Shown here: piece by piece, positions 1 through 40,315 of the stretch | How the letters are laid out: the number at the start of each line of letters is the position of its first letter | Numbering within the stretch: the first letter of the stretch is position 1 | Assembly (NCBI RefSeq): GCF_003611635.1 | Contig: NZ_RAVZ01000039.1 | Location: 1 to 40,315, forward strand | Direction of reading: 5' to 3' | DNA from: Corallococcus terminator | GTDB lineage: Bacteria > Myxococcota > Myxococcia > Myxococcales > Myxococcaceae | Length of the DNA: 40,315 nucleotides | Notes under the pieces: model-generated | The model's input: the letters and a program-made list of their open reading frames with translations, nothing else | Told to the model about the DNA's origin: nothing | The model's database searches: none | Made by a program: the position numbers and the translations under genes

Positions 1-24
1 CCCCCGTTCTCCAAGGCGCCTCCC

Positions 25-2118
25 ATGCACGACGCCCACGCCTTCCTCCAAGCCCTCGCCACCGTCCTTTGTGTCGCGGCGGTCACCACGGTCCTCTTCC
101 AGCGCCTGCGCCAACCGGTGGTGCTGGGCTACATCCTCGCGGGCGTCATCATCGGGCCGCACGTGCCCATCCCGCTGGTGGCGGACCCCAACATCGTGAC
201 GACGCTGTCGGAGTTGGGCGTCATCCTGCTGATGTTCTCCCTGGGACTGGAGTTCAGCCTGCGCCGGCTGTTCCAGGTGGGCCCCACCGCGGGGCTTACC
301 GCCGTCATCCAGTGCAGCGTGATGGTCTGGCTGGGCTTCATCGTGGGCCGCGCCTTCGGCTGGACGATGCTGGAGAGCCTGTTCACCGGCTGCTGCATCG
401 CCATCTCCAGCACCACCATCATCGCCAAGGCGTTCGACGAACAGAACATCCGGGGCGCGCTGCGCAGCATCGTGGTGGGCATCCTCATCGTGGAGGACCT
501 CATCGGCATCCTCTTGATGGCCATGCTCACCGCGGTGTCCACTGGCTCCGGCCTGTCCGCGGGCGACCTGGCGCTGACGGTGGGGAAGCTGGCCGCGTTC
601 CTGGTGGGGCTGGTCGTCATTGGCCTGCTGGTCGTGCCCCGGGTGATGCGCGCCATCACGAAGCTCCAGCGTCCGGAGACGACGCTGGTGAGCAGCATCG
701 GCATCTGCTTCGCCATCGCGCTGCTGGCGCAGGCGTTCGGCTATTCGGTGGCGCTGGGTGCGTTCCTCGCGGGCTCGCTGGTGGCGGAGTCCGGCGAAGG
801 CAAGGACATTGAACACCTGGTGCAGCCGGTGCGCGACCTGTTCGGCGCGGTGTTCTTCGTGTCGGTGGGCATGCTCATCGACCCGGCGCTCATCCGCGAG
901 CACTGGCTGGCCATCCTGGTGCTCACGCTGGTGGTCGTCTTCGGGAAGATCATCAGCGTCACGTTGGGCGCATTCTTCACCGGCAACGGCACGCGCACGT
1001 CCGTGCAGGCGGGCCTGAGCCTGTCGCAGATTGGTGAGTTCTCCTTCATCATCGCGGGGTTGGGCCTGACGCTGAAGGCCACGGGCACCTTCCTGTACCC
1101 GGTGGCGGTGGCCGTGTCGGCCATCACCACGCTGACGACGCCGTGGCTCATCCGCGCGTCCGGACCGCTGGCCAACTGGGTGGACCGCAAGCTGCCCGCG
1201 CCGCTGCAGACGTTCGCGTCGCTCTACGGCAGTTGGGTGGAGAACCTGCGCACGTCGCCGCGCCAGAAGACGGTGGGCGCGAACGTGCGGCGCATGGCGA
1301 TGATGCTGCTGCTGGACGCGGCGCTGCTCACGGTCATCGTCATCGGCACGTCGGTGATGCTGCCCCAGGTGACGGCGTACATCGACTCGCGCATCGAGGG
1401 GAACGTGACCCTCACTCCGATGATCGTCATCGGTCTGGCGGTCGTGCTGGCCCTGCCCTTCTGCGTGGGCATCATCCGCGTGGCGCGCCGGCTGGGCGTC
1501 GTCCTGGCGGAAGGGGCGCTGCCGGCGGTGCCGGGCGGCAAGGTGGACCTGGCGGCGGCGCCGCGCCGGATGCTGGTGGTGGCGCTGCAACTGGCGAGCG
1601 TCTTCATGGTGGGCGCGCCGGTGGTGGCCATCACCCAGCCGTTCCTGCCGGGCGTCCCGGGCGCGGTGCTGCTGCTCATCTCGCTGGGGGTGCTGGGGTT
1701 CGCCTTCTGGAAGAGCGCCACGCACCTGCAGGGCCACATGCGCGCCGGAGCGCAGGTGATTGTCGAAGCGCTGGCGGCCCAGTCCCACGCGAAGACGGGG
1801 GACGACGAAGCCGCCCCGGACGTCCTGCACGGGGTGCGTCAGTTGCTGCCGGGTCTGGGGGAGCCGGAGTCGGTGGCGCTGGCCACGTCCAGCGCCGCGG
1901 TGGGCCGCACGCTGGCGGAGCTCAACCTGCGCGGCATGACGGGGGCCACGGTGCTGGCCATCCGCCGGGGAACCGAAGGGGTGCTGGTGCCTTCCGCGCA
2001 GGAGGTGCTGCGCGCGGGGGACATCCTGGCGCTCGCGGGGACGCACGAAGCCATCGACGCGGCGAAGGACGTGCTCGGCGGGGGCGCTGGCTCCGGGGTG
2101 GATGCCGCACCGGTGTGA
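25..2118 (+). CDS. CPA2-family monovalent cation:proton antiporter with C-terminal TrkA-C (RCK_C) domain
   Basis: A 697-residue inner-membrane protein. Residues about 8-390 form the Na+/H+ exchanger fold of the KefB/CPA2 type: many hydrophobic segments, an early LGYILAGVIIGP motif and a GEFSFIIAGLG stretch late in the fold. Family members exchange K+ or Na+ for H+. Residues about 610-690 resemble a TrkA-C ligand-binding domain (ends GDILALAGTHEAIDAAKDVL). Between them, where Kef proteins usually carry a NAD-binding TrkA-N domain, this protein has three or four additional hydrophobic segments (about 430-570) and no GxGxxG Rossmann motif that I can see. The ATG at 25 follows a weak AAGG. The next gene begins 89 bp downstream on the same strand. 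Family is firm; the transported ion is unknown. Confidence 0.9.
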   Translation: MHDAHAFLQALATVLCVAAVTTVLFQRLRQPVVLGYILAGVIIGPHVPIPLVADPNIVTTLSELGVILLMFSLGLEFSLRRLFQVGPTAGLTAVIQCSVMVWLGFIVGRAFGWTMLESLFTGCCIAISSTTIIAKAFDEQNIRGALRSIVVGILIVEDLIGILLMAMLTAVSTGSGLSAGDLALTVGKLAAFLVGLVVIGLLVVPRVMRAITKLQRPETTLVSSIGICFAIALLAQAFGYSVALGAFLAGSLVAESGEGKDIEHLVQPVRDLFGAVFFVSVGMLIDPALIREHWLAILVLTLVVVFGKIISVTLGAFFTGNGTRTSVQAGLSLSQIGEFSFIIAGLGLTLKATGTFLYPVAVAVSAITTLTTPWLIRASGPLANWVDRKLPAPLQTFASLYGSWVENLRTSPRQKTVGANVRRMAMMLLLDAALLTVIVIGTSVMLPQVTAYIDSRIEGNVTLTPMIVIGLAVVLALPFCVGIIRVARRLGVVLAEGALPAVPGGKVDLAAAPRRMLVVALQLASVFMVGAPVVAITQPFLPGVPGAVLLLISLGVLGFAFWKSATHLQGHMRAGAQVIVEALAAQSHAKTGDDEAAPDVLHGVRQLLPGLGEPESVALATSSAAVGRTLAELNLRGMTGATVLAIRRGTEGVLVPSAQEVLRAGDILALAGTHEAIDAAKDVLGGGAGSGVDAAPV

Positions 2119-2207
2119 TGCAGGGGATGCAATGGGGGGACGGCGCCGGCCGTAGGCATGGCATGCCGTCCCCCTTCCGCATCTTCCATTTCACGGAGGC
2201 TTCCACC

Positions 2208-2738
2208 ATGCGCCGCCCCTTCCTGCCGACCCTCGTCCTCGCCTGCTCGCTGGCCGTGCCCGCGCTGGCGGCGGAGCCCGCGAAGCCGGCCAGGGCCCCC
2301 GTGAAGCGGGTCTGCGTCAACGTGAAGGATGGGAGCAAGGCGGTCCAGGGCACGGACCTGATCATCGAGCCCGGGGAGAAGATCAAGGACGCGGTCGCGG
2401 TGGACGGGGACGTCATCGTGAAGAAGGGCGCGGTGGTGGACAACGACGTGGCCGCCGTCCGGGGCCGCGTCATCCTGGAGGCCGGGGCGCGGGTGAAGGG
2501 CGACGTGGTGTCCCTGGGCGGCGAGGTGCGAGTGCCCGCGGGCGCGCGCGTCGACGGGAACGCCGTGGCCCTGGGTGGCAAGCTCAAGGTGGACAAGCAG
2601 GAGGACGTGGGCGGTGAGAAGGTCAACTTCTCGATGGAGCTCAACGGCGAGGACCTGGTGAAGCAGGTCATCGGCAAGGCGCTCGACGAGGATCAGAAGT
2701 GCCACATCCTCGACGACGATGACGACAAGGACGTCTGA
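2208..2738 (+). CDS. Secreted bactofilin-like (polymer-forming) protein
   Basis: A 176-residue protein. The ATG at 2208 is chosen because GGAGG lies 8 bases upstream and a typical signal peptide follows (Leu/Ala-rich core, probable cleavage after ALA at about residue 22). Residues about 55-140 consist of short repeats of the pattern V-x-x-GDV-x-V-x-x-GA-x-V, the signature of a right-handed beta-helix such as in bactofilins. The C-terminus is a run of Asp with one Lys. Canonical bactofilins are cytoplasmic; the signal peptide here implies export to the periplasm or surface. It may form a small structural fibre or belong to exported polymer-forming/adhesin-like relatives. It could share a transcript with the antiporter. 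It converges on the next gene with a 22-bp gap. Confidence 0.75.
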   Translation: MRRPFLPTLVLACSLAVPALAAEPAKPARAPVKRVCVNVKDGSKAVQGTDLIIEPGEKIKDAVAVDGDVIVKKGAVVDNDVAAVRGRVILEAGARVKGDVVSLGGEVRVPAGARVDGNAVALGGKLKVDKQEDVGGEKVNFSMELNGEDLVKQVIGKALDEDQKCHILDDDDDKDV

Positions 2739-2760
2739 GCCGGGTTGAGGGCAGCCCCCA

Positions 2761-3402
2761 TCACTTCCATTCGGGCGGGGGCTTGCGGGTCGCGGCGCGC
2801 CGCGAGTGGCGGACGGGCTTCACTTCATCCCCCCGGCACACGCGCACCCGCAGGAAGCGCTGGAGTTGATCGAGGGCCAGGTCGTGGTCCTTGTCGCTCT
2901 CCGCGCAGCAGCAGTCGCTGAGCACGGTGATCTTGTACTCGTGCATGTGCGCGTCGTGGGCGCTGAAGAAGACGCACAGGTTGGTGGCGATGCCCGCGAG
3001 CAACAGCTTCTTCGTGCCCAGGTGCTCCAGCAGGGGCACCAACGACGTGGCGAAGAAGGCCGAGTGCTTGGGCTTGAGGATGAAGTAGTCGGCGGGCAGT
3101 GGCTTGAGGGCCCGGGCGACCGCGCGGCCCCGGCTGTCGCGCCGCGTGCAGTGCTTGTAGACGTCCGCGAAGTTGCTGCGCCACAGGTCGAAGTTGTCGT
3201 TGACGTAGATGACCGGCACGCCGGCCCCGCGCATCTTCCGCGCGAACGGGCCCAGCCGCTCCACCATGCGCAGCGCCCAGGGCAGAACGTTCTCCCCGCC
3301 GGGGAAGTCCAGGTCGTTGATGACGTCGATGATGAGCAGCGCGGTGTCGGAGCGCCGCTCATGCGTCGAGCGCTTCCGGACCGCCTGTCGCGGCTTCGCC
3401 AC
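2761..3402 (-). CDS. Cysteine hydrolase, isochorismatase-like family
   Basis: A 213-residue cytosolic hydrolase of the isochorismatase/nicotinamidase superfamily. The likely catalytic triad is visible: Asp26 in LLIIDVINDLDF, Lys112 in ILKPKHSAFF, and Cys143 in GIATNLCVFF. The start is the GTG at 3402: on the minus strand AGGAGG sits 5 bases upstream. A longer reading from an ATG at 3495 adds 31 residues without family similarity and runs into the promoter region of the divergent cold-shock gene. Substrate cannot be inferred; members hydrolyse isochorismate, nicotinamide, N-carbamoyl compounds or others. The basic tail (RHSRRAATRKPPPEWK) is unusual but short. Confidence 0.85.
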   Translation of the reverse strand: MAKPRQAVRKRSTHERRSDTALLIIDVINDLDFPGGENVLPWALRMVERLGPFARKMRGAGVPVIYVNDNFDLWRSNFADVYKHCTRRDSRGRAVARALKPLPADYFILKPKHSAFFATSLVPLLEHLGTKKLLLAGIATNLCVFFSAHDAHMHEYKITVLSDCCCAESDKDHDLALDQLQRFLRVRVCRGDEVKPVRHSRRAATRKPPPEWK

Positions 3403-3505
3403 ATCCACCTCCTGGTGCCCCACGCTAATCACGGGAGCGGTGGAGCCCACGGGGTGGACCGGGGTTTGTCTCGGGGATGTTCGCTGGACGCCCAATCGCC
3501 CCTGC

Positions 3506-3548
3506 GACCCCGGGGTTGGTGGGGTTCGTCCCTGCCATTCCCAGATTC
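3506..3548 (+). promoter_or_regulatory. 43-bp 5' element shared by the two cold-shock genes (copy 1)
   Basis: This stretch aligns without gaps to 4912-4954, with about 30 of 43 positions identical, starting GACCCC and ending TTCCCAGATTC. Both copies lie directly upstream of cold-shock-domain genes. Here only 6 bases separate the element from the ATG at 3555, and no Shine-Dalgarno sequence is visible. It may be a common promoter or leader; which is not decidable by eye. Confidence 0.45.
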
Positions 3549-3554
3549 CGTGCG

Positions 3555-3791
3555 ATGCGAAGACGAACGGGCATCGTGCAGTGGTTCAACCTCGCGATGG
3601 GCTTTGGCTTCATTGCTCCCGACCGCGGGGGGCGTGCGCACGTCGTCGTGCTCCGGGAAGACATCGAAGCGGACGGCGACCCGGTCCTGACCCGGGGCCA
3701 GGCGGTCTCCTTCGAGTACTTCACGGGCCGCCAGGGGCCACGGGCGATCCACGTCCGGCCGCTGGAGTCTTCCCTGGCCGCGGATGACTGA
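3555..3791 (+). CDS. Divergent cold-shock-domain protein
   Basis: A 78-residue protein covering a single cold-shock (OB-fold) domain. The start TGIVQWFNLAMGFGFIAPD matches the Csp pattern, with RNP1 written MGFGFI instead of KGFGFI. RNP2, normally VFVHF, has become AHVVVL, so two aromatic RNA-stacking residues are missing. Nucleic-acid binding is therefore probably altered compared with the standard protein at 5003-5206. The ATG at 3555 matches the usual Csp N-terminus; upstream in-frame sequence looks non-coding. No ribosome-binding site is visible. It diverges from the cysteine hydrolase, with 152 bp between the starts, and converges on the WD40 gene. Confidence 0.75.
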   Translation: MRRRTGIVQWFNLAMGFGFIAPDRGGRAHVVVLREDIEADGDPVLTRGQAVSFEYFTGRQGPRAIHVRPLESSLAADD

Positions 3792-3862
3792 ACTCCAGGA
3801 TGAGTGGGCCCGGCCAAAGGGGCGGGATGGCAACGCATCCATCACAGTCCACCGACGGTGGC

Positions 3863-4843
3863 TCAGCCCTTTCGGGGCTCGACGACGCCCCAGACTCCGA
3901 CCTTGCCGTCGTCCATGCCCCAGCTCACGCAGCGCCCGTCGGGAGAGAACGTCACGGAGCTGCCCTGCAGGTCGTCCAGGTCCGAATAGGCGAAGAGCTT
4001 TTGCCCGTCGTGGACGTTCAGCACCACGAAGGCGCTCGTGTCCGGGCTGGCCGCGATCAGGGAGCCCGCCGGGTTGAATTCCAACTGGAGGACTCCCGAA
4101 CCCGGTCCTGTCAGCACTCGCACGACGTCGAGTGAGGGCAGGCTCAGGAACAGCAGCTCCCCCGCCGTGTTCGCGGCGATGAGCTGGTCTCCTGAGGGGA
4201 CGAACGCCACGGTCCAGATGCGAGAGGACTCGAAGGAGCGACTGCCCACCAGCTTCCCGGTCTTCGCCTCCCAGAGGCGGAGTGACGCGAGCGTCACCGC
4301 GCCCTCCCGCTCCTCGGCGGCCCCCGCGGCGGCGAAGGCGCCATCGGGTGAGAGCGCACAGCCATAGAGATACATGCGCTCATCCCGGCGCCAGGTCTGC
4401 CAGCCGCGCCGCAGATCCCAGAGCAGGACGCGCCCTGCCGCTCCCGTGAGCAGCACTCGCGTCCCATCCCATGACAGACACGCGCCGCAGACGGACATCC
4501 CTGTCGTCACCGTGGACAGCAACGCACCGTCGGTGACCGACCACGTCTGCAGGGCCCCCCGGACCGTCACGGACAGGAGGGTCTGGGAATCAGGCAGGAA
4601 CCACGCCGCCACGCCACCGGCCAGGGGGCGCGTGAAGAGCGGAGCGTTCCCCTCCGCATCCAGGTCCCACCAACGCAGTTGAGCCTCACCCCGGTTCCGG
4701 ACCGACAACAGGAAGCGCGATGACGCGTCCCAGCCCAGCCCCTGTCGCAGGGCGTGCGGAGAGCGGTCCGGCTCACCCAGGGTCCTCGACAGGGACAGAC
4801 TCCGTGCGGTGTCGGGGGTCAGGAGGGGGGAAGGCACGCGCAT
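3863..4843 (-). CDS. WD40-repeat beta-propeller protein
   Basis: A 326-residue protein made of WD40-like blades. Repeated units with structural Asp and terminal Trp-Asp or equivalent are seen ([39 protein letters not shown]), with intervening phrases such as [10 protein letters not shown] and [11 protein letters not shown]. Six or seven blades fit the length. No signal peptide or membrane segment is evident, so a cytosolic scaffold is likely; partner unknown. The ATG at 4843 has no good ribosome-binding site. It lies between the two cold-shock genes in the opposite orientation, sharing a 159-bp divergent intergenic region with the second one. No catalytic domain is fused to it. Confidence 0.8.
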
Positions 4844-4911
4844 TCACGGACAGGATACGGGATCCGCCCCGAGCAGGGCATGCGGACCTGGCCGCGCCCG
4901 CCGCCCCCCGC

Positions 4912-4954
4912 GACCCCAGGTCGGGATGGCTCCCTTCCCTCCGTTCCCAGATTC
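4912..4954 (+). promoter_or_regulatory. 43-bp 5' element shared by the two cold-shock genes (copy 2)
   Basis: Ungapped counterpart of 3506-3548 (about 30/43 identical; the first six and last eleven bases match exactly). Here it ends 48 bases before the ATG of the standard cold-shock gene, leaving room for a leader that contains a hairpin and a Shine-Dalgarno sequence. It is probably a common promoter or post-transcriptional element inherited by duplication. Confidence 0.45.
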
Positions 4955-4961
4955 AAGAACA

Positions 4962-4985
4962 CCGCCTGGATTTTCCCAGGGGCGG
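4962..4985 (+). promoter_or_regulatory. Leader hairpin just upstream of the cold-shock gene
   Basis: CCGCCTGG (4962-4969) can pair with CCAGGGGCGG (4976-4985), leaving a loop of ATTTTC and a two-G bulge. The hairpin ends 5 bases before the AAGGA Shine-Dalgarno at 4991-4995. It could modulate translation with temperature, as leaders of other csp mRNAs do, but this is inference. Confidence 0.4.
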
Positions 4986-5002
4986 CTCACAAGGACGGCG
5001 AC

Positions 5003-5206
5003 ATGGCGACGGGAGTCGTGAAGTGGTTCAACGCGGACAAGGGTTTTGGCTTCATCACCCCGGATGACGGAGGTGCGGACGTGTTCGCTCACTTCTCCGC
5101 CATCCAGACGGACGGCTACAGGTCCCTGGAGGAGAACCAGCGGGTCGAATTCGATGTCACGCAGGGGCAGAAGGGACCGCAGGCGGCGAACATCCGGCCG
5201 CTGTAG
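5003..5206 (+). CDS. Cold-shock protein, CspA family
   Basis: A 67-residue canonical cold-shock domain protein: [20 protein letters not shown] carries RNP1 (KGFGFI), and DVFAHFSAI carries RNP2 (VFAHF, Ala for the usual Val). It binds single-stranded RNA/DNA and acts as an RNA chaperone. The ATG at 5003 follows AAGGA with a 7-base gap. An upstream in-frame extension to 4754 would run through the divergent promoter region and is rejected. The 5' region resembles that of the other cold-shock gene at 3555. It is likely expressed alone; a short stem-loop follows the stop codon. Confidence 0.93.
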
Positions 5207-5214
5207 CAAGGCGC

Positions 5215-5277
5215 CGTGTGGGCTCACACGAAGGAGGGCGGGCACGACCCAGGGCGTCACCCTGGCGCACCCTGGGT
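5215..5277 (+). other. Stem-loop and alternative hairpins between csp and the SRPBCC gene
   Basis: CGTGTG/CACACG (5215-5230) forms a small stem-loop 8 bases after the csp stop. Further on, ACCCAGGG (5247-5254) can pair either with CCCTGG (5260-5265) or with CCCTGGGT (5270-5277), giving mutually exclusive hairpins. There is no U tract. The first may slow decay or aid termination of the csp mRNA; the role of the second set is unknown. Confidence 0.3.
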
Positions 5278-5377
5278 GGTGCCTCCTTCCGAATCCAGGT
5301 GGGGGGCTTGAGCGCCGGAGGACGGAGGGCCTAAGACGCCTGCGCCCCTTCCCGGGGCTGTCGTTCCGAGGACACCC

Positions 5378-6058
5378 ATGCTCAAGAAGATCGCCATTGG
5401 CCTTGCCGCCGCGCTGGTGCTGCTGCTCGCCTTCATCGCCACCCGCCCCGACACCTTCACGCTGTCGCGCACCGCCACGGTGCCGGGCACGCCGGACGTC
5501 GCCTTCGCGCTGGTGAACGACTTCCACCAGTGGAACCAGTGGTCTCCGTGGGACAACCTGGATCCGAACCTGAAGCGCGTCTTCGGCGGCGCGGAGTCGG
5601 GCACCGGGGCCACCTACGCGTGGACGGGCAACGACGATGTGGGCGAAGGCCGGATGACCAACGAGGAAAGCCGCGCGAACGAGTCCGTCCGCATCAAGCT
5701 GGAGTTCATCAAGCCCTTCGCCGCCACCAGCACCACGACGTTCACGTTCAAGCCCGTGCAGGACGGCACCGCCGTCACCTGGACCATGACCGGTGAGAAC
5801 GGCTTCATGAGCAAGGCGTTCTCGGTCTTCATCGACATGGACAAGATGGTCGGCAAGGACTTCGACAAGGGCCTCGCCAGCATGCAGGCCGCCGCCAAGG
5901 TCGAGGTCGCCAGGCGCGCGGAGGCCGAAGCCGTCCGCAAGCAGGCCGAGGCGAAGGCCGCCGAGGAAGCCGCCGCTGCCGCCGCTGCTGCCGCCGCCGC
6001 CGCCGCCGCCGCCGCGCCCACCGAGGGCGCTCCCGCCGTGGCCGTGCCCACGCCGTAG
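5378..6058 (+). CDS. Membrane-anchored SRPBCC (START/polyketide-cyclase-like) protein with polyalanine tail
   Basis: A 226-residue protein. Residues 1-25 form one hydrophobic segment (LKKIAIGLAAALVLLLAFIA) acting as an N-terminal anchor. Residues 30-165 match the SRPBCC helix-grip fold: TVPGTPDVAFALVNDFHQWNQWSPWDN, then GTGATYAWTG and TAVTWTMTGEN, as in polyketide-cyclase/dehydrase-like proteins that bind hydrophobic ligands. Residues 166-200 are a charged Ala/Glu/Lys helix, followed by 16 consecutive Ala and a Pro-rich end. The tail probably makes a rigid helix in the periplasm. The ATG at 5378 has only a weak GAGGACA-like site upstream. Ligand unknown. A strong intrinsic terminator follows 27 bp after the stop. 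Confidence 0.8.
   Translation: MLKKIAIGLAAALVLLLAFIATRPDTFTLSRTATVPGTPDVAFALVNDFHQWNQWSPWDNLDPNLKRVFGGAESGTGATYAWTGNDDVGEGRMTNEESRANESVRIKLEFIKPFAATSTTTFTFKPVQDGTAVTWTMTGENGFMSKAFSVFIDMDKMVGKDFDKGLASMQAAAKVEVARRAEAEAVRKQAEAKAAEEAAAAAAAAAAAAAAAAPTEGAPAVAVPTP
5969..6016 (+). repeat. Polyalanine GCC-rich trinucleotide run
   Basis: Sixteen consecutive alanine codons, twelve of them GCC, with three GCT and a final GCG. It encodes the Ala run in the tail of the SRPBCC protein and may vary in length by slippage. Confidence 0.85.
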
Positions 6059-6085
6059 TCCCCACGCCAATCCCTTGCGGTTCCC

Positions 6086-6125
6086 GGCCCCTTGTTGCCT
6101 CCCAGGCAACAGGGGCCTTCTTTTT
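6086..6125 (+). terminator. Rho-independent terminator of the SRPBCC gene
   Basis: GGCCCCTTGTTGCCT pairs perfectly with AGGCAACAGGGGCC around a very short loop, followed by TTCTTTTTC. It is a textbook intrinsic terminator on the plus strand, 27 bp after the stop codon at 6058. Confidence 0.9.
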
Positions 6126-6215
6126 CAAGACAATCTGTCATTGCACGGCCAGGGGGTCGCACCGGGAATCACCCATGGTATTTGTTCTGCCTCTTCGACA
6201 CTTCGAGGTCTGGCA

Positions 6216-8699
6216 ATGCCTGTGTTTCATGGAGCCTCCCGGCTCGCGCTGTGCCTGCTCACGTTCATCCTCGCCTGCGGTTCCACCGAACCTGATCCGA
6301 CGCCTGGAGAGGAGGACGAAAGCGACCAGGTGGCCGCGCTCACCCTCACGCCGAACGGGGCCACGCTCCTGGTGGGCGAATCCCTGGCGCTGGGGGCGCA
6401 GGCGTTCGACGCCACCGGCCGCGTGCTCAAGAACGTCAAGGTGACCTGGTCCTCCTACCTGCCCGAGTACGTCAAGGTGACCGACGGCCGGCTGGAAGGC
6501 GTGGCCACGGGCGGGTCGGTCATCACCGCCAGGGTCGGGTCGGTGAGCGCGACCCTGTCGGTGCTCGTGACGCCGGGCGATGCCTCCGGGCGTTCGAGCG
6601 ACGAGGTCCTGGCGTCCGCGCGTGAGGCCGGTCTCATCAACGACGAGGAACTGCTGGCCTATCGGGTGTACGCCGCGTTCAGCGACCCCCGCCTGCCCAT
6701 CCAGTACAAGGCCCGCGTCGAGCCGGGGTTCGACGCCACGTCGCTCGAAGAGTTGCGCGAGCGCTTCGACGACCTCTCCGCGCCGATGCAGCAGGCGCTC
6801 GGGATGTACCTGTTGCGCCCGGACGACCCGGGAAGCTGGCTCAACGCGCCCATGCCCGACGCCCGGCTGAGCAGCATGGCGCGACCCTCCTGCCGCCCCA
6901 GCGGCGCCCATTGGGACTACCAGTCCAAGACGTTCGCGAAGGTGAGGGTCTGGTACCAGTTCCAATACGCGGGTCAGCGCGAGCAGGCCGAGATCCTCGA
7001 CGCGGCGGTGGAGAAGGAGATCTGGCCGAAGCTGATGGCGCTGGGGCTCAAGGAGCCGCTCACCGACGAGGCCTACGGCGGCTGCAACGGGGGGAGCTCC
7101 CAGATTGACATCTACCTGGTCGCAAACATGTCCGCCCCGGGGTTGACCGTCCCGGAGGGCTTCGACAACACACAGGCAGCCACCTACATCCTGCTGTCGG
7201 GCAAACTTGCCGATGTCGACCCCAACGACCCGAAGAAGATCACGGACGCGACGAGGCTCAAGGGCGCCGCGGTGCATGAGTTGATGCACGCCATCCAGTG
7301 GTCCTACAAGACGAAGGACTGGCAGACCCGCTACGGATGGATCCGCGATGCGACCGCGAACTGGGCCATCGACCACGTGTATGGACAGACATCTCAGCTT
7401 GAGCACGAATACGCCGACTGCTTCATGAACACCCCGGCCCTGTCCCTGGAGAACCGCACCCAGGGCCACTGCACCAAGCAGGACTCGAAGGTCGAACGCG
7501 ACTACGGCGCCTACCTGTTCTTCCAATACCTGGCGAAGAAGCACAGCCCAGCCGTCGTGGTGGCGGCGCTCGAGAAGCTGACCACGGAGACCTCCAGCCT
7601 CACCGCGGTGGATTCCGTCGTGCCCGGCAAGCTGGAGAAGGTCTGGCCGGAGTTCGCGAAGGCGCTCTGGAACCAGGCGCCCATCGACACCAAGGGTGAG
7701 TCCTTCAAGGTGTGGGACAAACTCACGGAAAAGGTGAAGTTCAACTACTTCAGCGGCGATCTGGCCGGCGCGCCCGAGCACAAGGCAGAGCTCCAGGACG
7801 AACTGGAAAATCTGGCCAATCGCTACCACCACTACACGTTCAGCGACCCGAACACGCGCTCCATACTTTTCCACAACGGGTGGTTCAAGAACATCACCGA
7901 GTCGAAGGACCCGGTGAAGGTGCTCGCGCTCTGGAACGACGCGAGCGGGCAGTGGCACGAGGAGGACTGGAGCGAATACGAATACGTGGGCCTCTGCCGC
8001 GACATGAAGTCGCAGCGGGTGCAGGACCTGATCATCATCACCAGCAACGCGAAGTTCGCACCCGGCGGCGGCGGGAGCCTGAAGGCGGCGGAGAAGCCGT
8101 ACATCAAGCGCAGCAACGTGGGCTGCTGGAAGTACAAGGGCACCTCGAAGGCTGTCCTGGTGGATCCGAGCTGGTCGGGCCGGGGAAAGATCATCGACGC
8201 GAACCTGGAGTACCAGGTGCTGGGGGCCTTCGCGACTGCGAACTATGAGCATCCGCTCCTTCCGCACACGAAGCGGCTGGGGGCCTTCATGATCATGCCG
8301 CCCAGCGGCGACTTCACGCTCGACATCAGCTACGGGTTCGGAGGGTGCAACTACACGCACGGGCCCACCAAGTACTCGCTGGGGCCCTCGGGCGGGGCGA
8401 TGTTGATGAACCCCTTCAATGAATTGAAGTCACCGGATCCCGACACCCAGGCCTGGCTGTCGCACGCATCGCGCGCGTACAGATCGGCGCTCGGCGACGG
8501 ACGCATCGTGAGCGTCGCCGTCAGTGGTAGGGACTGCCATGGACCGGAGCTGGATGCGCCCGGGAACATCCTCTTCACGGACTCGGGTGAACCCACGGCC
8601 ACACCGCAGCTCGTGAAGCCGAATGGCGAGCTGTCCGGGACGATCCTCCTGGAGGGCATCACCTTCAGTTGGACGCTGCAACCGCAGCTCGAACCCTGA
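6216..8699 (+). CDS. Lipoprotein with BIG2 Ig-like domain and HEXXH putative metallopeptidase domain
   Basis: An 827-residue protein. The ATG at 6216 is chosen because GAGG lies 7 bases upstream and it opens a lipoprotein signal with lipobox ILAC (Cys at about residue 20). Residues about 38-120 resemble a bacterial Ig-like (BIG2) domain (LTLTPNGATLLVGESLALG, then GVATGGSVITARVGS). The central part contains GAAVHELMHAIQWSY: His354-Glu355-x-x-His358, a zinc-peptidase signature. Glu396 or Glu398 in the following LEHEYADCF is a possible third ligand. The C-terminal 300 residues look like beta-rich domains. I do not recognise a named peptidase family. Likely role: surface or exported protease of a predatory bacterium. 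Its 3' end overlaps the converging M1-like gene. Confidence 0.72.
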   Translation: MPVFHGASRLALCLLTFILACGSTEPDPTPGEEDESDQVAALTLTPNGATLLVGESLALGAQAFDATGRVLKNVKVTWSSYLPEYVKVTDGRLEGVATGGSVITARVGSVSATLSVLVTPGDASGRSSDEVLASAREAGLINDEELLAYRVYAAFSDPRLPIQYKARVEPGFDATSLEELRERFDDLSAPMQQALGMYLLRPDDPGSWLNAPMPDARLSSMARPSCRPSGAHWDYQSKTFAKVRVWYQFQYAGQREQAEILDAAVEKEIWPKLMALGLKEPLTDEAYGGCNGGSSQIDIYLVANMSAPGLTVPEGFDNTQAATYILLSGKLADVDPNDPKKITDATRLKGAAVHELMHAIQWSYKTKDWQTRYGWIRDATANWAIDHVYGQTSQLEHEYADCFMNTPALSLENRTQGHCTKQDSKVERDYGAYLFFQYLAKKHSPAVVVAALEKLTTETSSLTAVDSVVPGKLEKVWPEFAKALWNQAPIDTKGESFKVWDKLTEKVKFNYFSGDLAGAPEHKAELQDELENLANRYHHYTFSDPNTRSILFHNGWFKNITESKDPVKVLALWNDASGQWHEEDWSEYEYVGLCRDMKSQRVQDLIIITSNAKFAPGGGGSLKAAEKPYIKRSNVGCWKYKGTSKAVLVDPSWSGRGKIIDANLEYQVLGAFATANYEHPLLPHTKRLGAFMIMPPSGDFTLDISYGFGGCNYTHGPTKYSLGPSGGAMLMNPFNELKSPDPDTQAWLSHASRAYRSALGDGRIVSVAVSGRDCHGPELDAPGNILFTDSGEPTATPQLVKPNGELSGTILLEGITFSWTLQPQLEP

Positions 8700-10385
8700 G
8701 CCGGGTTGCTCCCGCAGGAGCCCCGCGCTCCTGCGGTTGACCAACCTGTTCCGGGGATCCACTTCTACCCGCCGGACGGTCCACGGCGGGAGCGGCACGG
8801 TGGCGCGCACCGTCGCGGACAAGGGCTCCAGCCCGTAGGAGACGGTGAAGCGCTGCCGCTGCTCCGGGGCATCCCCCTGGAGCTCCAGCTCCACCACGCA
8901 GGGATACACGGTGCCCGCGACCGTCCGCTGCGTCACGGTCAGCGTCAGCGCTTGCTCCTCCCGCCACTCCACCTGGAAGAAGGGCCAGTCCGGCTCCCCT
9001 GCCCCGTCCACCCAGGTCTCGAAGTAGCGCTGGAGACTGACGCCAGACGCCCCTTCGAGCGCGGCGCGAAGGTCCGCGATGCTCCGCGCTCCAGGTTCGG
9101 CCAGGAACACCTGGAGCGCGGCGAGCACCTGGGCCCGGCCCAGCAGGGACTCCAACTGCAAGAGGAGGATCATCGGCCCCGAGCCGTAGATGTCATTGGC
9201 GAAGGAGATGAAGGGCGGCGCCGGCACATCGCTCGGGCGCAGATGGTAGGAGGCCGTGCGGGCCAGCCGGTCCCAGTACGCGAGCGTGGAAGCCGCCTCC
9301 CCGTCCCGGTGCTCGTCCTCATAGACGTACGTGAGGTATTCGGCCACCGCCTCCTTCCAGGGATAGTCCCGGGCGCTGGCCAGCGTGGTCCGGTTGCCTG
9401 CCCACTGGTGCACCACCTCGTGCATCCACGTGTGCAGCGCCATGTTGGCGTAGACCTTCGGCAAGAGCGGCAGGTTGTCCCGCAGGACGATGTTGGCCGG
9501 ATGCTCCATCCCCAGCCACTCCGTGGGCGCCGCCGCCACGCGCAGCTCGGGGCCATACGGAAGCGGACCGAAGCGCGCCGTCATCCACCTCAAGAAATCC
9601 TCCACCACCGCCGCGTCCAGCGCGGGCCACAGCAGGCCCCCCGGAGCCTCGTAGAGGTCCACCCGGCCCACGTCCGAGTCCACCAGCCGCGTGCGCTTCC
9701 ACGCGGGATGGGAGGCCACCATGAAGGCCGAGTACGTGGGCGCCCGCGTTCCCAGCAGCTCGCAGCGGGTGTGGGTCTCATCCGGATGGGACAAGGTGCC
9801 CGGGCACAGCACCACCGCTCCGGGCGCGTGCGTCACCTCGAACGTGAAGTGCGAGAGACGGTCGGGCGCGTCGTCACAGGGGCCGAGGAAGTCGCACGAC
9901 TCCACCCAGCCCAGCAGGTACGAGAACACATCACCGTGGAGGTCGGGACGCCGGGAGAACCCCACCTGGGTGTACAGGTGCGTGGCCTCCGGGACGACGT
10001 AACGGCTGTCGATCCAAGGGGCACCTTCCAACAGCGACCGCCCGCAGACCTCCAGCGTCCCGTCCACCGTGCGCGTGCTCACCGCGGGCACGCCCTGCCA
10101 CCGCACGTCCGTCACCCCCTCCGGGGCCGGAATGGACAGACAGCCCTCCCGGGCCCCCTTCACGTCCAGCCACAGCCGGGAGGTGAGCTCGCGGGTCGTG
10201 AGATCGAACGCGAGGTCGTAGAGGTCCACCGCGTATGCCAGGGGAGGTCCATCCACGTCCTTGATGGGAGGCGGCGCGGGCGACTCGCACCCCAGCCCCA
10301 GGACGACCAGCAGCGACAGGACGCGGCGGAGCAGGGACAGGGGCACGCAACGGATACGGACCGGAGCCTCCCCACCGGTCGTCAC
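8430..10385 (-). CDS. M1-family (gluzincin) aminopeptidase-like exported protein
   Basis: The open frame gives 651 residues. Key M1 features are present: GMEHP (the GAMEN exopeptidase motif equivalent) and HEVVHQWAGN with zinc ligands His322, His326 and Glu345, exactly 18 residues after the second His, in PWKEAVAEYLTY. An N-terminal hydrophobic stretch ending LGLGC suggests a lipoprotein, with a poor lipobox. Start is uncertain: GTG at 10385 has no ribosome-binding site; GTG at 10346 gives a more normal signal length. The family-like sequence ends around VRRVEVDPRNRLV, near 8745; the last 270 bp (8430-8699) read antisense into the coding end of the neighbouring gene and look unlike protein. 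Either the stop has been lost, or a frameshift hides an end near 8665. An upstream terminator separates it from the GH3 gene. Confidence 0.75.
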   Translation of the reverse strand: MTTGGEAPVRIRCVPLSLLRRVLSLLVVLGLGCESPAPPPIKDVDGPPLAYAVDLYDLAFDLTTRELTSRLWLDVKGAREGCLSIPAPEGVTDVRWQGVPAVSTRTVDGTLEVCGRSLLEGAPWIDSRYVVPEATHLYTQVGFSRRPDLHGDVFSYLLGWVESCDFLGPCDDAPDRLSHFTFEVTHAPGAVVLCPGTLSHPDETHTRCELLGTRAPTYSAFMVASHPAWKRTRLVDSDVGRVDLYEAPGGLLWPALDAAVVEDFLRWMTARFGPLPYGPELRVAAAPTEWLGMEHPANIVLRDNLPLLPKVYANMALHTWMHEVVHQWAGNRTTLASARDYPWKEAVAEYLTYVYEDEHRDGEAASTLAYWDRLARTASYHLRPSDVPAPPFISFANDIYGSGPMILLLQLESLLGRAQVLAALQVFLAEPGARSIADLRAALEGASGVSLQRYFETWVDGAGEPDWPFFQVEWREEQALTLTVTQRTVAGTVYPCVVELELQGDAPEQRQRFTVSYGLEPLSATVRATVPLPPWTVRRVEVDPRNRLVNRRSAGLLREQPGSGFELRLQRPTEGDALQEDRPGQLAIRLHELRCGRGFTRVREEDVPGRIQLRSMAVPTTDGDAHDASVAERRSVRARCVRQPGLGVGIR

Positions 10386-10390
10386 AACGG

Positions 10391-10419
10391 AAAAGGGGCG
10401 GCCATCATCCGGCCGCCCC
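10391..10419 (-). terminator. Rho-independent terminator after the GH3 gene
   Basis: Reading the minus strand, GGGGCGGCC pairs with GGCCGCCCC (9 bp, loop of 7) and is followed by TTTT. It lies 28 bp after the stop of the GH3 gene and marks the end of the glucan locus. Confidence 0.85.
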
Positions 10420-10446
10420 TCCCCTTCAGCTCAAACCCTCACCCGG

Positions 10447-13400
10447 CTACTTCGTGAAGGTGATGGGCCCGGAAGACAGCGTGGTGTTGTTCGCGCCGTC
10501 CACCGCGCGCACGCGCCACGTGTGCGTCCCCGTGCCCAGCCCGTTCACCGTCGTCTGCTCGGTGCCCACGCCGTACACCTCGAACTCCCACAGCGAGTAG
10601 CCGTAGGCCGTCGCACGCTGCACACCGCGCATGCGCACGTAGCGGCCCACGCCCGTGAGGCCCGTCCAGTCGTCGATGCCACCGTCGCCGGTGTCCACCG
10701 TCCTCAGGGCCACCCAGTTGGTCGCCCCGTCCAGCGACGTCTCCAGGACGTAGCGCCGGCCGTACGCGGCCTCCCAGTTCAGCAGGATGCGCTTGATGCT
10801 GTAGATGGCGCCCAGGTCCACCGTGATGGAGTCGGTGTCACCCGTCGTCGCCGTGCCGACGCTCGACCAACGCGTCGTCAGGCTGCCGTCCACCGCGTCG
10901 TTCGGGCTGCCGAACTCGGACGAGGTGGCCGCCACGTTCTTGCCCCGCGCCAGGTTCGTCCCGGCAGGGGTCGCCGCGCTGCGGAGGATGGTCGGCGTGC
11001 GGTCCGCCCCATCCACGATGAGCACGTACTCCGACACGCCCGCGCCCACGTCCGTGGTCTGCTCCCAGATGAAGCGCGTGGCCGTGCCCGGCACCGCCTG
11101 GCCCGCCGACGGCGACAGCGCCGCGAAGGCCGCCGGAGGCGTCGTGTCGTTCAGCGTGAAGGTGAACGTGGGCGACTGCGTCACCCCGTTCGCCCAGTTG
11201 AACGCCTTGACGAACCAGGTGTGCGTCCCGTTCGCCAGCTTCAGGCTCTCCAGCGGAGCGGACGGCGTCTTCGTGATCGCCACCGGCGCCGGGTTGCCGT
11301 CGATGAAGACCTCGTAGCGCTGGATGCCCGTCTGCGGATCGCTGCTGGCGTTCCAGGTGAACGCCGTACGCGTGCCGGTGATGACCAGGTTGTTCGCCGG
11401 CGTCAGCAGGCTGAACGCCACCGGCGCCGTCGCATCCGTCAGGCCGAAGCCCTGGATGCCCGCGCCGTACTGGAACAGCGGGTTGCCGTAGATGGGCTCG
11501 ATGTGCTCGCCCGCGGCGATCTTGGCGCGGATCGTCGCCCGCTCCGCCGCCGTGGCACCCAGGTCGTACGGCAGATCCCAGCGCTCCAACTGGTCGTTCT
11601 CCACGTCGGTGCCAATCTGGTTCATGGCACGCGGCAGTTGCCACGGCGTCTTGCCGCGAGGCAGCACGTCGCCGAACAGCACGTCCGCCACCGCGAAGCC
11701 GCCCATGTCACCGGGGCGGTAGGCGATGAGGAACGCGTTGGAGATGGGCATCACGTTCGTCAGGACATACGGCCGCGGCATGATCATCACCGTGGTCGTG
11801 GGGATGCCCCGCGACCTGAAGCTGTTGATGACGCCGAACTGGTCGCCCCACTTCGCGTCGTGGGCCGGGCCAATCGGATCTCCAGGCAGGTACGGCTTCT
11901 CCTTGTCCCACTCCGTGCCGTGCGTGAAGTAGCTCTCACCCACCACCACGATGGCCGCATCCGGCGTCACGCCCGCGGGGGCGGCATCCTTGTAGACCGT
12001 GAGGCCCGCCGCTTCCGCGCGCGCCTTCACCGCCGTGTAGATGGTCGGGTCGCCGAACTCGTAGCCGTGGAAGTCCGAACGCCAGGTCACCATGCAGGAC
12101 ATGTCGTCCGCGCGGGGACCCGCGATGACGATCGTCCTCCCCGCCGGCAGCCGGATGGGCAGCGCGCCGTCGTTCTTGAGCAGCGTCATCGCGCCTTGCG
12201 AAGCCCGGCGGACGGCGGCCTTGCTGGTAGCGGTGTGCCACTCGGAGGTGCCCGCGGGGCCGTTCTTGTACGGGTCCTCGAAGATGCCCAGGCGGAACTT
12301 CAGGTCGAGGATGCGGCGCACCGAATCGTTGATGCGGGCGAGCGGCACCTCGTTCTCGAAGTTGGCCATCGCGGACGGCGTCGCGCCGCCCATGACATCC
12401 GAACCCGCCGTGGCGGACCGCACCCACGCGCCGGAAGGCAGCCAGTCCGAACAGATGACGCCGTCGTAGTTCAGCTTCGTGCGCAGGTAGTTGAGGATGC
12501 CCGGGTTGTCACCCGCGCCGTACCCCTCCGGCCCCAGCAGCCAGCTTCCGGCGTAGCCCGGCATGATGCCGCTGGTGCCCGCCTCGATGGCCGCGTGCCA
12601 CGGACGCATGTGGTAGTGGATCGTGGTGCCGTCGTAGGTGATGCCCGCCTCACCGCCAGCGCCCTGGCCCGGCCAGTGCTTCGTCGTCACCCAGATGGAG
12701 TTCGGGTTCACTTCCGGGCCGCCCTGGAGACCGGCGATCAGCGCGCGGGTGATGCCCGACGCCAGCTCCGCGTCCTCGCCGTTGCCTTCCTGCGTGCGAG
12801 GATAGAGGACCTTGGTGTTCACCTCCGCCAGCGGAGACAGCGTGCCCCGGCTGCCAATGGCGATCTGCTCGCGGCGCTGGATGTCACCCATCTCATAGAC
12901 GGTGTCCAGGTCGCGCGAAGCGGCGAGCGCCGGCTGCGTGGGCCAGCTCGTCTTGTAGCCGTGGATGGAGTCACCCGCGTCGATGTGCGGGATGCCCAGC
13001 CGCGTGGCTGCGGACGCCCTCTGGAACATGGGGATGTCCGTGGGGGACAGCGGCCCCATCTGGAAGCCCGCCAGCGGGTACTCCTTGGCGTCGTAGAACA
13101 TCTGCATGGCCTTCTCATGCAGCGTCATGCGGCCCATCAGGTCGCTCACGCGCACGGAGATGGGGTTGCGCCAGTTCTCGTACGGCTCGATGGTCCCGTT
13201 CTTGTTCAGGTCGCGCGAGCCATTGATGATGTTGACGCCGTCCGCCTGCGTCTCCACCGTCGGCAGGTACACGCTGAAGTTGCCGATGTCGGAGCGCGGC
13301 GTGCTGCCCGACAGCGTCGCCACCACGTACCACTTGTACGTCCAGCGATCCGGCAGGTCCTCCGTGAACGTGAAGGACGTGCCCATCTGCGACGCCACCT

Positions 13401-14949
13401 GCGTGTAGCGCTCCAACAGGCTGCCCGGCGCCATCCAGTCGTAGTCGTTGCGCGACAGGTTGACGTAGAGCCTGTAGTTGGTCGCGCCCGTGACGGGGGC
13501 CCACGTCAGGGTGGGACGGCGCGTCGTGGTCACCATCGTATTGTTCGTCGGCGTCACCAGCCGGAACGAACCCGTCACCGGCAGCGGCGCGGGCGCCACG
13601 TAGGGATCCGGGATGATGGTCGGATCGCGAGGGTCCGTGGGGCCATTGCCCGTGGAGAAGATTTCCACGTTCCAGTCCGCGCCCTGCACCGCCAGCGCGC
13701 TGACGGACTGCCCGCGCTGCTGGCTGCCATTGTAGTCCACCACCGCCAGGCGGATGTCCGTGTTGGGCTGGGTGGGTGAGAACTGGTTCTTCGACAGCGT
13801 CACCGTCGTGTTGGGCGGGAACGTGAGCTGGTAGGTGAACGGCCCAGGCGGGTTGCGCACGGACGGCGTGGTGTTGCCCTCCTCCGGCACCGGCGTGACG
13901 CTGATGGGCGCGGGCGACACGTTGATCTTCGCGTACGCCAGCTCAGGGAAGTTCAGCTTGATGGTTTGGTTGGTGGTCTGCGTCGGCGGAGGGTTGGTGC
14001 CGCCGGACTGGTAGACCTCAAAGGACCACAGCGAGTAGCCGTAGCCAGTGCCGCGCTCCGTGCCGCGCATGCGGATGTAGCGGTAGGTGCCGGAGACGGG
14101 AATCTCCCGACGGCCGATCGCGCCGTTGGTCACCGTGTTGAGGGTGACCCACGTGGTGTCGTTGTTGGAGCCGTCAATCGTATACGTCTTGCCGTAGGCG
14201 CCTTCCCAGTCCAGCACCACCTTGCCCACCACCTGGGAGGACCCCAGGTCCACGCGGATCCACTGGGGATCCACCTCGCCGACGGAGGCCCAGCGCGTCG
14301 TGCCCAGGCCGTCGAACGCGAAGCCCGGCAGCAGGTACTCGGAGTTGCCCTCCACGCTGGACGCCGTGGCCGGCTTGTTCAGCGCCAGGTCCGTGGTGAC
14401 GGGCGGAGGCGTGGTGCCCCCCGTCTCGTAGATGGCGAACTCCCAGAGGGAATAGCCGAACGCGCCCGAACGGGTGACGCCCTGCATGCGGACGTAGCGG
14501 CCGGTGGTCCCCGCCGGCAGGGACAGGTCATCCACCGCGCCGTCGCCGTTGGTCACGGTGAGCGCGTCGGTGAACGTCGTGCCGTTGGCCGACACCTGGA
14601 TCTTGTAACCCGTGGCGTAGCCCGCCTCCCAGGTCAGCACCACGCGCGAAATCGTGCGCGTCTGCCCCAGGTCCACGGTGATCCATTCATTGTTCGTGAA
14701 GGCACTGCCCCAGCGCGTGCCGCCATTGCCGTCCACCGCGTACTGACCCAGGAAGATGTCTTCCGCGGAAGAGGTGGTGGTGGGCCGGTTCAACGCCACG
14801 TTCGTCTGGGCCTGGGCCGGTGAAGCGGCCAGCACGGACACCAGCATCGCGACCGCGGCGAAGGCCTTCTTCAACCAGACACCGGGTGGTGCTTCGAGCA
14901 GAACTGGCTTCGCGCCCGTTCTTGACAACTCGGCTGAATATTCACACAT
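10447..14949 (-). CDS. Secreted multidomain GH3 beta-glucosidase/exo-glucanase with three discoidin (F5/8C) domains
   Basis: A 1500-residue enzyme. ATG at 14949 with AAGGAG 10 bases upstream; signal peptide with a long n-region, cleavage likely after AQA at residue 47 (a GTG at 14880 is the alternative start). Order: discoidin domains at about 50-178 and 190-312 (each ending GYSLWxF), a linker, an Fn3-like domain (about 440-560), GH3 catalytic modules (about 570-1175), an Ig-like repeat (1178-1266), and a second Ig-like repeat interrupted by a third discoidin domain (1328-1461). GH3 motifs: Lys757-His758 in TKHWPGQG and the nucleophile Asp835 in GVICSDWLP. GH3 enzymes release glucose from non-reducing ends of beta-glucans; discoidin domains bind polysaccharide. 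It is 215 bp from the upstream genes and may have its own promoter. It ends at a strong terminator. Confidence 0.9.
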   Translation of the reverse strand: MCEYSAELSRTGAKPVLLEAPPGVWLKKAFAAVAMLVSVLAASPAQAQTNVALNRPTTTSSAEDIFLGQYAVDGNGGTRWGSAFTNNEWITVDLGQTRTISRVVLTWEAGYATGYKIQVSANGTTFTDALTVTNGDGAVDDLSLPAGTTGRYVRMQGVTRSGAFGYSLWEFAIYETGGTTPPPVTTDLALNKPATASSVEGNSEYLLPGFAFDGLGTTRWASVGEVDPQWIRVDLGSSQVVGKVVLDWEGAYGKTYTIDGSNNDTTWVTLNTVTNGAIGRREIPVSGTYRYIRMRGTERGTGYGYSLWSFEVYQSGGTNPPPTQTTNQTIKLNFPELAYAKINVSPAPISVTPVPEEGNTTPSVRNPPGPFTYQLTFPPNTTVTLSKNQFSPTQPNTDIRLAVVDYNGSQQRGQSVSALAVQGADWNVEIFSTGNGPTDPRDPTIIPDPYVAPAPLPVTGSFRLVTPTNNTMVTTTRRPTLTWAPVTGATNYRLYVNLSRNDYDWMAPGSLLERYTQVASQMGTSFTFTEDLPDRWTYKWYVVATLSGSTPRSDIGNFSVYLPTVETQADGVNIINGSRDLNKNGTIEPYENWRNPISVRVSDLMGRMTLHEKAMQMFYDAKEYPLAGFQMGPLSPTDIPMFQRASAATRLGIPHIDAGDSIHGYKTSWPTQPALAASRDLDTVYEMGDIQRREQIAIGSRGTLSPLAEVNTKVLYPRTQEGNGEDAELASGITRALIAGLQGGPEVNPNSIWVTTKHWPGQGAGGEAGITYDGTTIHYHMRPWHAAIEAGTSGIMPGYAGSWLLGPEGYGAGDNPGILNYLRTKLNYDGVICSDWLPSGAWVRSATAGSDVMGGATPSAMANFENEVPLARINDSVRRILDLKFRLGIFEDPYKNGPAGTSEWHTATSKAAVRRASQGAMTLLKNDGALPIRLPAGRTIVIAGPRADDMSCMVTWRSDFHGYEFGDPTIYTAVKARAEAAGLTVYKDAAPAGVTPDAAIVVVGESYFTHGTEWDKEKPYLPGDPIGPAHDAKWGDQFGVINSFRSRGIPTTTVMIMPRPYVLTNVMPISNAFLIAYRPGDMGGFAVADVLFGDVLPRGKTPWQLPRAMNQIGTDVENDQLERWDLPYDLGATAAERATIRAKIAAGEHIEPIYGNPLFQYGAGIQGFGLTDATAPVAFSLLTPANNLVITGTRTAFTWNASSDPQTGIQRYEVFIDGNPAPVAITKTPSAPLESLKLANGTHTWFVKAFNWANGVTQSPTFTFTLNDTTPPAAFAALSPSAGQAVPGTATRFIWEQTTDVGAGVSEYVLIVDGADRTPTILRSAATPAGTNLARGKNVAATSSEFGSPNDAVDGSLTTRWSSVGTATTGDTDSITVDLGAIYSIKRILLNWEAAYGRRYVLETSLDGATNWVALRTVDTGDGGIDDWTGLTGVGRYVRMRGVQRATAYGYSLWEFEVYGVGTEQTTVNGLGTGTHTWRVRAVDGANNTTLSSGPITFTK

Positions 14950-15064
14950 TGGGGGACGACTCCTTGAGTAGGAACACCGTGAGGCATGCGTCTGGACGCA
15001 CGACCAGGACGCGCGTCAAACGCAGGGGGACTGCCTGGCTGGAGCAACTGCTTCCCTGCCCCGA

Positions 15065-15087
15065 CGGCGCCGGACGCGGGGGCGCCG
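15065..15087. other. GC-rich hairpin between the lipoprotein genes and the GH3 gene
   Basis: CGGCGCC (15065-15071) and GGCGCCG (15081-15087) are perfect inverted arms. Together with the hairpin at 15115 it lies in the 215-bp gap between coupled genes and the GH3 gene and may adjust mRNA levels across the junction. Confidence 0.35.
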
Positions 15088-15114
15088 GCGACGTCAAGAC
15101 AAGGCTCGGGCGTT

Positions 15115-15138
15115 CCGGCTGTCATCCTCGACAGCCGG
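15115..15138 (-). terminator. Hairpin after the last coupled lipoprotein gene (terminator-like, no U tract)
   Basis: CCGGCTGTC and GACAGCCGG are perfect 9-bp inverted arms around a 6-base loop, 26 bp downstream of the stop at 15165 on the minus strand. No T run follows, so it may be a weak terminator or an mRNA-stabilising hairpin rather than a full stop. Confidence 0.45.
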
Positions 15139-15164
15139 CCCACCCTCCTGGCACTGCGTCCTGC

Positions 15165-15845
15165 CTAGTTCGCGGTGAAGTACAAGTTGTCGAGCAGGAG
15201 AGACTGACCGGCGGCACCACCTTCAGCGGCGAAGGTGAACGGTGACGACACGGCGTTGAGCTTCAGGCCCGCCGCGGTGAAGTCCGCGATGGGGATGGCC
15301 AGGTGATGCCACGCACCGTCATTCACGTAGCCGTATTTGGAGGCGGCGAGCGGATAGCCCTTCTCATCCGTCTTCACGCCGCTGGACATGCCGATCTTCA
15401 CGTTCGCGAAGGCGGCTTCCGAGGACTTCATGCTGACGTGGAGCGTCTTCCACGTGTCCAGGTTGTGCACGTTGGTCCAGTGCACCCCGAAGCCCATCCA
15501 CGGCTTGCCGTTCTGGACGATCTTCGTGGCGAACTTGCCCTCCACGCGGTCCTCCACGGGGTCGAAGATGTCCTCCACGTAGACGGTGTTGTCGTAGAGG
15601 TAGAAGTTGGTGTCGACGTTGTCGAGCACCACCTCCTCGGAGTGGCCCGTCTCATAGAAGATGCCCACCATCAGGCGGCGCTGACCGTCCTCGAAGGGGA
15701 ACGGCCCGGGCAGGACCTCCTCCTCGGGGTCCGTCCCGCCGTCGTTGTTGTTCCCGATGGGGCCCTGGCCCGAGTAGTCCGCCGGGCCCGGATCCGGGCG
15801 GCAGGCGGACAGCATCAACAGCAAGCCCCACAACGGCTTCTTCAT
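15165..15845 (-). CDS. Lipoprotein with carbohydrate-binding-like beta-sandwich
   Basis: A 226-residue protein starting with a short lipoprotein signal (lipobox LSAC, Cys at about residue 15), then a 30-residue acidic/Gly-rich linker and one beta-rich domain (about 45-226). Its pattern resembles jelly-roll carbohydrate-binding modules: aromatic-rich strands (GFGVHWTNVHN), WHHLAIPIADF, and a final LLLDNLYF, like the last strand of many CBMs. The lipoprotein at 28595-29365 ends with a comparable strand (FFLDDIQW). It is the last member of the coupled gene series: its ATG overlaps the stop of the previous gene (ATGA). Likely a surface glycan-binding protein of the glucan locus. Function is inferred; no family is recognised with certainty. 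Confidence 0.65.
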   Translation of the reverse strand: MKKPLWGLLLMLSACRPDPGPADYSGQGPIGNNNDGGTDPEEEVLPGPFPFEDGQRRLMVGIFYETGHSEEVVLDNVDTNFYLYDNTVYVEDIFDPVEDRVEGKFATKIVQNGKPWMGFGVHWTNVHNLDTWKTLHVSMKSSEAAFANVKIGMSSGVKTDEKGYPLAASKYGYVNDGAWHHLAIPIADFTAAGLKLNAVSSPFTFAAEGGAAGQSLLLDNLYFTAN

Positions 15846-16396
15846 GGCTTCACCGCCCGGTCCGCACCACTGGAGGTCTTCACCATCACCCAGCCGCCCG
15901 TCACCGTGCCGCCCAGCTCCACGACGCCCTTGTACGCGGGCGTCACCAGGTCATAGGCGATGGTGCCGGACGCGTCGTACGTCACCGCGTCCGGGAAGTT
16001 GTCGAGCACGGACTGGAAGGCCTTCACCGCCATCTCCCGCGTCTGCGGAAGGCTGGCCTGATCCGCCAGGCCCCGCTGGTAGATGGCCGCGAGCTGCACG
16101 CCCACGTAGTACTGCGCCTCGCCGTACGGCCCCTGGGCCAGGATGGTGGCCCAGGAATAGAAGCCCGCCACGGGGCTCGCGCTGGCCTGGATGTCCCACT
16201 TCGTCTCGGTGCCCACGCCCGACAACCGGAAGGGGTTGTACGGGTCGTCCAGCACGGACGTGTTCGGGTAGACGCCCATCAGGGGGTCCGTGACCACGAA
16301 GGTCATGTCCTCCAGCGAGCGGCCGTAGATGATCGTCGGATCCTCGTAGCAGCCGGACAGCGACGCCACGGCGGCCACCAGCAGAGCAGTCCTCAT
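15842..16396 (-). CDS. Lipoprotein of unknown function in the glucan locus
   Basis: A 184-residue protein. The ATG at 16396 (GAGGGA 9 bases upstream) begins a short signal with lipobox LSGC (Cys at about residue 16). The body contains a helical part with GEAQYYVGVQLAAIYQRGL and REMAVKAFQSVLDNFPDA, suggestive of TPR-like helices, and a C-terminal beta-like segment. I do not recognise the family. It starts 13 bp after the stop of the glycosidase-barrel gene and overlaps the next lipoprotein gene by ATGA, so it is made from the same transcript. A partner of the outer-membrane barrel is a reasonable guess, by analogy with barrel/lipoprotein pairs, but nothing in the sequence proves it. Confidence 0.6.
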   Translation of the reverse strand: MRTALLVAAVASLSGCYEDPTIIYGRSLEDMTFVVTDPLMGVYPNTSVLDDPYNPFRLSGVGTETKWDIQASASPVAGFYSWATILAQGPYGEAQYYVGVQLAAIYQRGLADQASLPQTREMAVKAFQSVLDNFPDAVTYDASGTIAYDLVTPAYKGVVELGGTVTGGWVMVKTSSGADRAVKP

Positions 16397-16409
16397 GATG
16401 CGTCGTCCC

Positions 16410-19400
16410 TCAGAGAGAAAGGATGGCATACGCGCCCACCTCGTATTCGCGGCCCTTCAAGCCCTCGGTGATGCCCCGGTCGTTGAGGCCCTCCGAGTAC
16501 TCATCCAGCATGCGGACCAGGCCGCGCAGACCGAAGCGCGTGGACACCGCGCCCAGCACCGGCTTCTTCAACCCGTAGGACAGGTCCCCGCCAAGCTGCA
16601 CCGGGTAGGTGAGGTTGAAGACGCGGTGGTAGTCGTACGGACCCCAGTCGTTGAAGCGCAACTGCGTCGCGAGCAGCAGCGTGTCGTAGAGCACGGAGCC
16701 GTCCAGGCCGAAGCGGTGGATCTGCCGGTCGTCCTCGCCCGCGGACTGGTTGCTGCCCACGAACGCCGTGCCGAACAGGCGCAGGCGCTGGCTGGGATTG
16801 CCCACCATGCGCAGCGTCGTCTCCCACTCGTCGCGGGCGACGGGCGAGCGGCCGAAGGCGATGGTGCTGCCATCCGCGAGGATGGCGATGCTGGCGTCAC
16901 GCGACGTGGGCTGGTGGCGGTAGACGATGTCCAGGCCCGCCGCGAACGGCGCGTCCTCGCGCAGATCCCTATCCCACGCCCAGAACCAGGTGCCGGGCGT
17001 CGGGTCGAAGGTGATGAGCAGCTCCGCGCCCAGTGTCTCGCGGTTGTCCAACACGGTGAAGGCATCCACCAGCACACTGCGCGGCTTCACGCCCGCGAAG
17101 TACTGGCCCGTGGCGGGGTCGAACGCGTCGTTGATGGTCGGGTTCGGCCCGACGAGGGGCTTCTGGTAGAGCAGGTTCGGGGAGACCTGGATCATGCCGA
17201 ACTGGAGCGCGGCGCCCACCTGGCCGGCGTAGTGGTTGCCTCGGCCGCTCTCGCGCAGGCTCCAGCCGGTGATGATGTTGGCCTGCTCCGGTCCGCTGTC
17301 CGCGACGAGGCCGCGGATGGAGGACTGGAGGAGCCAGCGCACCATGCCCATGTCGTAGGTGAGCCGCGCCTTGGCGCCCAGGGTGTCCAGGAACTGCACC
17401 TGATCCTGGAGCACGTCGTAGCCGCTGTTGAGGTAGCTGGGCGCGTCCGCGGCCGCCTGCCGCGTATAGGTGAACGTCTCGCCGATGCGCTGGGGCGCGG
17501 AGAGCAGGCCGCCCACGTCCAGGACCATCTTGCCGGCGGCGTACTGGAAGTTCAGCGCCGTCCTGCGCGCGATGCGCTCACGCACCACGGAGGCGGTGCC
17601 GGACGAAGCGCCCTGCGCCAGGTCTTCCTGGTGCACCAGGGTGATGTTCACCGGGCCCACGTTGTTGCGGTACTTGGCCACGGCGGAGGGGTTGGCGCCC
17701 CAGTACAGCTCCGGGCCCACCGCCACCTTCAGGCCCTCCAGGTTGCGCTTGCCGCTGAACACCACGCCGAAGGGCGCGTTGCCGTTGTAGATGTCCAGGT
17801 TCGGCCCGTAGTTGGCCTCGCGGTAGAGGCCGAAGAAGTCGCCCTCCTCGCCCCAGTGGTAGTGGCCGGTGCGGTAGTAGCCCTCGAGCGCGAAGTCCGC
17901 CCGGTCCACCTTGAACTCCGCCTGGTAGAGCGCCAGCCTGTCCAGCGGGTTGTTGGACGTCCCCGGTGAGCCGGGGGTCGTGGGATTGCTGCCCGTGCCC
18001 GTGCCCGGCGCGGAGCGCGCGCCGCGGTTCTCGTAGAACAGGTTGTTGAGCCGGTTCTGCGCGACGTTGCCCACGACGTTGAACGACGCGCGACCGTAGA
18101 CGCCGCTGGTCGGCTGCACCGCCAGGTCGAAGTAGACGGACTGGGTGTGGTCCGCGGAGCTGCGGTTGGGCCGCACCGTCGCGATGCTGCCGCGCGACAG
18201 CGAGCTGTCCAGCAGCAGCCGCAGGTTGGACACCCGCACCGCGCTCAGCTCCTCCGTGCGCGCCAGCGCCACCGACGACGTGTAGCTGCTGGTGAGCGCG
18301 GAGGGACGGATGCCCGCGAAGAACTGGCGGATGGTGTCCGGGTTCGTCGTGGGCGCGTACGGATCCAACCGGAAGGCGGCCTGGAGCACGTAGTAGGCGG
18401 TGCGCGGCTGGATGCCGCTGATGCCGTTGTCGTCCGGCGGGCCCAGGGCCGCGATGCCGAACCACTCCTCGTTCATGTTGTTCTGGCCGGGGACGAAGTC
18501 GGACGTGTAGCCCCCGTTGGGCCAGGACGCGGTGGTGTCGTGGATGGAGAGGTTGGCCTCCTGGCCCATCTTCCACCAGCCGTCCACCCACTGGAACACG
18601 AAGCCGCCCACGGCCGTGCCCGACAGGCCCTGGCCGTAGCTCTCCAGGTAGATCTGCTCCCACTGCGTGCGCAGGTATTCGGCCTGCGCCACGTGGTCCT
18701 CGCGGCCCGCCTTGGCGTCGTACGCGTCCGCGCCGAACTCGGAGAAGAACACCGGCTTGTTGAGCTTCTGCTTCACCTCCGCGAACATGTCGCGCGCGGT
18801 GGCGCCCCGGTACACGTTCGTGCCCAGCACATCCAGGTCCTGGCAGTGCTTGGCGATGAGGTCGATGTACTGCAGGTCGCCGTTGGCGATGGACACGGGG
18901 TGGTTCGTGTCCCGCTTCTTCACCGTGCGCGTCGCTTCACCGTAGAGCGTGTACAACGACTCCGCGCGGGCGGCGTCCTCGTGGCCGGGCAGCGCCTCGA
19001 TTTCAAACGACGTCCAGTGCAGGCCGTAGTTGTTCTCGTTGCCCAGCAGCCACATCAGCACGCCGGGCACGTCGCGGTAGACTTCGACCTTCTGCGCCAG
19101 CGCGTCGAGGATGGCCTTGCGGTGCGCGGGGTTGGAGTAGTCGATGTTGGGGACCATCACCCCGTTGACGGCGTGGCCGTAGCGGCCCATCAGCGGGTTG
19201 AGCATCGTGTAGATGCCGTAGTTCCGGTAGATGTACTCGACCCACTGGGGCGGGATGTCGTCGAACTGGCGGATGGCGTTGATGCCCGCGTCGCGCAGCA
19301 GGCCCATCTCCTTGGCCAGCACCTGCTTGATGAAGTCCTCCGACTGCATCCAAAGCGAGTACCGGTAGTTCTCACCAATGGGCGTGTAGCCCCAGTTGAT

Positions 19401-19733
19401 GCCGTGGATGGCGAAGTCCCGGCCGTCCACCTGGAGCTTGAAGCCGCGCTCGTCGTGGATCACGCGCGTCACCGTCGTGCGCATGGCGGCGCCGTGCACG
19501 GTGGTTTCGGGCGGGGCCACGGCCGCGGGCGCGGGAGAAGGCGCGACCTCCGGAGCCGCGGGCGTCGGCGTCGCCTCCACCGGGGCGGTCGGCGCGGCGG
19601 CATCCACGGGGCCCGCGGAGGGCGGCTGGCTCGCGGCCGGCGCCTGGATGGGCGCCCCTGCCCCGGGCTGCTGCGCCACGGCCTGCGCGCCACACAGCGC
19701 CAGACACGTCGTCGTCAGAAAGAGCTTTTTCAA
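16410..19733 (-). CDS. Clan-A glycosidase (GH2-like) fused to a predicted outer-membrane beta-barrel
   Basis: A 1107-residue protein. The start is the TTG at 19733, overlapping the stop of the GH1 gene (TTGA) with GGAG 8 bases upstream; it opens a signal peptide (cleavage after AVA, residue 20). Residues 21-80 are an Ala/Pro linker. Residues about 85-460 form a TIM-barrel like GH2 catalytic domains: HGINWGYTPIG, the acid/base Glu233 in WLLGNENNYG and nucleophile Glu332 in FFSEFGADAY. Residues about 485-1107 alternate short amphipathic beta-strands and loops to the C-terminus (YEVGAYAILSL), as in outer-membrane barrels, including a Gly/Ser/Thr/Pro-rich loop. It probably acts at the outer membrane, cutting and possibly passing oligosaccharides. 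I know no standard family with this fusion. The catalytic call is firm; the barrel is inferred from sequence pattern. Confidence 0.75.
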   Translation of the reverse strand: MKKLFLTTTCLALCGAQAVAQQPGAGAPIQAPAASQPPSAGPVDAAAPTAPVEATPTPAAPEVAPSPAPAAVAPPETTVHGAAMRTTVTRVIHDERGFKLQVDGRDFAIHGINWGYTPIGENYRYSLWMQSEDFIKQVLAKEMGLLRDAGINAIRQFDDIPPQWVEYIYRNYGIYTMLNPLMGRYGHAVNGVMVPNIDYSNPAHRKAILDALAQKVEVYRDVPGVLMWLLGNENNYGLHWTSFEIEALPGHEDAARAESLYTLYGEATRTVKKRDTNHPVSIANGDLQYIDLIAKHCQDLDVLGTNVYRGATARDMFAEVKQKLNKPVFFSEFGADAYDAKAGREDHVAQAEYLRTQWEQIYLESYGQGLSGTAVGGFVFQWVDGWWKMGQEANLSIHDTTASWPNGGYTSDFVPGQNNMNEEWFGIAALGPPDDNGISGIQPRTAYYVLQAAFRLDPYAPTTNPDTIRQFFAGIRPSALTSSYTSSVALARTEELSAVRVSNLRLLLDSSLSRGSIATVRPNRSSADHTQSVYFDLAVQPTSGVYGRASFNVVGNVAQNRLNNLFYENRGARSAPGTGTGSNPTTPGSPGTSNNPLDRLALYQAEFKVDRADFALEGYYRTGHYHWGEEGDFFGLYREANYGPNLDIYNGNAPFGVVFSGKRNLEGLKVAVGPELYWGANPSAVAKYRNNVGPVNITLVHQEDLAQGASSGTASVVRERIARRTALNFQYAAGKMVLDVGGLLSAPQRIGETFTYTRQAAADAPSYLNSGYDVLQDQVQFLDTLGAKARLTYDMGMVRWLLQSSIRGLVADSGPEQANIITGWSLRESGRGNHYAGQVGAALQFGMIQVSPNLLYQKPLVGPNPTINDAFDPATGQYFAGVKPRSVLVDAFTVLDNRETLGAELLITFDPTPGTWFWAWDRDLREDAPFAAGLDIVYRHQPTSRDASIAILADGSTIAFGRSPVARDEWETTLRMVGNPSQRLRLFGTAFVGSNQSAGEDDRQIHRFGLDGSVLYDTLLLATQLRFNDWGPYDYHRVFNLTYPVQLGGDLSYGLKKPVLGAVSTRFGLRGLVRMLDEYSEGLNDRGITEGLKGREYEVGAYAILSL

Positions 19734-21100
19734 GCGGCCTGCTCCACGTCCAGGCCGTTCTGGGCCACGACGTCGCGGTAGAGGTGGGCACTGTCCTTCG
19801 GGGTGCGCTGCTGGGTGGCGTAGTCCACGTAGACCAGGCCGAAGCGCTTCTCGTAGCCGTACGCCCACTCGAAGTTGTCCAGGAGCGACCAGGCGAAGTA
19901 GCCCGCAAGGTTCACGCCCTGCCCGATGGCGTCCGCGCACGCTTCCAGGTGCGTGCGCAGGTAGTCCACGCGCTGGGTGTCGTGCACGCGTCCGTCCGCG
20001 CTCAGGCCCGTGGAGTACGCGCAGCCGTTCTCCGTGATGTAGATGGGGCCCGGCTTGTATTCCTTCTCCAGGTGGACGAGCAGCTTCGTGAGGCCCTTCG
20101 GGTAGACCTCCCAGTCCATGTCCGTCTTGGCCGGGTTCACGAACACCGTACGGGGCGCGTTCTTCTCCTCCGGGATGCGGTTGCTGCGCAGCACCGCGCG
20201 CGAGTAGTAGTTCACGCCCAGGAAGTCGGTGGGCTCCGAAATCGTCTTGAGGTCGCCCTCCTGGATGAAGTCCAGCTTCGCGTTCGGGATGCGACCCGCC
20301 TTCACGTGGTCCTCCACGACGTCCATGGGGTAGCCACGGCCGTAGAGGGGCTCCAGGAACCAGCGGTTGAAGCCGCCGTCGAAGTCGCGGCACGCGTCCG
20401 CGTCCTCGGGGCTGGGCGACGCGGGCTCGCCGGGCGTGAGGTTGAGCGTGATGCCCACCTCCGCGTTCTTCACGTTGGAGCGGATGACCTGCACGGACTT
20501 GCCGTGGGACAGCAGCAGTTGGTGCGACGTGGCCAGGGCCTTGGACCAGTCCTTGTGGCCCGGCGCGTGCTCGCCGTTGCCGTAGCCCAGCACGCTGATG
20601 CACCAGGGCTCGTTGTGGGTGATCCACCGCTTCACGCGGTCCCCCAGCGCGCGGCTCATCACGTCCGCGTACTCCACGAACGCGTCGCCGGTGGCGCGCA
20701 TGGGCCAGCCGCCCTGGTCCTCCAGCACCTGCGGCAGGTCCCAGTGGTAGAGCGTGACGAACGGTTCGATGCCCGCGCCCAGCAGCGAATCCACCAGCTT
20801 GGAATAGAAGTCCACGCCCGCGGTATTCACCTGGCCCCGGCCCGCCGGGAGGATGCGCGGCCACGCGATGGAGAAGCGGTAGGACTTCAGCCCCATCCAG
20901 CGCATCAGTTCGATGTCCTCCGGCCAGCGGCGGTAGTGCTCACAGGCCACCGAGCCGTCGGACTTGTCGTTGATCTTCCCGGGCGTGGCGGCGAAGCGGT
21001 CCCAGATGGACTCGCCACGACCGTCGACCGTGGTGGCACCTTCAATCTGATACGCGGAGGTGGCCACACCCCAGAGGAAGTCAGGAGGAAACTGACGCAT
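19730..21100 (-). CDS. GH1 beta-glucosidase
   Basis: A 456-residue cytosolic enzyme, the normal length for GH1. It starts FPPDFLWGVATSAYQIEGA, the classic GH1 N-terminal signature. The acid/base is Glu164 in THNEPW and the nucleophile Glu357 in YITENG. No signal peptide. It would hydrolyse imported beta-gluco-oligosaccharides (cellobiose, laminaribiose and the like) to glucose. The ATG at 21100 has AGGAG 9 bases upstream, placed inside the last codons of the ABC ATPase gene, which it overlaps by 20 bp; its own stop overlaps the TTG start of the glycosidase-barrel gene. It therefore joins the importer with the outer-membrane enzyme in one coupled unit. Confidence 0.95.
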   Translation of the reverse strand: MRQFPPDFLWGVATSAYQIEGATTVDGRGESIWDRFAATPGKINDKSDGSVACEHYRRWPEDIELMRWMGLKSYRFSIAWPRILPAGRGQVNTAGVDFYSKLVDSLLGAGIEPFVTLYHWDLPQVLEDQGGWPMRATGDAFVEYADVMSRALGDRVKRWITHNEPWCISVLGYGNGEHAPGHKDWSKALATSHQLLLSHGKSVQVIRSNVKNAEVGITLNLTPGEPASPSPEDADACRDFDGGFNRWFLEPLYGRGYPMDVVEDHVKAGRIPNAKLDFIQEGDLKTISEPTDFLGVNYYSRAVLRSNRIPEEKNAPRTVFVNPAKTDMDWEVYPKGLTKLLVHLEKEYKPGPIYITENGCAYSTGLSADGRVHDTQRVDYLRTHLEACADAIGQGVNLAGYFAWSLLDNFEWAYGYEKRFGLVYVDYATQQRTPKDSAHLYRDVVAQNGLDVEQAA

Positions 21101-22076
21101 CGGCGGTAACTCCTTTCGAAGCTTCAAGGTGGCAGCGAACGAGGTGGTTCGCGGCCGGCAGGACGTCGGGGGGAGGAAGGGTGGAGCAGCGCGGCTCTGA
21201 AACAGGGCAGCGCGGGGCGAAGGGGCAACCCACGAGCGGAGGCAGGCCCGTGGCGGGGCGCACCGGCAGCGCGGCCTGGAGGAAGTCCACGCCGTCCGGC
21301 ACGGCGGACAGCAACAGCTTGGTGTACGGGTGGCGCGGCTGGCCCAGCACCTGTTCGGCGCGGCCCGCCTCCACCACGGTGCCCGCGTAGAGCACGAGGA
21401 TGCGGTCGGCCAGGTGCCGCGCGCTCGCCAGGTCGTGGGTGATGAACAGGATGCCGATGCCGCGCTCCTGCGTGAGGCCGCGCAGGAGCTGCAACACGCC
21501 CTTGCGCGTGGACACGTCCAGCATCGACGTGGGCTCGTCCGCGATGATGACCTGCGGCTCCACCGCCAGGGCGCGCGCCACCGCGACGCGCTGGCGCTGG
21601 CCGCCGGACAGCTCATGCGGGAAGCGCTTGGCGAAGTGCTCCGCGGGCGTCAGGCCCACGGACTCCAGGAGCGACAGCACCTTGGTGCGCAGCCCCGACT
21701 TCGGCACCCGGCCGTGGCGCACGAGCGGGCGCTCCAGGTGGTACGCCACCGTGTGCACGGGGTTGAGCGAGGCGAACGGATCCTGGAACACCATCTGCAC
21801 GCGACCGCGGTAGTCGAGCGACGCCTGCGCGCTGCCATCCGCGAGCACGTCGCGGCCCGCGAGGCGCAGGTGCCCCGCGTCCGGCATGTCCAGCCGGGCC
21901 AGCAGCCGGGCCAGGGTGCTCTTGCCGCTGCCAGACTCGCCCACCAGCGCGACGATCTCCCCCGGCTGGAGGGTGAAGGACACGCCCTTGAGGATGGGCC
22001 GGCGCTCGCGGGAGAAGAAGCCGCCCACGGAGAAGCTGCGGGTGAGCCCTTCGGCCTCCAACAGGGGCGCGCTCAT
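21081..22076 (-). CDS. Oligopeptide/oligosaccharide ABC transporter ATP-binding protein (OppF/DppF type)
   Basis: A 331-residue ATPase. Walker A GESGSGKST at residues 46-54, signature LSGGQRQRV, Walker B VIIADEPTSMLD, and the switch His in FITHDLASARH. The C-terminal extension has the Cys-rich pattern of Opp/Dpp ATPases (GCPFAPRCP, then further Cys), proposed in relatives to hold an iron-sulfur cluster. It powers import with the fused permease-ATPase upstream. Its ATG overlaps the preceding stop (ATGA). Although this family was named for peptides, members next to glycosidases and ROK regulators carry oligosaccharides, for example in Thermotoga; that is the likely substrate here. Confidence 0.93.
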   Translation of the reverse strand: MSAPLLEAEGLTRSFSVGGFFSRERRPILKGVSFTLQPGEIVALVGESGSGKSTLARLLARLDMPDAGHLRLAGRDVLADGSAQASLDYRGRVQMVFQDPFASLNPVHTVAYHLERPLVRHGRVPKSGLRTKVLSLLESVGLTPAEHFAKRFPHELSGGQRQRVAVARALAVEPQVIIADEPTSMLDVSTRKGVLQLLRGLTQERGIGILFITHDLASARHLADRILVLYAGTVVEAGRAEQVLGQPRHPYTKLLLSAVPDGVDFLQAALPVRPATGLPPLVGCPFAPRCPVSEPRCSTLPPPDVLPAANHLVRCHLEASKGVTADASVSS

Positions 22077-23842
22077 CGGTGACCTCCGGGGATGGCGGCG
22101 ACGCGAATCGACGGCCGGGACACCGACGGCTCCGGGGCCACCGGCGCATGCGACGTGACGGACACGTCACCCGCGATGAGGTGCGGGAACGAGGACAGCA
22201 AGAGCTGCGTGTACGGGTGGCGCGCGTTCGTGCGCAGCCCCTCGGAGGTGTTCAGCTCCACCAGCTTGCCGCCCTGGAGGATGCCCACGCGATCCGACAG
22301 CGCGAGCAAGAGCGGTAGGTCGTGCGTGATGAAGAGGATGGCGAAGCCCAGGCGCTGCTTGAGCTCCACCATGCGCTGGAGCAGCTCCTTCTGCACCACG
22401 ACGTCCAGCGCCGTGGTGGGCTCGTCCATGATGACCAGCCGGGGCTCCAGGACCAGCGCCAGCGCGATGCCCACGCGCTGCCGCATGCCGCCGGAGAGCT
22501 GGTGGGGATACGCCGTCACGAGGTCGGGCGACAGGCCCACCATGCCCAGCAGCTCCCGAGCGCGGGCGTAGGACGTGGCGCGGGACACGCGGCCGTGCGC
22601 CGCCAGCGTGTCGTGGAACTGCTCGCCCAGCGTGAGCACCGGGTTGAGCGCGCTCATCGCGCTCTGGAACACCATGGACACCTGGCGCCAGCGGAAGGCG
22701 CGCAGGCCGGCGCCCTCCAGCGCGGTGACATCCATGCCGTTGAAGAGGATGCGCCCCTGCGTGATGCGCGCGGAGGACGGCAGGAGGCCCAGCAGCGCCG
22801 AACCGATGGTGGACTTGCCGCTGCCGGACTCGCCCGCCAGGCCGAACACTTCACCCGGCGCCAGGTCGAAGGACACCGTGTCCACCACGCGGGAGGCCCC
22901 CTTCTCCGTCGCGTAGTCGATGCTCAGGTCCTGCACGCTCAGGAGCACGCCCGGCGCGGGCCGGTCCACGTGCACCGGGGCCACGGTCCCCTTGGGCAGC
23001 GGCGCGGGCTTGTGCACGCGCAGCGCGGGGTTGGTCATCTCATCGATGGCGGAGCTCACCAGCGTGAGCGCGAAGCCCACGAGCGCGATGCACATGCCCG
23101 TGGGAACGAAGATCCACCACGAGCGCGTGAGCAGCGCCGCGTCGTTGCCGGCCCAGTACAGGTTCGTGCCCCACGTCACCGCGCTGACGTCGCCCAGGCC
23201 CAGGAACTCCAGGCCCACCTGCGCGCCTACGGCATAGAGCGTGTTTCCGATGAATGACGAGCCCAGCAGCGACGCCATGTTGGGCAACAGCTCCCGCGAC
23301 ACGATGCGCGCGTGGCTCTCCCCTGTCACCACCGCCGCGGACACGAAGTCGCGTCCGCGCAAGGCCAGCGACTCCGCGCGGAAGACGCGCGCGTTCCAGG
23401 CCCAGCCCGCCACCGTCAGCACCGCCACCATGCGCAGCGGGCCGGACGGCAGGTAGGCGCCCAGCACGATGGCCAGCGGCATGCCGGGAATCACCAGGAA
23501 CACGTTTGTGGTGAGCGACAGCACGTCGTCCACCCGGCGGCCCAGGTAGCCCGCCGTCACACCCATGAGCGCGCCCACCAGCGTGACGAGCGCGCCCACC
23601 GCGAAGCCCACCGCCAGCGTCTCGCGCGCGCCCACCACCGTCTGGGCGAGCACGTCCTGGCCCTGGCCCGTGGTGCCGAACCAGTGCGCCGAGGAGGGCG
23701 GCTGGTGCGGACGGCCGACGAGGTCCGTCGGATCCATCACGAACCAGGGGCCCACCAGGGCGAGCAGGAGGAAGAACAAGAGCAGGCTGCCGCCTACCGC
23801 CGCCTTCCGGTGGCGGAGCAGCCTTCGCAGGGAGTCACGCAT
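22073..23842 (-). CDS. Fused ABC permease (DppC-like) and ATP-binding (DppD-like) protein
   Basis: A 589-residue fusion. Residues 1-275 are a permease: the first membrane segment at about 17-35, several more, and an EAA loop in AVVTGESHARIVSRELLPN (171-189). Residues about 300-589 are an ATPase with Walker A GESGSGKST (337-345), signature LSGGMRQRV and Walker B LVIMDEPTTALD. A Pro-rich linker (about 277-298) joins them. The ATPase half lacks the Cys-rich C-terminal cluster of its partner at 21081-22076. In most Opp/Dpp systems these are separate genes; fusions occur occasionally. The reading frame is continuous, with no sign of a sequencing join. It overlaps the upstream permease gene by 8 bp and the downstream ATPase by ATGA. 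Confidence 0.93.
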   Translation of the reverse strand: MRDSLRRLLRHRKAAVGGSLLLFFLLLALVGPWFVMDPTDLVGRPHQPPSSAHWFGTTGQGQDVLAQTVVGARETLAVGFAVGALVTLVGALMGVTAGYLGRRVDDVLSLTTNVFLVIPGMPLAIVLGAYLPSGPLRMVAVLTVAGWAWNARVFRAESLALRGRDFVSAAVVTGESHARIVSRELLPNMASLLGSSFIGNTLYAVGAQVGLEFLGLGDVSAVTWGTNLYWAGNDAALLTRSWWIFVPTGMCIALVGFALTLVSSAIDEMTNPALRVHKPAPLPKGTVAPVHVDRPAPGVLLSVQDLSIDYATEKGASRVVDTVSFDLAPGEVFGLAGESGSGKSTIGSALLGLLPSSARITQGRILFNGMDVTALEGAGLRAFRWRQVSMVFQSAMSALNPVLTLGEQFHDTLAAHGRVSRATSYARARELLGMVGLSPDLVTAYPHQLSGGMRQRVGIALALVLEPRLVIMDEPTTALDVVVQKELLQRMVELKQRLGFAILFITHDLPLLLALSDRVGILQGGKLVELNTSEGLRTNARHPYTQLLLSSFPHLIAGDVSVTSHAPVAPEPSVSRPSIRVAAIPGGHR

Positions 23843-24818
23843 TCGAGCGGGTCCTCGGATCCAACCAGAGGCAGATGAGGTCCACGGCGAAGTTCGCCGC
23901 GAGCACCGCGAGGGTGATGACCAGGAACAGCCCCTGCATCAGCGGGTAGTCCTGGTTGCGCACGGCGAGGATGAGCAGGTAGCCCGTGCCCGGATAGGAG
24001 AAGACGATCTCCGTGAGCAGCGAACCGGAGAGCACGAAGCCCACCGCCATGCCGAAGCTGGTGACGTTGGGCAACAGCGCGTTGCGCGCCGCGTACCGCA
24101 GCATCACCTGACGGGGAGGCAGGCCGCGCGCGTGCGCCAACCGGATGGAGTCCGTGCCCAGCGTGGCCACCATCGTGTTGCGCATGCCGAGCATCCACCC
24201 GCCCAGCGTCGCCACGACGATGGACGTCGCCGGCAGCACCGCGTGCCGGGCCACGTCCGCGGCGAACGCGAACGTCATCCCCGGCTCCATGTCGTGCCCG
24301 TACGCGTGGCGAAGCGGGAACCACCCCAGCACGAAGCCGAAGAGGTACAGCGCCAGCATCGCCAGCCAGAAGTACGGAAAGGCACCCAGGAACGCGAGCG
24401 CGGGCGCGAGGCCGGAGTCCAGCCACCCTCCCCGGTTCCACGCGGCCAGCACGCCCAGGAACGAGCCCAGCGCGAAGCTGATGATGACCGCCACTCCCGC
24501 CAGCGCCACCGTCCACATCAGGCCGGTACCAATCACCTCCGTCACCTGCGACGGGAAGTAGGCGTACGACATGCCCAGGTCGCCCTGCATCAGGTGCTTC
24601 AGGTAGGTGAAGTACTGGGCGTACAGCGGCGCGTCGGTGAAGCCGAAGGCGGCCTTCATCGCGCCCATGGCCTCCGGCGCCACCTTGCCCTCGAAGCGCG
24701 CGAACATGGCCGCGGCCGGGTCGCCGGGAGCCAGCCTGGGAATCACGAAGTTGAGCGTGAGCGAGGCCCACGCGGCGATGAGGTAGAAGCCCATGCGCCG
24801 GAGGATGTAGCGACCCAT
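23835..24818 (-). CDS. ABC transporter permease (DppB/OppB type)
   Basis: A 327-residue inner-membrane permease with about six membrane segments. It starts with the DppB-like MGRYILRRMGFYLIAAWASL and the RLAPGDP motif just after the first segment. The EAA loop is visible as LAHARGLPPRQVMLRYAARN followed by ALLPN. The ATG at 24818 lies 2 bp after the stop of the binding-protein gene; a longer upstream reading overlaps that gene and is rejected. It pairs with the permease half of the downstream fusion to form the transmembrane channel of the importer. Confidence 0.93.
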   Translation of the reverse strand: MGRYILRRMGFYLIAAWASLTLNFVIPRLAPGDPAAAMFARFEGKVAPEAMGAMKAAFGFTDAPLYAQYFTYLKHLMQGDLGMSYAYFPSQVTEVIGTGLMWTVALAGVAVIISFALGSFLGVLAAWNRGGWLDSGLAPALAFLGAFPYFWLAMLALYLFGFVLGWFPLRHAYGHDMEPGMTFAFAADVARHAVLPATSIVVATLGGWMLGMRNTMVATLGTDSIRLAHARGLPPRQVMLRYAARNALLPNVTSFGMAVGFVLSGSLLTEIVFSYPGTGYLLILAVRNQDYPLMQGLFLVITLAVLAANFAVDLICLWLDPRTRSNA

Positions 24819-24820
24819 GC

Positions 24821-26464
24821 TCAGCGCTCCCTCGGGGCGAGCTCCGTCAGCACCAGCAGGCTGTCGGGCTCCGCGTGCGGCGCCAGCCGCGCGTAGGGGT
24901 TCTGTTCGGTGGGGAAGCCGGTGAAGCGCAGCGAATTGGACTCGCCCCACGACGGGTTGGGGAACAGCGGGATGGCGGGCGCCAGCGCGGAGAAGCGCTT
25001 CTGCACCGCGGACATCAGCGCGTGCTGCTCCTCCGGGGTGCCGGCGCGCTCGAAGCGCACGAGCAGCTCATCCGCCTCCGCGTCCCCCAGGCGGTGCCAG
25101 TTGGCCGCCGCCACCTCGCCCACCGGGAGCACCGTGCGCGGGGACAGCAGCCACTTGTAGAAGTTGTACGGCGTGGGCCCGTCCAGCGACCAGGAGATGG
25201 CCAGTTGGAACTCGCCCTTCTGCAGGCGCGTGAGCCACGTGCCGAATTCGTATGTCTTGAGCTGCACGGAGATGCCCAGCTTGCGCAGGTCGCGGTTCAC
25301 CACCTGCCCGGCCCGCACCCAGTCCGACCACCCGCTCACGACCTCCAGGTCCAACGCGAAGGGCTTGCCGTCCGGCAGGCGCCGCAGGCCGTCCGCGCCG
25401 CGCAGGATTCCCGCTTCGTCCAGGAGCTGGTTCGCCTTCGCCAGGTCGTAGTGCGTCCAGGAATCCTTCGCGACCTCCGGATCCTTCCAGCCGGTGTACG
25501 CGTCGTTGAGGGCGGTGGCGTCCGCAGGGCGGGTGTAGCCGTACATGGCCACCTCCACCAGCCGGTCGCGGTCCAGCGCCATGCTCAGCGCCTTGCGCAC
25601 GCGCACGTCATCCAGCGGGGGGCGCGTGGTGTTGGGGTACAGGAAGACGGTGCTGCCGTAGAGCGGGAACCAGCGGTTGTGGTGCGCGGGATCGCGGGAG
25701 ACGAACGTGCGGTCCACCGCCGGGACGAAGTTGCCGGCCCAGTCCACCTCCCCTTCCACGAGCGCCATGTTGGCCTGGTCGTTGGTGGGGAACGCCAGGA
25801 AGCGCAGCGCGGAGACCGCGGGCTTGCCGGGCATCCAGTAGCGCGGGTTGCGGCCCAGCTCGTAGACCTGGTTGCGGAACAGCGTCACCTGGGTGAAGGG
25901 CCCCGTGGCCACGGGCTCCGGGTTGGTGAACGTCACCGGATCCGCCACGTGCTCCCAGATGTGACGGGGCACGATGATCTGGTGCGCGAGGTCGGCGAAG
26001 CCCGGCAGGTACACGCGCGAGAAGGTGAAGGCCACGGTGCTCGGCCCTTCCGTCTTCACGTCGGTGATGAAGCGCCACACGCCGCCGGCATCCAGCGCCG
26101 GGTGCTTCTTCAGGAGGCTGAAGGTGAAGGCGACGTCCTCGGCGGTGAAGGGTTTGCCGTCGGACCAGAGGACGTTCTCGCGCAGCGTGAAGCGCAGCGT
26201 CTTCTGGTCCTCCGTCCACGCGTGCTGGGTGGCCAGCCACGGCACCCACTTGCCCTGCGCGGAGCTGAAGATCTGCATGCATTCGTAGACGCCGGCCCGG
26301 GTGGGCCAGCGCGCACCGGCGCCCGCGAACAACGGGTTGAAGTTTCGCACCCACGCGCTCCGCTGCTCCACGGAGACAAAGAGCACGCCGGGCGGACGCG
26401 GGCGGGGCTCCGAGGAGCACGCCAGCAACAGCACCAGCGGCAGGAACACGCGGGCGAACTTCAC
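24821..26464 (-). CDS. Solute-binding lipoprotein, family 5 (Opp/Dpp type), probably oligosaccharide-binding
   Basis: A 547-residue lipoprotein. The start is the GTG at 26464, overlapping the GH16 stop (GTGA); it begins a signal with lipobox LLAC (Cys at about residue 16). Family-5 features include FTLRENVLWSDGKPFTAEDVAFTF (split: WSDGKPFTAEDVAFTF), VRKALSMALDRDRLVEVAMYG and the AxP-TALNDAYTGW region. It would capture the ligand in the periplasm for the permeases. Binding proteins of this family take peptides, nickel or oligosaccharides; the neighbouring GH16, GH1 and ROK genes make beta-gluco-oligosaccharides the best guess. Aromatic-rich stretches (YNFYKWLL, ANWHRLGDAEA) are compatible with sugar stacking. 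Confidence 0.9.
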   Translation of the reverse strand: MKFARVFLPLVLLLACSSEPRPRPPGVLFVSVEQRSAWVRNFNPLFAGAGARWPTRAGVYECMQIFSSAQGKWVPWLATQHAWTEDQKTLRFTLRENVLWSDGKPFTAEDVAFTFSLLKKHPALDAGGVWRFITDVKTEGPSTVAFTFSRVYLPGFADLAHQIIVPRHIWEHVADPVTFTNPEPVATGPFTQVTLFRNQVYELGRNPRYWMPGKPAVSALRFLAFPTNDQANMALVEGEVDWAGNFVPAVDRTFVSRDPAHHNRWFPLYGSTVFLYPNTTRPPLDDVRVRKALSMALDRDRLVEVAMYGYTRPADATALNDAYTGWKDPEVAKDSWTHYDLAKANQLLDEAGILRGADGLRRLPDGKPFALDLEVVSGWSDWVRAGQVVNRDLRKLGISVQLKTYEFGTWLTRLQKGEFQLAISWSLDGPTPYNFYKWLLSPRTVLPVGEVAAANWHRLGDAEADELLVRFERAGTPEEQHALMSAVQKRFSALAPAIPLFPNPSWGESNSLRFTGFPTEQNPYARLAPHAEPDSLLVLTELAPRER

Positions 26465-27321
26465 GGCGTCGGCCTCGCGTAGACGCGCACGTAGTCCACC
26501 TTCATCGTCTGCGGGAACACCGTGGAGGAGTCCGGAGGCCCCACGAACGAGCCGCCCACCGCGACGTTGAGGATGATGAAGAACGGATGGTCGTAGACCC
26601 ACTTCCGGCCGCTGGGCAGGTTGTCCGGCGTGGCTTCGAAGTAGACGGTCTCGTCCAGCATGAAGCGGACGCGCCCCGGTTCGATCTCCACCGCGTACAC
26701 ATGGAAGTCCGTCTGGAGCTTGCCCCCGCCGACGGCGTGCTCGCGGCCGATGTTCTGCCCACCGGAGTAGCCCGGCCCGTGCAGCGAGCTGCGCACGATG
26801 GAGGGGATCTGCCCCCGGTGCTCCATGATGTCGATCTCACCGCACTCGGGCCAGCCGACCTGATCCACGTCCGCGCCCAGCATCCAGAACGCGGGCCAGA
26901 TGCCCCGGCCCGCGGGCAGCATGATGCGCGCCTCGATGCGGCCGTACGTGTGCGTGAAGCGGCCCTTCGTGGAGAGGCGCGCGGAGGTGTAGTCGTTGCC
27001 CTGGAAGCGCTCCTTGCGCGCGGTGATGGCCAGGTGGCCCTCGCCGTCCAGGGACGCGTTCTGCGCGCGGTTGGTGTTGTATTCGAACTGCCCGTTGCCC
27101 CACCCGTCCCCGCCCACCTCCGGGCGCCAGCGCTCGCTCGCGGGCAGCGAGCCCGCGGGGCCGTCGAATTCGTCCTGCCAGACGAGCTCCCAGCCGGTGT
27201 CCGGGAGCACCGTGTCGGGCTTCGGTGTCTCCGGCTTGTTGTCCACCCCGGCGGCGGGGTCACACGACATCAGGCCCAGGCCGGACACGGCCAGGGCGAC
27301 AAGGACACGACGCGACGTCAT
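26461..27321 (-). CDS. GH16 endo-beta-glucanase (laminarinase-like) lipoprotein
   Basis: A 286-residue lipoprotein: lipobox LMSC (Cys20), an acidic linker, then a GH16 domain (about 43-284) beginning WELVWQDEFDG. The catalytic motif is Glu162-Ile-Asp164-Ile-Met-Glu167 in GEIDIMEHRG; the inserted Met between Asp and the second Glu is the beta-bulge typical of laminarinases rather than lichenases. Substrate-groove Trp residues appear in GIWPAFWMLG. It would cut beta-1,3(-1,4)-glucan internally at the cell surface or in the periplasm. The ATG at 27321 overlaps the ROK gene stop (ATGA), and its stop overlaps the binding-protein start (GTGA). Confidence 0.94.
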   Translation of the reverse strand: MTSRRVLVALAVSGLGLMSCDPAAGVDNKPETPKPDTVLPDTGWELVWQDEFDGPAGSLPASERWRPEVGGDGWGNGQFEYNTNRAQNASLDGEGHLAITARKERFQGNDYTSARLSTKGRFTHTYGRIEARIMLPAGRGIWPAFWMLGADVDQVGWPECGEIDIMEHRGQIPSIVRSSLHGPGYSGGQNIGREHAVGGGKLQTDFHVYAVEIEPGRVRFMLDETVYFEATPDNLPSGRKWVYDHPFFIILNVAVGGSFVGPPDSSTVFPQTMKVDYVRVYARPTP

Positions 27322-28544
27322 GCGGACCTCCCGACGTTCTGCGTGGGAAAGAGGGAGCGGTCCCGCAGGGCCGCCTGAAGCACCAGGGTGGCCGCGCCCA
27401 CGGCGATGGCCCGCTCCCCCAGCGCCGACGTGACGATGCGCGTCTCCGCCATGGACACGGACAGCGCGCGCTGCCGCACCGACGCGCGCAAGGGGTCGAG
27501 CAGCAGCTCGCCCACCGACGAAATCTCTCCGCCGAGCACCACGATGGCGGGGTTCAACAGGTTCAGCAGGCCGCCCACCGCGATGCCCAGGTAGGCGCCC
27601 ATGCCGTCGATGATCTGCTTCGCGGCGGCGTCGCCCGCGCGGGCGCCCTCCACCAGGTCGCGCACCGTGGGACCCTTGCGGCCCCGCGTGCCCATCAGCT
27701 CGCGCGCGCGCTCGGTGAGCGCCGTGGAACCGATGAGGGTGACCAGGCAGCCGCGCAGACCGCACACGCAGAGCGGTCCGTTGGAGTCCACCGCGATGTG
27801 CCCGATTTCGCCGGCCGTTCCGCCCGCGCCCCGGTACACGTCGCCGTGGATGATGTGGCCGGCACCGATACCGGTGGCCAGCTTGATGTACGTCAGGTCC
27901 TCGCCCCCAGAGCCGGCGCCCCAGAAGCACTCCGACAGCGCGCCGAGGTTCGCGTCGTTGTCCACGAACACCGGCATGTCGAAGGCGGTCTCGAACCACT
28001 CCTGCACGTCCACGTTCTTCCAGGCGGGCAGGATGAGGGGGGACATCTTCCCGGGCGACGCGGGGTGCACGGGGCTGGGCACCGCCACCCCCATGCCGAC
28101 CACGGAGCGCCGGGGCACGCGTTCGGCGTCCAGGCACTCCTGCACCAGCTCCCTGGCCTTCTGGAGCGACCCTTCCGGATCGCCGCGGACCGCGTGGCTC
28201 GCCTTGCTCTGCGTGCGCACGCGGCCGCGGAGGTCCGTGAGGACGACCGTGACGTGGGAGGCGCCCAGTTCGACGCCCACCAGGCTGAAGGCCTCGTCAC
28301 AGAAGCCGATGAGCGTGGGACGGCGGCCCCCGCGGGAGACCCCGGCGCCAATGCTGCGCACCAGGCCCGCATGCTCCAGGTCCGCGACGATGGCGGAGAC
28401 GGTCGACGGACTGAGCTCCGTGCGCCGGGCGATCTCCGCCCGGGAGATCTGGCGTTCGCGCCAGATCATGTTCAGCAGCAGGCCGCTGTTCTGCGCGCGC
28501 ATGCCCGCCGCATCGACCGTCAATACCGCCATTCCCGCTTTCAT
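27318..28544 (-). CDS. ROK-family transcriptional regulator
   Basis: A 408-residue regulator. Residues about 18-80 form a winged helix-turn-helix (ISRAEIARRTELSPSTVSAI, then RGGRRP). The ROK domain follows, with DNDAN (195-199), GAGHIIHGDVYRGA and the zinc motif: His249, Cys259, Cys261 and Cys266 in PLCVCGLRGCLV. The Glu that usually follows the last Cys (GCxE) is Val268 here. ROK regulators repress sugar genes and are released by a sugar ligand, in this case probably glucose or a beta-glucoside. It is 50 bp downstream of the first lipoprotein gene and overlaps the GH16 gene, so it is likely autoregulated within the locus. Confidence 0.92.
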   Translation of the reverse strand: MKAGMAVLTVDAAGMRAQNSGLLLNMIWRERQISRAEIARRTELSPSTVSAIVADLEHAGLVRSIGAGVSRGGRRPTLIGFCDEAFSLVGVELGASHVTVVLTDLRGRVRTQSKASHAVRGDPEGSLQKARELVQECLDAERVPRRSVVGMGVAVPSPVHPASPGKMSPLILPAWKNVDVQEWFETAFDMPVFVDNDANLGALSECFWGAGSGGEDLTYIKLATGIGAGHIIHGDVYRGAGGTAGEIGHIAVDSNGPLCVCGLRGCLVTLIGSTALTERARELMGTRGRKGPTVRDLVEGARAGDAAAKQIIDGMGAYLGIAVGGLLNLLNPAIVVLGGEISSVGELLLDPLRASVRQRALSVSMAETRIVTSALGERAIAVGAATLVLQAALRDRSLFPTQNVGRSA

Positions 28545-28594
28545 CGTCCGCTCACGTTCTGTGTCTGGGTTCGCGCGTCACGCGCGGTGGGACG

Positions 28595-29365
28595 TCAGTG
28601 CCACTGGATGTCGTCGAGGAAGAACACGGTCGGGACATCCTGACCGCCCGCCGACCAGCCGAAACCTCCACTGACCTTGCCGTAGTTCACGATGCTGATG
28701 TCAATCGTGTAGCGCGTAGGCGCCGCATTCAGGGTGATGTCCCCGGTCTCGATCTTGAACTTGTCGAGGGTCGTCTGGCCGTTGCCCACGAAGAAGCCGA
28801 TCTTCTCTCCGCCCGCGGCGCCCCAGGCGTAGAAGGACACCGACTTCGCACCAGTCGGGACAGCGGCGCCCTCGGCGGTGCCCCAGTTGCCTTCCGGGTA
28901 GTGCCAGTACACACCGCCCCAGCCTTGGGCCTTCTTGGTCAGGGTGAACTTGTGGCAGACACCCAGGCCAGCCCCAGGGCGCGGCGTGTTGCAGGTGGCC
29001 TCATCCGTGATGCCGTCGCTGTCACCCATGTACCCGCTGGGCGCCCAGGTGCCGTCCACCGCCAGGGGGAACGCCGACTGCGGACCCGCGTCCGTCGTCG
29101 TGCCGGCGTCCGTCTCCGTGCCAGCGTCGGTGGTCGTGCCGGCGTCGGTGGTCGTGCCCGCATCCGTCGTGCCGGCGTCCGTGTTCGTGCCCGCGTCCGT
29201 CCCCGTGCCCGCGTCGGTGTTCGTGCCCGCGTCCACCTTGGTGCCGGCATCGGACTGGGGCGTCGGGTTGTCCGTTTCCTCGGGATCACATGCGCCAATG
29301 AGTCCCGCGACCGCGAAAACTCCGGCAGCCGCCCACGTCCACGCGAAACGCTTGTTGCGATTCAT
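28595..29365 (-). CDS. Lipoprotein with TDAG-repeat linker and carbohydrate-binding-like domain
   Basis: A 256-residue protein; AGGAGGGG 5-8 bases before the ATG at 29365 is an excellent ribosome-binding site. Lipobox IGAC (Cys26). Residues 39-94 are a flexible linker of repeated Thr/Asp/Ala/Gly units. Residues about 98-256 are one beta-sandwich-like domain rich in Trp (WGGVYWHYPEGNW) with two Cys (NTPRPGAGLGVC preceded by ATC) and a final FFLDDIQWH strand, as in carbohydrate-binding modules. It is probably a surface glucan-binding protein held away from the membrane by the linker. It is likely the first gene of the glucan operon, lying 50 bp before the ROK gene with no terminator between. 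Confidence 0.72.
   Translation of the reverse strand: MNRNKRFAWTWAAAGVFAVAGLIGACDPEETDNPTPQSDAGTKVDAGTNTDAGTGTDAGTNTDAGTTDAGTTTDAGTTTDAGTETDAGTTTDAGPQSAFPLAVDGTWAPSGYMGDSDGITDEATCNTPRPGAGLGVCHKFTLTKKAQGWGGVYWHYPEGNWGTAEGAAVPTGAKSVSFYAWGAAGGEKIGFFVGNGQTTLDKFKIETGDITLNAAPTRYTIDISIVNYGKVSGGFGWSAGGQDVPTVFFLDDIQWH
29084..29251 (-). repeat. In-frame TDAG linker repeat in the first lipoprotein of the locus
   Basis: About ten units of Asp-Ala-Gly-Thr with interposed Thr/Asn/Glu, mostly 18-bp period at the DNA level. The same kind of repeat, longer, occurs at 35147-35695 in an unrelated lipoprotein; this is a recurring myxobacterial linker type. Confidence 0.85.
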
Positions 29366-29402
29366 GCGATCCCCTCCTGGTTGTCTTGCTGGGATGACTT
29401 CG

Positions 29403-29418
29403 TTCTTACGGCGAAGAA
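29403..29418 (-). promoter_or_regulatory. Candidate operator upstream of the glucan operon
   Basis: TTCTT-N6-AAGAA forms a 16-bp imperfect dyad 37 bp before the start codon at 29365, in one of the more AT-rich spots of the region. ROK regulators commonly bind AT-rich palindromes with a GC centre, so this is a possible site for the regulator encoded at 27318-28544. No convincing -35/-10 pair was recognised. Confidence 0.25.
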
Positions 29419-29632
29419 ATCAGTCGTTGTTGGAAGTCGCTGCTCGCGTGCTGCGGTGCGTTACATTCGCCGCCGTGCGTCAGAGGAGAAACCCTTCCCC
29501 TGTCGCCCTGGGCTCCTGCTGCATGGAGCCATCCCGCGTCCCCGCCCATCGCGAACACATGCGAGTTCGTTCGATGGTCGAAGAAATACCAGCCCCGTTC
29601 ACTGATTTGCAAGCGCGCGACGAAGCCGCACG

Positions 29633-29646
29633 CCCGGTAAACCGGG
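29633..29646. promoter_or_regulatory. Perfect 14-bp palindrome CCCGGTAAACCGGG
   Basis: Six-base arms with an AA centre, about 270 bp upstream of the glucan-operon start and 135 bp beyond the stop of the small membrane-protein gene. It could be a regulator site; no second copy was noticed in the window. Confidence 0.25.
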
Positions 29647-29781
29647 TAGGCGCGTCTGCCGCGCTGCGGCGTATTGGCGGATGCGCAGGCGATGCATGCA
29701 GCCGATCCGGGAGCCTTCCTGCGCGCAGGTGGGCTCGACCAGGGGCTTCAGCAGGGGCGACGGAGGTCCGGCGGGGAAGCC

Positions 29782-30153
29782 TCAGTGTTCTTCTTGGACG
29801 TCGACCGTTCCAGGGGCCCGCAGGATCATGGCGCCCCGCCATCCGAACGTCGGGTTCAGGTACGTGTCGGTCACGAGCTTCTGTTCCGCGCCCGAGCCCT
29901 GTCGGAACTCCAGGACGATGGAGCCGTCGCCGTCCGCGCGACCTTCGCAGGTCCGAAGGGCATGCAGCGGAACAGACGCGTAGGTGCAGACCTGCCCCGG
30001 GAACGAGATGACCAACCCCGCCAGCTCGCCCCCCGTCTCATTCGTCACCGCGATCCTCGTGCGGCTGGAGAACAACCACGCTCCCACGGACATGACGAGG
30101 CCGATGCCCACCACGAGGAACACTCTGACCAGCAGATCGCGGTTCATGGGCAT
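29782..30153 (-). CDS. Small single-pass membrane protein of unknown function
   Basis: A 123-residue protein with one membrane segment near the N-terminus (about residues 9-27, VRVFLVVGIGLVMSVGAWLF). The remainder, about 95 residues, is beta-rich and exported (RIAVTNETGGELAGLVISF), with two Cys (VCTYAS, RTCEG) that could pair. The ATG at 30153 has AGGA 6 bases upstream; an ATG two codons later is also possible. No family recognised. It lies 47 bp downstream of the receiver gene on the same strand and may be on the same transcript. Confidence 0.65.
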   Translation of the reverse strand: MPMNRDLLVRVFLVVGIGLVMSVGAWLFSSRTRIAVTNETGGELAGLVISFPGQVCTYASVPLHALRTCEGRADGDGSIVLEFRQGSGAEQKLVTDTYLNPTFGWRGAMILRAPGTVDVQEEH

Positions 30154-30200
30154 TTCGCATCCTGCGCTCGCACGGCGTGGGAGCGAAACCCAGACGCGCG

Positions 30201-30566
30201 TCAGTGCAGCGGAGGTCCGCCGATGATCTGGTGGACCGTGGCGAGGAGCTGATCGATGTCGAAGGGCTTGGGCAGGAAGCCCGCGCACGGCAGGTGCTGC
30301 CAGAACTCCGGCGGGCTGGCGCTCATCATCACCACCGGCACGTCGCGCAGGACCGGGTCGCGCAGCATGGCCTCCAGCACGCCGGGGCCGTTGAGCAGCG
30401 GCATCATGTAGTCCAGCAGCACCATCGCCGGACGCTCGCGGGCCATCCGCTCCAGGGCCTCGCGGCCGTTGAGGGCCGTGGCGGTGCGGTAGCCCTCGTC
30501 CGACAACAGATCCCGGACGGCCTCCACGATGCCGAACTCGTCGTCGACGATGAGGACAGGCCCCAT
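30201..30566 (-). CDS. Single-domain response regulator (CheY-like receiver)
   Basis: A 121-residue stand-alone receiver domain. The acidic pair is in ILIVDDEF-type VLIVDDEFG, the phosphoacceptor Asp (about residue 53) in VLLDYMMP, the Ser of MMSAS in the Thr/Ser position, and the conserved Lys in GFLPKPF. No output domain. It starts 2 bp after the stop of the KaiC-like gene, so the two are coupled. Stand-alone receivers act by protein-protein contact; the KaiC-like ATPase is an obvious candidate partner. No histidine kinase is present in the window. Confidence 0.93.
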   Translation of the reverse strand: MGPVLIVDDEFGIVEAVRDLLSDEGYRTATALNGREALERMARERPAMVLLDYMMPLLNGPGVLEAMLRDPVLRDVPVVMMSASPPEFWQHLPCAGFLPKPFDIDQLLATVHQIIGGPPLH

Positions 30567-30568
30567 GG

Positions 30569-32131
30569 TCAGGTCCCTCGGCGCTTGCGGACGTTGCGGC
30601 GCGGCTTCGGGAGGGATGTCTTGGCCGCGGCGCGCTTGCGGACGGTGCGACGTGGCTTGGGCAGCGGGGTCGGCTCCGGGGTGCGCGTGCGCGCGAGGCC
30701 CGTCATCAACATCTGGCCTTCCGCGAAGGGCTGCCCCACGCGCAGCCCCTTGCCCGTGATGTGCAGCTCGCGCAGCGAAGGATCGTAGTCGCTGTTGCGC
30801 ACCTTCAGCGCCGCGACGAAGCGGTGCAGCCCGGAGTGCAGCTCCACCAGGCGCAGGAACAGGATGTTCTCCGCCACCATGGAGATGCCCTTGAGCGGAA
30901 ACTTCACCTCGGGACCGAAGGCGGTGGTGGACTCGGCGGTGTAGACCAGCGTCACCTCACGCACCCGGCACTCGTTGACGAGCGCCGCCAGGAAGCGCGC
31001 CACCCGGGCAGTGCGGGTCGAGGCGCGGCGCAGCGCCTCGTAGCCATCCAGGAAGATGCGGCGCACCCGTCCGCTGCGGATGGAGGTCAGCAGTTCGGTG
31101 CCCAGCTTGTCGAGGATGTTCTCCGTGGGCGGCCGGAAGCTCACCTCCAGGTCGCCCCGCTCCATCAGCGGCTGCAGGTGCAACCCCACGCCCGCCGCCT
31201 GGGCGAGCATCCGCTCCGGCGCGTCGTAGAAGGCGAAGTAGTGGCCGCGCTCGCCCCGGCGGGCCCCTTCCGCCAGGAAGCTCAGGCCCAGCAGCGTCTT
31301 GCCGCTGCCCGGGGGCCCCAGGAGGATGGTGGTGGAGCCGGCGGGCACGCCGCCCAGGAGCATCGTGTCCAGGCCGGCCACGCCAAAGCCCGCGCGCTCG
31401 TTCTTCCCCGCGCCGGGCACCAGGTGCCCATCCACCATCGACTCCAGGCGCGGGTAGACGGTGAGCCCGTCCCCGGTGATTTCAAAGCTGTGCTGCCCCA
31501 TCTTGTAGGCGCTGCCCCGGAACTTGCGCACGCTCAGCTCGCGAATCGTGCGGACACCGAAGACGCGTTGCTGGAGCAGCAGCAGGCCGTCCACCATGGT
31601 GTGTTCGGCGCGCAGGCCCTTCTCGCCTCCGGTGGTGAGCACCAGGGTGGTGCAGCCGATGAGGCCCGTCACGACCTGGAGGCCGTGGATGAACTTCTTG
31701 AGCGCCTGGCGCGACGGGGCCAGCTCCTCCGCTGCCAGCAGGCCGTCCAGCACCAGCAGCGAGGCCTTGTGCGCCTTGACCTCCTTGCGCACCAGCGCCG
31801 CGAGCGCGTCCAGCCCGCCCTGCTCCAGGATGGTGAAGGCGCTCAGGTAGGCGATGTTTGCGGGGACGCAGGCCGAATCGAAGAACGACAGCGTCTGGAG
31901 ATTGCTCACCAGGTCCGTGTGCGACTCGGCCAGCAGCGTCAGGTACAGCACGCGGCTGCCCTGGGTCGCCTGATGGAAGCAGATCTGGCTGGCGAGGATG
32001 GTCTTCCCCGCGCCCGGCAGCCCCAGGACCATGTACATGCGGCCCTTGCGCAGGCCTCCGCAGAGCACCGTGTCCAGACCTGGGATGCCCGTGGCCAGCC
32101 GCTGCTCTTCCCGTGGACCCGCCTGCCCCAT
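30569..32131 (-). CDS. Double-domain KaiC-like RecA-fold ATPase with repeated basic tail
   Basis: A 520-residue protein with two KaiC-type domains (about 5-235 and 242-480). Walker A motifs are GLPGAGKT (37-44) and GPPGSGKT (272-279). The paired catalytic glutamates of cyanobacterial KaiC are changed: the first domain reads LLAES (one Glu remains) and the second FYDAP (none). The tail 481-520 is very basic and contains LPKPRR-T/N-VRKR twice (490-500 and 507-517). The ATG at 32131 is chosen for its upstream GGAAGGAAG; an ATG at 32197 has no such site. KaiC-like proteins outside cyanobacteria act as signalling ATPases. It is coupled to a receiver protein; no kaiA or kaiB is nearby. Confidence 0.88.
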   Translation of the reverse strand: MGQAGPREEQRLATGIPGLDTVLCGGLRKGRMYMVLGLPGAGKTILASQICFHQATQGSRVLYLTLLAESHTDLVSNLQTLSFFDSACVPANIAYLSAFTILEQGGLDALAALVRKEVKAHKASLLVLDGLLAAEELAPSRQALKKFIHGLQVVTGLIGCTTLVLTTGGEKGLRAEHTMVDGLLLLQQRVFGVRTIRELSVRKFRGSAYKMGQHSFEITGDGLTVYPRLESMVDGHLVPGAGKNERAGFGVAGLDTMLLGGVPAGSTTILLGPPGSGKTLLGLSFLAEGARRGERGHYFAFYDAPERMLAQAAGVGLHLQPLMERGDLEVSFRPPTENILDKLGTELLTSIRSGRVRRIFLDGYEALRRASTRTARVARFLAALVNECRVREVTLVYTAESTTAFGPEVKFPLKGISMVAENILFLRLVELHSGLHRFVAALKVRNSDYDPSLRELHITGKGLRVGQPFAEGQMLMTGLARTRTPEPTPLPKPRRTVRKRAAAKTSLPKPRRNVRKRRGT

Positions 32132-32275
32132 CACACGCTTCCTTCCTGGGCGCGGCGCGCCAGTCAGGGCCGAGGCCTCCGGTCCTGACGACTCCATAGT
32201 CCAGCCGGACTTGAAAGGAGCAACAATCTGGGAATCGCCCAGTGGAGGACAACGCGGTCCCGATCCGCTGGTTGC

Positions 32276-33055
32276 CTACCGGGCGACGTGGGGGTCCGTC
32301 GCCTGCCCCCGGACCCCGCTCCCCGTCAACGGCTTGAGGGACGCACGCAGGGCTTCAATCTGGGCGCGGGCCTGGTTCTTGAGCGACTCCAGGTCGTCCA
32401 GGGTCATCCCCTTGGTGGAGATGGGCGTGCCCACCGTCACCAGCCCGCGCGACGTGGCGAAGCGCCACGAGTGCTTGGGCAGCGCGAGCCGCGTGCCGCT
32501 CACCGCCAGGGGCAACACGTCCGCCTGCGCCTCGATGGCGAGCCGGAAGGCGCCGTCCTTGAAGGGCAGCAGGTCCTCCGTCTTGGAGCGGGTGCCCTCC
32601 GGGAAGATCATCACCGGCATCCCCTTGGCGAGCCACGCCTTGCAGCGCCCCATGGCGCCGGTGGCCGAGTCGCGGTCGCCGCGCTCCACCGGGATGTCCC
32701 CCGCCATGCTCATCATCCAGCCCACCACGGGCACACGGAAGAGGCTCTTCTTGCCCAGCCACTTCATCTCCCAGGGCAGGTGGGAGATGAGGAACGGATC
32801 CGCGTTGGACTCGTGGTTGCTCACCACCACGGTGTTCGGCGCGATGCCGTTGGGGATTTCTCCGTGCGTGCTGAAGCGCCAGAAGGGCGTGAGCTTCGCG
32901 GCGGTGAAGCCCACCAGCCGGAAGCAGCGCCCCGCCACGTAGCGGCGCTTGTCGAACAGGGCGGTGAAGATGAACAGGGTGAGCTGGACGAAGAAGCCCA
33001 CCAGGGCCACGAGGCCCACCTCGACCCAGGTCCAGATGGAGAGCAGTGCGTTCAT
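32276..33055 (-). CDS. 1-acyl-sn-glycerol-3-phosphate acyltransferase (PlsC family)
   Basis: A 259-residue membrane-bound acyltransferase. An N-terminal hydrophobic segment (about 5-32) is followed by the HX4D motif in SNHESNADPF, an RGDRDSA region and FPEGTRSK, the substrate-binding motif. It would acylate lysophosphatidic acid, or a related lysolipid, at the inner membrane. The ATG at 33055 has AAGGGA 8-9 bases upstream; a longer upstream reading overlaps exonuclease III and is rejected. It lies 29 bp after the xth stop on the same strand, so the two are probably co-transcribed although functionally unrelated. Confidence 0.92.
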   Translation of the reverse strand: MNALLSIWTWVEVGLVALVGFFVQLTLFIFTALFDKRRYVAGRCFRLVGFTAAKLTPFWRFSTHGEIPNGIAPNTVVVSNHESNADPFLISHLPWEMKWLGKKSLFRVPVVGWMMSMAGDIPVERGDRDSATGAMGRCKAWLAKGMPVMIFPEGTRSKTEDLLPFKDGAFRLAIEAQADVLPLAVSGTRLALPKHSWRFATSRGLVTVGTPISTKGMTLDDLESLKNQARAQIEALRASLKPLTGSGVRGQATDPHVAR

Positions 33056-33084
33056 GACGGGGGTCCCTTGGGCACGATGGTAAT

Positions 33085-33870
33085 TCAGGAGAGGACGGCC
33101 GGATCCAGGTCCACGCTCACCGGACAGTGATCCGACCCATGGACGTCCGGATGCACCGCGGCCTTCTGCACGTAGCCGAGCGCCGCGGGGCTCGCCAGCA
33201 CGTAGTCGATGCGCCAGCCGATGTTCTTCTCGCGCACGCCGACGCGCTGGCTCCACCAGGAATAGTGGCCGCCCGCGGGGTTGAAGTGGCGGAAGGTGTC
33301 CACCCAGCCTGCGCGGATCCACCGGTCGAACTCCTCGCGCTCCTCCGGGCGGAAGCCGCTCGTCTCGCGGTTCTCGCGCGGGCGCGCCAGGTCGATGTCG
33401 CGGTGCGCGGTGTTGAAGTCGCCCATCACCAGCACGCGTTCGCCGTCGCGCAGGGGCTTCTCCAGCCGCGCGAAGAGGCGCTGGTAGAAGTCCAGCTTGA
33501 AGGGGATGCGGCTCAGGTCCCGGTCCTTCCCGTTGCCGTTGGGGAAGTAGCCGTTGACCACGGTGAGCTTGCCGAAGCGGGCGAACTGGAGGCGGCCTTC
33601 CGCGTCCATGGCGGGGGCGCCCAGGAGGGTGTCCAGGTCGTCCGGCTCATGGCGGCTGAAGAGGCCCACGCCGCTGTAGCCGGGGCGTTCCGCGGCCACG
33701 AAGTGGGTCTTCCAACGGCGGGGAGCGCGCACCTCCGCGGGAAGCTGCTCCACGCGGGCGCGCACCTCCTGCAACCCCACGATGTCCGCCCGGGCCTTGG
33801 ACAGCCACGGGAGGAACCCCTTGCGGTGGATGGAGCGCAGACCGTTGACGTTCCAGGAGACGACTCGCAC
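33085..33870 (-). CDS. xth: Exodeoxyribonuclease III (AP endonuclease)
   Basis: A 261-residue enzyme of the exonuclease III family that cuts DNA at abasic sites and degrades 3' ends in base-excision repair. Motifs in order: VVSWNVNGLRS, IVGLQEVR, GVGLFSR, GDFNTAHRDIDLARP, IDYVLAS, and SDHCPVSVDL with the final catalytic Asp-His. Length is normal. The start is the GTG at 33870, because the protein then begins directly at the conserved VRVVSWNVNG; upstream in-frame sequence reads through a hairpin and is not family-like. It follows the lamin-tail lipoprotein gene after 91 bp, with a hairpin between. Confidence 0.93.
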   Translation of the reverse strand: MRVVSWNVNGLRSIHRKGFLPWLSKARADIVGLQEVRARVEQLPAEVRAPRRWKTHFVAAERPGYSGVGLFSRHEPDDLDTLLGAPAMDAEGRLQFARFGKLTVVNGYFPNGNGKDRDLSRIPFKLDFYQRLFARLEKPLRDGERVLVMGDFNTAHRDIDLARPRENRETSGFRPEEREEFDRWIRAGWVDTFRHFNPAGGHYSWWSQRVGVREKNIGWRIDYVLASPAALGYVQKAAVHPDVHGSDHCPVSVDLDPAVLS

Positions 33871-33906
33871 GCCCCCGCTTATGGCGAAAGCGCGCGGGTA
33901 TTTCCA

Positions 33907-33938
33907 GCCCCCACCGTCCCTGGAAGGACGATGGGGGC
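33907..33938 (-). terminator. Long hairpin after the lamin-tail lipoprotein gene
   Basis: GCCCCCACCGTCC (33907-33919) pairs with GGACGATGGGGGC (33926-33938), 13 bp with one mismatch and a 6-base loop, 23 bp beyond the stop at 33962. No T run follows on either strand, so it is terminator-like rather than a canonical intrinsic terminator. Confidence 0.5.
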
Positions 33939-33961
33939 CGGCCCTACTCAGTGCGTCACGG

Positions 33962-35887
33962 CTATTCGGTGGCGCTCGCCTTGTTCTGCGGGCCACGCGT
34001 GGTGCGGATGATGAAGTCCGCGCTGTTCACGTTCGTGTCGTAGCTGTTGCCCGCCGCGGCGTCGACGCCGCTGCCCTCCATGGTCGCGGCCGACGAGGTG
34101 GCCTTCGCCTTGCGCTCGTAGCTGCCGCCGGTGGCGGGCGTCCCGTTGACGGGGCTCGCGCCTTCCGCCGAGTTCGCGGTGCCGTAGCCCAGCGTGTCCA
34201 CCGCGTTCGCGTCGTTGATGGCGGTGGTGAGGTTGGCGGGGCCCACGCGCACATGGCCGCCAGCGGCGCCCATGGCGAAGGTCGTGGCCCAGTTCGCGTC
34301 AGCGGCGGTGGTGGTGCCCACGTAGCTGCCATGGCCCAGCAGGAAGAAGCCATGGGCCGCGATGCGCGCGGTCGTCGGCAGAACGAAGTTGCCGCTGTAG
34401 GTGGCACCCGTGGCGCTCTTGTACTGGAGCCTCCAGCCACCGATGTTCACTTCCGCGTTCGTCGGATTGTAGAGCTCGACGAACTCGTCGTTCGCGCCAC
34501 CTGCGCCGGCCGCCGCGACCTCGCTGATGACGATGTGGTTCGTCGTCGGCTCGGAGGTGACCTTCGCCTGCGCGGACACCGACTGGCCGTTGAGCGTGGC
34601 GACCACCGTGCCCGTCGAGCCGGAAGCACCACCCGTGAGGGCGAACTTCGCGGAGATCTGGTTGGCCGGCACCGTCACCGACGCGGGCACCGTGCCCACG
34701 CCACCCGTCGTGGAGAGCGCGATGATCGTGTCCGTCGCGGGCGGCACGTCGAGCGTCACGGTGAGGTTGACCGTCTTGCCCGGGGCCACTTCCACCGTCT
34801 CCGGCGACAGGAACGCCAGCGAGGCGGCCTCGGTCTCACCGAGCACGCGCACCGTGGCGTTACGCGAATCCGAGCCCAGCGAGGCCGTCAGCGTCGCCTT
34901 GGCGGAACCCGCCGCCGCGTTCGCCGTCACGATGACCGCCGCCGAACGGGCACCCGCGGGCACCACCACCTGGCCGTTGTTGGCCACGGTGATCGAGGGG
35001 CTGGACGAGGTGACCTGCACCACCACGGCCGTGTCGGCCGGGGCGCTCAGCGTCACTTCCAGGGACTCCGGAATCGTCTCACCCGTGGTGCCCGAGCGCG
35101 CGAAGGTCGCGGCCGGCTCCAGGGCGGTGAGCGTCACGGGGCTCGTGCCCGCGTCCGTCGTGCCGCCGTCCGTCTCCGTGCCAGCGTCCGGCGCGGGACC
35201 CGCGTCGGTGCCACCGTCCGTCTCCGTGCCGGCATCCGTCTCCGTGCCCGCGTCCGTACCAGGACCCGCGTCGATGGCGCCGCCGTCCGTCTCAGTGCCA
35301 GCGTCCGTCTCAGTGCCAGCGTCCGTCGTCGTGCCGCCGTCCGTCTCCGTGCCAGCGTCCACCGGACCGCTGCCGCCGTCGGTCTCCGTGCCCGCGTCCG
35401 TCTCCGTGCCAGCGTCCACCGGACCGCTGCCGCCGTCGGTCTCCGTGCCCGCGTCCGTCGTCGTGCCGGCGTCCGTCTCCGTGCCCGCGTCCGTCGTCGT
35501 GCCGGCATCCGTCTCAGTGCCAGCGTCCGTCGTCGTGCCGGCGTCCGTCTCCGTGCCCGCGTCCGTCGTCGTGCCGGCGTCCGTCTCCGTGCCCGCGTCC
35601 GTCGTCGTGCCGGCGTCCGTCTCCGTGCCCGCGTCCGTCGTCGTGCCGGCATCGTCGCCGGTCACGCCGCCATCGGTCTCGGTGCCCGCATCGACCGTGG
35701 GGGTCGTGACCTGGCAGCTATTGTTGCAGCGATCGCCTTCGTTGCGATTGCCGTCGTCGCACGCTTCACCGCTCTCGACGATGCCGTTGCCGCAGACAGG
35801 ATCCTTCGGGTCATCACCACCGCACGCGGACAACAACAACAGCACCGCTGACAAAGGGACCAGCAAGTGCCGGAAAGACAAGGACAT
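33962..35887 (-). CDS. Lamin-tail-domain lipoprotein with long TDAG repeat
   Basis: A 641-residue surface lipoprotein. The ATG at 35887 has GGAG 6 bases upstream; lipobox LSAC (Cys22). Residues about 31-60 are a Cys-rich myxobacterial repeat (CGNGIVESGEACDDGN, then Cys pairs), as in DUF4215-type units. Residues 65-247 are low-complexity Thr-Asp-Ala/Gly-Gly repeats. Residues about 250-455 form two Ig/cadherin-like beta domains. Residues about 460-640 are a lamin tail domain: NHIVISEVAAAGAGGANDEF (VISEV and DEFVELYNPT), IGGWRLQY and a final TRGPQNKA. Such proteins are common in myxobacteria, and their role is unknown; display or matrix binding is plausible. Confidence 0.85.
   Translation of the reverse strand: MSLSFRHLLVPLSAVLLLLSACGGDDPKDPVCGNGIVESGEACDDGNRNEGDRCNNSCQVTTPTVDAGTETDGGVTGDDAGTTTDAGTETDAGTTTDAGTETDAGTTTDAGTETDAGTTTDAGTETDAGTTTDAGTETDAGTTTDAGTETDGGSGPVDAGTETDAGTETDGGSGPVDAGTETDGGTTTDAGTETDAGTETDGGAIDAGPGTDAGTETDAGTETDGGTDAGPAPDAGTETDGGTTDAGTSPVTLTALEPAATFARSGTTGETIPESLEVTLSAPADTAVVVQVTSSSPSITVANNGQVVVPAGARSAAVIVTANAAAGSAKATLTASLGSDSRNATVRVLGETEAASLAFLSPETVEVAPGKTVNLTVTLDVPPATDTIIALSTTGGVGTVPASVTVPANQISAKFALTGGASGSTGTVVATLNGQSVSAQAKVTSEPTTNHIVISEVAAAGAGGANDEFVELYNPTNAEVNIGGWRLQYKSATGATYSGNFVLPTTARIAAHGFFLLGHGSYVGTTTAADANWATTFAMGAAGGHVRVGPANLTTAINDANAVDTLGYGTANSAEGASPVNGTPATGGSYERKAKATSSAATMEGSGVDAAAGNSYDTNVNSADFIIRTTRGPQNKASATE
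35147..35695 (-). repeat. 18/36-bp in-frame tandem repeat (TDAG/TDGG)
   Basis: About thirty 18-bp units coding Thr-Asp-Ala/Gly-Gly-Thr-Glu/Thr. Around 35455-35645 a 36-bp super-unit (DAGTETDAGTTT) recurs nearly without change about five times, so gain or loss of units would keep the frame. It resembles a direct-repeat array but has no spacers. Confidence 0.9.
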
Positions 35888-35888
35888 G

Positions 35889-35915
35889 GAGACTCCGTGT
35901 TGGGTACAGAGTCTC
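35889..35915 (-). promoter_or_regulatory. Leader hairpin covering the ribosome-binding site of the lamin-tail gene
   Basis: On the minus strand GAGACTC (35915-35909) can pair with GAGTCTC (35895-35889). The second arm contains part of the GGAG Shine-Dalgarno directly before the ATG at 35887, so pairing would hide it. Confidence 0.4.
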
Positions 35916-36045
35916 TTCCAAACCACAAAATTACAGGGAGACGCAAACCCACCGGGACACTTTTGCCGCCCCTTTTCTTGACGACCCTGGTCATCGGTTT
36001 CTTAAAACCCGACAACCCAGGGGAGTCCCCTTCCCGGCCGTTGGA

Positions 36046-37008
36046 TCAGCCCGGAATGACGGGGGTTTGCGCGGGGGCCGGAGCCTCCAGCCCGTGGACC
36101 AACAGGAAGCACCGGACGGCCTCGGAGATTTCCGTTCCGGCCTCCAGCAGGCCCGCGTGGCCGGCGTCGTCCACCTGGAGCCATTCGGCCTGGGGCAGCG
36201 CGCGGTGCAGGCGCTGGACCTCGCCCAGCGGCACGAGCACGTCATCGCGCGCGGCGATGATCAGCACGGGCACGCGCACGGAGGGCACGACGTCCCAGGC
36301 GTGGCCCTCGGTGAGGCCGCGCAGGGTGCGCCAGTAGGCCTGGGGGCTCATGCGGTAGAGCGCATCCAGGAACTCGGCGATGTCCTCTCGCGGTGCCCGG
36401 GCGCGCAGCGCGCCCACGGCCCGGCCCAGCGGATCCGCGAAGCGGCTGCCGATGAGGGCCTTCACCGCGGGCGCGACCACCGGCACGAAGGGCGTCCCCG
36501 CGGCCAGCAACTGGCTCACGGCGGACAGCGCCATGCGGGAGCCCCAGCGCGGATCCGCCGCGCCCGGCAGCCCGGGTGTCCCCGCGATGAGCGTCATGGA
36601 GGGCACCAGTTCCGGACGGCGCCGGTACAGCTCCAGCAGGATGCGCACCCCCATGGAGAAGGCGATGTGGTGGGGCGGCCGGCCATTGCCGCGCGCCATC
36701 GTCTCCTCGGTGACGCGCTCCAGGTCATCCACGTGCACCTTCACGCGGTAGTCACCGTCGCGCGACTCCTCGCTGCCGCCGTGGCCCCGGTAGTCCCAGT
36801 GCACCACGCGGTGGTCCTGCTCCAGGTTTCCGACGATGTGGCGCCAGAAGTTCTCCGACGTCCCAATGCCATTGGTCAGCAGCACCGGAGGCCGGTCCGC
36901 GAGCGCCCGGTCCCGCGCCGCCTCCGGCAGGCCCGCGCTGTGGTTGTGGACCGCCACCCGGGTGCCATCCGGGGCGGAGACGAAGTGTGTCGAACGACGA
37001 TAGGGCAT
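36046..37008 (-). CDS. Alpha/beta-hydrolase fold protein
   Basis: A 320-residue cytosolic hydrolase. The nucleophile elbow is IAFSMG (Ser118), with Ala where the first Gly of GxSxG usually sits. The acid is in IIAARDDVLVP and the His in DDAGHAGLLEAG. The oxyanion region appears as LLTNGIGTS and WDYRGHGGSE as in hydrolase/haloperoxidase-like enzymes. No signal peptide. Substrate unknown; esterase, haloperoxidase-like or lactonase roles are all possible. It diverges from the PhyH gene with 128 bp between the starts. Confidence 0.88.
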   Translation of the reverse strand: MPYRRSTHFVSAPDGTRVAVHNHSAGLPEAARDRALADRPPVLLTNGIGTSENFWRHIVGNLEQDHRVVHWDYRGHGGSEESRDGDYRVKVHVDDLERVTEETMARGNGRPPHHIAFSMGVRILLELYRRRPELVPSMTLIAGTPGLPGAADPRWGSRMALSAVSQLLAAGTPFVPVVAPAVKALIGSRFADPLGRAVGALRARAPREDIAEFLDALYRMSPQAYWRTLRGLTEGHAWDVVPSVRVPVLIIAARDDVLVPLGEVQRLHRALPQAEWLQVDDAGHAGLLEAGTEISEAVRCFLLVHGLEAPAPAQTPVIPG

Positions 37009-37028
37009 CCCTGCTCACCATGCGGCCG

Positions 37029-37065
37029 GGCAGGCGCGGGTGCAAGGGTTCCCCGCCCGCCTGCC
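37029..37065. other. GC-rich hairpin in the divergent intergenic region
   Basis: GGCAGGC (37029-37035) pairs with GCCTGCC (37059-37065), with further flanking pairs if small bulges are allowed. It lies between the starts of the alpha/beta hydrolase and PhyH genes. Confidence 0.3.
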
Positions 37066-37136
37066 CCGGGGCTTCCGTCCACGGCGGCGCGCGCGAGGCT
37101 GGACGCGGGCCCGCCTCCGGGAGATCGTGTCCGTGA

Positions 37137-37934
37137 ATGGTCAGCGTGGAGGCCGAAGGATTGGACGTGGCGGCCGTGCTCGCCCACTACGAGGCGCACG
37201 GCTTCGCGCGCCTGGGCCGCGTGCTGGACGACGCGGGCGTGGAGTCCCTGCGCGAGCGGGCGGACGACCTGATGCTCGGCCGCGTGGTGTACCCGGGCCT
37301 GTTCTTCCAACCGGACGCCACCACCGGCCGCTACGAGGACGCGCCGCTGGGCCTGGGCTGGCAGGGGCCGTCCCTGGACTACCGCAAGCTGGAGAAGCTG
37401 GAGAAGGATCCGCGCTTCCTCGCGTGGCTGGAGAACCCGCTGTTCGAACGGATCGCGCGGGCCCGCATCCCGGGCGACATCGTCCTGTACCGCGCCATCC
37501 TCTTCCACAAGGGCCCGGCGGGCGGCAGCAACCTGCCCTTCCACCAGGACGGAGGGAAGCTGTGGGGCCTCACGCGCGAGCCCGACCTGCAGATCTGGAC
37601 CGCGCTGGACGACGCCCCCGAAGGCGGCGGCTGCCTGGAGGTCGTCCCCGGCAGCCACCGGGCGGGGCTGGTGACGGCGCTGGGGGGCGTGATTCCCCCG
37701 GATCGCGTGGCGGCCGAAGATGCCGAAGCGCACGTGGTGTCCCTGCCGGTGCGGGCCGGTGAAGCGCTGCTCGTCCACAACCACGTGTGGCACCGCTCCG
37801 GCAGGGGCCGGCCCGGACAGCGGCGCAGGGCGTTCTCCGCCTGCTACATGAGCGCGGACACCACCTGCGTGCGCAAGAAGAAGGCCCCGCGCGTCTTCCC
37901 GCCGGTGTTCCGTCACCCGGTGCGCGGCGGCTGA
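37137..37934 (+). CDS. Phytanoyl-CoA dioxygenase (PhyH) family protein
   Basis: A 265-residue Fe(II)/2-oxoglutarate-dependent oxygenase. The metal-binding His-x-Asp is in FHQDGGKLWGL; the distal His is in LVHNHVWHRSG, followed by basic residues that bind 2-oxoglutarate. WTALDDAPEGGGCLEVVPGS (ALDDAP...VVPGSHRAG) is typical of the family. Length is normal. The ATG at 37137 lacks a close ribosome-binding site (GGGAG is 13 bases away), so the start is moderately uncertain. The WbqC-like gene follows after 20 bp on the same strand. Substrate unknown; members hydroxylate lipids or natural-product intermediates. Confidence 0.88.
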   Translation: MVSVEAEGLDVAAVLAHYEAHGFARLGRVLDDAGVESLRERADDLMLGRVVYPGLFFQPDATTGRYEDAPLGLGWQGPSLDYRKLEKLEKDPRFLAWLENPLFERIARARIPGDIVLYRAILFHKGPAGGSNLPFHQDGGKLWGLTREPDLQIWTALDDAPEGGGCLEVVPGSHRAGLVTALGGVIPPDRVAAEDAEAHVVSLPVRAGEALLVHNHVWHRSGRGRPGQRRRAFSACYMSADTTCVRKKKAPRVFPPVFRHPVRGG

Positions 37935-37954
37935 AAGGCCCTATCATCCGGAGC

Positions 37955-38800
37955 GTGTCCGGACACCCGGGAGTCCTCGTCGCCGAACAGCCCCACTACC
38001 TGCCGTGGGTGGACTTCTATGAGCAGGTGGCCCGCGCCGGCACGCTGGTGGTGCTGGACGACGTGCAGTGGTTGCGTCGAGGCTGGCAGCGTCGCACGCG
38101 CGTCGCCCTGCCCTTCGGCGTGCCCACGCCACCGCCCACCGAACCGGGCTTCCAGTGGATGTCCATCCCGCTGGAGGATCCGCACCGCGACACGCGCATT
38201 GGCGACCTCGCGGTGGACGCGCGCCAGCCGTGGGCGCGCAAGCACCTGCAGACGCTGGTGACGCTCTACGGCAGCCGCCCCTTCTTCCGCGCGCAGGTGC
38301 TGCCGCGCCTGGAGCCCTTCTACGACGCGGCGGCGCGCGAATCCGGACCGGGGTCGCTCCTGCGCGTGCTGCTGTCCAGCATGGCGCTCTTCTACGAACC
38401 GCTGGGCCTCGCGCCGAACCTCGTGTGCTCCTCCACGCTGGAGCGCCGGGGCGAGGACAAGACGCAGCGGTTGGTGGAGTACTGCCTTCAGACGGGGGCG
38501 CACACGTACTACTCGGGGACGGGCTCCACGCTGTACCTGAAGCCGGAGCGCTTCCGCGCGGTGGACGTGCGCCTGTTGTGGCAGCGCTTCCGTCACCCGG
38601 ACTACACGCAGGGGCGCGAGGGTCGCTTCGTGACGGGGCTGTCGGTGGTGGACGTGCTGGCCAACGTGCCGCTGGAGACGGTGCGCACGTGGCTTGAGCC
38701 GTCGCCGTGGGGGCCGTTCGCGGGGAACGGCCCCCAGCCCCATCAGCGGGCCGACGCGGAGGTGGGACCGGACGCGGGCTTGTCGAAGCGCACGAAGTAG
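37955..38800 (+). CDS. WbqC-like family protein
   Basis: A 281-residue protein resembling the WbqC family, often found in surface-polysaccharide or natural-product clusters. It starts with AEQPHYLPWVDFYEQV and then VVLDDVQWLRRGWQRRTRV, the family's characteristic N-terminal block; later TYYSGTGSTLYL matches the conserved region near the end. The biochemical function of WbqC is not established. The start is taken as GTG 37955; the nearest purine-rich stretch is very close (GGAGC) and the true start is uncertain. It follows the PhyH gene by 20 bp and its 3' end overlaps the convergent ATPase gene by 58 bp. Confidence 0.75.
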   Translation: MSGHPGVLVAEQPHYLPWVDFYEQVARAGTLVVLDDVQWLRRGWQRRTRVALPFGVPTPPPTEPGFQWMSIPLEDPHRDTRIGDLAVDARQPWARKHLQTLVTLYGSRPFFRAQVLPRLEPFYDAAARESGPGSLLRVLLSSMALFYEPLGLAPNLVCSSTLERRGEDKTQRLVEYCLQTGAHTYYSGTGSTLYLKPERFRAVDVRLLWQRFRHPDYTQGREGRFVTGLSVVDVLANVPLETVRTWLEPSPWGPFAGNGPQPHQRADAEVGPDAGLSKRTK

Positions 38801-40315
38801 CTGCGCACGGCGGCGTCGAGCAGTGCCGGATCCAGGCGAGGATGGCTGCCCTGGTAGTTGGCCATGTCGATGACCTGATCCAACAGGTCGCGCGGCTGGC
38901 ACGCGGCGAAGGGCCGGTGGTTCGGGCGGTAGTGCTCGTCGATGAGGTAGTCGATGGCGCGTGCGTCGTAGGGCACGCCGCGCTTCTTGCACATCATCTG
39001 GAAGATCTCGTGGAACTGCTCTTCGTCCGGGCGCTGCACCTCCAGCTTGTAGCGGACGCGGCGCAGGAAGGCGTCGTCCACGAGGTCGCTGGGATCCAGG
39101 TTGGTGGAGAAGGCGGCGAACACGTCGAAGGGCACCTGGAGCTTCTTGCCCGTGTGCAGCGTGAGCATGTCCACGTCGCTCTCCAGCGGGACGATCCACC
39201 GGTTGAGCAGGTCCTTGGGGGACACCTTCTGGCGGCCGAAGTCGTCGATGAGGAGCATGCCGTTGCTCGCCTTCATCTGGAACGGGGCCTCGTAGTACTT
39301 CACCTCCGGCGTGTAGACGAGGTCGAGCATCTCCAGCGTCAGCTCACCGCCCACCACCACCAGCGGGCGGCGGCAGCGCACCCAGCGGCGGTCGTACGAC
39401 GGCGCGCCGGGTTCGTCCTCCACCGCCTTGTGGATGTTGGCGTCGTACATCTTCACGACGAAGTCGTCGATGAGCAGCGCGTGGGGGATGAAGATGTCCC
39501 CGTCGTAGCAGTTCACCATGCCCTGGCAGATGGCCGTCTTGCCGTTGCCGGGAGGGCCGTAGAAGAAGATGGCGCGTCCGGAGTTCATCGCCGGACCGAT
39601 GCCGTCGAAGATGTAGTCGCGGATGATGAGGTCGCCGAACTTGTCCTGCATCCGGTCGCGCGTGATGCGGTTGCCGCGCACGGTCTGCTGCTTCACCGCG
39701 GCGACCCATTCGTTGAAGGGCACGGGCGCAGGACCGTTGTAGCGGTTGCGGTCGAGGATCTGCCGCAGCACGTCCGTCACGAACGTGGTGAGCTGGTAGA
39801 TCATCGTGGAGCGACCCACGCCGGATCCGCCACCGCCGCGAATGTCGATGTACTTCTGCCGGCGCAGGCCTTCGATGATCTCATCCACCAGCGTGGTGGG
39901 CAGTTGCAGGCGGGCGGCCACGTCCATGCCGCGCATCTCGCCGGCGAAGAAGATGGCCTTGAGGACCAGCTCCTCCACGAACGTCGCGTTGAGACCGCAC
40001 TCCTGGAGGTTGCGCGGCTGCGTGGGCCAGAAGCGGTTCGCGGCCGGCGCTTCCCCGCCATCACGCCGGGAGCCCCGACGGTCCGGGCCGGCATACGCCT
40101 GGGGCGCCGCGCTGCCGCGACGGTCCGGACCGGAGTAGGACTGCTGCGGGTTCCCCCCGCGGCGGTCCGCCGCCGAGCCTCGACGCTCCCCTTCGCCCTG
40201 CGAGGGACCCGCGCGACGGTCCGAGTCCGCCGGGGGCGCGGGAGGAGGCCCGCCCCGCCGTTCGGAATCCGGGGGCGCGCTGGCGCGGCGGTCCGCGTCG
40301 GCGGGAGGGCCGGGG
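38743..40315 (-). CDS. AAA-type ATPase with disordered repeat-rich N-terminus (5' end outside window)
   Basis: The frame stays open from the stop at 38743 to the right edge, so the gene is partial: at least 524 residues. The visible N-terminal 100 residues are Pro/Gly/Ala-rich and carry [DE]RR[GA]-type motifs seven or more times. Then comes FVEELVLKAIFFAGEMRGMD, a winged-helix-like segment, and an ATPase core with Walker A FYGPPGNGKT, Walker B MLLIDDFG, and an arginine-bearing FLRRVRYKLEV. A GTG at 39978 would give 411 residues but cuts into conserved-looking sequence (TFVEELVLKA). Probably a MoxR/AAA-like remodelling ATPase. Function unknown. It converges on the WbqC gene. Confidence 0.85.
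   Translation of the reverse strand, partial: PGPPADADRRASAPPDSERRGGPPPAPPADSDRRAGPSQGEGERRGSAADRRGGNPQQSYSGPDRRGSAAPQAYAGPDRRGSRRDGGEAPAANRFWPTQPRNLQECGLNATFVEELVLKAIFFAGEMRGMDVAARLQLPTTLVDEIIEGLRRQKYIDIRGGGGSGVGRSTMIYQLTTFVTDVLRQILDRNRYNGPAPVPFNEWVAAVKQQTVRGNRITRDRMQDKFGDLIIRDYIFDGIGPAMNSGRAIFFYGPPGNGKTAICQGMVNCYDGDIFIPHALLIDDFVVKMYDANIHKAVEDEPGAPSYDRRWVRCRRPLVVVGGELTLEMLDLVYTPEVKYYEAPFQMKASNGMLLIDDFGRQKVSPKDLLNRWIVPLESDVDMLTLHTGKKLQVPFDVFAAFSTNLDPSDLVDDAFLRRVRYKLEVQRPDEEQFHEIFQMMCKKRGVPYDARAIDYLIDEHYRPNHRPFAACQPRDLLDQVIDMANYQGSHPRLDPALLDAAVRSYFVRFDKPASGPTSASAR
40060..40300 (-). repeat. Repeated DRRGS-type motif in the N-terminus of the AAA ATPase
   Basis: In the minus-strand frame the motifs DRRAS, ERRGG, DRRAG, ERRGS, DRRGG, DRRGS and DRRGS occur in order, 8 to 16 residues apart, between Pro/Gly/Ala-rich spacers. 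They are degenerate at DNA level, so they look maintained rather than freshly duplicated. Confidence 0.7.

Follow-up and report, generated by a model that had tools for sequence, protein, structure and literature searches.

A CBM32 domain nested in a predicted split Ig-like domain at the C-terminal end of a GH3 protein from Corallococcus terminator

How is the C-terminal end of the GH3 protein of Corallococcus terminator built? An earlier note on this locus saw two Ig-like repeats at the end of the protein, the second broken by a full discoidin domain that would have arisen by internal duplication of the protein's own N-terminal discoidin domains. The question is whether a single Ig-like domain is encoded here in two pieces around a CBM32 domain (i.e. 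discoidin or F5/8 type C), where this CBM32 comes from and what it may do for the enzyme. In order to answer it, we analyzed the window, i.e. the whole stretch of 40,315 nucleotides in which the gene lies.

The GH3 protein and its domain order

Residues are counted from the first ATG of the frame (Table 1), and the true start of the protein may lie a little downstream of it. The hydrophobic N-terminus ends in ASPAQAQ and, judged by eye only, resembles a signal peptide; the enzyme is probably secreted. Pfam recognizes F5_F8_type_C in three stretches, with a whole-protein score of 198.9 bits (cut-off 28.2), and PF00933 (90 bits, cut-off 27) and PF01915 (78.3 bits, cut-off 31) place the protein in the GH3 family. 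Residues 832-836 read ICSDW, and the alignment pairs Asp835 with the Asp in the VISDW of 6jgg, an ExoI-type chain; we take this Asp of the SDW motif to be the GH3 catalytic nucleophile. The GH3 domains also align with those of solved beta-glucosidases and exo-glucanases (9ul7, 5m6g and barley ExoI), including the Asp of SDW (or TDW, SDY), and the phmmer matches to these chains are confined to the GH3 part. As to the general acid/base, two Glu residues of the GESYFTHGTEWDKEKP stretch (446 and 458 in A3 numbering) are the same in all 19 sequences compared, and the alignment with solved GH3s has gaps at this point. Against NF052331, the NCBI equivalog for exo-beta-1,3/1,6-glucosidase, the protein scores 153 bits where the cut-off is 1330; thus, it is not filed under that family and its substrate is a guess.

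Table 1. Features of the window; residue numbers are those of the GH3 protein.
Feature	Residues	Position	Strand	Basis or remark
GH3 protein	1500 aa from first ATG	10450..14949	minus	49 orthologues match residues 560-1500 throughout
N-terminal CBM32/discoidin domain 1	45-176	14422..14817	minus	Pfam
N-terminal CBM32/discoidin domain 2	183-315	14005..14403	minus	Pfam
GH3 catalytic domains	642-838 and 921-1119	11593..13026	minus	Glyco_hydro_3 (642-838), Glyco_hydro_3_C (921-1119)
First Ig-like domain, unsplit	1172-1267	11149..11436	minus	Pfam near-match, Ig1 profile, AlphaFold2
Split Ig-like domain, N half	1268-1326	10972..11148	minus	Ig1 profile (positions 1-57), AlphaFold2
Nested CBM32/discoidin domain	1327-1461 (core 1332-1459)	10567..10971	minus	Pfam, phmmer, VIA
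Split Ig-like domain, C half	1462-1500	10450..10566	minus	Ig1 profile (positions 65-94), AlphaFold2
Exop_C protein		15168-15845	minus	Exop_C 27.3 bits, cut-off 26.1
Small protein		15845-16429	minus	
GH2-type TIM barrel protein		16413-20864 (frame)	minus	
Opp-type ATPases/permeases and solute-binding protein (importer)		21084-26602	minus	
GH16 protein		26464-28137	minus	SKN1/KRE6-type match
Small protein		28598-29365	minus	

Ahead of the GH3 domains, an FN3/Ig-like stretch can be made out by eye at about residues 458-562. Residues 320-455 (positions 13585-13992) are without a Pfam match; they are 80% identical between the GH3 protein and five proteins from other myxobacterial genera, and 33% identical to the Cerasicoccus protein. 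This region is possibly an undescribed small beta domain. In the window, neither an RNA family at gathering score nor a tRNA was found.

The two halves of the second Ig-like domain

The motifs by which the two repeats had been recognized are all present, in the stated order and in one open frame, namely: LLTPANN (1181-1187), YEVFIDG (1212-1218) and NGTHTWFVKAFNWANG (1240-1255) in the first repeat, and LSPSAGQ (1278-1284), YVLIVDG (1308-1314) and GTGTHTWRVRAVDGANN (1472-1488) in the second. The insert is a complete F5/8-C domain as had been described, with bounds that we place at residues 1327-1461 rather than 1328-1461. The span of DNA given for the arrangement (10447-11130) is somewhat short, since the split Ig-like domain begins at about 11148, slightly outside it, and the first Ig-like domain (11149-11436) lies wholly outside.

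Pfam's Ig model Big_7 matches the first repeat only, at 24.0 bits, just below the cut-off of 24.1. An Ig1 profile was built from the first Ig-like domain of 21 sequences and run against cut-out pieces of the second. The N half scores 35.6 bits over profile positions 1-57 and the C half 22.9 bits over positions 65-94, while the uncut sequence is matched in two pieces, i.e. 1-70 (32.7 bits, slightly into the insert) and 65-94 (17.1 bits). Once joined, the N and C halves give 60.0 bits in one stretch covering positions 1-94. It should be kept in mind that the halves joined in reversed order still reach 49.5 bits, yet as two stretches; thus, the total score alone is no proof of one domain. As controls, five composition shuffles score at most 1.9 bits and the nested CBM32 itself scores -0.7.

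AlphaFold2 was supplied with 21 aligned sequences, and five models were made, with mean pLDDT ranging from 72.6 to 87.2; the best has a mean pLDDT of 87.2 and a pTM of 0.79. In this model, the strands of the first Ig-like domain lie at model residues 17-19, 33-35, 45-52, 77-87, 92-94 and 98-102. Their counterparts in the second, paired by the register of the Ig1 profile alignment, follow in the same order at 113-115, 126-132, 141-148, 311-320, 325-327 and 332-335 and flank the insert on both sides; for the first-Ig strand 24-26 the counterpart is a single-residue bridge (121). The structure prediction proposed as a check in the earlier note puts strands of both halves in register with most first-Ig strands. 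A second Ig-like domain closed around the insert is supported by this predicted fold, as judged from register, pLDDT and sequence rather than from contacts. A larger model, of residues 560-1500, is poor (mean pLDDT 56, pTM 0.39) and too weak to place the tail.

The Ig profile was also scanned over 8 chosen genomes (E up to 1e-6), giving 40 matches: 8 to first Ig-like domains of the GH3 protein (positions 1-98), 8 to its second ones, which stop at positions 53-75, and 24 elsewhere. All 24 matches outside the GH3 gene continue past the split point, to positions 88-97. Thus, the same Ig-like domain exists without an insert, and among the 40 matches only the GH3 copy is interrupted. Taken together, the sequence and the predicted fold both describe a single Ig-like fold whose coding is broken by an inserted domain of ligand-binding type. 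CBM32 domains take up the Foldseek and VIA lists, with no Ig relative among the matches listed, so that these fold searches bear on the nested domain and not on the Ig-like one; similarly, the matches of the A2 profile to PDB sequences (25 sequences) are confined to the CBM32 part.

Distribution and relatives of the nested domain

In a scan of 195 Myxococcota genomes using residues 560-1500 as the query (query positions 1-941, E up to 1e-30), 51 genomes show a match, and in 49 of these it is unbroken over positions 1-941, insert included. The 49 orthologues represent six genera, all within the family of C. terminator itself; the nested domain is detected directly in 34 of them and is inferred from the unbroken match length in the other 15. 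The remaining two genomes match in the GH3 part only (31-33% identity). A set of 20 related loci includes Corallococcus, Myxococcus, Pyxidicoccus and Archangium as well as two Cerasicoccus species (Verrucomicrobiota). Eighteen of these loci overlap in species with the 49 orthologues, the other two being those of Cerasicoccus. Close relatives of the window are Corallococcus species, with up to 97% identity in the best segment. The two Cerasicoccus homologues are 50-52% identical and carry a CBM32 at the same place in the second Ig-like domain. In agreement with the earlier description of two terminal Ig-like repeats, the second broken by a complete discoidin domain, the complementary halves and the predicted fold are thus joined by an insertion point common to two phyla.

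Two irregular records turned up among the sequences. BNCN01000005.1, titled Comamonas sp. KCTC 72670, contains the full myxobacterial gene at 77% identity, and this genome is probably mislabelled or contaminated. In one further genome (G389), the GH3 gene lies in two frames, with the break between the second N-terminal CBM32 and the rest, i.e. a frameshift or an assembly error.

GH3 homologues without the insert, against which the earlier note had proposed to align the protein, were sought, and none was found among the 49 full matches from the 195 Myxococcota genomes or among the 20 loci. A sample of 286 genomes from the Cerasicoccus class yielded a full match in Cerasicoccus alone (G059), and GH3-only matches at 31-36% identity (E up to 1e-40) in 7 others. 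The next GH3s in the searched genomes, at 28-36% identity, match the GH3 part only; hence, the arrival of the insert is not bracketed by them. The GH3 core is 58% identical between the protein and that of Cerasicoccus, and nothing was found from there down to about 36%. This gap, the 58% core and the patchy spread over two phyla suggest that the whole gene moved laterally between the phyla.

Domain identities were compared within the myxobacteria, using the GH3 protein and five of the nine available proteins from other genera, and against Cerasicoccus. Within the myxobacteria the nested domain (73%) is better kept than the N-terminal domains (59% and 65%), and the GH3 core stands at 82%; against Cerasicoccus the order is reversed, with 39% for the nested domain and 50% for each N-terminal one. 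The junction directly before the nested domain is the least conserved part (20%). The CBM32-in-Ig arrangement is old and well kept.

The closest solved relatives of the nested domain are the chitosan-binding CBM32s of the Paenibacillus sp. IK-5 chitosanase/glucanase (4zxe, 4zy9 and 4zz5). 4zy9 matches it with a phmmer E of 2.2e-29, and the model of the nested domain superposes on 4zy9 with a VIA Z of 22.7 and an rmsd of 1.3 over 129 residues (50% identity); this galactose-binding-like fold match and a Pfam match above the cut-off assign the domain to CBM32 (F5/8 type C). The claim that the insert is closely similar to the protein's own N-terminal discoidin domains is weakly supported, as its identity to these is 44% and 47%, vs. 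52% and 47% to the two IK-5 modules. It should be added that the IK-5 modules were solved separately and form a tandem pair in their enzyme, as far as the available part of that report goes; versatility for chitin, chitosan and cellulose is mentioned there (PMC12154041).

Equivalents of Glu14, Arg31, Trp60 and Glu61 of the IK-5 modules are identical in 35 of 35 distinct myxobacterial nested domains. Three of these, i.e. Glu14, Arg31 and Glu61, we take to be sugar contacts in the IK-5 modules. The kept positions 14, 31 and 61 are suggestive of sugar binding by the nested domain. Arg31 and Glu61 are constant in every CBM32 copy examined and may therefore serve the fold rather than the sugar, and the nested domain does not retain the Glu or Tyr that the IK-5 modules have at position 36. 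In the Cerasicoccus nested domain there are five substitutions, namely: Glu14 to Lys, Arg109 to Asn, Tyr121 to Phe, Trp124 to Tyr and Phe126 to Val.

In a tree of 55 chosen CBM32 domains, which includes 39 myxobacterial copies and 15 nested copies from both phyla, all 15 nested copies lie on one side of a branch with support 85/96, which is below the star threshold. The branch that leads to the Cerasicoccus nested domain is long (2.15 changes per column), and the position of this domain inside the nested group is weak (29/72). Furthermore, the tree puts the first N-terminal domain of Cerasicoccus with the first domains of the myxobacteria, and a common history may thus extend to the N-terminal part. 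An independent insertion in Cerasicoccus is not rejected by the tree of CBM32s alone, and it is solely the shared insertion point that speaks for one insertion event in both phyla.

Origin, role and gene surroundings

The end of the protein might be read as two separate, complete domains, one after the other; what looks like the second Ig half would then be a linker or another small domain. Pfam does recognize no Ig in the second repeat, and the reversed halves do keep most of their total score; against this, the C half matches its own part of the profile by itself, neither half contains the part of the other, most strands are in register in the AlphaFold2 model and the matches outside the GH3 gene all run on past the split point, so that we regard two complete domains as very improbable. 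A different matter is whether the insert is a recent copy of an N-terminal discoidin domain placed into the Ig loop, as the earlier note had supposed. All three domains belong to one broad type of CBM32, with mutual identities of 43-47%, as such a duplication would have it. However, a tree in which N-terminal and nested copies from four Corallococcus proteins form one group has an lnL lower by 158.8 (AU test, p 1.5e-66), which rules out a recent event, and the nested copies of both phyla share one side of a branch in the tree; we give a recent duplication next to no credence. The test gives no rejection when all 39 myxobacterial copies are placed together (p 0.46), nor when this is done with the 10 copies from both Cerasicoccus GH3 proteins (p 0.27). 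The phylogeny of the discoidin domains, likewise proposed as a check, thus rejects a recent duplication and leaves the deep groupings standing; a very old internal duplication may have taken place.

More weight falls on the reading that the nested domain is mainly structural, i.e. that it braces the end of the protein or shields it from proteases, with a vestigial sugar site. The NnGH92 alpha-1,2-mannosidase (PDB 7nsn), a multi-domain glycoside hydrolase, also has, in its crystal structure, a CBM32 (86-222) inserted in a loop of an all-beta domain (42-77 and 259-395), and in the available part of that work its CBM32s were important for the integrity of the enzyme and hardly affected yeast mannan binding, which favours a structural role in NnGH92 (PMC10167667). 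The Cerasicoccus nested domain is altered at Glu14 and at four others of the twelve positions examined, which are otherwise largely constant, and the nested domain is less conserved between the phyla than are the N-terminal ones. Within the myxobacteria, on the other hand, it is the better kept of the three, with the IK-5 equivalents 14, 31, 60 and 61 unchanged in all distinct copies, and we consider a mainly structural role unlikely, if worth keeping in mind.

In the reading that we favour, and think rather probable, the split Ig-like domain holds out a carbohydrate-binding module, and this module keeps an exo-glycosidase attached to polymeric glucan or to chitosan-bearing walls. The C-terminal end of the enzyme would then be a "split domain" unit, with the first Ig-like domain as a spacer. 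In the strand order of the model, the gap in the second Ig-like domain would follow strand four or five and precede the last strands, at about the D-E turn. The termini of CBM32 domains neighbour each other, which makes them suited to insertion in a loop. The nested CBM32 would bud sideways from this gap, with its two ends next to each other at the junction and the putative sugar site farthest away from it. All three CBM32s would help to hold the exo-acting enzyme to its substrate, either an insoluble glucan or the chitosan-bearing wall of a fungus or microbe, from whose chain ends the GH3 active site would remove sugars.

This reading of the tail, as a spacer Ig and a split Ig that projects a CBM32, draws on NnGH92 and on the RTX adhesins. 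In the latter, i.e. AhLap of Aeromonas hydrophila, FrhA of Vibrio cholerae and MpIBP, the available accounts likewise describe a carbohydrate-binding module that buds from an Ig-like domain whose sequence is discontinuous, with neighbouring unsplit Ig-like domains as in the GH3 protein, and with the ligand site held outward as its role (PMC12077191, PMC10865825). As far as these accounts go, the carriers differ, being large surface adhesins in the RTX systems vs. a 1500-residue GH3 protein here, and so do the modules, which are PA14-type or fucose-binding lectin-like in the adhesins vs. CBM32 here. No RTX family is found among the Pfam matches of the GH3 protein (E up to 1); given this and its GH3 carrier, it would work like a split-Ig adhesin and is not filed as an RTX adhesin. 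NnGH92 differs in belonging to GH92 and in having an N-terminal "CBM-like" host domain, no Ig-like domain being named among its five in the accessible text (PMC10167667).

Searches of open-licence PubMed Central papers for a glycoside hydrolase whose Ig-like domain holds a CBM turned up no report of one, and the accessible part of PMC8211771 does not describe nesting. We regard the CBM32-bearing split Ig-like domain of this GH3 protein as a new combination of a kind already known. The occurrence of the same design in an enzyme family of predatory bacteria, and in two phyla, suggests a use in all cases where a sugar-binding module needs holding off the protein axis. Split domains have been proposed as a mark for recognizing the ligand-binding modules of RTX adhesins (PMC12077191). 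A search rule for overlooked enzyme modules would run: half an Ig profile, an insert and the other half. The arrangement also offers enzyme engineers a natural, durable CBM-in-Ig graft to copy. In its widest and rather doubtful form, the proposal would be that a split Ig with a budding ligand module is a general architecture of secreted enzymes that degrade polysaccharides, unnoticed so far because profile libraries do not recognize split Ig domains; that within this GH3 subfamily the arrangement and the enzyme passed between Myxococcota and Verrucomicrobiota as a single unit; and that the nested module feeds chain ends to the active site.

The putative glucan or chitosan target is deduced from the gene surroundings. 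The run of genes on the minus strand from 10450 to 29365, which begins with the GH3 gene, resembles a glucan-use cluster (Table 1). Its GH16 protein scores far under the best equivalog (88 of 700 bits), and the binding protein of the importer is nearest to nickel and peptide types, with every score below the cut-off. The Exop_C gene, the small gene next to it and the GH2-type gene accompany the GH3 gene in 9 of the 20 loci, all from Corallococcus or a near MAG; the flanks of the loci extend at most 6 kb, and the importer and GH16 genes lie beyond them, outside this comparison. According to the available part of one report, myxobacterial glucanases serve predation on fungi and oomycetes (PMC10875029). 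Within the same flanks, a frame of 873 aa at 6075-8699 that is without a Pfam match is found in only 4 of the 20 loci, at 65-80% identity.

In one Cerasicoccus locus (L051), a GH81 gene encoding three CBM32s (2-4318, its start cut off) adjoins the GH3 gene (4351-9594); GH81 is a beta-1,3-glucanase family. The Cerasicoccus GH3 protein itself carries five CBM32s, the fourth of which sits in a linker that is free of CBM32s in the Corallococcus protein.
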